Assembly: GCA_019685655.1 (NCBI GenBank)
Contig: JABFQP010000002.1
Span: 62,001 to 126,000, forward strand
Reading direction: 5' to 3'
Source: Candidatus Bathyarchaeota archaeon A05DMB-5
Lineage (GTDB): Archaea; Thermoproteota; Bathyarchaeia; Bathyarchaeales; Bathycorpusculaceae
DNA: 64,000 nt
The translations under genes and the position numbers were made by a program. Each line of letters begins with the position of its first letter. Position 1 is the first letter of the stretch. Of the stretch, positions 1-64,000 are shown piece after piece. The notes under the pieces are model-generated. The model did no database searches, had not been told where the DNA came from, and saw only the letters and a program-made list of their open reading frames with translations.

Positions 1-2
1 GG

Positions 3-2264
3 GTTACGGAAGTTTTGGGTGTAAAATCTGACGAGGTTACCTACAAGGAGGAAGTGTGGTCTGGAGGCGGAAACGCTGGACCTTGTTTAGAGTCTATTAT
101 TCGAGGTTTGGAGGTTGCGACGCTTGTTTTCATGCAATACAAAGTTGTTGATGACGAATTTGTTAAATTGCCAATACGGACAGTTGATCCTGGTTATGGT
201 ATGGACCGTTATGCTTGGCTTTCGCAAGGCGCTCCAAGCGGCTTCCATGCGGTTTATGGCGACTTGCTTGACAGATTGTTTAGAATGGCGGGTTTGGCTA
301 AAATTGACGTTGAATTGTTAAAGAAAGTGGCTAAGTTTTCCAGTTTGGTTAATTTGGATAAGACTGCGAGTAGATTGGAGACTCGTAAGAGGGAAGCGGC
401 TCTTGTTGGCTTAAGCGTGGATGAGCTTGACAAGTTTTTGGTTCCTATTGAGAATGTTTTCGCGGTTGCGGACCACACTAAATGCCTTAGCTTTTTGCTT
501 GCTGAGGGTGTTGTTCCATCCAATATTCAAGAGGGTTATTTGGCGAGGCTCATGTTCAGAAGAGTCTATAGGCTTTTGAGGATGCTTGGTATTTCAGACA
601 AGCTTTATGACATTGTCGATTTGCAGATTCGTCTTTGGGGTGAGGATTTCCCGCATCTTAAGGAAATGCAGAACGAGATTATTGATATGCTACAGGTGGA
701 AGAGGAGAAGTTTGGAGACACGCTTAAACGAGGCGAAGGAATGGTTAAGCGGATTTCAGCAGAGTTAAAAGCGAAAAGGAAAAAGGAGATTCCAGTAGAA
801 ACTTTAACTGAACTTTATGATTCGCATGGGCTTCCGCCTGAGATTGTTAAAGAAGTTGCAGAAAAAGAAGATTTGCAGGTTGCGATTCCAGACAATTTTT
901 ACACTTTGATTGCTCAGAGGCACATGCAAGCTGAGAAGCATGTTGAGGAAGAGGTTAAACCAGAAGAACGGTTGGAAACAGCGGTTTCAGGTTTGCCGGA
1001 AACTGAGCAGCTGTATTATAAAGACGCTTACATGCAAAGCTTCGATGCTAAAGTTCTCAAGGTATTGTTTGGCGAATACGCAGTTTTAGATAAGACATGC
1101 TTTTATCCTGAAGGCGGTGGACAACCAGCTGACACCGGCTTTCTTGAGTTTGACGGGAAGAAAGTTGAGGTTCTTGACGTAAGGAAGGTTGGCAGAGTCA
1201 TCGTTCACAAAGTCAAAAGCAAGGTTCTTCCAAAAGAAGGCAGCAAAATCACTGGCGTTATTAATTGGGATAGACGTTATGGTCTAATGAAGGCTCATAC
1301 GGCTACGCATTTGATTAATGGTGCTGCGCGGCGTGTGTTGGGGCAGCATGTTTGGCAGTTTGGAACGCAGAAGGGCATTGAGAGTTCTCGATTGGATATT
1401 TCGCATTATCGGAGGCTTACGCCTGAAGAGGTTCATAAAATTGAGATTTTGGCGAATCAGGCGATTTTGCAGAATATGATAGTTACGACTGTTTGGATGC
1501 CGAGAAGCGAAGCGGAAAGCCGTTACGGTTTTAGGCTTTACCAAGGCGGAGCGGTTCCAGGCAAGGAAATCCGTGTTGTGGCTACTGGTGATTGGGATGT
1601 TGAAGCGTGTGCGGGAACGCATTTGAGAAGCACTGGTGAGATTGGTTTCATAAAGATAATTCACACGGAACGAGTGCAGGATGGCGTTGAAAGGCTTGTT
1701 TATTCTGTTGGGATTCCCGCTTTGAAGTCTGTGCAGGAAAATGAGCGGTTGTTGTGGCGTGTCTCAGAAATATTGAATGCGCCTTTAGAGAAGCTGGACA
1801 AAACTGCGGAAAGGCTTGTTAAAGAGTTGAAGGAAGCGAATGCGGAGAGAAGAAAACTCATTAAAGAATTGGCGGAACGTGAAAGCGCTGGAGTAGGCGT
1901 GGGAAAGGCTGAAGAAGTTAAAGAAGTAGGTGGGATAAAGCTTGTTTTTCGTGATTTTAAGGAAGAAATTGATGTTGACCGCATGGTTCAAACTGCAAGC
2001 GAGGTAATCAAAAGAGACGATGCAACAGTCGCGGTTTTTTATGGTTCGGATGGAAAGAACGCACGGATAATGGTTATGGCTGGAAAAACTGCGCTAGGAA
2101 AAGGTGTAAATGCTGGCGAAGTAGTACGTGAAACCTCAGCAATCATTGGCGGTGGAGGCGGAGGAAAACCCAACTTCGCGCAAGGCGGCGGAACAAAACT
2201 AGAAAAACTGCAAGAAGCAATAAAAAAAGCAGAAGAAATCCTAAAGAAACAACTAAAATGCTGA
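3..2264 (+). CDS. alaS: Alanyl-tRNA synthetase, archaeal type (5' end cut by window)
   Basis: AlaRS charges tRNA-Ala with alanine and edits mischarged Ser/Gly. The reading frame is open to the left window edge, so the gene begins outside; the 749 codons seen after the first internal TTG lack roughly the first 150 residues of the usual archaeal enzyme of about 900. The editing domain is clear: an HTATHL (HxxxH) zinc motif at bases 1296-1310 and the partner CAGTH motif near 1608-1622. The C-terminal DHHA1 domain is marked by a glycine-rich GGGGGGKPNFAQGGG stretch near 2150-2195. The last 270 bases use A/C-ending codons, whereas the body of the gene uses G/T-ending ones. Product identity is very secure. 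Confidence 0.97.
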   Translation, partial: VTEVLGVKSDEVTYKEEVWSGGGNAGPCLESIIRGLEVATLVFMQYKVVDDEFVKLPIRTVDPGYGMDRYAWLSQGAPSGFHAVYGDLLDRLFRMAGLAKIDVELLKKVAKFSSLVNLDKTASRLETRKREAALVGLSVDELDKFLVPIENVFAVADHTKCLSFLLAEGVVPSNIQEGYLARLMFRRVYRLLRMLGISDKLYDIVDLQIRLWGEDFPHLKEMQNEIIDMLQVEEEKFGDTLKRGEGMVKRISAELKAKRKKEIPVETLTELYDSHGLPPEIVKEVAEKEDLQVAIPDNFYTLIAQRHMQAEKHVEEEVKPEERLETAVSGLPETEQLYYKDAYMQSFDAKVLKVLFGEYAVLDKTCFYPEGGGQPADTGFLEFDGKKVEVLDVRKVGRVIVHKVKSKVLPKEGSKITGVINWDRRYGLMKAHTATHLINGAARRVLGQHVWQFGTQKGIESSRLDISHYRRLTPEEVHKIEILANQAILQNMIVTTVWMPRSEAESRYGFRLYQGGAVPGKEIRVVATGDWDVEACAGTHLRSTGEIGFIKIIHTERVQDGVERLVYSVGIPALKSVQENERLLWRVSEILNAPLEKLDKTAERLVKELKEANAERRKLIKELAERESAGVGVGKAEEVKEVGGIKLVFRDFKEEIDVDRMVQTASEVIKRDDATVAVFYGSDGKNARIMVMAGKTALGKGVNAGEVVRETSAIIGGGGGGKPNFAQGGGTKLEKLQEAIKKAEEILKKQLKC

Positions 2265-2310
2265 TGTTTTACGGTTATCCTACACCAATTTACAGTTTGT
2301 TAAGGAAACG

Positions 2311-2781
2311 CTATATTTTTGCTAGTGCTTTTTCGTAGTTGGCTACTATGTATTTTTTGCCTTTTTGTATAACCATGTGTCCTTCTTTTTCTAAAAGCTT
2401 CTTTTGCGCTTCTGCTCCGCCAGGATATTTCTCGTTTAAAACTCCACCTACTTTCAACGTTCGCCAGTAAGGCGTAATTTTCTTTTCACCCTTTTCGCGT
2501 TGTTCTTCTGCTGCGTAAGCCGCAACCCAAGCAAAAATTCCAGTAGTGATTGGACAGCCAATTGTTGCACCGTGCCTTTTAGCAAGAGCTGCCCGAATCT
2601 CATTAATCGTAGTAACCTTTCCTTCTGGCACTTTCCGCATAATCTCGTCAACTTCCAATGGTGCAGGAATAACCACGGTGCCCGTGCCCCATTTCTTGCT
2701 AATTTTGCCAGTAATCTTCTCCACTTTAGACAAGCCTTTAGCGTCGTGCAGTTTTTCGCTCCAGCTTTTCTTTTTCGCCAT
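2311..2781 (-). CDS. MGMT-like (alkyltransferase-like) DNA-binding protein lacking the catalytic cysteine
   Basis: A 156-residue protein with the helical C-terminal domain of O6-alkylguanine-DNA alkyltransferases. The PCHR active-site motif is replaced by PYWR (residues 104-107), so both the acceptor Cys and the following His are absent; it cannot work as a suicide alkyltransferase. Alkyltransferase-like proteins with PWHR bind alkylated bases and flag them for repair; a similar role here is inference. The N-terminal 35 residues are basic. An in-frame ATG lies further upstream, but ATG 2781 is preceded by a good GAGG site and avoids overlap with the upstream GIY-YIG gene, so it is chosen. Confidence 0.8.
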   Translation of the reverse strand: MAKKKSWSEKLHDAKGLSKVEKITGKISKKWGTGTVVIPAPLEVDEIMRKVPEGKVTTINEIRAALAKRHGATIGCPITTGIFAWVAAYAAEEQREKGEKKITPYWRTLKVGGVLNEKYPGGAEAQKKLLEKEGHMVIQKGKKYIVANYEKALAKI

Positions 2782-2827
2782 ACGTTTTCCTCTAGCAATA
2801 GTTTCTAAGCATTCAGCTAATAAGCCT

Positions 2828-3079
2828 TCAACAAGGCTTAGACTTTGCAAGCTCAAGTTTCTGGCGGTGAGTCATCCTTTTGATTATTCTTTCTCTTTTC
2901 ATAGCTTCTGACCGAGAATTGAACTCTTCAACATAGACAAGTTTCTTCGGCTTGTGCATCCGCGTGTATCTGGCGCCTTTTCCATTAACATGAAGCATCA
3001 TCCGCGAATCTAAATCCTTCGTGTAACCAGTGTAGAAGCAGCCGCCCTTACACTGAATAATGTAAACGTAGTAAGGCAT
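2828..3079 (-). CDS. GIY-YIG nuclease domain protein (UPF0213/YhbQ type)
   Basis: An 83-residue single-domain protein. It opens with YYVYIIQC, followed by FYTGYTKDLDSR, the two strands that carry the GIY-YIG signature (here VYI and YTG), then the conserved Arg and a KKLVYVEEF strand with Glu. Length matches the stand-alone YhbQ/UPF0213 group, whose members are small putative endonucleases. It is transcribed just upstream of the MGMT-like gene (46 bp gap), so a shared transcript and a loose DNA-repair theme are plausible. In vivo function is not known from sequence. Confidence 0.88.
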   Translation of the reverse strand: MPYYVYIIQCKGGCFYTGYTKDLDSRMMLHVNGKGARYTRMHKPKKLVYVEEFNSRSEAMKRERIIKRMTHRQKLELAKSKPC

Positions 3080-3314
3080 CCACCAAACTCCACGCCAAAT
3101 TTACGCTTTATCTCTCCATTCAGCACACAACCACATATAACAATTACCTCAACACATACTCCTTCTCTTCTTTTTCGGGAATATATCACCCCACTCAACT
3201 CCTCGTGTCTGCCTTTCCTAGAGGGAAGAATGATGATTATTAACTACGTAGGAGAAGGGACATGTTTTTACCCATTCTCTTCTTAATGACTAGTTTAACT
3301 AATTGGTTAATTGG

Positions 3315-4064
3315 TTATTTGATTTTTGTCTGGATTTTTTCTATTCTTTCGGGACAATTAGCTTTGGCAATATTACAGAATAGACATTCATTTTCACTCG
3401 GAGCTTTTGCTGGTGGAGTGTCTGCACCCAAAATGTTTAGCCAATAATTAAGGTGGTCAATAAATCTCTCGTCGATTATACTTTGAGAAACTTCAATCCT
3501 AGTATTAGGGTAATACAAGAGGCAACCCTCAAGTTTTATATCTTTGTATTGATCAAAGCAAAGTGGAAGACAATACAGATAAATCATTAATTGAATTTGA
3601 TATGAATCCTTTTGTATCCCACTTTTACATTCATAAACTGTGGCCTTGTTTCCTGAAAGGGCAACCAAATCCGGCATTCCATTGAGAGTAAGTTTTGGCT
3701 TGATTTCCAGAGAAAAACGGTTAGCATCCTCAACAAAAACTTTCTCGCCTTTTGCTATTCGCTCCTCTCTAAGTTCATTAATCATGCGGCTGTGCTCTAG
3801 TTGATATTTAATAAATTCGCATTTGGATGGCACTTTCTCATAATTTGTATAGTGGGTTTTAAACCATGCAGACCAGAGACATCGACTTTCTCCTGCCATC
3901 AATTTTGCAACCCAAGTAACCCAAATAAATTTTTTAAAACGTTTATCATTCCCTTTTTTAGGGGAGAAGGCTAAAGTTGCCTTCTCTTTGGTTAATTCCA
4001 TGTGATTTACCAATCTGATGAGTATTTCAGACAAAGAAATAATTTGTGAAGAGAAAATAAGCAT
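3315..4064 (-). CDS. Stand-alone Cas4/RecB-like PD-(D/E)XK nuclease with Fe-S cysteines
   Basis: A 249-residue protein with a complete Cas4-type active site: His91 (LEH), Asp132 (GMPDLV), Glu145-Cys-Lys147 (ECK) and Gln156/Gln158 (QIQ). Four cysteines sit where Cas4 proteins hold a 4Fe-4S cluster: Cys62 near the N-terminus and Cys227, Cys230, Cys237 at the C-terminus. Cas4 enzymes are 5'-3' exonucleases that trim CRISPR prespacers, but no cas gene or repeat array is present here, so a general DNA-repair role is equally possible. The start is uncertain: ATG 4064 or an internal ATG at 4001; neither has a strong ribosome binding site. Confidence 0.85.
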   Translation of the reverse strand: MLIFSSQIISLSEILIRLVNHMELTKEKATLAFSPKKGNDKRFKKFIWVTWVAKLMAGESRCLWSAWFKTHYTNYEKVPSKCEFIKYQLEHSRMINELREERIAKGEKVFVEDANRFSLEIKPKLTLNGMPDLVALSGNKATVYECKSGIQKDSYQIQLMIYLYCLPLCFDQYKDIKLEGCLLYYPNTRIEVSQSIIDERFIDHLNYWLNILGADTPPAKAPSENECLFCNIAKANCPERIEKIQTKIK

Positions 4065-4163
4065 GGAAAATCTGTATTTTGCATTACTTTTAGATTATTG
4101 AAGAGAATAAAGTAAAAATGTGACTTCAAATCTTACCAAAGCCCCTTTTGGTCAGTCTAAAAA

Positions 4164-4200
4164 TTCAACCTATTTATAAGGGGGGCTATAGCTCTCCGCG
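4164..4200 (+). promoter_or_regulatory. Copy A of a dispersed 35-40 bp element
   Basis: Contains TCAACCTATTTATAAGGGG followed by a G run, CTATAG and CTCCGC. Two closely similar copies occur at 19390-19430 and 57048-57083, both on the minus strand. It looks like a TATA region (CTATTTATAAG) with a conserved G-rich downstream part. It lies about 155 bp before leuS, yet leuS has its own TATA-like box closer to its start, so what this copy drives is unclear. Confidence 0.5.
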
Positions 4201-4286
4201 CACAGCAAAAGATTAATCCAACCACATACACATTAACCACTGGTGCACAAAATGAGGGATAAAGTTCTCTGCCCGTGAAAACAAAA

Positions 4287-4294
4287 ACTTTAAT
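4287..4294 (+). promoter_or_regulatory. TATA-like box of leuS, placed for a leaderless transcript
   Basis: The sequence CTTTAATA lies about 28-35 bases before the leuS ATG at 4322, the distance from an archaeal TATA box to the transcription start. No purine-rich ribosome binding site separates it from the ATG. Both facts fit leaderless transcription of leuS. Inference from spacing only. Confidence 0.45.
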
Positions 4295-4321
4295 ACCCCT
4301 CAAACCAAATCAGAAAGCTTT

Positions 4322-7231
4322 ATGGAATTTTTGAAAAAAACAGAAGAAAAATGGCAAAAACGCTGGGAAAAAGCCAAAATTTTCGAAGCAAACCCAGACC
4401 CGAAAAAACCAAAATACTACATAACAGTGGCTTACCCATACCCAAACTCGCCACAACACATCGGACACGGAAGAACCTACACACTAGCAGACGTACACGC
4501 ACGCTACATGCGCATGCGCGGCTACAACGTATTATTACCAATGGCATTCCACTATACTGGCACGCCAGTCCTAGCCATGGCTAAACGCCTCGCAGAAAAC
4601 GACAAAGACCTCATCAAAGACTTCATAACCATCTACAAAATCCCAAAAGAAAAACTCAAAGAACTAACCGAACCAATCACAATGGCACGCTACTTCCACC
4701 AAGAAATCAAAACAGGCATGAAAGAAATAGGCTACTCAATCGACTGGCGACGCGAATTCACAACCGTAGACCCACACTACAACCGCTTCATAGAATGGCA
4801 ATTCCAAAAACTACGCAAAGGCGGATACATAAAACGTGGAAGCCACCCTGTAGGCTTCTGCCCAAAATGTGGAAACCCAGTTGGAATGCACGACACAAAA
4901 GGCGACGTAGAACCAGAAATCGGCGAATTCACAGTCATAAAATTCAAACAAAACAGCATAGTCTTCCCAACAGCCACACTACGCCCAGAAACAATCTTCG
5001 GCGTAACAAACATCTGGCTAAACCCAAACGCAAAATACGTAAAAGCAAAAATCAACGGCGAACAATGGATAATCAGCAAAGAAAGCGCCGAAAAACTAAC
5101 CTACCAAAAAAGAAAAGTCAAAATTATAGAAACCTTCGAAGGAAAACAACTCATAGGCAAAAAAGTTGAAAACCCAGCAACCAAAACCAAAATCCTAATC
5201 CTCCCAGCAGACTTCGTTGACCCAAAAAACGCAACAGGCGTAGTAATGTCCGTTCCCGGACATGCGCCATACGATTATGTCGCACTAGAAAACATAAAGA
5301 AAACACCGTCAAAACTGAAAGAATACGGAATAACAACCGACGCCATAAACGCAATCAAACCAATCTCCCTAATCCAAGTTCCAAACTACTCAGAAATCCC
5401 ACCAGCAGACGTAGTCAAAAAAATGCAAATCCAAAACCAAACAGACCCAAAACTAGAAGACGCAACAAAAGAAGTCTACCGCCACGAATTCCACAACGGC
5501 AAAATGAAACAAAACACAGGCAAATACCAAGGCATGACCGTGGCAGAAGCAAAAGACAAAGTCAAAAAAGACCTAATCGCTGAAAACAAAGCCACAACAA
5601 TGTACGAGTTACTAAACAGACCAGTTCTATGCCGCTGCGGAACAGAATGCATCGTAAAAATTCTGGAAGACCAATGGTTCATAGACTACGGAAAACCCGA
5701 ATGGAAAGCCCTAGCACGCAAAAACCTAGAAAAAATGGAAATCCTACCAGAAGAAATGCGCCCAGAATACAACTACGTCATCGATTGGCTACACGAAAAA
5801 GCATGCGCAAGAAAATCCGGAATGGGCACAAGACTCCCATGGGACAAAGAATGGATAATCGAATCCCTCTCAGACTCCACAATATACATGGCATACTACA
5901 CAATCGTTAAGCACATAAAAGAACACAAAATCAAAGCAGAACAACTAACAGAAAACGTCTTCGACTACATTTTCCTCGGAAAAGGCAACCCAACAACCAT
6001 AGCCAAAAAAACCAAAATAGACACAAAAACACTGAAAGCAATGCACAACGAATTCTCATACTTCTACCCACTCGACAGCAGACACTCAGCCCACGAACTA
6101 ATCCCAAACCACCTAACCTTCATGATATTCAACCACACCGCCATATTCCCAGAAAAACACTGGCCACGCCAAATAGTAACCAACGGACACGTCCTAATGG
6201 AAGGCGCAAAAATGAGCAAATCCTTCGGAAACATAATCCCACTACGAGAAGGCCTAACCAAATTCGGCGCAGACCCAATAAGACTCAGCGTCTTAGCAAC
6301 CGCCGAACTACTACAAGACGTCGACTTCAGCCCATCAGTAGCCAAATCAATGCGCGAAAGACTAGAACGCCTACACAGATTCGTCGCCGAATTCGCAAAG
6401 AAAAAACACACAAGAAAAACGCCAAAAAAACTGTCAGCCATAGACAAATGGATGCTCAGCCGACTACAAGAACACATAAGAAAAACAACCGAAGCCATGG
6501 ACAAACTAGCAGTGCGCAAAGCCATACACACAGCAATATACGAGCTAGACCAAGACTTCCAATGGTACCAAAAACGAACTGAGAAACAAAAAGAAAACAG
6601 CGATAAAACATACGTAATAGATGAAGTTTTAGACGCCAAAATCCGAATGCTAGCCCCAGTAGCGCCTCACATATGCGAAGAACTATGGGAAATGATGGGC
6701 AAAAAAAACTTCGTGTCAACAAGTTCTTGGCCCACACCAGACAAAACAAAAATAGACATAATAGCTGAAGAAAACGAAACCCTAATCATGAACGTACTCG
6801 AAGACACGTCAAACATCATAAAAGCCACAGGGATGAAGCCCAAAAAAATATTCTACTACACGGCTACACCATGGAAATGGAAAGTTTATTCAAAAATTCT
6901 CGAAAAATCCATTTCTGGAAAAGTTCAAAAAAAAGACTTGATGAGAGAATTGATGGCCGATTCTAATTTAAGAGCAAAAGCAGAAAAAGTAGCAAAATTC
7001 GCCAATCAAATCATCGAAGAAATCAACCACATGCCAGAAGAAAGAAAGAAAAAACTAACACAAATCGTAACCATAAACGAGCACGAAACACTAAAAGAAG
7101 CCGAAAACTTCCTCGAAAAAGAACTCCACGCCAAAATACACATCTACAACGAAGAATCTGCAGACCGCTATGACCCCAAAAACAGAGCACAACAAGCAAA
7201 ACCATATCGCCCAGCCATTTACATAGAATAA
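4322..7231 (+). CDS. leuS: Leucyl-tRNA synthetase, archaeal/eukaryotic type
   Basis: A 969-residue class I synthetase that charges tRNA-Leu. The HIGH motif is literally HIGH (residues about 42-45, within PQHIGHGRTY). The long CP1 editing insertion follows, with a CxxC pair (CPKC) near residue 180. KMSKS appears as AKMSKSFGN near base 6210. The C-terminal anticodon-binding and archaeal extension domains are present, so length is full. Codon use is strikingly A/C-rich at third positions until about base 6830, then T-rich for about 130 bases, then A/C-rich again. The ATG at 4322 has no clear ribosome binding site but fits a leaderless start. Confidence 0.98.
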   Translation: MEFLKKTEEKWQKRWEKAKIFEANPDPKKPKYYITVAYPYPNSPQHIGHGRTYTLADVHARYMRMRGYNVLLPMAFHYTGTPVLAMAKRLAENDKDLIKDFITIYKIPKEKLKELTEPITMARYFHQEIKTGMKEIGYSIDWRREFTTVDPHYNRFIEWQFQKLRKGGYIKRGSHPVGFCPKCGNPVGMHDTKGDVEPEIGEFTVIKFKQNSIVFPTATLRPETIFGVTNIWLNPNAKYVKAKINGEQWIISKESAEKLTYQKRKVKIIETFEGKQLIGKKVENPATKTKILILPADFVDPKNATGVVMSVPGHAPYDYVALENIKKTPSKLKEYGITTDAINAIKPISLIQVPNYSEIPPADVVKKMQIQNQTDPKLEDATKEVYRHEFHNGKMKQNTGKYQGMTVAEAKDKVKKDLIAENKATTMYELLNRPVLCRCGTECIVKILEDQWFIDYGKPEWKALARKNLEKMEILPEEMRPEYNYVIDWLHEKACARKSGMGTRLPWDKEWIIESLSDSTIYMAYYTIVKHIKEHKIKAEQLTENVFDYIFLGKGNPTTIAKKTKIDTKTLKAMHNEFSYFYPLDSRHSAHELIPNHLTFMIFNHTAIFPEKHWPRQIVTNGHVLMEGAKMSKSFGNIIPLREGLTKFGADPIRLSVLATAELLQDVDFSPSVAKSMRERLERLHRFVAEFAKKKHTRKTPKKLSAIDKWMLSRLQEHIRKTTEAMDKLAVRKAIHTAIYELDQDFQWYQKRTEKQKENSDKTYVIDEVLDAKIRMLAPVAPHICEELWEMMGKKNFVSTSSWPTPDKTKIDIIAEENETLIMNVLEDTSNIIKATGMKPKKIFYYTATPWKWKVYSKILEKSISGKVQKKDLMRELMADSNLRAKAEKVAKFANQIIEEINHMPEERKKKLTQIVTINEHETLKEAENFLEKELHAKIHIYNEESADRYDPKNRAQQAKPYRPAIYIE

Positions 7232-7276
7232 AATATATCACGGCAAAACTCCTTTTCTTATACGACCAAACTCAAA

Positions 7277-7388
7277 GGGCCCGTGGCGCAGCATGGACAC
7301 CAAACAAGCCAAAAAGCGCGTCAGCCTTCTAAAACTAAGCATTGAAGAAAGCTGAACGTCCTGGGTTCAAATCCCAGCGGGCCCGCCA
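7277..7388 (+). tRNA. tRNA-Arg(UCU) with two introns and encoded CCA
   Basis: The acceptor stem GGGCCCG (7277-7283) pairs with CGGGCCC (7378-7384); discriminator G and an encoded CCA follow. T arm CTGGG-TTCAAAT-CCCAG is at 7361-7377. Anticodon stem TCAGC/GCTGA (7321-7325/7351-7355) holds loop C-U-UCU-A-A once an 18-base intron (7332-7349) is removed. That intron makes a textbook bulge-helix-bulge: CTTC (7326-7329) pairs with GAAG (7344-7347), flanked by 3-base bulges TAA and AAA. The D stem GCGC/GCGC (7286-7289/7316-7319) encloses 26 bases instead of about 10, giving a second 16-base insert, best placed at 7299-7314 with a weaker TGG/CCA helix. The spliced tRNA would be 75 nt plus CCA. Confidence 0.93.
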
Positions 7389-7607
7389 AAACTTTATTTC
7401 ATAAAAAATGTTTCTTGTTTTTACCTTTTTAACAAAGATGAAAACAGTATGCTTGCTGCAATTGCGTTTACTCGTGAAAGAATTTATTTTCCTCTTTACG
7501 ATTTTCTTTGCGCCGTTAGGCTTATGAATTTTAATTGCGTTGTCTTCACACACCAGAACACTTTACCCTTAAATCAAGGGACTCTAAACTTTAAAAAGGA
7601 GTTCCAG

Positions 7608-7991
7608 ATGTTCGACGAAGAAAACCTCTTCAAAGCCAAGATTGTGCAATTGATTCTTATTAAAGAACCCTATAAAGCCATAGAAGCACTTAGTCACCAT
7701 TACAAGGTTGATATTCCACATTTGAAAGTTGGAATGCCGAAGAAGTGCAGTAAAAAAGTTGGGTGTTATGTCGCCAAAACCAAAACCATTCACGTTATGA
7801 ACCAAGAAAAACTTGAGGAGCCCTTCGTGATTCTGCATGAGTTTTACCATCACCTCCGGACACAAGACGGAAAACACAGAGGCACAGAGAAGCATGCAGA
7901 CAAGTTTGCAGAAGAATTCATCGAAGCTTTCAAAATCTGTCACAAGTATTCTTATCATATTTCTTACAATTACAAGAACCAAACTACATGA
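7608..7991 (+). CDS. Small putative zinc metallopeptidase (HExxH-like, ImmA/IrrE-like)
   Basis: A 127-residue cytosolic protein. The motif LHEFYHHL (about residues 77-84) fits the HExxH zinc-peptidase signature, and a downstream Glu/His-rich helix (GTEKHADKFAEEF) can supply the third ligand, as in ImmA/IrrE (COG2856)-type proteins. The frame is open further upstream to 7449, but AAGGAG lies 8 bases before ATG 7608, which decides the start. A small CCCTT/AAGGG hairpin (7567-7581) precedes that site. Substrate and role are unknown; such peptidases often cleave a partner repressor, but no repressor gene is adjacent. Confidence 0.7.
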   Translation: MFDEENLFKAKIVQLILIKEPYKAIEALSHHYKVDIPHLKVGMPKKCSKKVGCYVAKTKTIHVMNQEKLEEPFVILHEFYHHLRTQDGKHRGTEKHADKFAEEFIEAFKICHKYSYHISYNYKNQTT

Positions 7992-8152
7992 TAGATTATT
8001 GCATAACTTAACTGATTTTTCGTTTTAGCCATAACCATGAATTATGCTAATTCTGCCTCTTCGCTTTACGAACGGAAATTTTAAATTGGTAATGCAATAA
8101 TAAATGGTAAACACTCTAGTATTTGAGTTATCCTTGTATAAGGGGGAAAGTT

Positions 8153-8911
8153 ATGAGCACACATGCAGACGAGTTAAAACTTCGCTTAATGACCATTGAA
8201 CTACTTAGAACTGCAAAGTACAAGAGAAACATCACATATCGCGAATTAGCTTCTAAAACAGGTTTGCCCGTGACAGTTCTAAGTAGATACGCGAAGGGAC
8301 ATGTTTTGCCGAACACCGCAAGAGCGAAGCAGCTTTGGAAAGTATTGTCAAAACTTGTTGGGCTAGAAGTGGAGCTTCGCAGCAGAATAAAGTTTGACGA
8401 AGACGGATATTTCGATAATACTGACATTATAGGCGATTTCAACATCATCCAACAAGCAGCCAATCACGCGCTCGCCATTTTCGCAGGGAAACGTGTGACG
8501 AAAGTTTTGACAGCTGCTGTTGATGGAATACCGTTAGCAACCATGGTTGCAAACGCATTAGGCGTCAATTTGATACTTGCAAAGAGAAGCAAGGAGGTCG
8601 GGGTTAAGGCTTTTTTGGAAGAAACCTACGTGTTAGGCAAAGACTCAGGCGTGACTATGACACTTTACATTCCAAAGGAAGCCATCAAAAAACGGGACAG
8701 CGTCTTAATCGTTGATGATATGATTAAAACTGGAGAAACACAAGCGGCATTGGTGAATCTTGTTCGAAAAGCGAAGGCTGAAATTTCAGGAGTTTTCTCG
8801 CTCATAGCTGTTGGAGAAGAATGGAAAAAGAAACTGAAGTTAACCGGTGAATGCCCAATAGAAGTCATAACCTATGTTAAAGCGCCCTATGAATCGGGCA
8901 CTCGCTCCTAA
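8153..8911 (+). CDS. HTH-phosphoribosyltransferase regulator (GfcR / PyrE-like, COG0856)
   Basis: A 252-residue fusion. The N-terminal 60 residues form a helix-turn-helix (YRELASKTGLPVTVLSRYAKG); the rest is a type I phosphoribosyltransferase fold with the PRPP-binding loop VLIVDDMIKTGET (around 8704-8742). Haloarchaeal relatives such as GfcR are transcription regulators of sugar catabolism that use the PRTase domain as a ligand sensor; here the regulated genes are unknown. An upstream in-frame ATG exists, but the purine run AAGGGGGA sits 6 bases before ATG 8153, which sets the start. The 3' end overlaps the convergent glycosylase gene by 35 bp. Confidence 0.82.
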   Translation: MSTHADELKLRLMTIELLRTAKYKRNITYRELASKTGLPVTVLSRYAKGHVLPNTARAKQLWKVLSKLVGLEVELRSRIKFDEDGYFDNTDIIGDFNIIQQAANHALAIFAGKRVTKVLTAAVDGIPLATMVANALGVNLILAKRSKEVGVKAFLEETYVLGKDSGVTMTLYIPKEAIKKRDSVLIVDDMIKTGETQAALVNLVRKAKAEISGVFSLIAVGEEWKKKLKLTGECPIEVITYVKAPYESGTRS

Positions 8912-9587
8912 CTAAGCATGCACCACATTTTCCTTTTCTACAATAGTCTTTGCCTAGCCTAAGTAGTGCTGTTTCAAAGTTAATGAAAGATTTTCCTGCA
9001 ATCTCGTTCTGGAGCCAAAAAGTTTTTAGCTGTTTTAGCGCGTCTTTGGCTGCTGCTCCTTTTCTTACTATGCCAAGATTTTCCGCTGCGAGAACTACTA
9101 AGCTTGTTGGATTTGGGTCAGCTTTTTCCCAAATTTCACGCAGTTCTCTTAGGAAGATGTTTACTGTTACGTCGCCAATGCCTTTTCCCAAATTTTTTAG
9201 TCGCTTTTCTAAATCACGCGAGTCAGAAGCTTTGTTGTGGATGTTTATCAAGCGTCCATCATATTTTTCAATGAGATTTTGCATAACTTCTAAAAGTTTG
9301 TCTGCTGTTTTGAAATCGTAGCGCGTGTAGCTACCTTCGTCAAGGATTCTAACTAAACCATCCCAGCCAGTTTCAGAAACTCGGTTTGGTGTCAAAACGT
9401 CATACTTATGGAAGCACTTGAAAGTTTTGATGGCTGAATTTTCTGTTATAGGTGCTCCGAAAAGTATAGCCGCAAGAAACCATTTGAAAATTTCTTCCTC
9501 TTTTCCATCTGAGAGATTTATACCCAATATTTCAGAGTATCTCGTCCCGAGGTTTTCAAGGAGCGTTTTCAGTTTTTCACGTTTCAT
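8877..9587 (-). CDS. HhH-GPD DNA glycosylase with 4Fe-4S cluster (endonuclease III-like)
   Basis: A base-excision repair glycosylase-like protein of 236 residues. It has the helix-hairpin-helix (LKNLGKGIGDVTVNIFLREL), the catalytic-type Asp shortly after it (WEKADPNPTS) and a C-terminal iron-sulfur loop with spacing C-x4-C-x2-C-x5-C. The lysine that makes Nth a bifunctional lyase is Asp in this hairpin (GIGDVT), so it is probably a monofunctional glycosylase or has changed substrate. ATG 9587 is preferred over the in-frame TTG two codons earlier. It converges on the HTH-PRTase gene. Confidence 0.83.
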   Translation of the reverse strand: MKREKLKTLLENLGTRYSEILGINLSDGKEEEIFKWFLAAILFGAPITENSAIKTFKCFHKYDVLTPNRVSETGWDGLVRILDEGSYTRYDFKTADKLLEVMQNLIEKYDGRLINIHNKASDSRDLEKRLKNLGKGIGDVTVNIFLRELREIWEKADPNPTSLVVLAAENLGIVRKGAAAKDALKQLKTFWLQNEIAGKSFINFETALLRLGKDYCRKGKCGACLVRSECPIHRAL

Positions 9588-9661
9588 AAGCAATATTCAC
9601 TTGTCTAACAAAATTTTATACAGCCTACTGCATAAACGGTTTACTGAGGTTTGCTGCAACA

Positions 9662-10690
9662 ATGAGGCGAACAATAGAATGGCGCAACGGAACAGTTGTC
9701 ACAATAGACCAGACAAGGATTCCACACGAAACAATAATTCTCAAGATGAAAAGCTGTGAAGAAGTGGCTGAAGCAATAAAAACCATGAAAATAAGAGGAG
9801 CACCACTATTAGGAGCAGCTGCAGCTTTTGCTTTAGCTTTAACTGCTCACAATTCCCAAGCAAAATCCAAACAAGAGTTAATCAGAGAGTTGGAGAAATC
9901 AGCAGAAACTCTAAAGAGAACACGACCAACAGCTGTTAACCTTTTCTGGGCGATAGACAGAATCATGTCTAAATCAAAAAATTTTTCTGGAAACGTTGCA
10001 GATTTAGCTGCTTTTGTTGTTGATGAAGCAAAGAAAATAGCTGATGAAGACGCCGCGGCAAACCGTTTGATTGGCAAATACGGAGCTGAACTTATACATG
10101 ACGGTGATGTGGTTCTGACACATTGTAATGCTGGCGCTTTAGCTACAGTTGAATATGGCACAGCTTTAGGCGTCATAAGAGCTGCTTGGGAACAAGGAAA
10201 AAAGATTAAGGTTTTTGCCACTGAAACTCGTCCGAAATTGCAAGGCGCAAGGTTAACAACTTATGAGCTCAAGAAGGAAGGCATTCCGGTCACTTTGATT
10301 ACTGATGGTATGGTTGGCTATGTCATGTATAAACGGTTGATTAGCATGGTTGTTGTAGGAGCTGACAGAATAGTTACTGATGCAGTTATTAACAAGATTG
10401 GAACGTTCACAATTGCTGTTTTAGCTAAAGAACACAACATACCTTTCTATGTTGCTGCTCCAAAATCCACTTTTGACTTTTCACGCAAATCGGATGAGGT
10501 TGTGATTGAAGAGAGAAAACCGGAAGAAGTCACACATGTGGGCTCTTATAGAATTGCTCCTGAAGGAATAAGCGTTCTTAATCCAGCGTTCGACATAACT
10601 CCGCTTGATTATGTCACAGCAATAATTTGTGAAGACGGCGTGTTGCACAAGAAAGATTTTGACAAATTTAAAGCCAACGTCTATAAGTGA
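9662..10690 (+). CDS. mtnA: MtnA-type aldose-phosphate isomerase (methylthioribose-1-phosphate isomerase family)
   Basis: A 342-residue member of the eIF2B-alpha/MtnA/R15P-isomerase family. MtnA converts 5-methylthioribose 1-phosphate to methylthioribulose 1-phosphate in methionine salvage. Signatures seen: RGAPLLGAAAAF, THCNAGALAT with the catalytic Cys, ETRPKLQGARLTTYEL and GADRIVTDAVINKIGT with the catalytic Asp. Archaeal paralogues can instead isomerise ribose-1,5-bisphosphate for AMP breakdown; these motifs favour MtnA but do not fully exclude that. A TATA-like TTTTATAC lies about 45 bases upstream. First gene of a likely mtnA-endA-hisS transcription unit. Confidence 0.9.
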   Translation: MRRTIEWRNGTVVTIDQTRIPHETIILKMKSCEEVAEAIKTMKIRGAPLLGAAAAFALALTAHNSQAKSKQELIRELEKSAETLKRTRPTAVNLFWAIDRIMSKSKNFSGNVADLAAFVVDEAKKIADEDAAANRLIGKYGAELIHDGDVVLTHCNAGALATVEYGTALGVIRAAWEQGKKIKVFATETRPKLQGARLTTYELKKEGIPVTLITDGMVGYVMYKRLISMVVVGADRIVTDAVINKIGTFTIAVLAKEHNIPFYVAAPKSTFDFSRKSDEVVIEERKPEEVTHVGSYRIAPEGISVLNPAFDITPLDYVTAIICEDGVLHKKDFDKFKANVYK

Positions 10691-10722
10691 AAAAATGTAG
10701 CTTATGCTGGTTGAGGATTTGT

Positions 10723-11280
10723 ATGAGCAAAAGAGAAGAGAAAGAACCTAGCCGTTCTGAATTCAAAGTTAAAGGTACATTAGTGGAGAAAGGAGTTAAA
10801 ATTTCTGAAAAACAAAACATAAATGAGCTTTCGTCTCGAGGGTATGGTGTTAAAGAAAACGATGAGCTCTTGCTGACTTTTTATGAAGCGCTTTACCTTT
10901 TGGATAAGGGATGGTTAGATGTTGAGGCGAAAAAGGGCAAGAAGATGGATTTTCAACAACTTCTGCGATGTTATGAGGATTTAGAGGAGAATGCTTGGGT
11001 TAAGTATTTGACTTACCGAGATTTGCGAAGCCGCGGATACACCGTTAGAGAAGGTTTCGGTTTAGGCGTTGACTTTCGTGTTTATGAAAAGGGCGAATAT
11101 GGCAAAAACACGGCTAAATACCTAATCTTAAGCATTCAAGAAGGCAAACCGATTCCAATTGAAGATTTAACACGCATAATGCTACAGTGCCAAAGCCTAA
11201 AGAAAGAACTAGTTTTAGCCGTTATGAACCGCAGAGGAGAAATAGTTTACTATTCGGTTTCACAATTAACCTTAAAATAA
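10723..11280 (+). CDS. endA: tRNA-splicing endonuclease subunit (EndA) with the catalytic His replaced
   Basis: A 185-residue protein with the EndA N-terminal domain and the nuclease C-terminal domain (KYLTYRDLRSRGYTVREG, then DFRVYEKG). Of the catalytic triad, Tyr121 and Lys160/161 are kept, but the residue aligned with the essential His (the H of HSVYLV in characterised enzymes) is Thr130 (NTAKYLI). This fits a structural or weakened subunit of a heterotetrameric (alpha-beta)2 endonuclease, the architecture that cleaves non-canonical introns. A second, catalytic EndA gene elsewhere is therefore expected. ATG 10723 is chosen over an upstream frame extension that overlaps mtnA. hisS follows after 14 bp. 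Confidence 0.85.
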   Translation: MSKREEKEPSRSEFKVKGTLVEKGVKISEKQNINELSSRGYGVKENDELLLTFYEALYLLDKGWLDVEAKKGKKMDFQQLLRCYEDLEENAWVKYLTYRDLRSRGYTVREGFGLGVDFRVYEKGEYGKNTAKYLILSIQEGKPIPIEDLTRIMLQCQSLKKELVLAVMNRRGEIVYYSVSQLTLK

Positions 11281-11294
11281 CGGAGAAATCGTTG

Positions 11295-12590
11295 ATGCCT
11301 ACTTTCAAAACTGTTCGTGGAATGCGAGATTTTCTGCCAGAAGAAGCGAACATGTTGAAGTTTATTGAAAACAAAGCTAGAAGAGTGGCAGAACTTTACG
11401 GATACAAAGAAGTTGTAACGCCTGTAGTGGAATCCTACGAGCTTCTTGCCGCGAAGGCTGGCGAAGAAGTTCGCTCGCGAATGTTTGTTTTCAAGGATTT
11501 AGGTGGACGAGATGTGGCTTTGCGTCCAGAGTTTACGGCTTCCGTTGCTAGAGTGGTAGCGACAACCTTGAGAACTGAACCTAAACCGCTTAGGCTTTTC
11601 AGTTTTGGCACTGTTTATCGTTATGATGAACCACAAAAGGGACGTTATAGAGAGTTTTGGCAATCGAACTATGAACTGATGGGTTCAAGCAAGCCAGAGG
11701 GGGACGCAGAAATATTGATGCTGACTAATAGTCTCATGGCAACTTCTGGGTTGAAGAAGTATGTTTTCAAGGTTGGACATGTGGGAGTTTTGAGGGGAAT
11801 TTTCGTTCAAGAAGAATTGGAGGATGATGTGCAAAATGCGGTTATGCAGCGGATGGATAAAAAAGAGTATGAAGTTGCGCTTGAAATGGTTAAAGATGCT
11901 GGAGCTTCTGAAAAGTGCGCCGATGTTCTTCAGAAGCTTGTGACAATTAAAGGTAGCGAAATTTTTGAGGCTGTGGGAAAAATGAAGGCGGTTGTTAAGG
12001 GATATGATAAGGCTGTTTCTGCGGTTGAGAATCTTGCTGCAATTCTGAAGTTAATGGTGGAAAGCGAATGTAAAATGGATGTTATTGTTGACGCTGGATT
12101 TGCTAGGGGGCTTGAGTATTACACCGGAATGATTTTTGAAGTGTACGTGCCGGAGTTTGACATAGCCTTGGGTGGAGGTGGAAGATACGACCAGCTTATC
12201 GAGTTGTTTGGCGGCGAACCTACACCAGCTGTTGGTGTTGCTCATGGAATAGATAGGATAATGTTGGCGTTGCAGATGCAGAAGGCTGAAGTGGAAACTG
12301 GAGAGAAAACTGTCATGGTTATTCCAGTTAAGGAAGAGTTGAAAGGGGAAGCTTTGAAAATTTCAAGACTGATGAGAGAAGCGGATGTGCCCGTGGAAGT
12401 TGAGGTTATGGGAAGAAAAGTAACTACAGCGTTAGAAGATGCAGATAGAAGAGGAATGAGTTACGCAATAATTGTCGGGGAGAAGGAATTGAAAGAAAAT
12501 GCAGTTGTTATTCGAAATTTAGCTAAGAGAGAACAAAAGATTGTAAAAATTGAAAAGATAGTGGAAACAATAAGAGGTCGGCATGTTTAG
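11295..12590 (+). CDS. hisS: Histidyl-tRNA synthetase
   Basis: A 431-residue class II synthetase. Motif 1 region (MPTFKTVRGMRDFLPEE), motif 2 (FWQSNYELMG preceded by YRYDEPQKGRYREF), the His-specific loop ARGLEYYTGMIFEVY and motif 3 (ALGGGGRYDQLIELFGG) are all present, followed by the anticodon-binding domain. The open frame extends upstream into endA, but the MPTFKTVRG start at 11295 matches the family N-terminus. It shares 4 bases with the convergent Nip7-like gene. Confidence 0.97.
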   Translation: MPTFKTVRGMRDFLPEEANMLKFIENKARRVAELYGYKEVVTPVVESYELLAAKAGEEVRSRMFVFKDLGGRDVALRPEFTASVARVVATTLRTEPKPLRLFSFGTVYRYDEPQKGRYREFWQSNYELMGSSKPEGDAEILMLTNSLMATSGLKKYVFKVGHVGVLRGIFVQEELEDDVQNAVMQRMDKKEYEVALEMVKDAGASEKCADVLQKLVTIKGSEIFEAVGKMKAVVKGYDKAVSAVENLAAILKLMVESECKMDVIVDAGFARGLEYYTGMIFEVYVPEFDIALGGGGRYDQLIELFGGEPTPAVGVAHGIDRIMLALQMQKAEVETGEKTVMVIPVKEELKGEALKISRLMREADVPVEVEVMGRKVTTALEDADRRGMSYAIIVGEKELKENAVVIRNLAKREQKIVKIEKIVETIRGRHV

Positions 12591-13057
12591 GTTTGATGTG
12601 CTTCTCTTCTCAGAAAATCCCCTATGTCCAAAATATTCTTTACGGCAACTTTGCACTTTTTCTCGTCTAAATTGCAGAGTATTTTGCCGAAACCTAAACA
12701 TTCGCCACGTTGATTAAGGATTAAAGCGTAAGCGCCTCTTCTTTTTGCACCGAATACTTGAATTATCCCCCCTTTAAATACGTCTCTTCCGCAAATGAAA
12801 AACCACTCTGTCTTCTTGTCAACGATTATTTTGTTTGCTTTTTCTTTAGCAATCATTTTTAGCAAAATAAAACTTGGAAAAAATTTGTTGCCCTTAATTT
12901 TTCCTAGATAAGCTCCAACGTAAAAGAAGTCTTTGGCAACTGCTTTTTTCAGATTTTCGTTGATGAGGAAGTAGCGGTTCTCTTTCTTTACTATTAAATT
13001 TTCGTTTAATTTGATGCTTGCACCGAGGCGATTTGCAAAATCTTTTAGGGGCTTCAC
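12587..13057 (-). CDS. Nip7-like PUA domain RNA-binding protein
   Basis: A 156-residue protein whose C-terminal half matches the PUA domain of Nip7: WFFICGRDVFKGGII, then GAYALILNQRGECLGFGKI and ILDIGDFLRRE. Nip7 binds pre-rRNA during large-subunit assembly in eukaryotes and archaea. The start codon overlaps the stop of the upstream NSUN methyltransferase gene by 4 bp (ATGA), so the two are translationally coupled. In eukaryotes Nip7 acts with Nop2, a relative of that methyltransferase, so this pairing supports a shared ribosome-assembly job (inference). Confidence 0.83.
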   Translation of the reverse strand: MKPLKDFANRLGASIKLNENLIVKKENRYFLINENLKKAVAKDFFYVGAYLGKIKGNKFFPSFILLKMIAKEKANKIIVDKKTEWFFICGRDVFKGGIIQVFGAKRRGAYALILNQRGECLGFGKILCNLDEKKCKVAVKNILDIGDFLRREAHQT

Positions 13058-13941
13058 AGTTTATTACGCCTTTTCAGTTTACAAACGAAGAACCCTTGCG
13101 TTTGTTCAGGCCATATTCTCTTACAATTTCTTATAGAAGCGTCTAGTTGTTTATTGAAAATGTTGGTTGGTGCTTCTTCGCCGTAGCAGTTGATTTTTTC
13201 GGTTTGGAGGTTTAGCGTTTCTATTGCCCAGTTGATGTTTAGTTCGTTTTCTTCTGGTTCCAGCGAGCATGTCGCGTAAACCAGTTCGCCATCGTTTTTA
13301 AGAATTTTAGCTGCTTCGGCTAACATTTCTCTCTGAAGTTTAGCGTTTCTCTCCACATCTTTGATTGTTCTTCGCTTGAACCAGTCCTTGTCGGTGGAGA
13401 AGTTTCCTGAGCATGAAACATCCAAGAGTATCCTGTCAAATTTCATGTTAAGCCTTGAAGCTTGTCTTGCGTCCATCTTATAGACAACAGTGTTGTGCAC
13501 ATTGCATCTTTCTAGATGGTTAGATAATGCTGTCAATCTGCACTTGTCCACGTCCAAAGCTACTATTACGCCGGTGTTATGCATTAAATCAGCTAGTTGA
13601 ACAGTTTTTCCGCCTGGAGCCGCGCAAGCGTCTAAAACAATCTTATTTTTTAAATCTGTAAATAATGTGGCTGGAATTTGAGCTGCTGCTTCTTGTATTG
13701 AGTACAAGCCTAAAAGGTATTCGGGAGTCGCTCCAACTGAAAATTTTGATTTACAAATCCAATAGCCATCGTTAAGAAAAGAAATCTTCTCAAGCTCTAT
13801 TCCCGAAGCTTGCAGCCTTTTAACAAGCTCTTCCTCAGCAATATTCATTTTGTTTACTCTGATTGCTTGTTTAGGCTCCACGTCTCTAAATCTCCAACCG
13901 AGCATTTCATAGCGGCTAACAAAAAACTCCTTGCCAGACAT
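13054..13941 (-). CDS. NOL1/NOP2/Sun family RNA cytosine-5 methyltransferase
   Basis: A 295-residue SAM-dependent enzyme expected to make m5C in rRNA or tRNA. Motif I is LDACAAPGGKTVQL; the catalytic Cys of motif VI is in YATCSLEPEEN; motif IV, normally DAPCSG, reads DVSCSG here, with Pro replaced by Ser. The N-terminal region is short and PUA-free, since a PUA domain is encoded by the overlapping Nip7-like gene. Whether the substrate is rRNA or tRNA cannot be told from sequence. Confidence 0.9.
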   Translation of the reverse strand: MSGKEFFVSRYEMLGWRFRDVEPKQAIRVNKMNIAEEELVKRLQASGIELEKISFLNDGYWICKSKFSVGATPEYLLGLYSIQEAAAQIPATLFTDLKNKIVLDACAAPGGKTVQLADLMHNTGVIVALDVDKCRLTALSNHLERCNVHNTVVYKMDARQASRLNMKFDRILLDVSCSGNFSTDKDWFKRRTIKDVERNAKLQREMLAEAAKILKNDGELVYATCSLEPEENELNINWAIETLNLQTEKINCYGEEAPTNIFNKQLDASIRNCKRIWPEQTQGFFVCKLKRRNKL

Positions 13942-13987
13942 AACTCCATAATAAGACGAGTCCTCATAAAAACTTGATGTTCTACGT

Positions 13988-14149
13988 ATGCAGAAAAATC
14001 AAAAGCAAATTACAACACGCAAAAACAAAACGGCTATTGTGAAAACCGTGTTTGGAACAACAACTGATGGAAAATACACATCCTTCCATGACATGCACAT
14101 ATTAAAAAAGAAAAGAATACACCTAAAGCTTCTTAGAGGGCTTGCTTGA
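13988..14149 (+). CDS. Possible 53-aa basic protein (uncertain)
   Basis: An ATG-initiated frame of 53 codons in the gap before the VOC remnant, rich in Lys/Arg/His, overlapping the remnant's 3' end by 27 bp on the opposite strand. A TATA-like CATAAAAAC lies about 25 bases upstream, which would suit a leaderless message, but there is no ribosome binding site and no recognised motif. It could be chance. Confidence 0.25.
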   Translation: MQKNQKQITTRKNKTAIVKTVFGTTTDGKYTSFHDMHILKKKRIHLKLLRGLA

Positions 14150-14538
14150 AGTTAACTTTACCGTCTTTCCGATAAGCTCAATCCAAATTCCATTTGGATC
14201 TCTAACAAATGCTAAAGTGTAACCATCTTCATCCCATGGTTCAATGGCTAACGTCGCACCGCCAGCGAGCACTTCTTCATAGCTTCTTCGAACATCCTTA
14301 CACCAGAAAGCCAAGTGATCTAATTCTGAACCCTCTATATATCTTCGTAATATTTCGTTCTATGTGGATAATAGTTTAGTTCTAAGATTTGCTGTGGCCC
14401 CTTACTTTTCAATTGCACAAACATGCCACCTGCCCGCATTTTCCCTCTCTGGATTTCTTTCATACCCATTGTTTTGGTATAGAAGTCAATAGAACGCTTT
14501 AGATCCCTAACTCGAATACCTGTGTAAGTAAACTTCAT
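14123..14538 (-). pseudogene. Frameshifted VOC (glyoxalase/bleomycin-resistance fold) protein
   Basis: Two adjacent frames together make one vicinal-oxygen-chelate domain protein of about 138 residues. The first part (from ATG 14538, MKFTYTGIRVRDLKRSIDFY) ends at a stop right after TKYYEDI near base 14335; the second continues in another frame with EGSELDHLAFWCKDV and ends DPNGIWIELIGK, the classic C-terminal VOC strand. The break is a single-base-scale frameshift at about 14335-14342. Lactoylglutathione-lyase-like or methylmalonyl-CoA-epimerase-like proteins share this fold. Either a decaying gene or an assembly error. Confidence 0.8.
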
Positions 14539-14593
14539 TTTTCTGCACCTATATTTTAGCATAAATTTTGAAGTTTTAAAACTATTTATGTAG

Positions 14594-14667
14594 TGCCGAG
14601 GGCAGGGTTTGAACCTGCGACAACCCGGTCTTCAGCCGGGCGCTCTCCCAGGCTGAGCTACCTCGGC
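14594..14667 (-). tRNA. tRNA-Phe(GAA)
   Basis: A 74-nt cloverleaf with acceptor stem GCCGAGG/CCTCGGC, T arm CAGG-GTTCAAA-CCCTG type and anticodon stem CCCGG/CCGGG around loop CTGAAGA, giving anticodon GAA. Discriminator A; no CCA encoded and no intron. An AT-rich promoter region lies upstream at about 14690-14725. Confidence 0.95.
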
Positions 14668-14732
14668 AATGCCATCAATTCAAAAAGGACTAAGGTGTTT
14701 TTAAGTTTTCTGAATTAAAAGATAAAACAGTT

Positions 14733-14813
14733 GGGTGCAAGTTTTTGTTTCTCACCTAGCCGAGAGGAGAAGGGAGAAAGGAGAAGGTTGTGTAAACTTC
14801 CCAACTTGCACCC
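14733..14813. repeat. Perfect 11-bp inverted repeat bracketing a purine tract
   Basis: GGGTGCAAGTT (14733-14743) and AACTTGCACCC (14803-14813) are exact reverse complements 59 bases apart. Between them lies a run of nearly pure purines on the plus strand (about 14763-14787) preceded by TCTCACC. The whole unit could fold as an RNA of about 80 nt or be a protein-binding DNA element. It fits no terminator, tRNA or C/D box pattern that I can recognise. Confidence 0.6.
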
Positions 14814-14959
14814 GTTGTTGAAGTGAAAAGTTTCTATAGAAAAGGTTTATGGAACAAAGTTTCAGTCTTTTTTGGATTCAGAATCATAATTTATGATACA
14901 TCGAGAAAGGAAATACTGCTTAAAACTAAAAGGGCGTTGAAAACTACAGAGGATGAAAC

Positions 14960-15121
14960 ATGAAAAAGAAAATGGTGTTAATCACTGTTGAGTTGGTTGA
15001 TGAAAGTCTTGTGGAAAACAATGAGACAATTATACAAGAACTGTTTGAGTGGTTTAAGGAAGATGCAGTGTCTATTCCTTGGGCTAAAAAAGTAAAAAAA
15101 ATAACAGTGAAAGACCCTTAA
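14960..15121 (+). CDS. Conserved-looking 53-aa small protein, unknown function
   Basis: A short gene with a strong GAGG ribosome binding site 7 bases before the ATG and a TATA-rich region near 14885-14900. The product begins MKKKMVLITVELVDES and ends KKVKKITVKDP, an alternating beta/alpha/beta pattern with an acidic amphipathic helix in the middle (NNETIIQELFEWFKED). No family recognised. It lies between the inverted repeat and tRNA-Val, with no operon partner. The reading frame, composition and ribosome binding site together make it likely real. Confidence 0.6.
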   Translation: MKKKMVLITVELVDESLVENNETIIQELFEWFKEDAVSIPWAKKVKKITVKDP

Positions 15122-15379
15122 ACCATCAACAACCGCAAAAGATAGACAAAAAGATAACCCGCAAAAGCGGATACCAAAAAACAATAGATTTTCAAGGCTC
15201 TATCAATTTTTCTTTGTTCCAAATCCACATCATTTTCAAAACTATTCAAAAACGCTTCACCACTTTCTTATTCAAAAGCTAAAAGCAAAGATTTTATGAA
15301 ACCAAAATAAGTATTTCAAACCCTACAGTAAACAATATCAGACAGTCAAAGACAAAACCAATGGCTAGGGAACCTAGGA

Positions 15380-15453
15380 GGGCCCGTAGTCTAGTTGGTT
15401 AGGACGTCGCCCTCACGCGGCGAAGGTCGCCGGTTCAAATCCGGCCGGGCCCA
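15380..15453 (+). tRNA. tRNA-Val(CAC)
   Basis: A 74-nt cloverleaf: acceptor GGGCCCG/CGGGCCC, T arm GCCGG-TTCAAAT-CCGGC, anticodon stem TCGCC/GGCGA with loop CTCACGC, giving anticodon CAC. Discriminator A; no intron; no CCA encoded. Confidence 0.95.
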
Positions 15454-15535
15454 TGTGTCTTTTTGTTGTACATGTCTTCAAAAAGGTTTATTACATATTA
15501 ATATTCACTATTTATATCTAGTAAGGGTGAAGACG

Positions 15536-15907
15536 ATGCGAAGAAGTGTTGATTCATTAAAGTTTGACAATGAAGATTATTCATCGCGAGAAGCGCATGA
15601 TGGTTTCACGTGTGGCACTTGTGGAGAACACTTCCAAAAGCCGCTTTTGGCAACAGTCGCGTCCCACGGAAGCGTGCGAACTTATTTAGCATGCCCTCGT
15701 TGCATGGTAAAAGTTGGCAACATAAAGACAGAAAAAAGTGAAGAAAAAAGAAGCACAATTGACATTTCCAAGAAAAGGGGAGTATCTCACGATAAGGACT
15801 CTCAATGCAAACACTTTTTGGGTTATCTGAAAAAACGTTCAAGGGACATGCCTATTCCTGACGAATGCCTTACATGCGGCAAAATGATTGAGTGTATGGT
15901 TCGTTGA
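15536..15907 (+). CDS. Zinc-ribbon protein of unknown function
   Basis: A 123-residue soluble protein with several paired cysteines: CGTC near residue 26, CPRC near residue 53, and a C-terminal Cys set (CKHF, CLTC, C). These suggest two zinc-binding knuckles of rubredoxin/zinc-ribbon type. The frame runs back into tRNA-Val, but ATG 15536 has a GGTG-type ribosome binding site 7-8 bases upstream and is chosen. Such small zinc proteins are common and poorly characterised in archaea; nucleic-acid binding is only a guess. Confidence 0.65.
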   Translation: MRRSVDSLKFDNEDYSSREAHDGFTCGTCGEHFQKPLLATVASHGSVRTYLACPRCMVKVGNIKTEKSEEKRSTIDISKKRGVSHDKDSQCKHFLGYLKKRSRDMPIPDECLTCGKMIECMVR

Positions 15908-16054
15908 AAACTGAATATGCAATGTAGAAACCCCGTTATGAAGCAATGCCTAGAAGCGTAACCATGCTTCTCTAAGAGATTCTACTCTGCTTGTGAAAAG
16001 GAAAGGAATAATTATTCAACTATAAAACTTATCAGTAACAAGGGTTGCCAGCAT

Positions 16055-16795
16055 TTGTTTCCGTTAAGAGACTTAACACGGTCTTTGCGAACGCCACATG
16101 TAAATCGCCTAATATTAACTGCGAACATTGTTGTTTTCATAGTTTTCTGGCTGGCCAGCTTCAACGTAATTTTAAATGTTGAGTTTGCGGAGGACATGAA
16201 CCAAAATTTTACGATGTACCCTTACCAAATAGTTAATGGACAGCGACTTTACACGATTATAACTTCGATGTTTATGCATGACCCGTCAGGGCTGATGGAA
16301 GGGCTTCTCCATTTACTTGGTAACATGCTTTATCTTTACATTTTCGGAGATAATGTAGAAGACACTTTTGGACATGCTGGTTACTTAATATTTTATCTTG
16401 TTTGCGGAATAACTGCGGCATTATCACATGTAGCGAGCATATTTTTTGCACCCACAATAGGCAACTTAATCGGCATTCCATCCAGTTCAGACTTGATGAC
16501 GGGTGTTGTTGGGGCTTCAGGAGCAATTTCAGGAGTTTTGGGTGCGTATCTTATACTTTATCCGAAGTCAAGAATTCTCACACTGGTTTTCTTTGGGTGG
16601 CCGATAATAGTTCCAATTCCAGCGGTAATTTTTCTTGGCTTCTGGTTCATAATGCAATGGTTTTATGGATTCTTCGACATCTCTGGAGGAGTTGCTTATT
16701 GGGCACACATAGGCGGCTTCATTGCGGGAATGATTTTAGCTCTCATTTTTGGGCGGAGAATGAAAAAGGCTCGAGATGCCAAGCGCAGTTTTTAG
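16055..16795 (+). CDS. Rhomboid family intramembrane serine protease
   Basis: A 246-residue polytopic membrane protein with six to seven hydrophobic helices. The catalytic dyad is seen as Ser155 in GASGAISG and His218 in AHIGGFIAG; the HLLGN motif of TM2 is at residues 86-90. Rhomboids cleave membrane-anchored substrates within the bilayer. Start is TTG 16055, as no ATG fits before the first helix; the ribosome binding site is weak. The loop before GASG is longer than usual ([16 protein letters not shown]). Substrate unknown; the nearby surface-protein clusters offer candidates. Confidence 0.93.
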
Positions 16796-16804
16796 CTCGA
16801 ATAG

Positions 16805-16877
16805 TTTTGGGGTCTGCCCGTCATAAGTTCCTCATCTGCATAAATCAGACTGGGACGGCATCATCATCCCCCAAAAA
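16805..16877 (-). ncRNA. C/D box 2'-O-methylation guide sRNA
   Basis: Read on the minus strand, a terminal stem (TTTTTGGGG paired with CCCCAAAA) encloses box C ATGATGA, a 12-nt guide, box D' CTGA, a 9-nt spacer, box C' ATGAGGA, a second 12-nt guide and a box D variant CAGA. Spacing is exactly that of archaeal dual-guide C/D RNAs, which direct fibrillarin with Nop5 and L7Ae. The D' guide TGCCGTCCCAGT pairs over 12 positions, two of them G-U, with the conserved ACUGGGGCGG of the 23S rRNA P loop. It lies about 40 bp after rnp2 on the same strand and may be processed from that operon's transcript. Confidence 0.82.
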
Positions 16878-16916
16878 GACTAACTAAAAACAGTCAAATA
16901 AGCTTTCATAAAATGA

Positions 16917-17237
16917 TTAATGCTTTGTCTTTTTAAGTAGCGCCTTAATGGTTCCAGAAACAGTTAAAACGTGGATTGCAGCAGGCTTGTTTCCGATTTT
17001 GGTTATCGCAGCTATCGCTGTTCTAACATTTTCAAGACCAACATGAGTGGCACGGATAACAGCAAACTTTTCTTCCGCATTGTAATCAATCAAAGCCAAA
17101 CCTGTCTGGCTTGCGCCATACTCGCCATAAAGCTTGGAAACAGAATTCCAAATTGTATCCATCAATTCTTTCGAAGTAAACGTGTCTTCAACTTCTACTC
17201 TTAAGGCTAAGTAGCGCCATCTCACATTTCTTCGCAA
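16917..17237 (-). CDS. rnp2: RNase P protein component 2 (Pop5)
   Basis: A 106-residue Pop5/Rnp2 protein of the archaeal RNase P holoenzyme, which matures tRNA 5' ends. It opens with VRWRYLALRVEVEDTF and ends with a conserved strand giving IHVLTVSGTIKALLKK. TTG 17237 has AAGGAGAGG about 6 bases before it; a GTG at 17225 overlapping the rnp3 stop is the alternative. Last protein gene of the eL15-eL13-COG1325-rnp3-rnp2 unit; in eukaryotes and archaea Pop5 pairs with Rpp30, encoded just upstream. Confidence 0.93.
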   Translation of the reverse strand: MRRNVRWRYLALRVEVEDTFTSKELMDTIWNSVSKLYGEYGASQTGLALIDYNAEEKFAVIRATHVGLENVRTAIAAITKIGNKPAAIHVLTVSGTIKALLKKTKH

Positions 17238-17965
17238 TCTCTTCCTCTCCTTATAATGCGTATTCCAGGCGCAACAAACCGTGAATCCAGCTTTTCTCTA
17301 TTTCTTCGAACGATTGCCACTGGATTCTCTGAAACAGCCTTTATAGCTAATGTTACGTCTAAATCGAAAAGAGAAGCTAAGGAAGCTAATTCCCGCGGCT
17401 TGCGCAGTAACAGTTCTTCTGAAACCCCGCTGGAGATAACGATTGGAACATGAAATTCCTGCGCAATCGCTATTTCTCTCCGCAAATACGAGAGAAGCCT
17501 AGTTCTAGCGGGTCCTTCCAGAACAAGTAATGGTTTCAGGTCAATTTCAAGAGAAGCAAAGCTTTTGGAGGCTAATTCTGCTTCTGCCTTGTCAAAGAAT
17601 CTCTTATGAAAATCTATGGATTGAAAATTTAAGAGGTCTACACGACGGTCTTTTGCCGCTTGTCTCGCCACACTTTTAGAGTCACATATCACTGCGACTA
17701 TTTCAAATCGTCTTCTAAAATTTCTTAAAATGTTCAGTAGTTCTTTGGGTGTTTTGGGTTTCAGATCAATGCGTGATGCAAAATCAACGCCAGCTTCGCT
17801 GCAAAGACTCTGTAATTGTGTTAGTTTTTCTTCAGTAAAGTTTGATGGTAAAGGCACTGCGATGAGGCGGTAGCGTAACTGTGAAGCTTTTCTTATTATG
17901 CATGCAGTTTGCTCCAAGTCTCTCAGATTTAGGCATAAATGAAGGTCTGCAAAGATTCTTTTCAT
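17222..17965 (-). CDS. rnp3: RNase P protein component 3 (Rpp30)
   Basis: A 247-residue TIM-barrel-like Rpp30 protein: FADLHLCLN at the start, alternating beta-alpha repeats (VDLLNFQSIDFHKRFF, SFASLEIDLKPLL) and the C-terminal signature IVISSGVSEELLLRKPRELASLASLFDLD. Rnp3 binds Rnp2 and activates the RNase P catalytic RNA. The start codon overlaps the end of the upstream COG1325 gene by 4 bp, and its end overlaps rnp2 by 16 bp, so the three are tightly coupled. Confidence 0.94.
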   Translation of the reverse strand: MKRIFADLHLCLNLRDLEQTACIIRKASQLRYRLIAVPLPSNFTEEKLTQLQSLCSEAGVDFASRIDLKPKTPKELLNILRNFRRRFEIVAVICDSKSVARQAAKDRRVDLLNFQSIDFHKRFFDKAEAELASKSFASLEIDLKPLLVLEGPARTRLLSYLRREIAIAQEFHVPIVISSGVSEELLLRKPRELASLASLFDLDVTLAIKAVSENPVAIVRRNREKLDSRFVAPGIRIIRRGRDCEEM

Positions 17966-18408
17966 GGAAGCATCCCAAATTTTCGGCAGACGTTTACTAT
18001 TTCTTCTGGGTTAGATTTTTGGAAGTGAATGCAGAAGTGTATCGGGTCTGCACGAGAGAGCTTAATTTCATTCAAATAAGCCAACTGCTTATCGAGCCTT
18101 AAGTAAAGGTTTCCTTTGTCCAAGTGTTCTTTAATTTCGCTGCTCAGCTGCTCTTTGTCTAACATGCTCAGTCCGGAAGACAACTTTTCAAAAACTGCTT
18201 GGACGGCGTTTTTTTCTTTAATTCTTGTTTCTAAAAGAATTATTGGGTTTCCATGGTGCCCAGTTAAATTTGTTCTTTTAATAGCGACATTCTCAATTAC
18301 TTCAGCTGGAAGCGTATTGTGTACAGCGTTGAGAACTTTGTCTACGTCTTCGGTTGCATGCGCAAAGACTCGTATGTCAATGTAGCCTATAGGAATTTTA
18401 GAAGGCAA
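17962..18408 (-). CDS. COG1325-type RNA-binding protein (exosome-operon protein)
   Basis: A 148-residue protein that sits between ribosomal protein genes and rnp3, the usual place of the COG1325 family in archaeal genomes, often called a predicted exosome subunit. It has the family features PIGYIDIRVFAHATEDVDKV near the N-terminus and NLYLRLDKQLAYLNEIKLS in the C-terminal half. Direct function is unproven; the context points to RNA processing. TTG start at 18408. Confidence 0.8.
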   Translation of the reverse strand: MPSKIPIGYIDIRVFAHATEDVDKVLNAVHNTLPAEVIENVAIKRTNLTGHHGNPIILLETRIKEKNAVQAVFEKLSSGLSMLDKEQLSSEIKEHLDKGNLYLRLDKQLAYLNEIKLSRADPIHFCIHFQKSNPEEIVNVCRKFGMLP

Positions 18409-18442
18409 ATACGCATCACACTAACCTTGAATAAATGGTGAT

Positions 18443-18682
18443 TTAACTTTTAGATTTTCCTCTTCTTTTAGGTTTAGATTCAGCTTTCTTGCGTTCCAAG
18501 AACTCTTTAACAACCTTAACATTTTCCTCGTGCACGGTTCTTCTCCTCAAATCCACGGGCACGCCAAGCTTTAAGGCTTCACGTGCGCTTATTCCGGCTT
18601 TTTTTAGTTCTTCTCGGCTGAAGCCTCTTCCAAGGCGTTGTTTTCCGTCTTTTTTGAAAACTGTAGGCTTTACTGCAATCAT
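18443..18682 (-). CDS. rpl13e: Ribosomal protein eL13
   Basis: A 79-residue basic protein beginning [22 protein letters not shown], then the eL13 signature [32 protein letters not shown] and a Lys/Arg tail. eL13 is found in eukaryotes and in some TACK-group archaea, so it carries lineage information. A GAGGAG site lies 9 bases before ATG. It follows eL15 by 4 bp. Confidence 0.92.
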
Positions 18683-18686
18683 CAGC

Positions 18687-19262
18687 CTAGTCTCCTCTGG
18701 CTGCTTTTCTGCTCGGTCTAACTTTTTCGGCTCCGCGTCCCTTGTTTCTTAAGCCTCTAACTTTTTTGCCTGCGCTTGTTAGGCTTCTGAAAACTCGTTT
18801 TTTATGTTGTTTTTGACATATCCAACTGATGTTTTTGTCATTTTTTATTGAAGGATGGTGGGGGTCGACCATGATGATTTCGAACCATTTTGAGCGTCCA
18901 TCTTCGCCTACCCAGTAAGAGTTGAGAACCTCAAGGTTTGGAAACTTTCTAGCGGCTCTTTCTTCTGCGATTAGTCTTAGGCTTTTGGCAGGCTTAAACT
19001 TTTTAACACCCATTCTTTTTGGTCTTCTTCCAGCTTTTGGTCTTTGTTTTCTTAAGCCTCCACGTCTGACGCGTACGCGAACCATCACGAAGCCTTGTTT
19101 TGCTTTGTAGCCCAGCTTTCTTGCTCTGTCTAAACGTGTTGGTTTTTCTATGCGGGTTATTGCTTGTTGCTTTCGCCACTCTATCAACCTTTGGCGCATT
19201 AACTCGTCTACGAAGGATTTCTCCGGCTTTGACCAAGCTTCAGCAATGTATTTGTATGCCAT
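18687..19262 (-). CDS. rpl15e: Ribosomal protein eL15
   Basis: A 191-residue basic protein with the archaeal eL15 pattern: [64 protein letters not shown] and the [27 protein letters not shown] block. Part of the large ribosomal subunit. First gene of the eL15-eL13-COG1325-rnp3-rnp2 unit. Its long upstream region holds two small hairpins and copy B of a repeated element. Confidence 0.97.
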
Positions 19263-19291
19263 TTAATTCACCTCACACTAGTTTATGGTTC

Positions 19292-19330
19292 AGCCTTTAT
19301 AGGCTACATCCCAGCGGATGTCTAATCCGC
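19292..19330 (-). promoter_or_regulatory. Two small hairpins in the eL15 leader
   Basis: AGCCT-TTAT-AGGCT (19292-19305) and GCGGAT-gtcta-ATCCGC (19314-19330) are perfect stem-loops 30-68 bases before the eL15 start, within its probable 5' leader. Ribosomal protein operons are often autoregulated through leader structures; that role is inference here. Confidence 0.45.
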
Positions 19331-19389
19331 CAATAGCTTTGATTCATAGCATCGTGCAGTAAAATAAACTTTTCCAGATAACTTATAGC

Positions 19390-19430
19390 TTATCGGAGTC
19401 TCTAGCCCCCCTTATTTATAGATTGAACTT
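19390..19430 (-). promoter_or_regulatory. Copy B of a dispersed 35-40 bp element
   Basis: On the minus strand: TTCAATCTATAAATAAGGGG, then GGCTAGAG and ACTCCG, aligned without gaps to copy A at 4164-4200. It lies about 130-165 bp before the eL15 start and is the best candidate promoter for that operon, which would give a leader of about 120 nt with two hairpins. Confidence 0.5.
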
Positions 19431-19507
19431 TCGAGAGGTTTGTCTGTGGAAAACTGGGATTGAAAATTTCAGAGTATAACTGGTTTAATGTAGCGCTTCA
19501 GAAATAA

Positions 19508-20179
19508 TCATTTGTTCTCGAGTATTGCTTTAGTGACAAGAAAATATCCGCTTTGATTTTTCCACGTCTTCTTCGCTTCGATAATGCTTATTCGTTTTTT
19601 GAAAAAAGGCGCGTCAAGCACGAGTGTCTCGTATTCGCCTCCGTCGCCAACAATAGAAATTCCATATTGCCTATTTAACTCAATTAAATCCTTAACTGTG
19701 GCTTCATCGATTTTTCTTCCAAGCCATTCTCGGCTAAAGCCATATGCGTAAACTCCAGTGATTATGGTCTCAAATCGGTGTTGTAGAATTTCTTTGATAA
19801 GGTTTAATGGGTTTTCTCCCCAAAGTGGTGTTATACATTTTAGTTTCAGTTGTTCACAGATTTTTTCAATTCTTATTTTTTGATAGTTTGAGGCAATTGC
19901 GCCGGAGACCACTGCGTCCACGTCAAGCGTCCCAATTAAACGTTTAAGGTCTTCAACTTCTATCTCTTTTATTCCAGACGTCTCTGCTTTTACAAGTGGA
20001 ATTTTAACGGCTTGTGCAAACAAATCCATTAAGCGAATGTTCGGATAATGAAACATCCAGCTGTCTTCTCTTAATGGAATCATGCTTACCAGATATTTCA
20101 CTTCATGACCTGCGTGTAAGACTCTGTAAAGCGCTAAGGTAGAATCCTTTCCACCAGTGGCTAAAACCGCAACACGCAT
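19508..20179 (-). CDS. dph6: Diphthine-ammonia ligase (PP-loop ATPase)
   Basis: A 223-residue enzyme for the last step of diphthamide synthesis on elongation factor 2. The PP-loop ATP pyrophosphatase motif ATGGKDSTLAL is at residues 7-17; the family motifs VSGAIASNYQKIRIE, TPLWGENP and the C-terminal GDGGEYETLVLDAPFFKKRI are all present. Length is typical of the single-domain archaeal enzyme. No other diphthamide gene is adjacent. Confidence 0.95.
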   Translation of the reverse strand: MRVAVLATGGKDSTLALYRVLHAGHEVKYLVSMIPLREDSWMFHYPNIRLMDLFAQAVKIPLVKAETSGIKEIEVEDLKRLIGTLDVDAVVSGAIASNYQKIRIEKICEQLKLKCITPLWGENPLNLIKEILQHRFETIITGVYAYGFSREWLGRKIDEATVKDLIELNRQYGISIVGDGGEYETLVLDAPFFKKRISIIEAKKTWKNQSGYFLVTKAILENK

Positions 20180-20240
20180 GTACCATTACACTTCTAACTA
20201 GTCAACTAGTTAATCTCAAATTTAAAGAGAGTGAACAGCG

Positions 20241-21602
20241 TCATTCAACAAGTTTTGCTCTTGCTTCCTTGAATAAAGCCTCTGTTTTTCTTTGCCATTT
20301 TTCAAAGTTTTCCGGAGCTTCTGGATAGTTTTTGTAGTGAGCTTTTATTTGCTTCATTAAGTTGGCAGTAATTCTGAGCTTGTTCAGAAATCGTATTCTT
20401 TTTAAGCCTTTGAAAACTCGTTTGGCAGTTTCTGTTATGTTCAAATGGAACTCTTCGCCTAAGCCAGCCTTTAAGACATCTTCTTCAGTCAAGAGTCTAT
20501 ATTTCATTCCATAACTCAAGTCTTCGTCGCGGCATGTCAAAAGCAACATGCGAAAAGCATCCAGCCCGGCTTGTTTCGTCCCGTACATTTCCATATACTT
20601 ACAGTTGTAAGACCACAATGATTCTTGACTTGCATCTCCCTTTTCTAAAGCTTCAGCTATTGTCTTTCCAGCAAGATAGCCGCTCAGCATAGACGGCCCG
20701 ATTCCGCCACCATGTATCGGATTTACTAGGCACGCTGCGTCGCCTAGAATTGCAATTCCGTTTCCAACCATGTTATCTAAGGGTCTGCGTGTGGGGTCAT
20801 ACCAAGCGCCGCCAGTAAGAAGCAGCGAGCCTTCAAAAAGAGGTTTTGTTAGGATGTGCTTGTAAAGTTGGTTTTTTGGGTTTGGAAAATTGCCATGCAT
20901 GCAAACTCCTAAGCCAACATTGACTTTTGCTCCGCCTTTTGGAAAAATCCATGTGTAACCGCCGGGTGTTATCTTCTGGTTTAGATAAATTTCGCAGTAG
21001 TCTGTGTTCTTGGTTTCTTGTTTGAGCTGTCTAATTTCACGATAACAAGCCTCGACATCCTCGTTTGCAATTTCAGTCTCTATTTTCATAGCCTCGGGAA
21101 GCTTCCGTCTAATTACTGCTGGAAAACCACTAGCGTCCACAACAACTTTGCTCTTTAATTGAAGATTCCTACATGCCTTTACATCCTTAACCATAACTCC
21201 AGTTACAAAACTCTTCTCAATAACTGGCTCCAAACACAGCGTTGAATCCAAAAGAACAGCACCTTCATCCAAAGCTTTCTTCAACAACCACTGCCCAAAA
21301 AGGCGCCGATTCAGCAAGTAACCAACAAAATCCTCATGGTGAATATTGAAGACCGTCTCTAAATCAGGCGAATAAATTTTAATGCCCTCAATTCTCTTTT
21401 CCAACTCACCGCCTTGAGGCTTTTCCAGACCAACACTTTTCAGATGATGCTCTCCCAGAGCGTCTCCACAAATCTTTTCACCAATCTCCTCCCGCTTTTT
21501 CCGTTCAACTATGCAAACTTTTAAGCCTGCCTCGGCAGTTGTTTTCGCTGCTAGGCAACCTGCCGTTCCAGCGCCGACCACAACAACGTCAAACTTCTCC
21601 AA
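20241..21602 (-). CDS. Geranylgeranyl reductase family flavoprotein
   Basis: A 453-residue FAD-dependent reductase that saturates isoprenoid chains of archaeal membrane lipids. The FAD-binding Rossmann motif is VVVVGAGTAGCLAAKT near the N-terminus; GEKICGDAL and the second FAD motif GNGIAILGDAACLVNPIHGGGIGPSMLSG follow. The open frame extends upstream, but an AGGAGG site 7 bases before TTG 21602 places the start right before the Rossmann fold. A TATA-like region is near 21650. The exact substrate (phospholipid or menaquinone chain) is not decided by sequence. Confidence 0.92.
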   Translation of the reverse strand: MEKFDVVVVGAGTAGCLAAKTTAEAGLKVCIVERKKREEIGEKICGDALGEHHLKSVGLEKPQGGELEKRIEGIKIYSPDLETVFNIHHEDFVGYLLNRRLFGQWLLKKALDEGAVLLDSTLCLEPVIEKSFVTGVMVKDVKACRNLQLKSKVVVDASGFPAVIRRKLPEAMKIETEIANEDVEACYREIRQLKQETKNTDYCEIYLNQKITPGGYTWIFPKGGAKVNVGLGVCMHGNFPNPKNQLYKHILTKPLFEGSLLLTGGAWYDPTRRPLDNMVGNGIAILGDAACLVNPIHGGGIGPSMLSGYLAGKTIAEALEKGDASQESLWSYNCKYMEMYGTKQAGLDAFRMLLLTCRDEDLSYGMKYRLLTEEDVLKAGLGEEFHLNITETAKRVFKGLKRIRFLNKLRITANLMKQIKAHYKNYPEAPENFEKWQRKTEALFKEARAKLVE

Positions 21603-21713
21603 ACAGTTTTCCTCCTCAAAGGTGAAACTCCATATTTTGTTGTATAAATAAACCTTTATAAATTGTGAAGTAAGCCCTTGCACACTTGGTATAAGCCAAC
21701 ATCACCATTAGGA

Positions 21714-21735
21714 AACTCTGCAGACCCTCAGAGTT
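21714..21735. repeat. 7-bp hairpin in a divergent intergenic region
   Basis: AACTCTG (21714-21720) and CAGAGTT (21729-21735) form a perfect stem with an 8-base loop, between the geranylgeranyl reductase and the zinc-ribbon gene. No U run follows on either strand, so it does not look like a terminator. Confidence 0.4.
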
Positions 21736-21883
21736 CATGGTTCTTTAATTACCAATCCTAAACGTACAATGAAAGTTTTAGCATATCTGTAATCTGAATT
21801 GAGAATTCATAATTGTTAATTATATTCTTGGCTAACCATGGAAACACAATCAAAAAATCAAAACAAAATGGTGTGTCAAAAAC

Positions 21884-22132
21884 ATGATGAAAAAAGCCAC
21901 AGTTAATAAAAACATGACATACACAATCGATTTAACAAAAATTGATGGAGACGGAGCATTTCCATGCCCAAAATGTGGAGTTATGATATCACCAGAAGAC
22001 GAAACTGAAGAAGTCTACCAGATTGTTGAAACAAGAGTCCAAAACGATGAACTGGCAGAATTGACATTGATATGCAACAAATGTGGAAGTAAAATAAAGC
22101 TTGTAGGTTTTCTATCACAACCAGAAAACTGA
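21884..22132 (+). CDS. Small zinc-ribbon protein, unknown function
   Basis: An 82-residue protein with two CxxC knuckles: CPKC near residue 28 and CNKC near residue 65, separated by a strand-rich stretch (EEVYQIVETRVQNDELAELTLIC). This is a classic zinc ribbon, as in many archaeal transcription-associated or RNA-binding proteins. Alternative starts at the second ATG or at MTYTIDLTKIDGDG (residue 12) are possible, since no clear ribosome binding site is seen. Confidence 0.65.
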   Translation: MMKKATVNKNMTYTIDLTKIDGDGAFPCPKCGVMISPEDETEEVYQIVETRVQNDELAELTLICNKCGSKIKLVGFLSQPEN

Positions 22133-22154
22133 AAACTCAACGACAATTTTAAAG

Positions 22155-22379
22155 TTACTTTTGTTCTTCTAATCTTTTACTTATAGCAACAAAGATTAAC
22201 CATAAGATTACGCCATAAAAAATACCGTTGAAAATGGCGCTTAAATAACTGGAAAAGTTTTGCACGGTGTCTCCAATTAGTGCACAGAAGAGGTTTCCGG
22301 GAAACATGGGTGATTGCATTATTATAGAGGCTGACGTAATCAACAAGAAGAAGACTATTAGGATTACGGCGCCCCTCAT
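22155..22379 (-). CDS. Small membrane protein with two predicted helices
   Basis: A 74-residue protein with two hydrophobic segments (AVILIVFFLLITSASIIM and IFNGIFYGVILWLIFVAIS) and a charged C-terminus (KRLEEQK). No family recognised. It lies downstream of the site-2 protease gene on the same strand after a 127-bp gap, so it may have its own promoter (TATTTAATAAA near 22455-22465). Confidence 0.5.
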   Translation of the reverse strand: MRGAVILIVFFLLITSASIIMQSPMFPGNLFCALIGDTVQNFSSYLSAIFNGIFYGVILWLIFVAISKRLEEQK

Positions 22380-22506
22380 GGCGTATCGCCTAACATTTAC
22401 TATTATGTTTTGTTTCGGACTGTTTCTTACCCAATAGAGTCTTGTATAGCAATATTTAATAAACGTTATTGTTCACCAGTTCAACACAGATACAGGTCAG
22501 AAAGAT

Positions 22507-23865
22507 CTAGAACAATGGCGCACTCATTGTATAGTTAGCAAAGACTACCATATCTTGATTAAGAGTCACAGTCCTATTCAGATTAGTGCTTCCGTCTTCC
22601 CACCGCAAAAATGTATAGACTGTTCCTCCAATTGTAATGGTTGAGTTAACAAGAATAAAGTAGGTTCCTTCAGCCAACGTGCTTTCCCAAGGAGCACTGC
22701 TTCGGAAATATTCAGACTCCGCGTATTGTATCCAAAAATTAACTCCAAGCACATTAGAGTCTACTTTGAGAGAGTGAACTTGCGGTGGAGGAAGAGTTAT
22801 CCCGCAAAGAATAAAAACTATAAAGAGCACGGGAATCACGTATTTCCGCGTTTTTGAGAGAGAAGACACATCATCTAAAGGTCCAGGATGCCTAAAAAGA
22901 GACAAAAACAGAACAAAAAACGCCATGGGATAATATCCATAGATTACAAGAAAAACAATTGCTACAACATTCAATATGCCCCTCATTTTTCCGCCTAAAA
23001 TAGACGTTGCAACATGACCACCATCTAACATGCCTGCCGGCAACAAATTCAGCATAGTAACAATCATGCCTATGAAACCTGCAAAAGCAACAGGATGTAT
23101 AAGAATTATATTACCGCGTCCATACACACCAAGAAAACTCAACGCTGTTCCTATAAGGTCGAAGAGAATCGGAAACGACCCAAACGGTCCCTCAGGAAGC
23201 CTGTACACTACTGGCGAGAGCGCAAGACCAACAAAAGTGACAATAACGGTAATAACAAATCCTATCAACGGCCCACTTGCGCCTATGTCAAATAACGCGT
23301 CTCTGTTTCGCGGCAAAGATTTCTGCATTATAACTGCACCGAAAGTACCGATGCCAAACACTTGTCCAACAGGCGGCGGACCAGGAATGAAATATGGCGG
23401 TGACGAATCCACTTTCCTTTTGTTCGCGGTTAGTTTGTGTCCCATTTCATGCGCTCCAAGAACAGCCATTATCGCAACCGTGAATGTTGCTCCACTTATG
23501 AGCGGGTTAATCATTGCAGGAGAAATCAAGTATCCAGTCGCAAACGTCGTTCCAATAGTAGCAAAAAACAATAACCAATTGACCAGAATGTTGCTTGGTT
23601 TTGTAGGCGGTTTCCGAACCACTTTTAAGACAATTTTACCGTCACGTTTTCGTAAAATCGCTATTAAATTCATCTTTTCCAGATTGTCCAACAATCTTAA
23701 AAATGCGTTTTTTGTTTCTTGAGGTTGTTTTAAAAAGTATGTTGGAACGTTATGTTCTATCAACGCCTCTTCCACTTGGAACTCTGCAGTCACAAGCGCG
23801 GTTATTTGTTCAAAATATGCTTGGTCAAATTGTGCTTCAGAGGTTTCGTTTGGTATTTCAGTCAT
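22507..23865 (-). CDS. Site-2 protease family (M50) membrane metallopeptidase
   Basis: A 452-residue polytopic membrane protein. The zinc motif HEMGH lies in AVLGAHEMGHKLTANKR, and the third ligand motif is NLLPAGMLDGGHV; the GPPPVGQVFGIGTFGAVI stretch is typical of this archaeal/plant (EGY-like) subgroup. The N-terminal 90 residues are cytosolic; a C-terminal domain after the last helix has several N-glycosylation sequons and a beta-rich pattern, probably outside the cell. S2Ps release membrane-bound regulators by intramembrane cleavage. Divergent from the surface-glycan glycosyltransferase. Confidence 0.92.
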   Translation of the reverse strand: MTEIPNETSEAQFDQAYFEQITALVTAEFQVEEALIEHNVPTYFLKQPQETKNAFLRLLDNLEKMNLIAILRKRDGKIVLKVVRKPPTKPSNILVNWLLFFATIGTTFATGYLISPAMINPLISGATFTVAIMAVLGAHEMGHKLTANKRKVDSSPPYFIPGPPPVGQVFGIGTFGAVIMQKSLPRNRDALFDIGASGPLIGFVITVIVTFVGLALSPVVYRLPEGPFGSFPILFDLIGTALSFLGVYGRGNIILIHPVAFAGFIGMIVTMLNLLPAGMLDGGHVATSILGGKMRGILNVVAIVFLVIYGYYPMAFFVLFLSLFRHPGPLDDVSSLSKTRKYVIPVLFIVFILCGITLPPPQVHSLKVDSNVLGVNFWIQYAESEYFRSSAPWESTLAEGTYFILVNSTITIGGTVYTFLRWEDGSTNLNRTVTLNQDMVVFANYTMSAPLF

Positions 23866-23944
23866 GACCTTTTTTCCTTAATGTTTTGGTGTTTTTATGA
23901 GTGTGCGGGAATAGAAAAGGTTATTGGAATTTTATGTTGTTCTT

Positions 23945-23959
23945 GTTCAGAATCTGAAC
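23945..23959. promoter_or_regulatory. 15-bp palindrome, site 1 of the surface-island operator
   Basis: GTTCAGAATCTGAAC is a perfect inverted repeat (7+1+7) in the divergent gap before the GT4 gene at 24089. It is followed by CCTCTAAAAATTCTTTAATAA, nearly the same promoter context as at site 2 before the S-layer-like gene. Confidence 0.6.
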
Positions 23960-24088
23960 CTCTAAAAATTCTTTAATAATCGTTTAAAGACAAAACTCAC
24001 CACACACCAGAACAGTCACAAAAATGTCAAACTGAAAGGGAAAACGCAAACGCCACACGCATAAACATGACAAAAAGGATGGGGCTCC

Positions 24089-25291
24089 TTGAAAATTGCA
24101 ATACTTTATAGCCACTTGAAAGAATTGGGCGGAGCAGAAAGAGTAATTCTTAAACAAGTTGATTTGCTCCATAAAAGAGGGCACGACACGGAATGCTTCT
24201 TTGCATACGTAGACAAAAACTTGCGCAAGGAATCAGCTAATCCTCACTGTTTCACAAAAAGCTTCTTCCGCTCGTTGATTCCGAATAATGCAGCAACGAG
24301 AATAATTTTGTCGCTGCCTCTGGCGCCCATAGCCCTATCCGCATTTGACGAAAAGGACATTCTCATATGCCACGGATACGGTCCAGGTCCATGGATTGGC
24401 TACCTAAATAAAAAAATTAGAGGCACACGATATATCAGTTACATTCATTCACCTCCCAGATTTCTCTATTTAGACCGAAGAGAAAGAGCGCTATGGAGGT
24501 TTAACGATGTGCGTGAAATAATTTTCAAGTTAAGCAAAATTGCTGGTCCAGTGTTGAAGGAAATTGACTATGTAAGTGTGGTAAATTCAGATTTTGTTTT
24601 GGCAAACAGTTTCTTCACGGCAAGGCGAATTCGCGCCATCTACGGTGTGCCTGCAGAAGTTTGTTATCCTCCAGTCGACACAGAAAGTTTCAGAATTCTT
24701 GATGAAAAAACAGTCCAAGAGTTTCGGAAGGGTTTCGGTTGGCCTCTGATTCTTTCAAGTGGAAGAATTGTTGCCGTAAAGCGTTGGGAATGGCTCCTAG
24801 AAATAATGAGCTACATAACAAAAGAGTTTCCTTCAGTAACCTTAGCCATAACTGGCGAAATTTCGAAAGACAACATCCAATACATCCAAATGCTTAGGAA
24901 ACGTGCTAAAAGACTGAGAATCGATAAGAATCTTAGGTTTCTGGGATTTAGGTTGCAGGAAGAACTTGTCAGACTGTATAATGCTGCGGATGTTTACGTT
25001 TACTCGGTTCCGAGGGAAGATTTTGGGTTGGGTCCAGTTGAGGCTATGGCATGTGGAACGCCCGCGGTTGTGTGGGACGATGGTGGTGGACCATGCGAAA
25101 CCGTGATTAATGGCGAGACTGGTTTCAGAGCGACGCCGTATGATATGAGAGACTTTGCTGAGAAAACTTTGAAAGCTGCTGAAATGGATAAGACAGAAAT
25201 TGGAAAGAGCACACGTAGCTTTGTTGAAAAGAATTTTTCCTGTGAAAAGCATTTTAAGATTTTGGAAGAAACAATTTATAAGCTGTTATAG
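24089..25291 (+). CDS. Glycosyltransferase family 4 protein
   Basis: A 400-residue GT-B enzyme that transfers an activated sugar during glycan assembly. The N-terminus has KELGGAERVILKQVDLL; the C-terminal nucleotide-sugar domain has PLILSSGRIVAVKRWEWLLEI, VYSVPREDFGLGPVEAMACGTPAVVWDDGGGPCETV with the family E-x7-E-like motif. It resembles archaeal mannosyl- or glucosyltransferases of N-glycan pathways. TTG start at 24089. Palindrome site 1 lies in its promoter region. First gene of the surface-glycan island. Confidence 0.9.
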   Translation: MKIAILYSHLKELGGAERVILKQVDLLHKRGHDTECFFAYVDKNLRKESANPHCFTKSFFRSLIPNNAATRIILSLPLAPIALSAFDEKDILICHGYGPGPWIGYLNKKIRGTRYISYIHSPPRFLYLDRRERALWRFNDVREIIFKLSKIAGPVLKEIDYVSVVNSDFVLANSFFTARRIRAIYGVPAEVCYPPVDTESFRILDEKTVQEFRKGFGWPLILSSGRIVAVKRWEWLLEIMSYITKEFPSVTLAITGEISKDNIQYIQMLRKRAKRLRIDKNLRFLGFRLQEELVRLYNAADVYVYSVPREDFGLGPVEAMACGTPAVVWDDGGGPCETVINGETGFRATPYDMRDFAEKTLKAAEMDKTEIGKSTRSFVEKNFSCEKHFKILEETIYKLL

Positions 25292-25314
25292 AATGTAGAA
25301 GCGTTTGTTACGCT

Positions 25315-26565
25315 ATGATTCTGAAACAATCCAAAAAGATGAAGGCGCCACTTAGAGTTTTTATTGCTTTTTTTCATCCTAAAACTTCTGTAACCGCCAT
25401 GGGAGGCGCCGAGAAAAGGTTAGTTGAAACGTTAAAATTTTTTTGCAGAGAACGGGACTTACAAATAACAGTTTTGGAAGCCACTCCAAGCCTCCTACAA
25501 AACCCACAAATAACGTGCAGAAAAGAGTTTGTTACGGTAAATCTCCACGCAAAAGGCTGGTTAGGCACGTATTTGGAATGGGCTGTTTGGATTTGGAAGG
25601 CCTTTTTCAAAAGTCTTTTCCTTTTTTGTCGCGTAAAACCTCAGGTTGTTTTGGTTCCAAACAACACTTTGCCTAACCTTTTTTTAGGCTGCTTTGTTGC
25701 TTGGATATTTAAGACGCCACTATGCATCGTCGTTCATCATGTTGACACACCATTTTCGCGGCATGCCTCAAAGAATTATTCGCTTTACACTTGTTACCGA
25801 AGCATACGCTATAGCAGATTTGTCTCGTTAGCCAAAACGGTAGCGACTTACATGAGTTTTTCTCTTCTAAAAAGAGCACAGGGAATAATAGCTGTTTCAA
25901 ACTTCACAGTGAAAACGTTAAGAAACATTGGAGTCTCCAAAGCGAGAATCGTCCTCAGCGGAAACGCTCTAGATTTAAATTTTATAGAGGCTGTTGAGCC
26001 TTTCTCGGCTGGAAAAGTTTTTGACGGAATCTTCGTTGGCAGAATCGCTAAAGAAAAAGGAGTTTTTGATTTGCTGAAAATGTGGAAAAATGTTGTTAAA
26101 GTCAGGAAAGAGGCAAAGCTCTTACTCGTTGGAAGCGGGCTTGAACTTTCCATTGTTAAAAAGAAAGTTTCTGTTTTAGGTTTAGAAAATAAGGTTTGCC
26201 TACATGGAAGATGCAGCGACAAAGAATTATACAGTTTGTTAAAGTCAAGCAAAATTTTCATTTTTCCAAGTCTTTTTGAAGGTTGGGGAATTGCTGTTGC
26301 TGAGGCTTTGGCGTGTGGCTTGCCAGTAGTGGCTTATGATATTCCCGCGTTAAGAGAGGTTTTTGGAAACTGCAAAAGCGTTTTTTTGGTTCCAGTAAGA
26401 AATGTTGAGAATATGACTGCGACGGTTTTGGATATCTTAAACGTTAACGATAAGGAATGGCGTGAATTAAGCTTTTTTTCAAAGTCTTATTCGCGGCAAT
26501 TTTGTTGGGAAGAAGTTGCTAAAGAAGATTTGAAGCTGCTTAGAATATTTAAAAAAGATGCTTAG
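25315..26565 (+). CDS. Glycosyltransferase family 4 protein
   Basis: A 416-residue GT-B glycosyltransferase, 23 bp after the previous one and so likely co-transcribed. Features: AMGGAEKRLVETLKFF in the N-domain, FDGIFVGRIAKEKGVFDLLKMW and IFIFPSLFEGWGIAVAEALACGLPVVAYDIPALREVF in the C-domain. A hydrophobic stretch near residue 100 (AVWIWKAFFKSLFLFC) may bind the membrane face. Donor and acceptor sugars are unknown. Confidence 0.9.
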   Translation: MILKQSKKMKAPLRVFIAFFHPKTSVTAMGGAEKRLVETLKFFCRERDLQITVLEATPSLLQNPQITCRKEFVTVNLHAKGWLGTYLEWAVWIWKAFFKSLFLFCRVKPQVVLVPNNTLPNLFLGCFVAWIFKTPLCIVVHHVDTPFSRHASKNYSLYTCYRSIRYSRFVSLAKTVATYMSFSLLKRAQGIIAVSNFTVKTLRNIGVSKARIVLSGNALDLNFIEAVEPFSAGKVFDGIFVGRIAKEKGVFDLLKMWKNVVKVRKEAKLLLVGSGLELSIVKKKVSVLGLENKVCLHGRCSDKELYSLLKSSKIFIFPSLFEGWGIAVAEALACGLPVVAYDIPALREVFGNCKSVFLVPVRNVENMTATVLDILNVNDKEWRELSFFSKSYSRQFCWEEVAKEDLKLLRIFKKDA

Positions 26566-26602
26566 CATAAAAAAGAGAGAAAAATGGGTGACGGAGTAGA
26601 TT

Positions 26603-29600
26603 TTACGGGTCGTGTGGTGTCTTCTCACTTATTGTTCCTAGGCGTTCAATAATTGTCACTCTCGGGAAGTGGGCGTCGTACGTGTAGTATGGCGGTCTTG
26701 GATTGCTTGAAATCGCTGTAATGTTCAAGTATTCTAAACGAACCACAAGTGTTGTTACTCCACGGTTCTCTGTTTGCAGATAGTAAGCACCGTATTCCTG
26801 GAACCACTTGCATGTGTAGTAGGTGTCATCTCCGCTCCAGCCGTAGATCATGAAGCCTACTGTGCCGTTGATATCTTTGTATGTTGTGATTACACCTATT
26901 CCAGTGGAAGTGTTGCCGGTGTAGAATTGTCCGTCGCTGTAGTAGTACTGGCCGAGATAATTGCTTCCCGCCGTTGTGTTCCAGCATGTCGTTGCGAAGA
27001 TTACATCAATTAAGTTACCGCTTGTAATGCCGTAGATTTGAATTGCTTGAGCAAACTCGTTAAAGTATTCGCTGAAGAGGTTAGCAGAAGGTCCTGCAAC
27101 AGTAATTATGTTGGATGAAGACACCGGATAACGCGAGCACCAATCGTCTATGTAGGCTAATCTACCCAAGCTGTCATAGATATCCGTCCAGGCTGGACCA
27201 CCTGCACGCCAAGTGGCATTGCCCAAGTCGGATAATAGGTAGGGTATGCGGGTTCCCCACATGTCCATCTGGTCTAAGCCACCATTGTCTGCTATCACTT
27301 GTTTTTCTTTGAAAGCTTCAGAGACCATTGCTGCACCGACTGAGTCTATGGCTCTTGAGTGATTACCAACAACCACCCATTCATAGCGTCCCATTATCTC
27401 TTTTCTTAACGCTGCTTCTGCTATAGTGTAGTTGGCTGTAACGCCATAGGCTTCTCCCGTAGAATAGAGTGTGTGATTAGCGCGGACGAGGATGCTACCA
27501 GTTATGTGAACGTACTCGTGTGCATAGGTTGAAAGACCATCAGGTGGGTTAATCTTATACATGATACTCATGTTTCCGTAGAAAGTGAAGTTCTGAATAT
27601 TCGACACCGGGCTTATGGGGGCAACTCCGTAATAGGTTGAATTGTAGACTGTAATGTTGCCTCCTTCCGGCGGTATCTTCACGTCAACAGTTATGTTAAG
27701 GTCGTCTATGCCAGTCAATATTTGACCTGCGCTGGGAGCGGCACTTGCGTTGGTTACGAACATGAACTCGTCGTAGAGTATTGTTATGTTTTGAACTACG
27801 TCAAAAACGTCTGTCCATGAGGTAGAGTTGATAGACAGGTTTGGCACAATTAGTCCTTTGGTAGCGTTTGTAACAGTTAAGGTGTTGTTTCCAAGCGATA
27901 AGCTACCGCCAAAGTAGTTGGCAATAGCCGTGTGCGTATAGTCATATGTACAGTTTGTCGAATACAATATCTTTATGACTGATCCAGCAGCGGGAACCGA
28001 AGCTGCACGAATCGTAATGGTCCCATATCCTGTAGCGTTAACGTATAATTCGTAGGGTTCGTACGCTGACAAACTGCTGCCGGAATAGTACGGCGACCTT
28101 GCCGGATATTTCAGTTCGCCACCCCACATGACGCGTTCGCTGAAATTGCAGTAGCTTTCCCAGATTGGCGCATACTTGACCGGTCTATGCACGAGTGTTA
28201 TGTTCAAGTTTGTTCCAGCGTCTGCCGCGGTTTTTTCTGCGGTGGTTACGTTGTGGAATTGTACCCATCTTCGTGTGTCTTTGTGTATTGCACTGTACAA
28301 GTCCCACGGGTTCATAACTTCTTGGACTTGATACTCCACTTCAGCATCGATATTGTTTGAGCCACCAGTTCCTGCATCGTCTCCATCCCAAAGGTCAGTT
28401 ACTCCGTAGACTGTGACACCGCGGAACTGCCTATCAAAGTAGCGTCCACCCACAGAACTTCGTGTTTCAGTCAGGAAAAAGTCCCATTCACCAAGTACGT
28501 ATGGCGAACGGAATGGTTCACCGCCAACACCATCAATCGAGTGTGTGTCGTAAGTCATTAAGGATTTCCACCATTGGTCTTGTCTTCCAGCGTCAACACT
28601 CCAGTCAGAGAGTGCTGGCCAGAAAGCAGCCCAGCCCACATAGGTCAGGTCTGCAGAGATTATTTGAGCTAAGTCGTAATAGCCACTGGCATCCGGTTGT
28701 GAACCATAGTTAGAATAGACGCTTGGTGCTGTTGTTGGGTTTAGGTGGTAATCTGAGTCGTAAACGGTGGTCAGTCCAGTGTCGTTTCCGCGATAGAGGT
28801 GTACATAGCTTTGGAATGCGTTTGAGCCAGAGCTTGGTCCGAGGTCCCATTCTCCTCTGTTGCTGAATTGGATGATAAGCCCAGATTCTTGATATTGCAT
28901 TCCAGGAACCCATATGGGGCCTACCACGAATTTTGTTGTTGTAATTTTGATGTCTTTTAGAACGATAACTTCTTTTGAGACTTTGTTGAAAATTATTGTA
29001 AATACTACATCAACTAATGGTTCATCAGTGCCTGTCGTATTGCTTGTTTGTATCCAATCGCTAACATGATTGACGGTTCTGGCAATGTACATTCTAGGTC
29101 CATTATACAAAACGCGAATTGAATCTGTGGTTACTGTCCCGTTAGTTTTTCTTCCACCAGTATGAGTGTCTGAGGTTGGATCGCTGATTAAACGTCCAGG
29201 ATCTCTCGGGTCTTCTTCGTACTCATATGTGGGCCCTCCTGATACTCCTCCGTACCAGTCGTTGTCTACTCTTATCCAGTTATTTCCATAGGAAGTTAGG
29301 TCGGCGTGTAATGCACATGCCCAGACATTTCGGTTTTGGCCTGTTGGGACGTGGTAGTATGTTATGTTGATTAGCCATCCTTGGCTCCATTTATGCTTTG
29401 GTATATCCGATGGAATAGAAGACCCAGATGGGGGTGCAAAGGGATCTCTCGTGTCGTACTCAAGACCTATGTTATATGTGGATCTGCTGTCTATCATTTC
29501 ACCGAACTGCGAGAAACCAATTTTTAAGTTTTTTGAGTTGAAGGGGTAAAGTGAGTAGTAGTCGCTTGCCAGCACGCCTGAAACGTTTGTGTACCAACTG

Positions 29601-29707
29601 TCAGGGTCCGCTGCGGTTACTTGTCTTATTAAAAGCATAGGTGCGAAGATTGAGATTGCAAATGATACGGCAACTAGTATAGCAAGTATTTTCTTTCTTT
29701 TCTCCAT
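26603..29707 (-). CDS. Large secreted surface protein, S-layer candidate
   Basis: A protein of 1034 residues with an N-terminal signal peptide (KKILAILVAVSFAISIFAPMLL, cleavage near TAADP), a beta-rich, Tyr/Trp/Asn-rich body and dozens of N-glycosylation sequons, and no C-terminal membrane anchor. That profile, its size and its place among glycosyltransferases suggest an S-layer or other major glycoprotein; no family domain is recognised. A GAGGA ribosome site is about 7 bases before ATG 29707, whereas the ATG at 29713 abuts it, so 29707 is chosen. It converges on the GT4 gene and has palindrome site 2 in its promoter. Confidence 0.75.
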   Translation of the reverse strand: MEKRKKILAILVAVSFAISIFAPMLLIRQVTAADPDSWYTNVSGVLASDYYSLYPFNSKNLKIGFSQFGEMIDSRSTYNIGLEYDTRDPFAPPSGSSIPSDIPKHKWSQGWLINITYYHVPTGQNRNVWACALHADLTSYGNNWIRVDNDWYGGVSGGPTYEYEEDPRDPGRLISDPTSDTHTGGRKTNGTVTTDSIRVLYNGPRMYIARTVNHVSDWIQTSNTTGTDEPLVDVVFTIIFNKVSKEVIVLKDIKITTTKFVVGPIWVPGMQYQESGLIIQFSNRGEWDLGPSSGSNAFQSYVHLYRGNDTGLTTVYDSDYHLNPTTAPSVYSNYGSQPDASGYYDLAQIISADLTYVGWAAFWPALSDWSVDAGRQDQWWKSLMTYDTHSIDGVGGEPFRSPYVLGEWDFFLTETRSSVGGRYFDRQFRGVTVYGVTDLWDGDDAGTGGSNNIDAEVEYQVQEVMNPWDLYSAIHKDTRRWVQFHNVTTAEKTAADAGTNLNITLVHRPVKYAPIWESYCNFSERVMWGGELKYPARSPYYSGSSLSAYEPYELYVNATGYGTITIRAASVPAAGSVIKILYSTNCTYDYTHTAIANYFGGSLSLGNNTLTVTNATKGLIVPNLSINSTSWTDVFDVVQNITILYDEFMFVTNASAAPSAGQILTGIDDLNITVDVKIPPEGGNITVYNSTYYGVAPISPVSNIQNFTFYGNMSIMYKINPPDGLSTYAHEYVHITGSILVRANHTLYSTGEAYGVTANYTIAEAALRKEIMGRYEWVVVGNHSRAIDSVGAAMVSEAFKEKQVIADNGGLDQMDMWGTRIPYLLSDLGNATWRAGGPAWTDIYDSLGRLAYIDDWCSRYPVSSSNIITVAGPSANLFSEYFNEFAQAIQIYGITSGNLIDVIFATTCWNTTAGSNYLGQYYYSDGQFYTGNTSTGIGVITTYKDINGTVGFMIYGWSGDDTYYTCKWFQEYGAYYLQTENRGVTTLVVRLEYLNITAISSNPRPPYYTYDAHFPRVTIIERLGTISEKTPHDP

Positions 29708-29768
29708 TTTCATTCCTCTTTTAGGTCATGTATGAGAGCGTGGCACGTTTATTAAAAATTTTTTAGAG

Positions 29769-29783
29769 GTTCTGACTCAGAAT
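29769..29783. promoter_or_regulatory. 15-bp palindrome, site 2 of the surface-island operator
   Basis: On the minus strand ATTCTGAGTCAGAAC; its core TTCTGA-c-TCAGAA is a perfect inverted repeat. It sits about 62 bp before the S-layer-like start, directly upstream of an AT-rich promoter (TTTTTAATAAA). The flank GTTTTTATTCTA is shared with site 3. Confidence 0.6.
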
Positions 29784-29823
29784 TAGAATAAAAACAAAAA
29801 AATTACTCAGACAAAAAACAAAA

Positions 29824-30570
29824 CTAACAAAAACGTTTTGAACTATTCAATTTTCTAAATCTAAAAAGCAGAATCACATAATTAATAATCGTTGAAAAAA
29901 GCCTCATCTTACTAGCGCCACCTTTTTTTCCATAATCAAGAAGAATCGGAACTTCAGCAACCACGCCTCCGGAACGAACCGCCTTAAGCAGTAACTCCAA
30001 AGAAGCAGTAAAACCCTCAGATTCAATAATACTATCTTGGAAAGCGTCACTAAGCCGCTTCACCAGAACCGCTCTAAAACATCGAAAACCACTCGTTGCA
30101 TCTTTCAGAGGCAACTGAAACAACTTTCTCACTAGAAGGTTAATTGCTTTGCTTAAAACCACTCGGTGAATAGGCACATTCAATTGTGCTCCACCTTTTA
30201 TGTAGCGAGACCCAACTACAACATCCGCATTTTCAGCTGCAAGCACCATGTCCAAAACATGCTTCGGATTATGCGTATTATCAGAATCCATAATTACCAC
30301 AAAGTCATCTTCAAAAGACTCCTCCGCAACAGCAAGCAGGCCAGTTCTTAAGGCAGCTCCTAAACCCATATTACGAGGATGCTCAAGGATTTCAACAGGA
30401 TAATCCATTGACAAGTCTTTAAGAATCTCGCAGGTTTGGTCGTAGCTCCCGTCGTTTACTGCAATAATTTTGTAAGGAAGCTGCGATTCGAGAACCTCGT
30501 TTATCGAGTGAATGAGAGGTTTTATGTTTCTTTCTTCGTTGAAGCATGGAAGAATTATGAAACACTTCAT
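29824..30570 (-). CDS. Glycosyltransferase family 2 (dolichyl-phosphate sugar synthase-like)
   Basis: A 248-residue GT-A enzyme. Motifs: ILPCFNEERNIKPLI, AVNDGSYDQT, the metal-binding VIMDSDNTHNP and the acceptor-loop GSRYIKGGAQ plus DATSGFRCFR, which together match dolichol-phosphate mannose/glucose synthases. These load a sugar on the polyprenyl carrier for N-glycosylation. A C-terminal hydrophobic segment (INYVILLFRF) may tether it to the membrane. Palindrome site 4 lies about 65 bp upstream. Confidence 0.9.
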   Translation of the reverse strand: MKCFIILPCFNEERNIKPLIHSINEVLESQLPYKIIAVNDGSYDQTCEILKDLSMDYPVEILEHPRNMGLGAALRTGLLAVAEESFEDDFVVIMDSDNTHNPKHVLDMVLAAENADVVVGSRYIKGGAQLNVPIHRVVLSKAINLLVRKLFQLPLKDATSGFRCFRAVLVKRLSDAFQDSIIESEGFTASLELLLKAVRSGGVVAEVPILLDYGKKGGASKMRLFSTIINYVILLFRFRKLNSSKRFC

Positions 30571-30635
30571 TTAAACATTCGCTCTATGAATGCCGCTTGA
30601 ACTTTTGGAGGCAGAGAAAAAGAGTTTTAAGGAGA

Positions 30636-30650
30636 CTTCCGTTTCCGACT
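30636..30650. promoter_or_regulatory. 15-bp degenerate palindrome, site 4 of the surface-island operator
   Basis: On the minus strand AGTCGGAAACGGAAG preceded by TTCTA. It matches site 3 (TTCTA then GTTCGGAAACCGAAC) at 11 of 15 positions plus the flank, and is followed by TTAAAAC before the GT2 gene at 30570. Weakest of the four copies. Confidence 0.45.
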
Positions 30651-30657
30651 TAGAACA

Positions 30658-31524
30658 TTACGCTTTGACTTTTTTAAATAAGAGAATTCGCCCAGCAGAA
30701 AGATAACTCAAAGGAGTTTCAGCAAATCGATAATCTATCAACTCAGCCAAAACAGTTGCTGCAAGCGACAAGAATGACAGAAAACCAGCAGAAAACAACA
30801 TACGCTTAGACATGAAGTAATAGACTTTTTTGTTAAATGAGGCAGAATAAGTTTTCAATCCAAAAAAGGTTATAGGCAAAGAAAGATCTACCGCACGCCA
30901 ATAGATGAAGCGTGCTCCTACCTTCTTGAATTCATCAATGTATTGCCGCATGGTCCTTATTGAAAGATGCCTTGTACGCCTTATTATGGCTAAATTAGGC
31001 GCTGTCTCAAACAGTAATATGTGTCCCCCAGTTTTTGTCACTCTAACCATCTCATGTACTGCACTTCGCCAATCGTCATCATTAAGCACATGCTGTAGCA
31101 CTGTCACGCAGTTGACAAGATCATATGTTTCATCTGGAAAATTCAGTTTTGAAACACTCATTGTGTAAAAATCGACATTTTCTAAATTATGTTTTCTGGC
31201 GTTTTCTCTGGCTAAAAGAACCATTTTTGGGCTTACATCTATCGCGGTTGTTGAACCGAATTTCTTGGCGAAGAGTATTGACCATTTTCCCGGACCGCAT
31301 CCTACATCAAGAATTTTCGCAGGCTTATTTAATTTAATTACATTCTCTATAACTTTTAATACAAAATCGTACGCCCTCTTATCAGCATAATCAGCAAGCC
31401 AGTTTCTCGCAACTTTTCTCCACTTTTCTAATCGAAGTATTTTCTCAAAATCTTTAGCCTCTAAAGCCACATAATCCCAGTATTTTTCTAGTTCTCCTTC
31501 TTCCAAAAAGTAAGCCTCCTCCAA
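30658..31524 (-). CDS. Class I SAM-dependent methyltransferase
   Basis: A 288-residue methyltransferase with motif I ILDVGCGPGKWSILFAKKFG, acidic strand 2 TTAIDVSPKMV and the post-motif VNCVTVLQHVLNDDDW, TGGHILLFETAP. The C-terminus has a hydrophobic segment (AGFLSFLSLAATVLAELI), so it may sit at the membrane. Its start overlaps the end of the giant glycosyltransferase gene by 37 bp, implying a common transcript; methylation of a surface sugar is the natural guess but not shown. Confidence 0.85.
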   Translation of the reverse strand: MEEAYFLEEGELEKYWDYVALEAKDFEKILRLEKWRKVARNWLADYADKRAYDFVLKVIENVIKLNKPAKILDVGCGPGKWSILFAKKFGSTTAIDVSPKMVLLARENARKHNLENVDFYTMSVSKLNFPDETYDLVNCVTVLQHVLNDDDWRSAVHEMVRVTKTGGHILLFETAPNLAIIRRTRHLSIRTMRQYIDEFKKVGARFIYWRAVDLSLPITFFGLKTYSASFNKKVYYFMSKRMLFSAGFLSFLSLAATVLAELIDYRFAETPLSYLSAGRILLFKKVKA

Positions 31525-34500
31525 AAAGATTGTCTAGTGAATCCTCGTTTACGAGAAACTACTAGGAAAGCAGGCGTGATTGTGAAGACTGAAACGAAAC
31601 TAACTATGGATACTGTTAAGCCCAAATCGGCGTAGTGTTGACCAGTGAAATAAATGGTTACATTAAATTGACCAGTTTTGTTCATGTAGAAGCTATTAAC
31701 AAGCGTATAGGCAAGATTTGAAGAGATTTCTTCTCCGTTAACAAAGGCTTTCCACAGTGGATTGTAAGTGTCTGAAAAGACCAACGTAAATGGTTCGTTA
31801 GCATTAACATGTACTTTGAAAAGGCACGAGTTCACCTGTTCATAGCTAATTGACACTTGCGGATCTCTCGAACTAAACAGATCATTTAATGCTAGGTAAG
31901 TTTCTCCTTCCTTAAGCGAGTAAATTAGAAACTCGTCAAGCTCAACCAGTCCTACTCCACCAACGCTTATTGGATGCTCTCCTGCCTCAAAGAAAAATTG
32001 ACCAATTTCGCACCATTCGAATTGGCTAATTGGACTGTAGCACGAAATTGAGTAAAGGTTGCCGCTCACGTTAAAATACAGGGTTCCATAGTTTGGGCCT
32101 TTTGCGATTCTTGCAGCTAAGACATAGTTTCCCTCTCGTGGAATTGTTATTTTTGCATAGGAAGAGGTTGCTCCAGGCGCGTAAGCTTGAAGTTCCCATA
32201 AACTCACGCGATCGTGGATTGAGAAAGCCGTAACGTAGATTCGAAGCTTATTTGTCTCTACCGACTCCGCAAAAACGTGTGTTCTATCGAGTGCATCATT
32301 CCCAACTACTTCGGTCTGGGTAATCCAGTTTGTGCCGTTCCAAGTTTGTATGGAATAATCTTCTGCATACGCATTCTCAAAAAGCAAATGGACGCCTAAA
32401 AGCTCTTGCGGTTCTTCCCACGTTAACTCTAACCATTGAGGTATTACGCTTTTTTCAGAAGCCCACCTTGTGCGCACATCGTCATCATTTGCATATTTTG
32501 CGTCAAATGAGTAATCGTCCGCCCAGCTTATGGAACTAGCATTTGCAGAAGCAAAGGGAGCAACGTTTAAACCTAAACTTTCTGAACGAGCCACATATCC
32601 ATCGCAGGGTCTTACAGTCCAAGTCCAGCTTTTACTGGAAGAGTCTAAAAAGACGCTTTCCGCTTCGTAGAGATACAAAATGCGACCTGGAAAATTCTGT
32701 AGTGCTTGTATTATTTTGTTTATTTCGGATTCAAGTTCTGGCGGTTGGATAACAGCTATTGCGTCAATGTCGTTGTAGCCGGTTCCATCGTTTTCAAGAG
32801 TGATTAAGTGACGACCCTTAGTGAGGTCTATCCTTGTTATATTAATCCATGCGAGTTTTGACCACAAAGGAGCTTCTGTCCAAATCTCTTGGATTGGCTC
32901 GCCGTCAACGTAAATGTTTAATTTTCCACGAGAAGGAGCGAACCCTATCCGCAACCATAAATCATGATATCCATCTGCATCTAACTCGAAAGGCAGATCA
33001 ATTCTGTTTTTTCCAGAGGTTGTTAATGTGTCGCCGCCTAAAACAAAAGCGCCTACTCTCCTCCAAGAAGCCATCTTCACCCAATAAGCCGTGTAATTTA
33101 TGCTTGGAACCCCATAGTTTCCGGCAAGTATGAAATTTTTTCCGTCAGTGAAAGAGAGCATCGCCAAATCCAAAATGTCAGAGTTGATAAAGCTCACGGC
33201 TTGAAACTTATCAAGGACTTCACTTTCGAAAGAACCGCTATCGCTTGAGGGGGATGCGAAAAATAAAGTAGTCTCATTTAAATTGAAACCTTCAATCTTG
33301 CATAATGCGTCAAAAGATTCTAAACCGCCGATGGCAAGCATGGAATTGGTTGTTGCAAAGACTCTGGGCATTGCGTATTCGTTTTGAAGAATAATTGCTG
33401 TATCATTATAGATTACTTGGTATCCTTCTTGGTTTAGGAAAAATTCGCGGGTTTTATCGGTTGCATAAGGCGGTATGACAATGTACTTGTAAGCGAACGG
33501 TCCCAAAATCTTAAACAAATTATCAGTTAAATGTTCTCTTGCAAGCCTAAACCTTAAATGGTCAACAAACTGGCGTGGCATAAAATCCCATCCGCCATCT
33601 TGAAGCACTGGTTTGTCGTGTATGAATACGCTGTCGAACCCTATGTCATGTTCCCAACCTATGGTGGTCCACATTGCACTTGAGGCAAAGTCTGAGTATT
33701 CCTCTGGCGAAATCATCCACTCATAAGAACTCCTACCTACTGAAACAACCTTGTAGTCGTCTTGTTGAAGTGAAAGCCACTCGTAGGGAGCTAAATACTG
33801 CTTTGGTGGCGTGTAAACTTGTAAACCTTGAAAGAAGAACCAGAAACACGAGAGAAAACCGCTAAGAAAGATTAGAATAAGAAGGACTATGCTGAGAAAG
33901 TAGAGAATTTTATGAAATTTCTTTAATAAAACATTAAAAGAGTCAACGGAAAAAGCAAATCTTCTATTCTTGGAAATCTTACTCGTGTCTAATCTTACTT
34001 TGAGCAAAAATTCGTCTGCTTTATCATATTTTTTCTTCTTGGCATAATCAATCAGGTAACATGTCAAAAGTGAAATAAAAAAAGCATGAGAAAAAATAGC
34101 CATCATCACCCATCGATTTGCTGCTCTAAAAATTGCGAAGTGCGGAATGTTAAGCCACGCCCAAATAAACATTTGTCCCAGAGGCGAGTTAGGTCCTTTT
34201 GCGATAAAAATTGAAATAAGCATGGAAACACCGAAGAAAATTGTGTATCGATTTCTACGAATTAAAAGGACGCAGTAAGCTAGAAAGAATACAGTGAAAA
34301 GAAGACTATACAAGGGAAAATCTACAATGCCCATTTCAGAATACACGTCTAAAATGTTAATGTAGCCCCACCGTTCCACAGCCCTCAAAGTAAAAGCGTC
34401 GCTCATGTTTGAATAACTGCACAAGTAAGCATCTTCTAACGGATATTCGTAGGAAGGATGAAAATAAGGCGACCTAACATTCATGAAAAACGGAATCAAA

Positions 34501-36104
34501 AAGAACGCAGAAAACAAAAAAACAAGCAACGCAGACGGCAAAAGCGTTTTGAGAAAACGCAAAAAACGAGTTTTCGCTGTCTCCATTTTTACAGGGTATA
34601 ATATGAAAAAGATTACAAAAAGTATCAGGAAAACTCCATAAATCACTATGCATTCTGGATGAAAACTCGTTGCAAAAAGGCTAAGGCTGACGGAGAGCAA
34701 AAGAATATCTCTGAGCTTACCTGTGCAGAGTGCCTTATCTAAAGCTATGAAGATTAATGGAGCTAAGGCATAGCTGAAAACTATGTCAATATGAGCTTCT
34801 GTTAACTGAGAAAAAAGCCACTGATTCAAAATGTAGACTAATGAAGCCGCGAGCGATGCAGCGTGAACGCGTGTGTGTCGATAAGCAAATAAGTACATGG
34901 AGAAGCCAGCGGTCAAATATGACAAGAACAAGAATGTTTTGACGGTCCATGAAGGGTCTCTAAAAATATGGTATAGCAGCATTAAGAAAAAATCCATGAA
35001 ATTTATCCCTTCAACAAAACCGAAAGAGTAGGGACGCCACATCAACAACCATCTAAAATCTCTGCCATACAAATAAGCTCTAGATATGAAGCCGAGAACG
35101 TCGCCGCCTCCTGGCCATTCGTCGGTGAAGAGGAAATTTCTGAAAATCATAATGGCAATCGCTAATATTACTAGGAAATTTAAAATTACGGCTTTGTTTT
35201 TTAATGCAACATTCTTTATTCTTTTGATTCCACGTTTTTCCGAAAATGCATATAATAGGTTGGAAGAAAACCCGAGCAGATATGCTGCAAATTCGAAAAG
35301 CTTCATCACAGCAAAACCTAACATTGAGCCTAAGCTACCGAAGGCTGGTCCAACATCGTTAAGAGATGTTAAGCGCATACTGAAATATCTTTTAACAGTG
35401 CCCGAAGGGTCTTTTTTTATAAGTGTGGGAATTGTTCCACCGTAATAGTAAGCTTTAGACAAAAGTTTACTTACAGAAAGTTCACCTTCAAAATGAAGTA
35501 TCTCGTAGTCTATTCTGCCTATCCTGTAAGCTTCTCTTTTAAACCTTTGAAAAAAATCAAAATCCTCCCCACACACCAATTTTTCGTCATACCCACCCAC
35601 CTGCAAAAACGCTGTTTTTCTGAAAAACCGTGGAATTTCTACAAACTCGCCGTGTATATATAAGGAGGCTTTTTCTTTTTCTCGCCACTCACCCAGCAAG
35701 CCTTCACCAACAGGTTTTTCAGGTATAACCACCGCGTCCACATCGTTTCGCAAACATAATTTCACGCAAGCCTCGATTATTCTAGAGTTTAAAGTCATAT
35801 CTGAGTCTATGAATAAGAGAAAATCGCCATGAGCCTCTTTAACTGCATAATTTTTGGCTTTACTTCTTTCCTCATCCAAAAGGAAAACTTTGGCTCCTAA
35901 TTTTTTAGCTATCTGCGCAGTTTTATCTTTGCTATAGCGGTCAACCACTAATATCTCAATCTTATTGTAAGTTTGTTTTTTAATAGATGCTAAACATTGT
36001 CTTATGGAGTTTTGCGAGTTACATGTGGGAATTATAACTGAAACAAGTGGCAACTCGCTTAGTTCTTTCACTGAAGCCTCCTCGTTAGCGTGTGCTGGAT
36101 ACAT
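31488..36104 (-). CDS. Giant GT2 - polytopic membrane - extracellular lectin-like fusion protein
   Basis: 1538 residues in one frame. Residues about 18-260 are a GT2 catalytic domain (LVSVIIPTCNSQNS, ILVVDRYSKDKT, FLLFIDSDMT, GGYDEKLVCGEDFDFFQR). Residues about 310-800 hold around a dozen membrane helices in a GT-C or YfhO-like layout. Residues about 1000-1120 form a beta-sandwich carbohydrate-binding-like region (KLNIYVDGEPIQEIW), and about 1185-1315 an F5/8 type C (discoidin) domain (DDDVRTRWAS, WLELTWEEPQELLGVHLLF). A last helix is near 1495-1520. It probably makes and moves or transfers a surface glycan. Palindrome site 3 is 33 bp upstream. Confidence 0.85.
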   Translation of the reverse strand: MYPAHANEEASVKELSELPLVSVIIPTCNSQNSIRQCLASIKKQTYNKIEILVVDRYSKDKTAQIAKKLGAKVFLLDEERSKAKNYAVKEAHGDFLLFIDSDMTLNSRIIEACVKLCLRNDVDAVVIPEKPVGEGLLGEWREKEKASLYIHGEFVEIPRFFRKTAFLQVGGYDEKLVCGEDFDFFQRFKREAYRIGRIDYEILHFEGELSVSKLLSKAYYYGGTIPTLIKKDPSGTVKRYFSMRLTSLNDVGPAFGSLGSMLGFAVMKLFEFAAYLLGFSSNLLYAFSEKRGIKRIKNVALKNKAVILNFLVILAIAIMIFRNFLFTDEWPGGGDVLGFISRAYLYGRDFRWLLMWRPYSFGFVEGINFMDFFLMLLYHIFRDPSWTVKTFLFLSYLTAGFSMYLFAYRHTRVHAASLAASLVYILNQWLFSQLTEAHIDIVFSYALAPLIFIALDKALCTGKLRDILLLSVSLSLFATSFHPECIVIYGVFLILFVIFFILYPVKMETAKTRFLRFLKTLLPSALLVFLFSAFFLIPFFMNVRSPYFHPSYEYPLEDAYLCSYSNMSDAFTLRAVERWGYINILDVYSEMGIVDFPLYSLLFTVFFLAYCVLLIRRNRYTIFFGVSMLISIFIAKGPNSPLGQMFIWAWLNIPHFAIFRAANRWVMMAIFSHAFFISLLTCYLIDYAKKKKYDKADEFLLKVRLDTSKISKNRRFAFSVDSFNVLLKKFHKILYFLSIVLLILIFLSGFLSCFWFFFQGLQVYTPPKQYLAPYEWLSLQQDDYKVVSVGRSSYEWMISPEEYSDFASSAMWTTIGWEHDIGFDSVFIHDKPVLQDGGWDFMPRQFVDHLRFRLAREHLTDNLFKILGPFAYKYIVIPPYATDKTREFFLNQEGYQVIYNDTAIILQNEYAMPRVFATTNSMLAIGGLESFDALCKIEGFNLNETTLFFASPSSDSGSFESEVLDKFQAVSFINSDILDLAMLSFTDGKNFILAGNYGVPSINYTAYWVKMASWRRVGAFVLGGDTLTTSGKNRIDLPFELDADGYHDLWLRIGFAPSRGKLNIYVDGEPIQEIWTEAPLWSKLAWINITRIDLTKGRHLITLENDGTGYNDIDAIAVIQPPELESEINKIIQALQNFPGRILYLYEAESVFLDSSSKSWTWTVRPCDGYVARSESLGLNVAPFASANASSISWADDYSFDAKYANDDDVRTRWASEKSVIPQWLELTWEEPQELLGVHLLFENAYAEDYSIQTWNGTNWITQTEVVGNDALDRTHVFAESVETNKLRIYVTAFSIHDRVSLWELQAYAPGATSSYAKITIPREGNYVLAARIAKGPNYGTLYFNVSGNLYSISCYSPISQFEWCEIGQFFFEAGEHPISVGGVGLVELDEFLIYSLKEGETYLALNDLFSSRDPQVSISYEQVNSCLFKVHVNANEPFTLVFSDTYNPLWKAFVNGEEISSNLAYTLVNSFYMNKTGQFNVTIYFTGQHYADLGLTVSIVSFVSVFTITPAFLVVSRKRGFTRQSFWRRLTFWKKEN

Positions 36105-36137
36105 TCTTTATGAATCTTCTTTCAAAAATTGAATAAA

Positions 36138-36152
36138 GTTCGGTTTCCGAAC
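36138..36152. promoter_or_regulatory. 15-bp palindrome, site 3 of the surface-island operator
   Basis: On the minus strand GTTCGGAAACCGAAC, extended to AGTTCGG-3 bases-CCGAACT over 36137-36153. It is preceded by GTTTTTATTCTA, the same flank as site 2, and lies 33 bp before the giant fusion gene. Confidence 0.6.
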
Positions 36153-36163
36153 TAGAATAAAAA

Positions 36164-36388
36164 CTATTTTCTGAAAAATGTCAACTTTTTGGAAGTTTTA
36201 GCTTCTTTGCTAACCGTGTAAATTTCATAGAGTTCGTATGTCGCTCCGCAACCTTTACAATGAACGTAAGGTTTATCACGTTTTATTCCCAGCCAGAAAC
36301 CTTCTTTCGAGTTGCATTTGGGACATACCTTGAGATTACCAAATGCGTCCTCAATTTCTTGAAATCTCAAGTGCTCTCCAATCTCCAT
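36164..36388 (-). CDS. Small zinc-ribbon protein
   Basis: A 74-residue protein with two CxxC pairs (CPKC near residue 22, CKGC near residue 44), separated by a Trp/Lys-rich loop (GFWLGIKRDKPYVH). A single zinc ribbon of unknown role. Its 3' end is 11 bp from the palindrome upstream of the giant fusion gene, so the operator lies in its trailer. Confidence 0.65.
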   Translation of the reverse strand: MEIGEHLRFQEIEDAFGNLKVCPKCNSKEGFWLGIKRDKPYVHCKGCGATYELYEIYTVSKEAKTSKKLTFFRK

Positions 36389-36491
36389 AAGATAATACTC
36401 GCCGAGAAATTTAATAATTTTGATATTTCATTAATCAGAGATTAAACAATTTATTAACATTAAACTCCTTGTTTCCAAAGGCTGATAACAA

Positions 36492-37130
36492 ATGAATGTG
36501 CAAATGTTTACAGTTGGCAGCTTACTCACAAACTGCTACATTGTAAATTGCGAAGAAACAAAAGAAGCAATCATAATCGACCCAGGTTTCGATGACCATA
36601 TTAAAGCAGAAAAAATCTTCAAACACCTAAACGAAGAAAAACTAACACCAAAATTTATTGTAAACACACACGGTCACCCTGACCACACATGCGGAAACAG
36701 CATATTGAAAGAAAAATTTCACATACCAATCTTAATCCACGAATATGACGCACACATGCTCGGCGAAACAGGCAAGAAAATCGCTCAATTTTTCGGCTTT
36801 CACAATTTCTCGCCACAAGCAGACAAACTGCTACATGACGGAGACACTGTGAAGATTGGAAATACACTCTTAAAAGTCATACACACTCCAGGCCACAGCC
36901 GCGGAAGCATCTCACTTCTCGGCAAAAAAGAAATCTTCACCGGAGACACACTGTTTATGGGCTCGATTGGAAGAGTAGATTTCCCAGAAAGCTCTGAGCG
37001 CGATATGAAAAACTCCTTAAGAAAAATAGCACAGCTACCTGAAAACCTCACTGTTTACCCAGGACATGGACCAACAACAACAACAATCGGCGAAGAAAAA
37101 CACGCTAACCCGTTTCTTCAATGGTTATAA
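36492..37130 (+). CDS. MBL-fold metallo-hydrolase (glyoxalase II-like)
   Basis: A 212-residue metallo-beta-lactamase fold hydrolase. The metal motif THGHPDH (residues about 60-66) is followed by HTPGHSRGSI, FTGDTLFMGSIGRVDFP and a final PGHGPTTTIGEE, all ligands in place. Such proteins hydrolyse thioesters such as S-lactoylglutathione or related substrates; with no glutathione expected in this archaeon, the true substrate is open. It overlaps cofE by 6 bp tail to tail. Confidence 0.9.
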   Translation: MNVQMFTVGSLLTNCYIVNCEETKEAIIIDPGFDDHIKAEKIFKHLNEEKLTPKFIVNTHGHPDHTCGNSILKEKFHIPILIHEYDAHMLGETGKKIAQFFGFHNFSPQADKLLHDGDTVKIGNTLLKVIHTPGHSRGSISLLGKKEIFTGDTLFMGSIGRVDFPESSERDMKNSLRKIAQLPENLTVYPGHGPTTTTIGEEKHANPFLQWL

Positions 37131-37898
37131 CGCATTTTTGAAAAGGTCCTCTTCATTTGAGATATGCAATTCACTTGAGCTGCATTTTTCACAAAACTCT
37201 ACTATACTGTTTAAGCCTTTGAAAATCACAACCGGTGTGGCTTCTTTTGCTTGACCCATAAGCAATTCTGCAGCAGCAGCAATTTCATCCACGACCGCGA
37301 CATTCTTTACTTTCAAAATTTGCCCAAAAAGATCTCTTTTACCTCTATAGTCTTTGAAGTTCTTGATGCCAGCAACACCTATAGCGAAGTTCACTTGCCC
37401 ACGCCTAAAAGGACGACTATAAGTGTCACATATTATCACTGCAACATTTTTACCCGTTAACTTCTTGATGCCCACACGACACTTTCTTGCTGATTCATCA
37501 GGGTTTTCTGGCAACAACGCAAAGTTTCCTCTTCCCTTCACATTTGACTTGTCTATTCCAGCGTTTATGCAGACCAAACCGCGTTTATCTTCCACCAGCA
37601 ACACTTCTCGAGAAGCCTTCAATATTTTATTTGATTCTTTCAAAACCAACTCAACGAACTTCGGACTTTTCCCAGTTAATTTCGCAATTTCTACCGCTTC
37701 TTTAGAAGGAACAACACCTTTTAACCTTACCACTCTTCCCTCAGCTTTCGAAAAAATCTTCTGCGCAACAACCACAACATCTCCATCCTCAATAGTCAAG
37801 CCGTTCTTACCCGCCGTTTCAACAATAATTTCTGCCACGTCATCTCCTGAGTTCACTAAAGGAAAATCTTCAAGAGCGGCCGCAGTGAATTCTTTCAA
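37125..37898 (-). CDS. cofE: Coenzyme F420-0:L-glutamate ligase
   Basis: A 257-residue enzyme that adds gamma-linked glutamates to F420-0. Signature segments: DGDVVVVAQKIFSKAEGRVV, RGLVCINAGIDKSNV, LLPENPDESARKCR and VIICDTYSRPFRRGQVNFAIGVAG. Single-domain, as in archaea. TTG 37898 is preceded by AGGAGG at 7 bases. It shows that the organism probably makes F420; no other cof gene is nearby. Confidence 0.96.
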   Translation of the reverse strand: MKEFTAAALEDFPLVNSGDDVAEIIVETAGKNGLTIEDGDVVVVAQKIFSKAEGRVVRLKGVVPSKEAVEIAKLTGKSPKFVELVLKESNKILKASREVLLVEDKRGLVCINAGIDKSNVKGRGNFALLPENPDESARKCRVGIKKLTGKNVAVIICDTYSRPFRRGQVNFAIGVAGIKNFKDYRGKRDLFGQILKVKNVAVVDEIAAAAELLMGQAKEATPVVIFKGLNSIVEFCEKCSSSELHISNEEDLFKNAL

Positions 37899-38071
37899 GC
37901 TTTTTCCTCCTAACAGATTCTAGGTTGTTCTCTTACTTTGTTAAATCTCTTGCTTATTTGCTTAGTTAAATGAGAATGCTATACAGATTTTGAAGTTTTA
38001 TTCCGAATTCATAATGCTTAAACTCAAAGCGACCAGAGGGATACTGTAAATCTAACTAAACGAGCGGATGA

Positions 38072-40801
38072 ATGTATATGAAAAAACAATTAACCGTATT
38101 AGTTATTCTGTTAGCTATAACTTTTAACATTTTCAGTTTTATTGGCAGCAATTTTGTTTCTTTTGTTAATGCCACTTACGTTGAGGGAGACATCATACAA
38201 GACACTACATGGACTTTGGTTGACAGTCCATTTATAGTGTCAAAAAATGTTACAGTTTATTCAAACGCCACATTAACAATAGAGCCTGGGGTAGAAGTAA
38301 GATTTGGCGGGGATTTTTGGGTAATCGTTTCTGGAAGACTGTACGCAAATGGCACAGGCAACATGATAGTCTTCACATCTAATAAAGAACAACCAACAAA
38401 CCAGGATTGGAGCTCAATTTTATTCACAGGAACCGGGAAATCTGTACTAGTTAATTGCAGCATATCTTATGCCAAAAATGCCATAGGCCTTGTGAACAGT
38501 AATGTCGAAATTGAAAACTGTGTTTTTAGCAATTGCCAGAACGCAATCACAGCCGCAAATGGAAAGTTAACACTTAAGAACAATGTAATCAGTTTTTGCA
38601 GCCAAAATGGAGTTAACATAGTAGACTGCGATTCCACAATCATAAACAACCAGATAACACAGAACTCTGGAAATGGTATATACCTCATTGGTAATGGTCA
38701 AGTGACCATACAAAACAACTCCTTACTATCAAATGGTAACGGAATACTCTTAACTGGTAGCGACGCATCAAACGTGCACATAAGCCAGAACATAATCTCA
38801 GCAAACACGCAAAGCGGAATAAAAATCGAAGCCAGCACACATAGCAACATCACAATAATCAATAACAACATAGCATCAAACTACATAGGCTTCCACATTT
38901 CCACAAGCCAAAGCACACAAATAACTAATAACTCCATTTCTTGCAACGGAATTGGATTCTTATATGACTCGGGAAATCATACCGCAAAATGGAACGACAT
39001 ATACGATAACATCGACTATGGCATGAATATTGAAAACGACGCAACTGTTACTGCAGAATATAATTATTGGGGTGCCTCAAACGGTCCATACCATGAAACG
39101 TTAAACCCAACAGGAAGAGGCAACAAAGTAGGCGGTGACGGCGTTAACTTAGATTTTATATTCTTCTCAACAAAACCATTTGGCATCATCAACCAGCGTC
39201 CAACAGCAAACCTCGTAGCAGACAAGCTTTGGGTTTCCGGAAACGCCGATGTTATGTTTTTCGGCACAAACTCCTATGATCCAGACGGAAAAGTTGACAA
39301 GTACCTTTTCGATTTTGGAGACGACAGCAACAGCGGCTGGACCACACTATCGATTTTCTCGCACAAATATTCGGCTGAGGGAACCTACTTTGCAAACCTC
39401 AGAGTGATTGACGACTACGGAGCTTTAAGCAATGTCGCTTCTGTAACAATAAACGTCCTCTCTTCAACAACACCACAATTATACGTTAACATTGAATTGA
39501 GCAGCTCTTCTGTGAGCGAAGGAGAACAAATTTCTGTCACAGTCTACGTGACAAATGGAACCGCTCCAGTGCAGGATGCAGACGTAACAATGCTTTCATT
39601 TAAAGAAGGTAACTTCTCCCAATCAAGCGGCTCAACCGACACTAACGGCTATTTCATCACAAACTTCATAGCACCGGATGTGGTTGAAAGAACTAGCGTC
39701 AGAATTGTGGCGAGAGCAACGAGAAATGGAATCCAATATGCTGATGGATCAGATTATAAATATTTGCAAGTTTTGCCATTCCTCTCGGTTCAAATAACGG
39801 CTAATCCACAAATTATTAAATCAGGAGAAACCTCGCAAATAACAATTTACGTTGAAAGTAGTGGAGAACCCGTTGCCAACGCAAGCGTAACATTGTCATC
39901 TAGTAAAGGAAGCCTTTCTCCACAAACCGGAACAACAAACCTAAACGGAATCCTTTCAGCCGTTTTCTCTGCTCCTCAAACAACAACATTGCTCAACGTG
40001 GACATAACGGCAGCCGCGATAAAAGACAGATACATGAACGGAATAGGATATGCAACAATAACAGTAGAACCAAAAGTGCTTGCGGTTGAGATTACATCCG
40101 CACCTAACGCAACAACAATATCAGAAGCAAAGTTAAACGTTACAGTTCATGTTGAATACGACGCGAATCCCGTTTCGGGAGCAAATGTTACCATAACAGC
40201 TGATAGTGGATATTTCTCAAAAAGTTCAGAATTAACAGATAGCTATGGTAATGTAACGTTCCTTTACACCGCACCGCCAGTGAGCGAACAAACCAACATT
40301 GTAATCACAGCCTATGCTACAGCGATTGAATATGCTGGAACAGAAAGCCAATTGGAAATAACGGTTAACCCCAGAACATTTAATGTTCTGATAGTTGCGC
40401 CATCAGTCGAGTCGGGAGGAACCGCCATGGTTACAGTTATTGCGGTATGTAATGAGGATGGCACCTCCGTTGCTGGTGCAACCGTTACGATGTCCTCCAC
40501 GTATGGAAGCTTTGAGATAATTACACAAACTACTGACTCGACAGGCGCTTGCGTATTCACTTTTAATGCTCCAATAACATCTTCAAATCTCAACGTGACC
40601 CTAACTGCTAACGTAGCCAAAGAAGGATACATACCCGGAGAAAGCCAAACAAAAATAACAGTGTTAAAAGCTGCCCCCTCAGGTGATGGAGGATGGTTGT
40701 GGATGTTACTTCTGATACTAATTCCCGTAGTGATTGTGATTATAGTGGTTGTTCTGATTAAGCTAAAAATCATCGTGATTTCCCATGAAGAAGAGACGTG
40801 A
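38072..40801 (+). CDS. Modular cell-surface protein: beta-helix, PKD and Ig-like (Big_1-type) domains
   Basis: 909 residues. A signal peptide (KQLTVLVILLAITFNIFSFIGS) is followed by a right-handed beta-helix of NosD/pectate-lyase type (about 90-340, repeats such as NNQITQNSGNGIYLIGNG), a PKD domain (about 385-465, NSYDPDGKVDKYLFDFGDDS), then four Big_1-like Ig domains (about 470-860, each with G-x-A-V-T-x-S-T-x-G/D-G-x-x pattern) and a C-terminal membrane helix (WLWMLLLILIPVVIVIIVVVLI) with a short charged tail. An envelope-anchored adhesin or glycan-binding protein is likely. It directly precedes the pilus ATPase gene. Confidence 0.85.
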   Translation: MYMKKQLTVLVILLAITFNIFSFIGSNFVSFVNATYVEGDIIQDTTWTLVDSPFIVSKNVTVYSNATLTIEPGVEVRFGGDFWVIVSGRLYANGTGNMIVFTSNKEQPTNQDWSSILFTGTGKSVLVNCSISYAKNAIGLVNSNVEIENCVFSNCQNAITAANGKLTLKNNVISFCSQNGVNIVDCDSTIINNQITQNSGNGIYLIGNGQVTIQNNSLLSNGNGILLTGSDASNVHISQNIISANTQSGIKIEASTHSNITIINNNIASNYIGFHISTSQSTQITNNSISCNGIGFLYDSGNHTAKWNDIYDNIDYGMNIENDATVTAEYNYWGASNGPYHETLNPTGRGNKVGGDGVNLDFIFFSTKPFGIINQRPTANLVADKLWVSGNADVMFFGTNSYDPDGKVDKYLFDFGDDSNSGWTTLSIFSHKYSAEGTYFANLRVIDDYGALSNVASVTINVLSSTTPQLYVNIELSSSSVSEGEQISVTVYVTNGTAPVQDADVTMLSFKEGNFSQSSGSTDTNGYFITNFIAPDVVERTSVRIVARATRNGIQYADGSDYKYLQVLPFLSVQITANPQIIKSGETSQITIYVESSGEPVANASVTLSSSKGSLSPQTGTTNLNGILSAVFSAPQTTTLLNVDITAAAIKDRYMNGIGYATITVEPKVLAVEITSAPNATTISEAKLNVTVHVEYDANPVSGANVTITADSGYFSKSSELTDSYGNVTFLYTAPPVSEQTNIVITAYATAIEYAGTESQLEITVNPRTFNVLIVAPSVESGGTAMVTVIAVCNEDGTSVAGATVTMSSTYGSFEIITQTTDSTGACVFTFNAPITSSNLNVTLTANVAKEGYIPGESQTKITVLKAAPSGDGGWLWMLLLILIPVVIVIIVVVLIKLKIIVISHEEET

Positions 40802-40830
40802 CGTCCACAGTAATATATCGTGAGACGTAA

Positions 40831-40840
40831 TATTTAATAA
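40831..40840 (+). promoter_or_regulatory. TATA-like box before the pilus ATPase gene
   Basis: TATTTAATAA lies 40 bases before the ATPase ATG in the 78-bp gap after the surface-protein gene, so the pilus operon can be transcribed on its own. GGAGAAAAG 4-5 bases before ATG 40880 is the ribosome binding site. Confidence 0.45.
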
Positions 40841-40879
40841 TCTGGACATATCAATAATAGTAGAATAGGAGAAAAGACA

Positions 40880-42508
40880 ATGGCGAAGCTCCGAGTCAAA
40901 GAAACATTAGCTAAACTTAAAAAAGTGAAAATTCGATTCAATATAGGGAAACGTCAACAAGTTGCAATTCCACCACCACCACCAAAGCCTGTTCCGAGAG
41001 GATTCAAGGTTGTTGATAAATATCCGCTTTATGAACCATTTGCTCATGTTGCCATAGTACAGAATCCAAAAACAGGCGAATACAAATACATATTAGACGA
41101 ATTACAATTAGATCCCCTAGAAAGAAACGTCTACAACCGCATCTTGGAGATATTACTTGCAGAAATAGAATCGCCAAAAGAGGAAATCTTGGACCCGAGA
41201 AAATTTTTTGCAGAAGAAGCTAAGAAAATTGTTGATAAATACCGCATAAGTTTAGGATGGTTGCCCGATGTTTCATGGTATAAGATTCTATATCACGCCG
41301 AAAGAGACCTTGTTGGTTTCGGCAGAATTGACCCGTTAATGCGTGACCCAAACATTGAAGACGTTTCATGCGACGGTGTAGGCAAACCAGTTTATATTTG
41401 GCACAGAAATTACGAAAGTATTGAGACGAATCTTGAGTTTGAAAACGATGAAGAACTTGACAACGTAGTTGTCAAACTTGTTCACATGGCTGGAAAACAT
41501 GTAAGCTCAGCCTTTCCAATAGTGGACGCTTCACTGCCGGGTAAACATAGATTAGCAGTATGCTATAGACGTGAAGTCACGCCTTTCGGAACAGCCTTCA
41601 CCATCAGAAAATTCAGAGAAGACCCCTACTCAATAATAGACTTGATAAACTTAGGCACTTACTCAGAAGAGATGGCGGCCTATTTCTGGCTCTGCCTTGA
41701 AAATAGAGCATCAATAATGGTTTTAGGTGGCACGGCGGCGGGAAAAACAACAGCTTTGAACGCTCTTGCTTGCCTCATCAAGCCTGGAAGCAAAATAATA
41801 ACCATAGAAGAAACGGCGGAACTGAATCTACCTCATGAAAACTGGGTCTCACTCATAGCAAGACAGAGCTATGGTTTAGGCGGAACCAGCGTTGGCGAAG
41901 TAACACTCTTTGACCTTGTAAAGACGTCGATGAGACACCGCCCAGACATACTGATTGTGGGCGAGATCAGAGGTCAAGAAGCATACGTGTTATTCCAAGC
42001 TTTAGCCACTGGTCACGGTGGCATGTGTACAATGCACGCTGAAAACTTGGATTCAGCAGTGAAACGTTTGACATCGAAACCAATGGATATTTCACCTGCT
42101 TACATTCCATTAATGAACATTGTGTTATCAGTCCAAAGAGTTCACTTGACGAAAGGAACAGAGAAAAAAGCGTATAGACGTGTAATAGATGTGAACGAAA
42201 TCGCAGATTACGAGGACTACAGATCTGCGTTAAAGTGGAATCCAACCAAAGACATGTATGTATCTTCATTTGACAAAAGTTTAATGCTAACGAGAATTTC
42301 TGAGCGGATAGGCGTTACTAAGAAAGAATTAATTGAGGAATTGAATAGACGCAAAGATGTTCTGCATTGGATGCGAGAACGTAACATACGCAGTTACAAG
42401 GACGTAGCCGCAATTATCGCAGAATACTATGCTAGACCAAAGCAGATTTACGAAAAAGTTCTTGCGGGGGAGGAGGTTAAAGTAGTTGTCGCTACTAAAA
42501 ACCCTTGA
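40880..42508 (+). CDS. Type IV filament assembly ATPase (TadA/GspE/VirB11-like)
   Basis: A 542-residue secretion-superfamily ATPase that powers pilus polymerisation from the cytoplasm. Walker A is GGTAAGKTT (residues about 284-292), the Asp box region IEETAELNLPHENW follows, Walker B is ILIVGEIRGQE (about 356), and the His box is TGHGGMCTMHAENL. The N-terminal domain carries a Pro-rich linker (PPPPPKPVP) and the substrate-docking DEL and RDLVGFGRIDPLMRDPNIEDVSCDG segment typical of archaeal TadA/FlaI relatives. First core gene of the pilus operon; overlaps the platform gene by 23 bp. Confidence 0.95.
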   Translation: MAKLRVKETLAKLKKVKIRFNIGKRQQVAIPPPPPKPVPRGFKVVDKYPLYEPFAHVAIVQNPKTGEYKYILDELQLDPLERNVYNRILEILLAEIESPKEEILDPRKFFAEEAKKIVDKYRISLGWLPDVSWYKILYHAERDLVGFGRIDPLMRDPNIEDVSCDGVGKPVYIWHRNYESIETNLEFENDEELDNVVVKLVHMAGKHVSSAFPIVDASLPGKHRLAVCYRREVTPFGTAFTIRKFREDPYSIIDLINLGTYSEEMAAYFWLCLENRASIMVLGGTAAGKTTALNALACLIKPGSKIITIEETAELNLPHENWVSLIARQSYGLGGTSVGEVTLFDLVKTSMRHRPDILIVGEIRGQEAYVLFQALATGHGGMCTMHAENLDSAVKRLTSKPMDISPAYIPLMNIVLSVQRVHLTKGTEKKAYRRVIDVNEIADYEDYRSALKWNPTKDMYVSSFDKSLMLTRISERIGVTKKELIEELNRRKDVLHWMRERNIRSYKDVAAIIAEYYARPKQIYEKVLAGEEVKVVVATKNP

Positions 42509-44180
42509 GGCGTGGTCTTTCCGCATCTTTGGTAGGCTGGCGCCTTCCTTCCTTAAGAATGTCTTTGAATTCAAGGGCTACTTGGAAAGGGCGAAAATCA
42601 AGATTTATCCAGAAACCTATGTTTCAATGATGTTTTTTATTGCTGTGCTTACACTTCCCGTCAGCATAATATCTATACTACTTCTTTACTTCTACGGTTT
42701 TTTGCCAATAATATTCTTAGTTCCGCTTCCATTCTATGTCATGATAGGTTTTCTGTTAATACCCATGTCAAAAGCAAGTGATAGAGCAAGCAACCTCGAG
42801 AGAGAAATGCCCTTCGCAGCTGCTTACATCAGCGTCATGGCTTCTGGAGGCATCGCTCCTTACACAAGCTTCAAACGACTTGCAGAAGTTGAGCTTATGC
42901 CTTCAATGAGAAGCGAAGCAAGAGAAATTTTGAAGGACGTGGAGATTTTCGGCATAGACCCACTCACTGCCATAGAGAATGCAGCAAAGAAAAACCCGTT
43001 GGACGTGTTTAAGGATTTTCTTTCAGGATATGCATCAACGGTTATCATAGGCGGCGATATTGGACATTTTCTTGAGAGGAAAGCCGAAGATATTTTCAAA
43101 ACAAGAGCAATGCGCGTTAAGGCTGCGGCTGAAAGACTTGGAATGCTCTTAGAGACCTTCATAATCGTAATGGTTCTGATGTCTCTATGCTTCTACATAC
43201 TGTTCAGTGTAGAATCGTTCTACAGCGCTGGCATATCAAGCTCTTCAGGCATAATTCTATACACTTACTTGTTTACGCCCATGTTGTCAATAGTGTTCAT
43301 TTACTTAGCACATAGCATGCAACCCAAAACGCCAGTTGTAGAAACACGCCCTTACAAGGTCTTCGGAATCTGCAGCGCAATAGCAATAGTGCTACTGATG
43401 CTACTCACTAATTTCTTGGGATTTATAGAAGTTCCATTCTTAAAACCTATTCAAACAATGGTAGACTTACCCATAGCAATCTCCATAGCCTTATTCATTG
43501 CAACAGCACCAGCAGCGGTTGTGCACAGTAGATTGTCAAAGAAAAAATCCAGCATGGAACAAGGCATAAACAGTTTTCTGAGAGACTTAACAGAAGTTAG
43601 GAAAACAGGGCTGTCTCCGGAAAAATGCATTGAAAGTCTTGCTCATCGGGATTATGGCGAATTCAGCAAAGAACTACGTAAGATAAGTTCAGAAATCTCT
43701 TGGGGAGTCCCAATTAGGAAAGTGATACTTGATTTTGTCAAGCGAGTCAAAAGTTGGATGACTCAAGTCATCATGTTCTTGCTTGTCGAAACAATAGATG
43801 TGGGAGGCGGAACGATAGCCATGATTGAATCTATAGCTAGGTTTAACAATCTTACTCAAGAAGTCGATAAAGAAAAGAGAATGGCAGTTCGTCCCTATGT
43901 ATTAATGCCATATTTTGCTGCGATTCTACTAGTGGCGACAACAACAATGATGATTGGTATCATGCCAGCAACTCTGGGAGTTGCAGGAGGCTCAAAAGCA
44001 ACAAACCTAGGTCCAACAATAACGATTTTCGTTACTTCAAGCATTTTTCACAGCTACCTTATTGGTTTGGTTGCGGGTAAAATCAGTGAAGAATCGATTG
44101 CTGCTGGTTTCAAGCATGCCTCTGTTCTGGTAATAATTGCTGTGTTGGCGGCAAAGTTGACCCCAATGTTAATGGGTTAA
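42486..44180 (+). CDS. Type IV filament platform membrane protein (TadB/TadC or FlaJ-like)
   Basis: A 564-residue integral membrane protein with two T2SSF-type domains: LEREMPFAAAYISVMASGGIAPYTSFKRLAE in the first half and GINSFLRDLTEVRKTGLSPEKCIESL in the second, each followed by membrane helices (about nine in all). It docks the ATPase at the membrane. A single fused protein replaces the TadB plus TadC pair of bacterial Tad systems. TTG 42486 has GGAGG 9 bases upstream. Confidence 0.93.
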   Translation: MSLLKTLEAWSFRIFGRLAPSFLKNVFEFKGYLERAKIKIYPETYVSMMFFIAVLTLPVSIISILLLYFYGFLPIIFLVPLPFYVMIGFLLIPMSKASDRASNLEREMPFAAAYISVMASGGIAPYTSFKRLAEVELMPSMRSEAREILKDVEIFGIDPLTAIENAAKKNPLDVFKDFLSGYASTVIIGGDIGHFLERKAEDIFKTRAMRVKAAAERLGMLLETFIIVMVLMSLCFYILFSVESFYSAGISSSSGIILYTYLFTPMLSIVFIYLAHSMQPKTPVVETRPYKVFGICSAIAIVLLMLLTNFLGFIEVPFLKPIQTMVDLPIAISIALFIATAPAAVVHSRLSKKKSSMEQGINSFLRDLTEVRKTGLSPEKCIESLAHRDYGEFSKELRKISSEISWGVPIRKVILDFVKRVKSWMTQVIMFLLVETIDVGGGTIAMIESIARFNNLTQEVDKEKRMAVRPYVLMPYFAAILLVATTTMMIGIMPATLGVAGGSKATNLGPTITIFVTSSIFHSYLIGLVAGKISEESIAAGFKHASVLVIIAVLAAKLTPMLMG

Positions 44181-44192
44181 AAAGGGAGGAAA

Positions 44193-45050
44193 ATGAAGAT
44201 AAAAAATATTCACCTTAAAAAGCTAAGAAATGATAAAAGAGCAGTTAGCCCAGCAATTTCTGCAGTTATAATAACAAGCGCTGTTGTGGTTTTGGTTCTT
44301 GTAGCGGTTGTTTTTGCAAACAACTACTTGAATGGGCGAATTGCAGAGAACGAATTCGCCGCGATGAAACAGTTCATGCAAACAGTAGGGCTGGATATAG
44401 ATGATGTGGCATGGATGCCTGGACGTACACAAACAGTTCGTTACGCAAGCAAGTATGGACAGATATATTTCGAAACCGCAGTTTTGAATTACACTGTCTA
44501 TGTGAATAAGGGTGCTGGATATGTTTACTTAGCAAACTACACTACTGGCGTCATCTTGTTCAAAATGCCTATAAGCAGATATTCAGTTGCAGACAATTAT
44601 CACGAACGCATTTTTCCCTTAGATAACTCTTTTCTTCAGAAAGGCACATCCGCGCCAGTAAATCACATTTTTGTAGTTGAAAAGTTGGCAATGAATGATG
44701 GAAGTTTCATAAGGGTAGTTGTCGCTCCATCAATCAGAATGTTGAATTCAACAATTTTTACAGGAGGAGAAACGATTAATTATGCAAAGTTTTACTTGCC
44801 CATACTCAACTCGGGAAATCATTCTTACCTTTCACAATCCGTTACACTCATGGGAAAGAATGTCGCTGTCAAAACAGAGGGTAGCGTTAACTCGGTTAGA
44901 ATAGAAGTTTCTTTCCTGAAACAAAGTTTAGGATTTGATGAGAGTTTCTTCAACTTTCGCAACACAGTGGAAGAAATTGACGTAGCGGATGGTTCTGTTA
45001 TTAAGTTTTACACGGGAGAGGTGACTACATCGTTAGGGCTCTATCCATAA
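44193..45050 (+). CDS. Archaeal type IV pilin-like protein with class III signal
   Basis: 285 residues. The N-terminus is basic (KIKNIHLKKLRNDKR), then A-VSPAISAVIITSAVVVLVLVAVV, the SP-x-x archaeal pilin signature with cleavage expected after KRA (near residue 18). The rest is a beta-rich, glycosylatable ectodomain (N-x-T/S sites). Larger than the usual major pilin (about 120-160 aa), so it may be a minor or tip pilin. 12 bp after the platform gene. Confidence 0.85.
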   Translation: MKIKNIHLKKLRNDKRAVSPAISAVIITSAVVVLVLVAVVFANNYLNGRIAENEFAAMKQFMQTVGLDIDDVAWMPGRTQTVRYASKYGQIYFETAVLNYTVYVNKGAGYVYLANYTTGVILFKMPISRYSVADNYHERIFPLDNSFLQKGTSAPVNHIFVVEKLAMNDGSFIRVVVAPSIRMLNSTIFTGGETINYAKFYLPILNSGNHSYLSQSVTLMGKNVAVKTEGSVNSVRIEVSFLKQSLGFDESFFNFRNTVEEIDVADGSVIKFYTGEVTTSLGLYP

Positions 45051-45071
45051 TGATGTAAGGAGGAAATATGG

Positions 45072-45554
45072 ATGCCTCATATAACCATCGAATACGTCAT
45101 CTTAGTCCCAATTTTAATATTACAGATTTTCCTATTTCCACTTACAGCAAGCTGGCTCATGAGCACATGGGTGGATTCACGAAGAAGCTTGGCTCTTCAA
45201 GAAGCAGCTAGCCATTTAGGCAGCATAATGCAACAAATGTATTTCTCATTAAGCCATGACACAATATTAGCTGGTTCTGTAACGCAAAAACCAGATGTTC
45301 CACTATATATAGAGAATAATCCGTATACAGGAAGCGCAACGCTGAAAACGGTAGTAGACGAAACCCAGAATGCGAGCAAAATTTTGGACATAACCTTCAA
45401 ACTAGAAAACACTGGAATCACAGCAACAACACGCGTTATTCTAGGTCAAAATGCTTTATGGAAAAATTCCACTTTCGTGAGCAATTCAGCCAACACTTGC
45501 ATAGTGGCTGAAAAATTTGAGAATGGAACAATTTCTCTATCTTTTGGAGGATGA
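45072..45554 (+). CDS. TadE-like pseudopilin
   Basis: A 160-residue protein with a single N-terminal helix: MPHITIEYVILVPILILQIFLFPL. The TIEYVILVPILI stretch with an early Glu matches TadE-type minor pilins (VEFALVLPxLL). Its short N-terminus lacks a classic class III leader. The ectodomain is beta-rich with N-x-S/T sequons. It lies between two other pilin-like genes and is likely a minor subunit. Confidence 0.65.
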   Translation: MPHITIEYVILVPILILQIFLFPLTASWLMSTWVDSRRSLALQEAASHLGSIMQQMYFSLSHDTILAGSVTQKPDVPLYIENNPYTGSATLKTVVDETQNASKILDITFKLENTGITATTRVILGQNALWKNSTFVSNSANTCIVAEKFENGTISLSFGG

Positions 45555-45568
45555 GGGAGAAATAAGCC

Positions 45569-46783
45569 ATGGCAGGTTCAACAATAGACCACCTCGTTTC
45601 CGTCGTTGCCTTTTTAGCGGCGATACTGATTTTCATTAGCCTATTTAACCAAATTCTACAAACCGCAGCATTATATCAACGGCACAGAAGCCTCGCAATG
45701 AAATGCAGCGATTTGCTTGACAACATGTTATTGAGCCCAGGCATACCATCTAATTGGGGGCAAACAAACGTTACGCCTACCGGTTTTGGACTGCAAGATC
45801 CAGAGTTCACGCAGTACAGACTTAGCGCATTTTCGCTTATGCGGCTGATTTCTTCCGTTGGGACACCAGTGTACTACCCGAAAACCGATCAATGGTACAG
45901 CAACATAACAATGGGTTTCGGAAACTTTTTACTAACATCATTCAGTGAGGCTATTAACTATTCAACAGCATCGAGACTCCTCGGATTAAACGGTACTTAC
46001 GGCTTCCAACTAACCATAACGCCAATTGTAACTCTTTCAATTTCAGAAACCCAATCCAAAAGCCCATTGAGAATAGCTGTTAATGTTACGGGAAGAGGAT
46101 TCCCTCTAGCAAACGCTGCAGTAAGCTACTGTTTTCTCACCGTTGACTTAAAAGGAGTGTTTCCAGACTACAAAACAACATACGGTACGGTTTATACTGA
46201 TGAAAAAGGTTCGACATCGTTAGAATTTTCAGAGATCACAAAGGAAGACACTTCATATGCCTTAATTGCGTATGCCAAGTTAAGTGGACTTATTGGAGTT
46301 GGATATCATCAACGTGTAAGCTCCACTGGACAATACGTAATGCCATTTGTTGACAACATTGAAGAGGGCCGAGTGATTATTGCGCATAGTTGGGATGTTC
46401 ATGGTGGAGATAACCCAGCAGAGATTTCTTACAATGCAACTTTTGTTTTATTGGCAGAAGATTTCACTCTACGTGAAGTACCATTGGGCGCGGATAAAAT
46501 TGGCAAGGTGAATTATGGCAAAGGACAACCATACAAGAATGTCACTATTCCAACCCATAACCCCGGCATTTTGGTTATCACTTACAAAAAAAGTGCGGTG
46601 GAAGGAGGCATCATCATGATGCCATGGGGAATAAGCGCCATGGCTTTTCCAGTAGTATTCGGAGAAGACCCTTCAGGAAAGGAATGGGTAGCCACTGACA
46701 TACGCCAAGTCATAGTCAATGACATTGCCTATCAAGCGACCTTGGCTTTGTGGAGCCTTGAGGGTTACCAGGTGATCAAGTAA
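45569..46783 (+). CDS. Pilus-locus surface protein with N-terminal helix
   Basis: 404 residues: MAGSTIDHLVSVVAFLAAILIFISLF at the N-terminus carries an acidic residue at the same place as the neighbouring TadE-like protein (TID versus TIE), followed by a coiled region and a large beta-rich ectodomain with Ig-like character near residues 150-250 (PLANAAVSYCFL). Probably a filament-associated pseudopilin; no named family recognised. Confidence 0.6.
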   Translation: MAGSTIDHLVSVVAFLAAILIFISLFNQILQTAALYQRHRSLAMKCSDLLDNMLLSPGIPSNWGQTNVTPTGFGLQDPEFTQYRLSAFSLMRLISSVGTPVYYPKTDQWYSNITMGFGNFLLTSFSEAINYSTASRLLGLNGTYGFQLTITPIVTLSISETQSKSPLRIAVNVTGRGFPLANAAVSYCFLTVDLKGVFPDYKTTYGTVYTDEKGSTSLEFSEITKEDTSYALIAYAKLSGLIGVGYHQRVSSTGQYVMPFVDNIEEGRVIIAHSWDVHGGDNPAEISYNATFVLLAEDFTLREVPLGADKIGKVNYGKGQPYKNVTIPTHNPGILVITYKKSAVEGGIIMMPWGISAMAFPVVFGEDPSGKEWVATDIRQVIVNDIAYQATLALWSLEGYQVIK

Positions 46784-46784
46784 A

Positions 46785-48089
46785 ATGATGCGAACAATTG
46801 AGGTTTTACTCGTAATAATCATCATCACCGCAGCCTTCATAATTTCCTCCTTCTTCGCCGTGTTACCACAGCCACGAGAAGTTTCACCTCTCAATCTAAG
46901 AAGACTTGCATTAACGACCCTTCAGACGCTGGATAGGGATTACGATCTAAGCGAGATAGTGTTCAAACCACCTAATGACCCTTCTTGGAGCGAACTTCAA
47001 ATAGCACTCGCAGCCACGTTACCTCCTAGTATTGTTTACAACTTGACGGTTTACGAGGTCTCGAGCGATGGCGCTATACTCTATAGTCCTCTAAAATCAA
47101 TCTCCAACGCAGAAAGCCTTGGAATAGATTCAGAAGCTTCATCTTATCTGGTCGCTTCTTCTAATGTGACTTTTAATGTTGTTCCGGAGAAAATTGGAGA
47201 GCAAGGCGGCGGAGGAACGCTGTACATATTGAATTGTAGCGATGCCAACGGATGGTGGATCACCGGATACACAGCCCAAAGCCTCGCACAAGACCTATAC
47301 AATTTACTTTCACCATACTTTCAAATCACAATAATGATTCAAAACACTGCCCAACTTGCACAGGTACTAAATGGCACAGCATTGCAGAACGAAGTGTTAC
47401 AAAATGCCGTAATCATAAACACCTTCGGAGAAGCCGTACCAATACCCGCAGGATACTACGCAAGCTCAGGCGTTGGATACGACCCAGCACACAGTTCCTA
47501 CGCAAAATATTGCCATACTCTAGGATTAAGAGTACGTCAGTACAATTGGACATGGGTTAGCATAGTAGGCTATCCACTCTACTATGTCAGCAATACTGCG
47601 CTATTTCCAGACGAACAAAACACATGGGGCATCTACGGAATGAGGCACGTCGGACCAGCAGGATTAACAGCTTTCCTTCAAGGCATAGATAACCAAAACT
47701 ATGTGTATAATTCCGGCTGGATTACGGGAAGCCCAGGAGTTGTTTATCTTTCCAACGAAGCCTCGTATTATTGCAATTATTATGGTATTTATCCTTCTCC
47801 ATATCAAACAGCCACAAGAGCACTTCCCTCATCAATACTGAATACTTATCACTTAACGGTAACATCCTACATCTTCAATCAAGTGGATAACTGGATTGCA
47901 GGCGCGTTTTTCAAGAACAATGTTTCAGGTTCATTTTTAGCTTTGGGTTTAACAAGAACCCCGGATATTAGACTCACAGCGTTAGGTCTCTTGTGCGGCT
48001 ATAAGCCAAGACTTTATCGATCCGAGTACACAGCTTATGGAACTTCAAGGCTTGTCGTTTTGCAGCTTGGGCTTGTAGGAGGTGTATAA
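46785..48089 (+). CDS. Pilus-locus surface protein with N-terminal helix
   Basis: 434 residues with an N-terminal helix MMRTIEVLLVIIIITAAFIIS, again with a TIE motif, and a large exported Tyr/Asn-rich domain with many sequons. A GGGGTLYILNCSDANGWW segment and following alpha/beta pattern resemble no family I can name. It starts 1 bp after the previous gene stop and ends 2 bp before the next start, so translation is coupled. Confidence 0.6.
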   Translation: MMRTIEVLLVIIIITAAFIISSFFAVLPQPREVSPLNLRRLALTTLQTLDRDYDLSEIVFKPPNDPSWSELQIALAATLPPSIVYNLTVYEVSSDGAILYSPLKSISNAESLGIDSEASSYLVASSNVTFNVVPEKIGEQGGGGTLYILNCSDANGWWITGYTAQSLAQDLYNLLSPYFQITIMIQNTAQLAQVLNGTALQNEVLQNAVIINTFGEAVPIPAGYYASSGVGYDPAHSSYAKYCHTLGLRVRQYNWTWVSIVGYPLYYVSNTALFPDEQNTWGIYGMRHVGPAGLTAFLQGIDNQNYVYNSGWITGSPGVVYLSNEASYYCNYYGIYPSPYQTATRALPSSILNTYHLTVTSYIFNQVDNWIAGAFFKNNVSGSFLALGLTRTPDIRLTALGLLCGYKPRLYRSEYTAYGTSRLVVLQLGLVGGV

Positions 48090-48091
48090 TC

Positions 48092-51000
48092 TTGAATGAA
48101 AAAGGGCAATTCTCAATAATTGCCGCTTTGCTTGTTGCAGTTATCCTTATATCGACAGTTGTAATCACTTACTCCACGATACGCAACAGCCCAATCCAAA
48201 ATCAACCACAAGTCCAAAGCGCAATAGATGAAACTAATCTTGCCTTGAAACAAATTCTAGGCTTCACCATAGGCTATTACGGCTCTATTCTGCAAGTTAC
48301 AGGAAACTCTTCTTACGCGAAGACGCTTGCCCTAAACTATCTTCAAAGCGGATTAGAAAACATGGGAAACATGCATCCAGAATGGGGAACATCATTCAAC
48401 GTAACCAGATCACAGCTCTATGCATACTGGTTCACAAACACCAGCTACAGCACAGGAGAACTCGTAATAACATACAATCTCACTGGTCTCGGAATTTACG
48501 GAGTATCCTATGAAACATCAAGCAGACTAGATGTTAAAGTCATGAACACAACAGCGGACAATGAAGCTTGTTTAGAGATAACCAAAGATGGGATTGAACC
48601 GCTCATAAATCTTGGAAAACAAAACTTCAAGTTCTACCGTTACTGGGAAACAAATTCGTCATGGACATTAATTGAGCCAAGCACGGAGCCAATAGCCTAC
48701 GCAAATGGCACATATTTAGTAGATATTCCATCAGGGATAGACCCAAAGTCTTATGTTATTCAAGTAAAAGATTCAAGAGGAATAATTGTTGTTGCTTCCA
48801 CATTCAGCCACTATACGATTACATTATCATGGAGCTCAGCTCAATCCTCATCGCAAAACTACGTGGATAACAACACATCGGATGTAGATGCCTCAGAAGA
48901 TAAAGGGTCACATAGCAACTTTCCAGCTCAGCAATCTTTTGATGGAGTTTTCGACACTCTAACAGAAGGAAAGACCAGTAGAAATTTCCTGGCTAAAAAG
49001 GGAACTTTCACAAAAGCCACAACGACAGGAACACAGGCAGTCACTGGTGTTGGTTTCACGCCTAAAGTAGTTATCTTATGGTGGACACGACAAACCTTAT
49101 TGGGTGAATTACCCTCCATTAGTGTAGGCTACGGATTCGCAACCAATTATAGCGGGCTATATCAAAATCGCGGAGTTGCTTTTGCATCAGACGATGGACT
49201 GGCAGACTCAAATGCTGGAAGGTACAGGTCTGAAACATATTCAATAATAATTCTGTCTTCAGGAAACCCCACCGCTACGGCTTTAGCCAGCATAACGAGT
49301 TTTGATGCGGACGGTTTTTCCTTAAACTGGCAAATAAACGAGAATAGAGCGGACATAATACATTATTTAGCTCTAGGTGGAGAAGACTTAATCTACGCAA
49401 AAGCAGGTTCATTTAGTCTATCGACAGCGTCTGGAACACAAGACATAACAGGTGTTGGCTTCCAACCAAATTTTGCAATGTTTCTCTGGACTTATACCGA
49501 AGCAGTGAACACAGGCACCTCTCACGCTGAGATAGGCATAGGATTTGCCGCGTCCCCAACAAAGAGGGCAGCATTGGTTGCCGCTTCTGAAGATGGCAGA
49601 GGAACCACAGATACATGGCGACAACAGAGAACAGACTCCTGCATACTTCTTCTGGATCCAACATCAGGCAGTCAAGACGCAATTGTTGATTTCAGCCAAT
49701 TTCTAGCTGACGGTTTTAGAGTTAACAAAATTGATGCTCCTGCAGCTATAACTCCAATCTTTTATCTTGCATTAAAAGGTGGAAATTATGATGTGGGAAG
49801 TTTCAATTCGCCAACTTCCACAGGAACCCAGGATATTGCAACTCTTGGTTTTCAACCAGCAGCAATAATGTTGGCAACGCAAGGGCGCTCATCAACTATG
49901 ATAGGTCAACACGCTGAAGCATCTCTAGGTGGAGCGACATCTGCAGCTGATAGGGGCGTGACATGGTTTGAAGACCGAGATGGCTTAAGCACTTCGGATA
50001 ATGAAATGGAAACTTTGAACACAAGAATCATTCAATGGAGAGATAGAACCGCTTCCGACACATTCTCATTACGAGGTTCAGCAGATTTTGTTTCGTTCTT
50101 GTCTACCGGATTCAGGTTGAGTTGGAGCAATGTAGAAGCTTCTGGAAGACAAGTAATTTATGTGGCGTTTGGAGGAGACAACTATGAACTTGACTTGGAA
50201 GTTCAATGGACAAATGTCTACTATAACGGAACAACAGAGGAACTTGCCATTTACGTCGACAATATGAACGCTACAGAAAACTTGCGGGTGGATGTTTGGT
50301 ATGGTGGCTCATGGCAGAATCTTTTCCCAAGTCTCGTAAACGGATGGAACAACGTTTCAGTTATTCCTTACTTAGACGCTTCAGTGTTTACTATAAGATT
50401 TAAGGGCGCTAGCGAAAGCTTGGATTCTATTCAAGACAGTTGGAGAATAGACGCAACAATTCTAAAAGTTTGGCCGTCTCCAGATTTGTATGCGTCTTTG
50501 CAAAATGCGACGGTTGTTATTGAGTTGTTACAAAATGGCACGATGAGGTGGCTCGGCCAGAATTTGCAGTTGTCAACACAAGCTCAACCTATTCCACCCA
50601 TACCAGTGAAGGCTATTCGAGTAAACCAAACCATAGATGGCGTAAATACAGAGGTTCCGTTCCAAATTGAAGATTGGGCGTCAGAATATCGCATACCGTT
50701 AGGACTGGCTAACAATGCGAGTGTTTTTAACAACAGGAACATGCTGGTTTTTCTCGTAACTAGCAAAGTTTCTAAAATCACTATATGGTGGGATGGAGGA
50801 GACGACGTTAATCAGACAGCTTATGCATACACCAACAGATACTTCACCGGAGACAATCCTTCTGGCAGAACGCTGACAAATGGAATATTGACACTTCAGT
50901 TTCCTCCTGACGACAATGATAATGGATTTCCTGTAACCTCTACTGCTGGGACCCAATCTTCAGTTGCATCATTCATGCGCATCAACAACGAATGGAGTGT

Positions 51001-51652
51001 TTATGGAGCAAGTCCAGCATACGTAATTCATCATGGCATAGTAAGGGACATAGTGCATCAAGAATCAGAGTGGAGTGGCGGAGCTGACAACTGTCCGAAT
51101 CTTTACGCCCATGTAGTAATAACTTTGCCAGCCAACGCATCCTACTACACTTACCAGTTGAGACTAATGTTTGTAAATTCACAGCAAGCCAGAACCATCA
51201 CAGACTTATGCCCACTTAAATTAACCACTATGATAGGTACACCACAAACTGAAAATGGAATTGTAGGCGGTTTTCCTGCAGTCTCGGAGGCAACAGGTCT
51301 ATTCTATAATACCTCAAGTTCCACTTGGGAACACCATTGGAGCCAGTTCATCTCTGGAAATAGAGGTACAGGAATAATGTTCACTGACACAGCGAATGAA
51401 ATGCTCTACGTTTTTGATGCTATTGCAGGAGACAAAACAGGCGCTCTCAGAGTTTCTAATGCCACAGAAAGAGCTATTGAATTAGCTCCAGTAACATCGA
51501 TGGCTCAAGTGGCGTTTACGTATGCATTAGATGTTACATGGCATGGCGCCGTGGTTACGTTTGACGGAACTACACCAATCTATAGCGGAGAAAATGGCCT
51601 GTGGATAATTGTTGAGTACCCACCAACAGTTACGGTTACAACGGAGGGTTAG
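48092..51652 (+). CDS. Giant prepilin-like adhesin candidate with three tandem beta repeats
   Basis: 1186 residues. The N-terminus MNEKG-QFSIIAALLVAVILISTVVI is a class III prepilin leader: short, basic, Gly before the cleavage site, then the polymerisation helix. Three related domains of about 130 residues follow (about 304-438, 439-565, 566-705), each opening with a T-G-T-Q-x-(V/I) motif and GF-P, and closing with a GF-x-L/V-x-W/K then YLAL-G segment. A beta-rich C-terminal region (about 705-1186) ends without a membrane anchor. Architecture fits a pilus-tip adhesin (inference). Confidence 0.8.
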   Translation: MNEKGQFSIIAALLVAVILISTVVITYSTIRNSPIQNQPQVQSAIDETNLALKQILGFTIGYYGSILQVTGNSSYAKTLALNYLQSGLENMGNMHPEWGTSFNVTRSQLYAYWFTNTSYSTGELVITYNLTGLGIYGVSYETSSRLDVKVMNTTADNEACLEITKDGIEPLINLGKQNFKFYRYWETNSSWTLIEPSTEPIAYANGTYLVDIPSGIDPKSYVIQVKDSRGIIVVASTFSHYTITLSWSSAQSSSQNYVDNNTSDVDASEDKGSHSNFPAQQSFDGVFDTLTEGKTSRNFLAKKGTFTKATTTGTQAVTGVGFTPKVVILWWTRQTLLGELPSISVGYGFATNYSGLYQNRGVAFASDDGLADSNAGRYRSETYSIIILSSGNPTATALASITSFDADGFSLNWQINENRADIIHYLALGGEDLIYAKAGSFSLSTASGTQDITGVGFQPNFAMFLWTYTEAVNTGTSHAEIGIGFAASPTKRAALVAASEDGRGTTDTWRQQRTDSCILLLDPTSGSQDAIVDFSQFLADGFRVNKIDAPAAITPIFYLALKGGNYDVGSFNSPTSTGTQDIATLGFQPAAIMLATQGRSSTMIGQHAEASLGGATSAADRGVTWFEDRDGLSTSDNEMETLNTRIIQWRDRTASDTFSLRGSADFVSFLSTGFRLSWSNVEASGRQVIYVAFGGDNYELDLEVQWTNVYYNGTTEELAIYVDNMNATENLRVDVWYGGSWQNLFPSLVNGWNNVSVIPYLDASVFTIRFKGASESLDSIQDSWRIDATILKVWPSPDLYASLQNATVVIELLQNGTMRWLGQNLQLSTQAQPIPPIPVKAIRVNQTIDGVNTEVPFQIEDWASEYRIPLGLANNASVFNNRNMLVFLVTSKVSKITIWWDGGDDVNQTAYAYTNRYFTGDNPSGRTLTNGILTLQFPPDDNDNGFPVTSTAGTQSSVASFMRINNEWSVYGASPAYVIHHGIVRDIVHQESEWSGGADNCPNLYAHVVITLPANASYYTYQLRLMFVNSQQARTITDLCPLKLTTMIGTPQTENGIVGGFPAVSEATGLFYNTSSSTWEHHWSQFISGNRGTGIMFTDTANEMLYVFDAIAGDKTGALRVSNATERAIELAPVTSMAQVAFTYALDVTWHGAVVTFDGTTPIYSGENGLWIIVEYPPTVTVTTEG
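49003..50200 (+). repeat. Three tandem protein-level repeats of about 390-400 bases
   Basis: The repeat units begin near 49003, 49407 and 49795. Conservation is at protein level (T-G-T-Q then G-V-G-F-x-P or L-G-F-x-P) and has drifted at DNA level, so this is an old duplication inside the adhesin candidate, not a recent slippage repeat. Confidence 0.7.
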
Positions 51653-51716
51653 GTTTGCACTGTTCGATTCTCGAGTTATTTAGAATGCAGATTTCAGATT
51701 CATACAAGTTAAATAA

Positions 51717-51732
51717 GAAATCTGAGGATTTC
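51717..51732. promoter_or_regulatory. Inverted repeat between TATA box and start of the small pilin gene
   Basis: GAAATC-tgag-GATTTC is a perfect 6-bp inverted repeat just after a TATA-like GTTAAATAAG (51709-51718) and 24 bp before the pilin ATG. It could be an operator or a 5' hairpin. The 103-bp gap after the giant gene suggests that this pilin has its own promoter. Confidence 0.45.
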
Positions 51733-51755
51733 CTAAACAGTAAAAGGGAGATGCT

Positions 51756-52217
51756 ATGTTAACAGAAAATAACGTGTTAAAATCTAGAAAAGCTATATCA
51801 CCAATATTGGCTACGTTATTGCTGATTGTTATTGCCGTTGCAGCTATAGTTGTTACATACGCGTGGATAATGACCTACGTAAGTAGTTCTGGACAACAAG
51901 CAGGCGTATCGCTATACAAAGAGAATATTTACTGGAATTCAACTGAAAAAAAGACTTACATAACTGTAGGCAATTCTGGAACTGGCAACACTAAAATAGT
52001 GAGGCTTTACCTGGGAACAGCGCAAGCCAACCTTGTTAATGTGACAGCATACACGAACATTGGCACGGGAATTATGCTTAACGCAAAATCAGTAGCCACA
52101 ATAGCATTGTCTTGGCCAAACGATGTAGCAAATGACTGGGCATCGGGAAACTACTACTACTACAAGATAGTCACGGAAACGGGACACGAACTACCATTCC
52201 CAGAACAAGCACCCTAA
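51756..52217 (+). CDS. Archaeal type IV pilin (probable major subunit)
   Basis: 153 residues with the textbook N-terminus: LKSRKA-ISPILATLLLIVIAVAAIVVTYAW, i.e. Arg-Lys-Ala before the cleavage point and the ISPILA start of the polymerisation helix, then a compact beta-rich head with a few sequons. Size and separate promoter suggest the major pilin. AGGGAG lies about 6 bases before the ATG. Confidence 0.9.
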   Translation: MLTENNVLKSRKAISPILATLLLIVIAVAAIVVTYAWIMTYVSSSGQQAGVSLYKENIYWNSTEKKTYITVGNSGTGNTKIVRLYLGTAQANLVNVTAYTNIGTGIMLNAKSVATIALSWPNDVANDWASGNYYYYKIVTETGHELPFPEQAP

Positions 52218-52356
52218 TTCCAAATTTTCAATAACTTATATCTTAGATTTCTAAACTTTTATTATAACAAACCTAATCTTTCGCTAAAGCAGCCTAACAG
52301 TTATAATAGGCAATCATTAAAATAGAAAGTTCGTCGTTGTTGAGTGGTGTTCAAGG

Positions 52357-53157
52357 TTGCAGACAATACTGGCATTAGCAAGAACTTCGCTTGCTCTCGC
52401 ATTTTTAGTATATGCCTCCTTTTCTGATTACAAAACTCGCGAAGTAAGCAATAGTGTGTGGATACTGTTTGCGCCTCCAGCGTTTGCATTGACATTTATG
52501 GAGCTGATTCTTGTTGAGCAATCTCAACTGCCTTTTTATGGCTTAAGTTTCGGTTTGACATCAGCCTTCGCAATAATCCTTTTCTATTCTGGAGGTTTTG
52601 GAGGTGCTGACGCGAAAGCTTTGATGTGCCTAGCGCTTGCATTGCCCTTTTATCCAGAAAGACTATTCACTCCGTTATCAGGACAGAATTCGCCAATTTC
52701 ACAAATGCTTTTTCCAATAAGTGTTTTCAGTAACGCTGTCTTGTTTGCGGCAGCAGCGGCTGTTTACATTCTTTTGCGTAACGTGTTTTGGCGTTGGAGA
52801 ACGGGGAAGGAACTTTTTGGAAAGGGTTATGAGAGCGAATCTTTTGGGAGGAAAATTTTGGTTTTGATAACTGGTTACAAGGTTCCTATTGACAAGTTAA
52901 AGCAAAAATGGCATTTGTATCCTTTGGAAGATGTGGAGGAAGAAACTTTCAAACAGAAATTGGTCATCATTCCTAAGGATGAAGGGAGAAACGCCATAAT
53001 TGAGCGGTTAAGTAAGGCAGCGGACGCTGGGAAAATTCAAAACAACGTTTGGGCAACGCCTGGTCTTCCAATGCTCATCTTCATAACTGCAGGTTTAATC
53101 GTAGCCTTATTTTTCGGCGATATTATTTGGGTTTGCATTCGCTTCTTGCTTGGTTAA
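52357..53157 (+). CDS. Archaeal prepilin peptidase (FlaK/EppA-like, A24 aspartic protease)
   Basis: A 266-residue polytopic membrane aspartic protease that removes class III leaders. The two catalytic Asp motifs are SDYKTREV near residue 23-30 and GFGGADAKALM near residue 84-93 (the GxGD-like site). Helices flank both; a cytosolic insert of about 110 residues precedes the last helix. It closes the pilus locus, 139 bp after the small pilin. TTG start at 52357. Confidence 0.92.
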   Translation: MQTILALARTSLALAFLVYASFSDYKTREVSNSVWILFAPPAFALTFMELILVEQSQLPFYGLSFGLTSAFAIILFYSGGFGGADAKALMCLALALPFYPERLFTPLSGQNSPISQMLFPISVFSNAVLFAAAAAVYILLRNVFWRWRTGKELFGKGYESESFGRKILVLITGYKVPIDKLKQKWHLYPLEDVEEETFKQKLVIIPKDEGRNAIIERLSKAADAGKIQNNVWATPGLPMLIFITAGLIVALFFGDIIWVCIRFLLG

Positions 53158-53171
53158 AGCCATAAGGAATT

Positions 53172-54332
53172 ATGAAAAACGTTATCTGGATTCGCTGGTT
53201 ACTCTGCTTTATGGTGAAGCAAGGCGTGTCTTCTGATTTTCTTGAAGAATTGTTAGATTTCTTGAAAAACGGAATTAGAGAATTTAGCGTAGTTGTTATG
53301 CCAGATTTTTTCTTTGACCGTTTTTTGAGCATAAGCTTTGATGCAGAGAGTTTCTGTGACGCGCTCATGGATGTTATTGAACGGAAAGGCGGAAGCATAG
53401 ATGGTATTGAACAAGCAGAGTTTAGAGGCGGAAACGCGATTAACACAGCATCAGCTTTGGCTGCTTTGGGTGTGAATGTTACTCCAATAGTTTGCACGAG
53501 TAAACTAGGACTAGAGTTTATCAGATTTTACCTTAAATCCAGCATGGTTAACCTTTCTCGTGTAAAGATTCTTGAAAAACCATCAATAACAACCGCTATG
53601 GAATTCAAAACGGAAAAAGGAAAGGCTAATGTTATGCTCAGAGATGTGGGTTCGCTTGCTAATTTTGGACCCAATAATCTAAGCAGTGAAGATTTTGAAG
53701 CAATTGAGAAGGCTGATTACGCATGTGTTTTTAACTGGGCTGGGACTAGGCGTTTTGGAACAGAGTTAGCTGAGACCGTTTTTAGACATGTTAAAACAAA
53801 GGGGAAAGGCAAGACTTACTGTGACACGGCAGACCCAACTCCTAACAACGAAAAAGTTTCTGAATTGACGAGGAAAGTTTTGCAGAGCAAATTTTTGGAT
53901 ATTTTAAGCGTAAATGAGAACGAAGCAGTATGTTATGTATCCCAAGTGAGCAATGAACTGAAAAAAATTGGAAAACGCTTGAAATTTAACGAATTAGCAA
54001 AGGAAGCCGCTAAAATCTTGAGGTCGCACCTGTCTGCGCGAGTTGACTTGCACACAACAAGCTTCTCGGTAACATTTACCAAAAAAGGCGAAACAGTTGT
54101 TCCTGCTTTCAAGGTTCCAGTTTTGAGGGTGACTGGTGCGGGAGATGCTTGGAATGCGGGGAATATTGTTGGAGATGCTTGTGGGCTTTCGGATGGTTGT
54201 CGTTTGTTGTTGGCTAATGCTGTTGCAGCCTATTACATTTCAAGTTCGAATGGTTTGCATCCAACGAGAGAAAAGTTGATAGAATTTCTTGAAAGGTTTA
54301 AGCGGAAAAGCAGCTCTATAGCAAGTGCCTAA
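53172..54332 (+). CDS. PfkB family carbohydrate kinase
   Basis: A 386-residue sugar kinase of the ribokinase fold. The N-terminal signature is FRGGNAINTASALAALG and the C-terminal ATP/active-site motif is VTGAGDAWNAGNIVGDA with the catalytic Asp. The first 65 residues form an unusual helical extension before the fold. AAGGA 4 bases before ATG 53172 supports the longer start. It sits ahead of glmM-glmU, which suggests a role in sugar-phosphate supply, but the substrate is unknown. Confidence 0.85.
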   Translation: MKNVIWIRWLLCFMVKQGVSSDFLEELLDFLKNGIREFSVVVMPDFFFDRFLSISFDAESFCDALMDVIERKGGSIDGIEQAEFRGGNAINTASALAALGVNVTPIVCTSKLGLEFIRFYLKSSMVNLSRVKILEKPSITTAMEFKTEKGKANVMLRDVGSLANFGPNNLSSEDFEAIEKADYACVFNWAGTRRFGTELAETVFRHVKTKGKGKTYCDTADPTPNNEKVSELTRKVLQSKFLDILSVNENEAVCYVSQVSNELKKIGKRLKFNELAKEAAKILRSHLSARVDLHTTSFSVTFTKKGETVVPAFKVPVLRVTGAGDAWNAGNIVGDACGLSDGCRLLLANAVAAYYISSSNGLHPTREKLIEFLERFKRKSSSIASA

Positions 54333-54375
54333 ATTTATTTAAACCATAAAGGTGAATTAGCCCATTTAGGGATGC

Positions 54376-55752
54376 TTGGAAAGGTTGAAGTCAAGGTTGT
54401 TTGGTAGTTCAGGCGTGCGAGGCTTAGTGAACATTGATTTAACGCCTACTTTGGCGGTTAAAGTGGGTTTGGCTGTGGCGACTTTTTGTAAGGCGAAGAA
54501 AGCGCTTGTGGCGCGTGATACTAGAGTTTCTGGTTTGATGATTGAAAACGCGTTGGTTTCTGGTTTGTTGGCTGGAGGAACGGATGTTAGTTGTTTGGGT
54601 GTTGCGCCGACTTCTGTTTTGGCATTTTTAACGAAGCAGTTAAATGCTGATGCTGGTGTGATGATTACTGCTTCGCATAATCCGCCACAATATAATGGTA
54701 TTAAAATTTTTGGTAGCGATAGTATGGCTTATGGTGAAAAGGAACAGGAGGCAATTGAAGGAATTATTGAGGGTGGACGTTTTAGGTTTGTGGATTGGCG
54801 TGATTTTGGTGAAGCGTCATCTGTTGACAAAAATGCGTTGTATATTGATACAATAAAGAAAAGTGTCAAATTACGCAAAAAATGGCATGTAATAGTTGAC
54901 CCTGGATGTGGCGCCACGCACAGTCTTGCGCCTTTAATTTTTGAAAGGTTAGGATGCAAAGTAACTGCTGTCAATGCGCATGCTGATGGGTTTTTCTCTG
55001 CCAGAAGCCCTGAACCAAATGCTGAGGTTTTAAGGTCTTTAGCTAGGATTGTTCGGGAGTTTGGTGCTGATGTTGGAATAGCTTATGATGGCGATGGTGA
55101 TAGAGTGAGTTTCATTGATGAGAAGGGTGGTTTTGTGGATTTTGACCGTGTGTTAGCTGCGTATGCAGCATACGTGGTGGGGAAGAAAAAGGGTGGTGTT
55201 GTGGTGACGAATGTTGAGGCGTCTATGTGTTTTGAGAAAATGGTTGAGGCGCATCGTGGGAAGGTTGTTAGGACAAGGGTTGGTGATGTTTATGTTGCTG
55301 AAGCAATGGAGCGGTATAAGGCGGTTTTTGGTGGAGAACCGTGTGGAGCATGGATACATCCTCAAATTCATTATTGTCCAGATGGGATACTTTCTTCTGT
55401 GTTGCTGCTTAAGGCGTTGGAAGAAAAAGGTGAAAAGCTTTCAGAATTTGTTGCTGAGGCGCCTAAATTTGTGACGCTTAGAGAAAATGTTCACTGTGAG
55501 GATGGTGTGAAATGTAAGGTCGTGGAGAAAGTTGAGAAGGGCTTGAAAACTGTTTTTCCAAAGTTTATAGAGTCATCTACGGTTGATGGTATGCGTTTGG
55601 CTTTTAAGGATGGGTGGGTTTTGGTTAGGGCTTCTGGCACTGAACCGCTTATTAGGTTGACGGTTGAGGGTGAATCATTAAAAGCAGCAAAGGAGATAAT
55701 GGGTAAGAGTGTGGTGTTTGTTAGGAAACTTGTTAAGGAGATGGAAAAGTGA
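54376..55752 (+). CDS. glmM: Phosphoglucosamine / phosphohexose mutase
   Basis: A 458-residue alpha-D-phosphohexomutase. It has the N-terminal GSSGVRG, the phosphoserine loop TASHNPPQYNG, the metal loop DGDGDRV and the sugar-specificity and phosphate-binding loops GEPCGAW and RASGTEPLIR. GEPCGAW and the partner glmU favour glucosamine 6-phosphate to glucosamine 1-phosphate conversion. TTG start at 54376, with a TTG at 54385 as alternative. Codon use is strongly G/T-ending. It overlaps the next gene by 4 bp. Confidence 0.88.
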   Translation: MERLKSRLFGSSGVRGLVNIDLTPTLAVKVGLAVATFCKAKKALVARDTRVSGLMIENALVSGLLAGGTDVSCLGVAPTSVLAFLTKQLNADAGVMITASHNPPQYNGIKIFGSDSMAYGEKEQEAIEGIIEGGRFRFVDWRDFGEASSVDKNALYIDTIKKSVKLRKKWHVIVDPGCGATHSLAPLIFERLGCKVTAVNAHADGFFSARSPEPNAEVLRSLARIVREFGADVGIAYDGDGDRVSFIDEKGGFVDFDRVLAAYAAYVVGKKKGGVVVTNVEASMCFEKMVEAHRGKVVRTRVGDVYVAEAMERYKAVFGGEPCGAWIHPQIHYCPDGILSSVLLLKALEEKGEKLSEFVAEAPKFVTLRENVHCEDGVKCKVVEKVEKGLKTVFPKFIESSTVDGMRLAFKDGWVLVRASGTEPLIRLTVEGESLKAAKEIMGKSVVFVRKLVKEMEK

Positions 55753-57026
55753 AAGCAGTGGTTTTGGCTGCTGGTGAAGGAGTTAGGCTTCAACCAATCA
55801 CGTCGACTAGACCGAAGCATTTGATAAAGGTTGGCGGAAAAACGATATTGGGACATTGCTTAAGTGCTGTGAAAAGTTGCGGGGTTGACGAGGTTTTAAT
55901 TGTTGTTCATTATATGGGAGATGCGATTCGCGAGTTTTTTGGTGATGGCAGAAAGTTTGGGTTGAAAATCGATTATGCTGAGCAGAAGAATGTGCTTGGT
56001 ACTGGCGATGCTGTGAGTGTTGCTGAGCCTTATGTAGAGGATGATTTTCTGCTGGTTTATGGTGACTTGCTGTTTTCTGCAGAAGCCGTGAAGAATGTTG
56101 TTAATCTGCATAGGGAAGAAAAACCTGCGGCAACGATGGCTGTGGTTCTGGTTGAGAATCCGGAGAATTATGGTGTGGTGGAGCTTGAGAATGAGAAAAC
56201 TGTTAAGCGTATAGTGGAGAAGCCAAACCGTGGTGAAGCGCCAACAAACTTGGCGAATGCGGGCATTTACGTGTTTTCAACTGAAATTTTTGAAAAGCTG
56301 AAGGCGACATCGAAATCGGCTAGGGGTGAATGGGAAGTAACGGATGCTATTTCGCTTTTGGCTAAAGATAAGACGGTTTTGGCTGTTAAGATTTCGAGGG
56401 AGGATTGGATTGATATTGGGAGACCTTGGGATTTGCTTGAGGCGAATCGTTGGGCGTTGATGAGGAAAGAGCATAAGGTTTGTGGGATTGTGGAAAGCGG
56501 TGCGCATTTGGTTGGGCCTGTTAGTGTCGCGGAAAGTGCGCGGATACGTTCAGGAGCTTATGTTGAAGGCCCAGCGTTTATTGATGAGGAGAGTGATATT
56601 GGACCTAATTGTTACATTCGTCCATACACTAGTATTGGTAAGAAGGTTCGGATTGGTAATGCTTGTGAAGTGAAGAATAGTATAGTTATGGATGGTGTGC
56701 ATGTTGGACATCTGTCTTATGTTGGCGACAGTATTTTGGGTGAGAAATGTAATTTGGGGGCTGGCACAGTAACGGCGAATTATAGATTTGATGCTGGAAC
56801 GGTGAAGATGGTGGTTAAGGATAGGGTTGTGGATAGTGGAAGAACAAAGCTTGGTGTGGTTTTGGGTGACAATGTGAAGACTGGGATAAATGCGCTTTTC
56901 ATGCCTGGCGTTAAGGTTGGATGTAACAGTTGGATTGGTCCAAACGTTGTGGTTAGCCGTGATGTGAAGGCTGATGCGGTAGTATTGTTAAAGCAGGAAG
57001 TTGAGGAAGGAAAATTGAATTCTTGA
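55749..57026 (+). CDS. glmU: Bifunctional sugar-1-phosphate nucleotidylyltransferase / acetyltransferase
   Basis: 425 residues. The N-terminal nucleotidyltransferase domain has AVVLAAGEGVRLQPITSTRPKHLIKVGGK; the C-terminal left-handed beta-helix has hexapeptide repeats (VGPVSVAESARIRSGAYVEG, IGKKVRIGNACEVKNSIV, LGAGTVTANYRFD). In archaea such proteins acetylate glucosamine 1-phosphate and make UDP-GlcNAc (ST0452-like). GTG start overlapping the glmM stop (GTGA). The product feeds N-glycan synthesis, linking it to the 24-36 kb island. Confidence 0.92.
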   Translation: MKAVVLAAGEGVRLQPITSTRPKHLIKVGGKTILGHCLSAVKSCGVDEVLIVVHYMGDAIREFFGDGRKFGLKIDYAEQKNVLGTGDAVSVAEPYVEDDFLLVYGDLLFSAEAVKNVVNLHREEKPAATMAVVLVENPENYGVVELENEKTVKRIVEKPNRGEAPTNLANAGIYVFSTEIFEKLKATSKSARGEWEVTDAISLLAKDKTVLAVKISREDWIDIGRPWDLLEANRWALMRKEHKVCGIVESGAHLVGPVSVAESARIRSGAYVEGPAFIDEESDIGPNCYIRPYTSIGKKVRIGNACEVKNSIVMDGVHVGHLSYVGDSILGEKCNLGAGTVTANYRFDAGTVKMVVKDRVVDSGRTKLGVVLGDNVKTGINALFMPGVKVGCNSWIGPNVVVSRDVKADAVVLLKQEVEEGKLNS

Positions 57027-57047
57027 CCGGCTATTTTTAGTCTCTGC

Positions 57048-57083
57048 GGAAAGTATACCCCCTTATAAATAGGTTGAAGTTTG
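57048..57083 (-). promoter_or_regulatory. Copy C of a dispersed 35-40 bp element
   Basis: On the minus strand: CTTCAACCTATTTATAAGGG, then GGTATAC and TTTCCGC, matching copy A over about 35 bases. It lies between the convergent ends of glmU and the HypB_AT-like gene, where an ordinary promoter would transcribe antisense to glmU or an unseen small RNA. Confidence 0.5.
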
Positions 57084-57124
57084 CCTTCACTTTTAGTGTA
57101 GCGTTAGGTCTTTGAAGTTTTGTG

Positions 57125-57865
57125 TTATTGGTTGATTTTTAATGTTGGAGAAGTGGCTATTTCTTTCATTTTTTGGGCGAGTTTGGTGTTTAGGAGTTTA
57201 TTTGTGTTGCCTATTGCTTCTTCTACATTTGAGTCGTAGGGGATTTCGCTGAGAAACTTCACGCCTAACTTTTGGGTTTGTTTTTGGATAATGTTTGAAT
57301 TTTCCATTTTCATGTTTTCAATAACGCCTATCACTGGAATTTTCAGTTCCTTAAGTAAGCCTACGAGTTTTCGAACTGTTTCGAAGGCAAGTTGTGAAGG
57401 CGTCGTTACGATGAGAAAGTTGATGCGTTTAATCAAACGTATAAGGTCGAGTGTTGCGTCTCCTATTCCAGGCGGCATGTCTACTACGAGATAATCCAGC
57501 TTTTCCCACTTCGTGATTGAAAGCAGCTCAATCAAAGCGTTTGAAACGTCTGCGCCACGCAGTGGAGCAGCATGTTCGCCGGAATAGTAAATTATTGACA
57601 TGTACTTTAAGCCGTGAACAATTGGTGGAACAATTCCCTTCTCTTCTTTCGGCTGCAAATCCTCAATGCCTAAAATCAGATGCGTTGATGGACTGGTGAA
57701 GTCCAAGTCGAACAGTCCAACTTTGTAGCCTTCTTTTGCCAAAGTCAGCGCAAGCGTTGATGCAACGAGGCTTTTGCCAACTCCGCCCTTGCCGCTTGAA
57801 ACCGCTATTATATTGCGTATTCCACGCATTCTCTCGTCTATGATGCTTACACGAGGGTCAACCAT
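57125..57865 (-). CDS. Mrp/MinD-type ATPase, probable ATPase-type HypB partner of HypA
   Basis: A 246-residue deviant Walker A ATPase: SSGKGGVGKSLVASTLAL, switch region DYLVVDMPPGIGDATLDL. Alone it would be called Mrp/NBP35, but it overlaps hypA by 8 bp. In Thermococcales an Mrp/MinD-family ATPase (HypB_AT) binds HypA and drives nickel loading of hydrogenase in place of the GTPase HypB; this gene pair fits that system. It lacks the CxxC cluster-binding motif seen in many Nbp35 scaffolds. Assignment as HypB_AT is inference from context. Confidence 0.82.
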   Translation of the reverse strand: MVDPRVSIIDERMRGIRNIIAVSSGKGGVGKSLVASTLALTLAKEGYKVGLFDLDFTSPSTHLILGIEDLQPKEEKGIVPPIVHGLKYMSIIYYSGEHAAPLRGADVSNALIELLSITKWEKLDYLVVDMPPGIGDATLDLIRLIKRINFLIVTTPSQLAFETVRKLVGLLKELKIPVIGVIENMKMENSNIIQKQTQKLGVKFLSEIPYDSNVEEAIGNTNKLLNTKLAQKMKEIATSPTLKINQ

Positions 57866-58268
57866 CGCCTTTCTTCACTCCTTTAATGCTTTCAAGCCAG
57901 ACGCCGCGTCCTCGTAGTATTTCAAAGTCGGGACTTCCACATTTTGGACATTTGATGTAGGTGTGGGCGACTTCTGGAATGAAGTGTATGGCTTCAGAGG
58001 CATTATCATTAAGCCTTTCTTTTTTGAAAAGCCACTCATGCCCGCAGACTCTGCATTTAAACTCAGCCTCTGCAATTTCTATTTTGAACTTTGCGTTTTG
58101 AAACTTGGCGGGTTTAAGCTGTGACAAAGCAAATTCGAATATGTCAAGTTCTAACTGTTGCAGTTCTCCAACTTTTACCGTGACTTCTCTAACAGTTTCT
58201 AGCCCTTCTTTTTCAGCAATTTCAGAAGCAGCAGCAATCACTGCTTCAGCCAAAGCCCACTCATGCAT
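57858..58268 (-). CDS. hypA: Nickel-insertion protein HypA
   Basis: A 136-residue maturation factor for [NiFe] hydrogenase. It starts MHEWALAEAV: His2 and Glu3 form the nickel site, so the start must be ATG 58268 and not the upstream in-frame codon. The zinc domain has Cys72/Cys75 (CRVC) and Cys107/Cys110 (CPKC). It implies a nickel enzyme (hydrogenase or CODH) elsewhere in the genome; none is in this window. Confidence 0.95.
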   Translation of the reverse strand: MHEWALAEAVIAAASEIAEKEGLETVREVTVKVGELQQLELDIFEFALSQLKPAKFQNAKFKIEIAEAEFKCRVCGHEWLFKKERLNDNASEAIHFIPEVAHTYIKCPKCGSPDFEILRGRGVWLESIKGVKKGDG

Positions 58269-58356
58269 AAAAAAGCCTAACACAACCAAACAATTTAAAA
58301 ATAGTGCCCAAAAAAAAGGTTAAACATTATAAACTAAACGAAGATATTATCTGCTC

Positions 58357-58632
58357 ATGCCAGACAAAGTGCATTGTGCGCATATTCTCGTCAAAACGGA
58401 GCAAGAAGCCAAAGCAGTGTTAGAACGCCTAAACAAGGGCGAAAAATTCGCCAACATCGCCAAAGAAGTTTCATTATGCCCCTCTGGAAAACGCGGCGGA
58501 GACCTAGGAACCTTCAGCAGAGGAAAAATGGTCAAAGAATTCGAAAACGCAGCGTTTAAACTTAACAAGGGAGAAATCTCGCCCATCGTGAAAACAAAGT
58601 TTGGATATCACATCATAAAACGATTGGAATAA
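58357..58632 (+). CDS. Parvulin-type peptidyl-prolyl isomerase (PpiC)
   Basis: A 91-residue single-domain parvulin, cytosolic (no signal peptide). Motifs: CAHILVKTEQEA, LNKGEKFANIAKEVSLCPSGKRGGDLGTFSRGKMVKEFENAAF and VKTKFGYHIIKRLE, all classical. It assists folding at proline bonds. TATA-like ACATTATAAAC lies upstream near 58326. Confidence 0.96.
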   Translation: MPDKVHCAHILVKTEQEAKAVLERLNKGEKFANIAKEVSLCPSGKRGGDLGTFSRGKMVKEFENAAFKLNKGEISPIVKTKFGYHIIKRLE

Positions 58633-58647
58633 CAACCAAACAATCAT

Positions 58648-59439
58648 TTACGCCAAAGCTTGCTTCAACGCCTTCTCGACTTCTTCCCGTATAATGTAGC
58701 CTCCAATGTGAAGAATAGGCTCCTTAACCTCTGGGTCCACATTCATCGTTGCCGTGCACGGATAGCTATGATGAGCCTTTGCAATCGCATCATAAAGAAC
58801 TTCTCTTTTCGTTTCCACCCCTACCAGTTTTCTCGCAACATACCACGTGGAGCCGCATGGAGCACTTCGCCTAACAACAGCCGCCTCAACAACTTCACGC
58901 TTACCTCTCTCCGCAGTCAAAATCTCCAAAGAGGGCCTACCAATTCGAAGCTCATTCACAAATCCTGAAATTACAGGCTTGTCCTTTGCCGGCTCAAGCG
59001 AACAGAAAGGCTTCGGAAACGCACTTTCTAAACCCAACTCTTGACATTTTTCTTCCACTTGCTTTCTCAAGCCAGAAGGCACTTCGGCAAAATCTTCTAT
59101 CGGCACAACCAACCCTTTTATCCCAACTTTTTGCAGGTGATACGGCAACTCCAACAACAAGTCCTTATGCAATCCCGACGAAACGCACAAATCAGCCTTC
59201 GGCACCACCTTAGGCATGTACTTTTCGGGATTGTCAACAAAAGCAGGAAGCTCAAGCGGACTTGGCAACTGCATCGCAGCTCGAATGTTACGCACATAAC
59301 TGTAAACATTATATTTGCATGAGTCGCAGTACAAACCGCAAGACTTGCAGAAACTGGGGTCGTTAATTAAATTCCTTATAACCCGCTCTGCAAATTCTCC
59401 ACTGTAAACGAAAACAACTGTTAACATTTGCTCTTTCAT
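58648..59439 (-). CDS. DUF166 family protein
   Basis: A 263-residue protein of the archaeal DUF166 family, often annotated as thymidylate synthase-like without proof. Cys-rich near the N-terminus (FCKSCGLYCDSCKYN) and a conserved APCGSTWYVARKLVG motif near residue 205, with HHSYPCTATMNVDPE afterwards, suggest a metal or Fe-S centre. ATG 59439 is preferred to the upstream TTG 59451. Function unknown. Confidence 0.8.
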   Translation of the reverse strand: MKEQMLTVVFVYSGEFAERVIRNLINDPSFCKSCGLYCDSCKYNVYSYVRNIRAAMQLPSPLELPAFVDNPEKYMPKVVPKADLCVSSGLHKDLLLELPYHLQKVGIKGLVVPIEDFAEVPSGLRKQVEEKCQELGLESAFPKPFCSLEPAKDKPVISGFVNELRIGRPSLEILTAERGKREVVEAAVVRRSAPCGSTWYVARKLVGVETKREVLYDAIAKAHHSYPCTATMNVDPEVKEPILHIGGYIIREEVEKALKQALA

Positions 59440-59535
59440 GGCTTTACTCAAACCAGACCACTTTCACCTTTTTACTTACCAGCCGCCGCTTTAATTGATT
59501 TGCTGAACGAAGCAAAACTATGCTAGAACAGCGGA

Positions 59536-60924
59536 TTAGACGAGAAAACTCCAAAGAAAAAGAGCCAAGAAAACAGTTATCAACGCACTCAAAATGTCAA
59601 GAAGCACACCCGCCTTAACCATCTCCTGCATCTTAACCCTCCCAGTACTATAAGCAATCGCATTCGGCGGCGTACCAACAGGAAGCATAAAATCGAGACT
59701 AGAACATATGGCAACAAGCACCGCAAGCACAACAGGATTCATCCCAGACGCTAAGCCAACCGATATCGCAATTGGTATGAAAACGCTGGAGCTTGCAGTG
59801 TTACTGGCAACTATGCTAAAGCCCAAGGCGGAAAACGCTAAAAGAAAAATTGCACTTATACCGCCACCACCAGTGGCTTGCGTTATGCCTTGACCAATCC
59901 AACCGGTCAGACCGGAAACTTCCAAGGCTGAGCCGAGACTTAAGCCTCCACCAAAAAGAAGCAGAGTATTCCAACTAACTTTGGGCAGGTCGTTCTCATC
60001 CAATAAGCCGGTTAGAAAAAGCGCGACAGCAACAATAGCCGCAACGATGCCCGAAGACAAGCCATGACCACTCCAACCAGTCAACTCAACTAAGGGTTCA
60101 GGAAGTTGCCCAGTAACCCACAAAACAACCGCAAACATAAACAATGCAAAAGTGATTTTTTGCTGTTTAGTCAGCTTTTTGCGTTGCGTTTCCACCTTCG
60201 GAAGCTCTTTAACGTCTGTAGGAAAAATCTTGAACAAGAGCAACCATATCACAATGACTAAGATGGCAGTTAATGGCAAACCATAAAGGAACCACTCGAA
60301 AAATGAAAGATTATACCCAATAGTCTTTTTTAGCATCGCAGCGGCCAACGCGTTAGAAGGCGTTCCAATCAACGTCGCCAACCCCCCGACAGTAGCAGAG
60401 TAAGCTATTCCCAAAACCATAATTTTCGAAGCATTCCCCCTCTCATCCTTAACATCCGCAGTTAACCGCAACGCAAGCGTCACCATAATTGCCGTGCTCG
60501 CAGTGTTACTTATCCACATAGAAAGAAAAGCCGTGGAAACCATAAGCCCCAAAGTAACCATCTTCAAATCCACACCAAAACGCGCTACGATTCTCTGAGC
60601 AAAAACCTCATCCAAATCATGCTTTTCTATGGCTAACGCAAGAAGAAAACCGCCCAAAAGAAGAACCACAATCGGGTCAAAAAAAGGTCTAAGCGCAGCC
60701 TCAAACGATTGAATACCAAGCAACGGTTGAGAAACCGCAATCAAAAGCGACGTCGCAGCCAACGGAATAGCAGTAGTAACCCAAAGCGAAGCAGCCATAA
60801 CAAAAACAACAAAGGCTAACTGCATAATTGCGCTTAACCCACTAGCCGCAAAGTAAGCAACAACCACAACAACAGACACAACAGCAATCTTCAGCAGCCG
60901 CTTACTCAACGGCGAAAATTTCAT
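59536..60924 (-). CDS. DASS (SLC13) family anion transporter
   Basis: A 462-residue membrane transporter with about 11-12 helices. It shows the DASS hallmarks: MWISNTASTAIMV, SNTASSSVFIPIAISVG and LPVGTPPNAIAYSTGR (the last two are the SNT and PxGTPPNA sodium/substrate motifs). Likely takes up dicarboxylate, sulfate or phosphate with sodium. The following gene upstream is 9 bp away and may be co-transcribed. Confidence 0.92.
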   Translation of the reverse strand: MKFSPLSKRLLKIAVVSVVVVVAYFAASGLSAIMQLAFVVFVMAASLWVTTAIPLAATSLLIAVSQPLLGIQSFEAALRPFFDPIVVLLLGGFLLALAIEKHDLDEVFAQRIVARFGVDLKMVTLGLMVSTAFLSMWISNTASTAIMVTLALRLTADVKDERGNASKIMVLGIAYSATVGGLATLIGTPSNALAAAMLKKTIGYNLSFFEWFLYGLPLTAILVIVIWLLLFKIFPTDVKELPKVETQRKKLTKQQKITFALFMFAVVLWVTGQLPEPLVELTGWSGHGLSSGIVAAIVAVALFLTGLLDENDLPKVSWNTLLLFGGGLSLGSALEVSGLTGWIGQGITQATGGGGISAIFLLAFSALGFSIVASNTASSSVFIPIAISVGLASGMNPVVLAVLVAICSSLDFMLPVGTPPNAIAYSTGRVKMQEMVKAGVLLDILSALITVFLALFLWSFLV

Positions 60925-60933
60925 CAAAAACGC

Positions 60934-61230
60934 CTACTCACACAACTCACGAATCGATGCTATCTCGCATTTTTCCACGCATAAAAGCTCTTTAAGCAGA
61001 GCCTCAAACTGAAAACGGTCTTCAATGTCCACCACAACATGCAAAACGCCCAGAGAAGGATAACGTTTAACCATAGCCTTCTGAAAAGGCGGCACAATAA
61101 TCGAAGCACTAAAATCAGCTCTAAGCTTAGAATCAGCCAACGCTTGACCAAGCTTCAACAAAATGTTACGTTCAATTAAGTCTCCGCGAATTATCACCTC
61201 TAAAGTTTTAGTCTTTCCCAAAGACGCCAC
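60934..61230 (-). CDS. Small alpha/beta protein of unknown function
   Basis: 98 residues: a beta strand (LEVIIRGD), a helix, two strands and a helix (FEALLKELLCVEKCE). It lies 9 bp before the DASS transporter on the same strand. The beta-alpha-beta-beta-alpha order recalls Pcc1 of KEOPS, but the key family residues are not convincingly present. GTG start at 61230 with a weak AAGG upstream. No firm assignment. Confidence 0.55.
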   Translation of the reverse strand: MASLGKTKTLEVIIRGDLIERNILLKLGQALADSKLRADFSASIIVPPFQKAMVKRYPSLGVLHVVVDIEDRFQFEALLKELLCVEKCEIASIRELCE

Positions 61231-61287
61231 CTTAAGTCAAGCCTATGGTTTCAATTCTATTTATCTTTTCTTAGTAAGAAAGAAAGG

Positions 61288-61953
61288 TCAACGTATATAT
61301 TCAGGCATCTGCCCCGCGGCAAGCAACACTTGTTGTGCGAATAAGTCTTCCGTAACTGGTCCCATAAAATCTACTTTCTCATTAATGACAGTCTTCGGAA
61401 CACCCATAACCGCATATTTTTGAGCTAAATGAGGAAACTCGCCAGAATCAACCACGTCAGCCCTTACCAAGTCACTTTCAATTGCAAACTTGTGCGCAAT
61501 GCTCGCAACTATCGGACAGTAAGGACACGTCAAAGTCACAAAAACCTGAATGTGCACGGGCACTTTAACTTCTTTAAGCTTGTTTTTTGTTTCTTCCGAA
61601 AGGTCCGTTTTTCTTCTCGAAACGTTTATTATGGCTTCCAAAAGCGTAGCCAACTCATAGCCGAAGGGCAACCCGTAAAATCGAACCCCATAATCTTTCT
61701 CGCCCATAACGATTAACGCTGGAACCTTGTCAACGCCGTACTGTTTCGCCTTTTCCGCGTCTGCCACAAAATCGTAAATTTCAACCTTAATCTTATCGTT
61801 TAAAGCCGCAACCTCAGTGATTAGTTGACGCGTCTGCGAACAGAACTGGCACTCAACCGCTTGTGTGAACATTACGATTCTTACGGGATTCTCCAGTTTT
61901 TCATTAAGCTCTTCTTTAAGATGTTCCTTATGCTCGTCGGGTATCAGACTCAT
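61288..61953 (-). CDS. Protein disulfide oxidoreductase (two-domain glutaredoxin-like PDO)
   Basis: 221 residues forming two thioredoxin folds. Each has a CxxC site: Cys35/Cys38 (CQFC) in the N-domain and Cys143/Cys146 (CPYC) in the C-domain; the cis-Pro motifs VDKVPALIV and VMGVPKTVI follow each. PDO enzymes keep intracellular disulfides in archaea and may act with FTR-type reductases. Confidence 0.95.
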   Translation of the reverse strand: MSLIPDEHKEHLKEELNEKLENPVRIVMFTQAVECQFCSQTRQLITEVAALNDKIKVEIYDFVADAEKAKQYGVDKVPALIVMGEKDYGVRFYGLPFGYELATLLEAIINVSRRKTDLSEETKNKLKEVKVPVHIQVFVTLTCPYCPIVASIAHKFAIESDLVRADVVDSGEFPHLAQKYAVMGVPKTVINEKVDFMGPVTEDLFAQQVLLAAGQMPEYIR

Positions 61954-62090
61954 CCCACCACCCTCAAATTATTAACGCATTATGCTACTCTTTTTTATAG
62001 CCTCACTGCTTATTTGTTTTCCCAAATTGAAAAAGAATAAAAGAAAGAACGCAAAGAAAACTCAATCAACCATCATTATGGAGGCGGCGA

Positions 62091-62507
62091 ATGTTGACTA
62101 AGCTTTTCGCAAATGCAAAACTCGTTAAAGACTATAGGATAGACGTTGACGACGGAAGAAACCATGCAGTATGCCTCGATTTGCCACGAGACACCGGAAC
62201 AGACATGGGACCATCAGCGCTAGAACTATGCGTAATGAGCCACGCAGGCTGCTATGCGACCATTTTTGTTTTAACAGCCAAGAAAATGAGAATTTCACTG
62301 AAAGATTTGGAGGTTAAAGTTGAAGCCGTCAAATCTGAAGAGGTAGGCACAATTACTGAAGCAAAATTCGAAATCACAGCAAAAGGTGTTCCAAAAAATA
62401 GAATGCAAAGGATGCATGAGGTAACCTTGCAGAACTGTCCAGTTGGAAAACTCTTCGAAAAAGCAGGAGTCAAGCTAAGCTACAAGGTAAAAGCTATAGA
62501 AGAATAA
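62091..62507 (+). CDS. OsmC family peroxide/thiol-stress protein
   Basis: A 138-residue OsmC/Ohr-fold protein. The redox cysteines are in SHAGCYATIF (near residue 50) and LQNCPVGKLFEKAG (near residue 112). Such proteins reduce organic hydroperoxides or bind reactive acyl groups. GGAGG lies about 7 bases before ATG. Lies between PDO and rubredoxin in a redox block. Confidence 0.92.
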   Translation: MLTKLFANAKLVKDYRIDVDDGRNHAVCLDLPRDTGTDMGPSALELCVMSHAGCYATIFVLTAKKMRISLKDLEVKVEAVKSEEVGTITEAKFEITAKGVPKNRMQRMHEVTLQNCPVGKLFEKAGVKLSYKVKAIEE

Positions 62508-62520
62508 AAAAAAGTCGATG

Positions 62521-62685
62521 TTACCCTTCTTTTTTGACAAACTGATCCTTAGGCGCGCCACAAACTGGACAAAGCCAATCGTCAGGTAATTTTTCAAAGG
62601 GTGTTCCAGGTTTCACGCCGTGCTCTGGGTCTCCTTGTTCTGGGTCGTATATGTAGCCGCAAACTGTGCATTCCCACTTATCCAA
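62521..62685 (-). CDS. Rubredoxin
   Basis: A 54-residue protein too short for ordinary ORF cut-offs. It reads [18 protein letters not shown], then [16 protein letters not shown]: the two CxxCG iron-binding knuckles of rubredoxin in full. The start is TTG 62685, preceded by a GGAGG site at 9 bases. It transfers one electron, classically to superoxide reductase, rubrerythrin or flavodiiron proteins. It is divergent from superoxide dismutase, sharing the 62686-62758 promoter gap. Confidence 0.95.
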
Positions 62686-62758
62686 TTATTTAAGCCTCCG
62701 AAAATCAAAAATGATAATAACGTTTTGTGAGTAAATAAATAATTTGGATGTGTCTAGT

Positions 62759-63376
62759 ATGGAAGCAACCAAGTTTTATGCACTGCCAAAACTGCCATAC
62801 GGCTATGGCGATTTAACACCCTACATGTCTGAAGAACAATTAACGATACACCACAGTAAGCATCATCAAGCATACGTTAACGCCGCAAACGCAATCCTTC
62901 AAAAACTCGATAAAGCACGCAAAGAAAACACAGACATAGACGTTAAATCCACCTTGAAAGAGCTCTCATGGAACATAGGCGGTCATTTGCTACACTCACT
63001 TTTCTGGGAAAACCTTGCGCCACCCGGCAGAGGCGGCGGAAAACCCGGCGGAATGATAGGCGACGCATTAGAGAAAGAGTTTGGAAGTTTTGAAAGGTTC
63101 AGGAAAGAGTTTACGCAGGCTGCTGTGAGCGTTGAGGGTTCTGGTTGGGCGGCATTGTCATATTGTAGGCAGACGCATAGGCCTATAATAATGCAGATTG
63201 AGAAACATAACACTAATGTTTACCCAATGTTTAGGATTCTCATGGTTTTGGATGTCTTTGAGCACGCATATTATATTGATTATAAGAATGACAGAGCCAA
63301 ATTCATTGAAGCCTTCTGGAACATAGTCAACTGGAACGAAGTAAACAACAGAATCAAAGAATTGCTAAAACAATAA
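62759..63376 (+). CDS. sodA: Superoxide dismutase (Fe/Mn type)
   Basis: 205 residues: the metal ligands are a His in [10 protein letters not shown] (near residue 31), His in [15 protein letters not shown], and the Asp/His of [12 protein letters not shown]. The length and order are canonical. Fe versus Mn cannot be decided safely. ATG 62759 is chosen over the in-frame TTG 62744. The third-position base preference flips from A/C to G/T at about 63070 and back near 63300 within this single gene. Confidence 0.97.
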
Positions 63377-63459
63377 AGCATAATGGCAGAAATGTTCTTT
63401 CACCAAACCCTTTTTTAACCTATCACACAAATAAACAACTATTCACGGAAGTAGAAAAA

Positions 63460-63744
63460 ATGAACACTGTAAAAATCGCAGGTAAAAACAATAAGCACAA
63501 AGTTCTCGTCTACGCATTAAGCACATGCGCATGGTGTAAAATGACAAAGCAATTTCTGAAAGAGAACAACATCGAATATGAGTACGTTGATGTTGACTTG
63601 TGCAACGAAGAAGATAAAGAAAAAATCAAAAAAGAAATTTTGAACAAAGGCGGATACCTCAGCTACCCAACGATAATAATTGATGATAAAATTTTGATAA
63701 CAGGTTTCCGCAAGGACAAGTTAAAGGAGACTTTGGAAATTTGA
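63460..63744 (+). CDS. Glutaredoxin-like protein
   Basis: A 94-residue thioredoxin-fold protein with active site Cys23-Ala-Trp-Cys26 (STCAWCKMTKQFLKEN), YVDVDLCNEED and cis-Pro motif LSYPTIIIDDKILITG. It overlaps the next gene by 4 bp (TTGA), which is the ferredoxin-thioredoxin reductase catalytic subunit, so this is probably the reductase's direct substrate (inference). Confidence 0.94.
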   Translation: MNTVKIAGKNNKHKVLVYALSTCAWCKMTKQFLKENNIEYEYVDVDLCNEEDKEKIKKEILNKGGYLSYPTIIIDDKILITGFRKDKLKETLEI

Positions 63745-64000
63745 TAACTCTTGAACAAGTCCGCCAAAGAGCAGAGGCTGACGCAAAAACGTATGGTTAT
63801 TACTTGAACCCCAACCAAGATTTCTTGAAAGACCTTCTTGAAGGACTAAAGCGTAATGAAGAACGTTACGGTTATCCATCATGCCCATGCCGACTTGCTT
63901 CTGGAAATTTTGACTTTGACAGAGACATCATATGCCCTTGCGATTATCGAGACCCGGATGTTCAAGAATTTGGAGCGTGTTACTGTGCTTTGTATGTGAG
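63741..64000 (+). CDS. Ferredoxin-thioredoxin reductase, catalytic subunit (3' end cut by window)
   Basis: The first 86 codons are seen. Cysteine pattern CPC (SCPCRLASG), CPC (IICPCDYRD) and C-Y-C (GACYCALY) is that of the FTR catalytic beta chain, which uses a 4Fe-4S cluster and a disulfide to pass electrons from ferredoxin to a thioredoxin-type protein. TTG 63741 overlaps the glutaredoxin stop; AAAGGAG lies upstream. It continues past base 64000. Confidence 0.92.
   Translation, partial: MITLEQVRQRAEADAKTYGYYLNPNQDFLKDLLEGLKRNEERYGYPSCPCRLASGNFDFDRDIICPCDYRDPDVQEFGACYCALYV

Follow-up and report, generated by a model that had tools for sequence, protein, structure and literature searches.

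What does a protein of 1186 amino acids that begins like a pilin do in an archaeal pilus operon? The question is raised by Candidatus Bathyarchaeota archaeon A05DMB-5 (GCA_019685655.1; genome of 1.51 Mb), from which we analyzed 64,000 nt of contig JABFQP010000002.1 (positions 62,001-126,000, forward strand), hereafter the window. An ORF on the + strand at 48092-51652 starts with TTG and counts 1186 codons; it is called gene H below and its 1186-aa product the large protein. An initial annotation, made from the sequence alone, had proposed a pilus adhesin laid out as a helix, three domains and a tail. The overall idea stands, as far as a prepilin-leader protein within a pilus operon is concerned, but this layout has to be replaced by a pilin module and a platform module with an exchangeable insert.

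Gene H and its operon

The genes around gene H, all on the + strand, are the following.

40880..42508, +, gene B, pilus assembly ATPase (T2SSE 5e-36, PilB3_C)
42486..44180, +, gene C, UpsF-like membrane platform protein (T2SSF 5e-25)
44193..45050, +, minor pilin-like D, leader KRA, predicted cut before VSP (relatives match DUF7289)
45072..45554, +, minor pilin-like E (synteny)
45569..46783, +, minor pilin-like F (synteny)
46785..48089, +, minor pilin-like G, always adjoining H upstream (synteny, 59 loci)
48078..48084, +, Shine-Dalgarno-like GGAGGTG, 7 nt 5' of the TTG start (read from the sequence)
51756..52217, +, pilin I, UpsA-like, probable major pilin (archaellin/pilin N-terminal model match)
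52357..53157, +, prepilin peptidase J, FlaK/PibD-like (A24 match, 2e-10 / 6.5e-23)

The window carries a type IV pilus operon whose row of minor pilins is closed by gene H. The location in a pilus operon, already given by the initial annotation, is borne out by the T2SSE, T2SSF and A24 peptidase matches and by that of pilin I. The stop of gene G is at 48089 and the TTG start of gene H two bases further on. G lies immediately 5' of H in 59/59 loci examined (those in which the H pilin module is present together with DNA upstream of it), and the order B-C-D-E-F-G-H is retained wherever the contig extends far enough. Homologues away from pilus genes, which the initial annotation had named as a reason to abandon the adhesin idea, do not occur among those with flanking DNA. 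Its other such reason, an ordinary uncleaved N-terminal anchor, is not borne out either, as the homologues conserve the leader.

Compared with its nearest homologue, from the same genus, gene H gives a dN/dS of 0.06-0.11 in all segments. By this measure it is a real, coding ORF under purifying selection throughout, head included. Its product contains 21 N-glycosylation sequons.

Leader and N-terminal helix

48092..48106, +, prepilin leader MNEKG, predicted cut between G5 and Q6 (kept in all homologues; cleavage predicted from sequence)
48107..48187, +, hydrophobic N-terminal helix, residues 6-32 (hydropathy; the AF2 model of homologue L031 gives a helix at 4-32)

In archaeal prepilins a charge is expected at -2 and G, A or S at -1, and the EppA-cleaved pilins of Methanococcus have KG before the cut and Q after it (PMC4371748). 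The 52 scored homologues have G at -1 in 51 cases and A in one, K, R or E at -2 in 47, and Q at +1 in all 52. MNEKG thus deserves the description of a good prepilin site that it had received, its -1 and +1 positions being conserved. The large protein itself presents a charged residue at -2 and G at -1, with the cut ahead of a hydrophobic stretch; an ATPase, a platform protein and a prepilin peptidase are encoded alongside, as for an archaeal type IV pilin. Only residues 7-25 are strongly hydrophobic (Kyte-Doolittle 2.98); further on, no 19-residue window exceeds 1.16, so the large protein has no second anchor, in agreement with the initial annotation.

Two features of the N-terminus count against reading the large protein as a modular pilin. 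First, position +5 is I in 52/52 scored homologues, where EppA-type class III pilins have Glu. Second, the protein is missed by the N-terminal models of class III pilins and archaellins: it shares Q at +1 with the EppA-type pilins (PF04021, Class_IIIsignal) without matching their model, and a PF04021 search of its own genome gave zero matches.

A weak resemblance was found with DUF7261 (PF23922), in 16/26 rows of the pilin module alignment. For the window protein it is colinear from residue 1 and scores 14.8 bits; the best listed score is 17.8 (L154), short of the curated cut-off of 27 bits. Similarly, a D-type relative matches DUF7289 and an E-type relative DUF7266, below the curated cut-offs. 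These three resemblances, all weak, suggest from sequence that the minor-pilin row has relatives elsewhere in archaea. Our literature search found no publication on DUF7261/7288/7289.

Two conserved modules and the site of insertion

48092..48838, +, pilin module, residues 1-249 (alignment A1, 26 rows, mean column identity 58%; stand-alone proteins 241-268 aa)
50483..51649, +, platform module, residues 798-1186, 389 aa (alignment A2, 21 rows)

In an initial comparison of whole proteins, the relatives aligned to residues 1-249 and 798-1186 and skipped the middle. Fifty-eight core proteins, of up to 1461 aa, were dissected with profiles of the pilin and platform modules. In insert-free homologues residue 249 closes the pilin module and the platform module begins at 250-251, so that the two abut within one or two residues; insert-bearing homologues keep that boundary. 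As read from the alignments, the head cassette of the window protein (residues 250-797) sits at the pilin/platform junction, and across relatives the base is constant and the head variable. The question whether relatives keep the leader while their heads vary, raised by the initial annotation, receives a strongly positive answer from these 58 homologues.

The state of the insert differs among them: 20 have none, 27 have one at the junction, six have inserts in other loops only (at various places within the platform module) and five have a C-terminal extension of at most 824 aa. The junction inserts (135-548 aa) form five classes without full-length similarity to one another: about 150 aa (n = 6), about 137 aa (n = 2), about 305 aa (n = 2), 446-531 aa (n = 13) and 548 aa, the class of the window (n = 4). 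The tree of the 58 core proteins calls for at least 17 switches of insert state, against a mean of 34.5 for shuffled labels. Close sisters may differ: L053 (C-terminal extension) pairs with L058 (F5/8 type C insert), and L054 (no insert) with L141 (extension), both with SH-aLRT 100. Since the changes are fewer than with shuffled labels yet many for 58 proteins, and since close sisters differ, heads seem to be inherited for some time and later exchanged.

In the homologue at L058 (8705-11101) an F5/8 type C domain, recognised by a curated match (5e-11), is inserted close to the C-terminus of the platform module, and the inserts of L059 and L135 are homologous to it. This position is a second docking site. 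F5/8 type C domains have a galactose-binding-like fold and are often sugar or lipid binders.

The platform module is present in 61/250 genomes of the class and, contig ends excepted, is always accompanied by the pilin module; the pilin module alone occupies position H in L074, with 241 aa, and in L155, with 245 aa. Two distant relatives of 725-748 aa, L154 (9050-11227) and L160, combine the pilin module with a partial platform module and come from other groups of the phylum; the two-module core therefore predates the class.

The insert-free homologue L031 was modelled with AF2 on six alignment rows. The mean pLDDT is 41.8 and only the N-terminal module is usable: it shows the helix followed by beta strands up to residue 236, at a pLDDT of about 50-83. 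Foldseek and VIA return common beta-sandwiches for it; archaellins figure in the weak part of the Foldseek results, and we gave these matches no weight. As the core model is poor, which weighs against the modular-pilin reading, the insertion loops cannot be assigned to one face and the pilin fold is putative. Among PDB sequences, the module profiles (pilin, platform and head) found matches at chance level only, and the whole large protein found nothing usable in Pfam, NCBIfam, PHROGs or PDB sequences.

The three-repeat head and its relatives in tailed viruses

The window cassette is built as follows.

48839..48982, +, linker, residues 250-297, with the motif YVDNNTSDVD...DTLTE (also in other inserts, second-operon large pilins and secreted proteins)
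48989..49384, +, R3 repeat 1, residues 300-431 (repeat comparison; viral relatives)
49391..49780, +, R3 repeat 2, residues 434-563 (repeat comparison; viral relatives)
49784..50182, +, R3 repeat 3, residues 565-697 (repeat comparison; viral relatives)
50183..50482, +, accessory domain, residues 698-797, 100 aa, recurrent cassette end (about 15 further proteins have a homologous domain)

The three tandem domains of about 130 aa that had been noticed at first sight are confirmed: the repeats of this head (R3) are 30-33% identical in pairwise comparison (E 1e-10 to 2e-16). The long beta-rich tail described behind them is present, but it is made of two parts, the accessory domain and the conserved platform module. 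The repeats cannot be taken as the conserved functional unit of the protein, as they are absent from 54/58 homologues. Within the class R3 occurs in 4/256 genomes, from two genera, and solely in the gene H protein; a fifth genome is marginal (E about 1e-3).

Outside the class, R3 was found in 46 IMG/VR contigs (L075-L120) and in one complete podovirus genome, and no relative of the head was found in plasmids. Exactly three copies are present in 22 of these 46 viral contigs and more than three in none. The three-copy forms are either a protein of 400-440 aa or the N-terminal portion of a larger one, and some of the genes adjoin terminase, portal or collagen-like tail-fibre genes. The module (about 400 aa) matched no family in Pfam, NCBIfam and PHROGs scans. 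As the cellular distribution is patchy, capture from a virus by the cell appears more likely than the reverse. In GC and GC3 the insert is similar to the rest of gene H, so base composition gives no indication of a foreign origin.

Modelling of the repeats, which the initial annotation had envisaged, was successful: with the viral sequences as alignment, the AlphaFold/AF2 model has a pLDDT above 90 over most of the 400 residues. Phage proteins are among its best matches in BFVD (E from 4e-7). In the PDB the top three rows are engineered single-chain C1q/adiponectin trimers (5hkj, 5hzf, 4dou), each covering all three repeats, with modest Z scores of 6.4-6.8 over 219-230 aligned residues (rmsd 5.2-5.6); with Z below 8 the match may reflect a common arrangement only. 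Pseudaminidase, PCSK9 and an apicomplexan APC-beta domain rank next. No sequence match links R3 to C1q families. The constant copy number of three, together with the trimer match, suggests that R3 would be a single-chain pseudo-trimer of three beta-sandwich repeats. A Foldseek comparison of the head with the PDB had also returned coronavirus spikes and fructofuranosidases, mostly at TM 0.05-0.12, which we dismissed as noise due to beta content.

Linker, accessory domain and a second pilus operon

Outside the four R3 homologues the accessory domain is found at 38-59% identity. Together with the linker it also occurs in other inserts, and in large proteins that a second pilus operon, of Ups-like type, encodes in related genomes and that mostly begin with a pilin-like leader, which argues that modules are traded between pilus systems. 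In L063-L067 and L071 this operon comprises an ATPase, two T2SSF proteins and a small pilin, and the protein with linker and accessory domain (600-1200 aa) lies at its end or beside it. In L064 the cassette seemingly splits the body of a small pilin; in L063 it follows an unsplit pilin body. Linker and accessory domain are also present in secreted proteins without pilin leader (L069, L070 and L072), that of L070 having in addition a concanavalin-like Laminin_G_3 domain.

Proposed role of the large protein and alternatives

Taken together, we consider it likely that gene H encodes a modular archaeal pilin with an exchangeable head. The large protein would be exported by Sec and held in the membrane by its N-terminal helix; the A24 peptidase of the operon would cut between G5 and Q6, and the ATPase/platform pair would insert it, with D-G, into a type IV pilus. 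It is most likely part of a tip complex, as the shaft would not accommodate its bulk; an analogy is offered by S. sanguinis and the Kil pilus, whose modular minor pilins, also bulky, were modelled at the tip (PMC9934059, PMC12075869). Minor pilins may, however, lie at the base or side rather than at the tip. The head would bind a surface ligand, glycan or protein; in this genus R3, as a monomeric pseudo-trimer, would fit a virus-type receptor-binding part borrowed for adhesion. C1q-domain genes adjoining phage tail-fibre genes have been proposed to encode receptor-binding proteins (PMC3909814). These archaea have probably re-tooled their pili by swapping surface-binding parts, since the base is conserved and the head interchangeable, the head here being a module that is, elsewhere, almost confined to tailed viruses.

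More tentatively, and with somewhat less than an even chance in our opinion, the complete picture would be that of a pilus tip protein of Bathyarchaeia with a fixed internal docking site and permissive loops, whose unrelated heads are exchanged within genera and come from the second pilus system and from tailed viruses, here as a virus-captured single-chain pseudo-trimer receptor-binding module.

The large protein could instead be a minor pilin with a structural or priming role at the tip or base, its inserts being spacers or S-layer contacts and not heads that bind a ligand. The core is constant in the operon and must have a function of its own, since insert-free relatives exist (20/58), and the DUF7261-like N-terminus recalls a small family of uncharacterised proteins. 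We nevertheless judge this unlikely: the turnover of lectin-like and virus-type heads at one fixed site is expected of a display site, not of a spacer, and the head is under strong purifying selection. It is less probable still that the protein is an ordinary surface protein whose N-terminal anchor stays uncleaved. The missing +5 Glu and the unmatched pilin models would agree with that, but many archaeal pilins also lack the +5 Glu (PMC4371748), [GA]-Q is invariant at the predicted cut and the -2 charge conserved in the 52 homologues, and the linkage to pilus genes and peptidase is strict. Finally, a pseudopilin-like surface complex of bindosome type, in which an oversized prepilin-leader protein would serve nutrient binding without a long pilus, is very improbable, because the match of gene C to BasF (6e-31) is surpassed by that to UpsF (7e-36), the operon includes an ordinary pilin gene, and the family scans revealed neither a substrate-binding domain behind the pilin leader nor any substrate-binding protein family.

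Comparison with known systems

The preferred reading, a modular pilin with an exchangeable head, has its closest counterparts in bacteria. PilB and PilC of Streptococcus sanguinis, like gene H, join a pilin module to a grafted module, adhesive in their case, and have heads that vary between species (PMC8179133, PMC9934059). Gene H differs in being archaeal, in having its swap site internal, between two conserved modules, with loop sites in addition, in belonging to a family that reaches 1461 aa (860 in the 2021 survey) and in sharing its head with tailed viruses. That survey relied on a motif of bacteria and is silent on archaea (PMC8179133). The corresponding N-methylation motif (IPR012902) is not among the Pfam/NCBIfam matches of the large protein, although a grafted module is present; gene H would thus work like bacterial modular pilins without being a member of them. 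The Kil/Tad tip complexes of Myxococcus likewise have interchangeable minor pilin tips with exposed variable domains (PMC12075869), but there whole tip complexes are swapped as paralogous gene sets, whereas here the insert of one gene changes in one conserved operon.

In archaea, a 2016 census of type IV pilus loci listed about five minor pilins as well as secreted proteins of large size, predicted to be adhesins or minor pilins (Makarova et al. 2016, PMC4858521). The gene H protein belongs to this broad class of large putative adhesins/minor pilins; the text of the census does not name Bathyarchaeota, the passages considered here describe no insertion site, and its predicted tip proteins carry DUF2341, which is lacking here. 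Nor did family scans detect the IPR008707 beta-propeller of PilY1/PilC tip adhesins. With the phage C1q-like receptor-binding proteins (PMC3909814) and the single-chain C1q/adiponectin trimers, R3 may share a threefold beta-sandwich head, but it has no sequence match to C1q proteins, consists of three tandem repeats in one chain and reaches a Z of just 6.4-6.8.

As far as we found, the internal docking site, the record of its occupancy in 58 proteins, the trade of modules with a second pilus and the virus-type head are new to the published literature. If our reading is true, the modular-pilin strategy reaches archaea and archaeal adhesion is tied to proteins of tailed viruses. What archaeal pili display is mostly obscure, and so are the means by which archaea that have no closely related cultured model attach to surfaces or partners; a docking site that is defined and comes with natural variants of the head makes the question testable.

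Genes flanking the operon

Directly 5' of the pilus ATPase gene, 38072-40801 encodes a surface protein of 909 aa that combines beta-helix, PKD and macroglobulin-like domains and is anchored in the membrane at its C-terminus; in relatives it is often retained at the same place. The peptidase gene is followed, at 53172-57026, by sugar kinase-like, phosphohexomutase and sugar-nucleotidyltransferase genes; a link with pilus glycosylation is possible. The first two of these are also often retained there in relatives.
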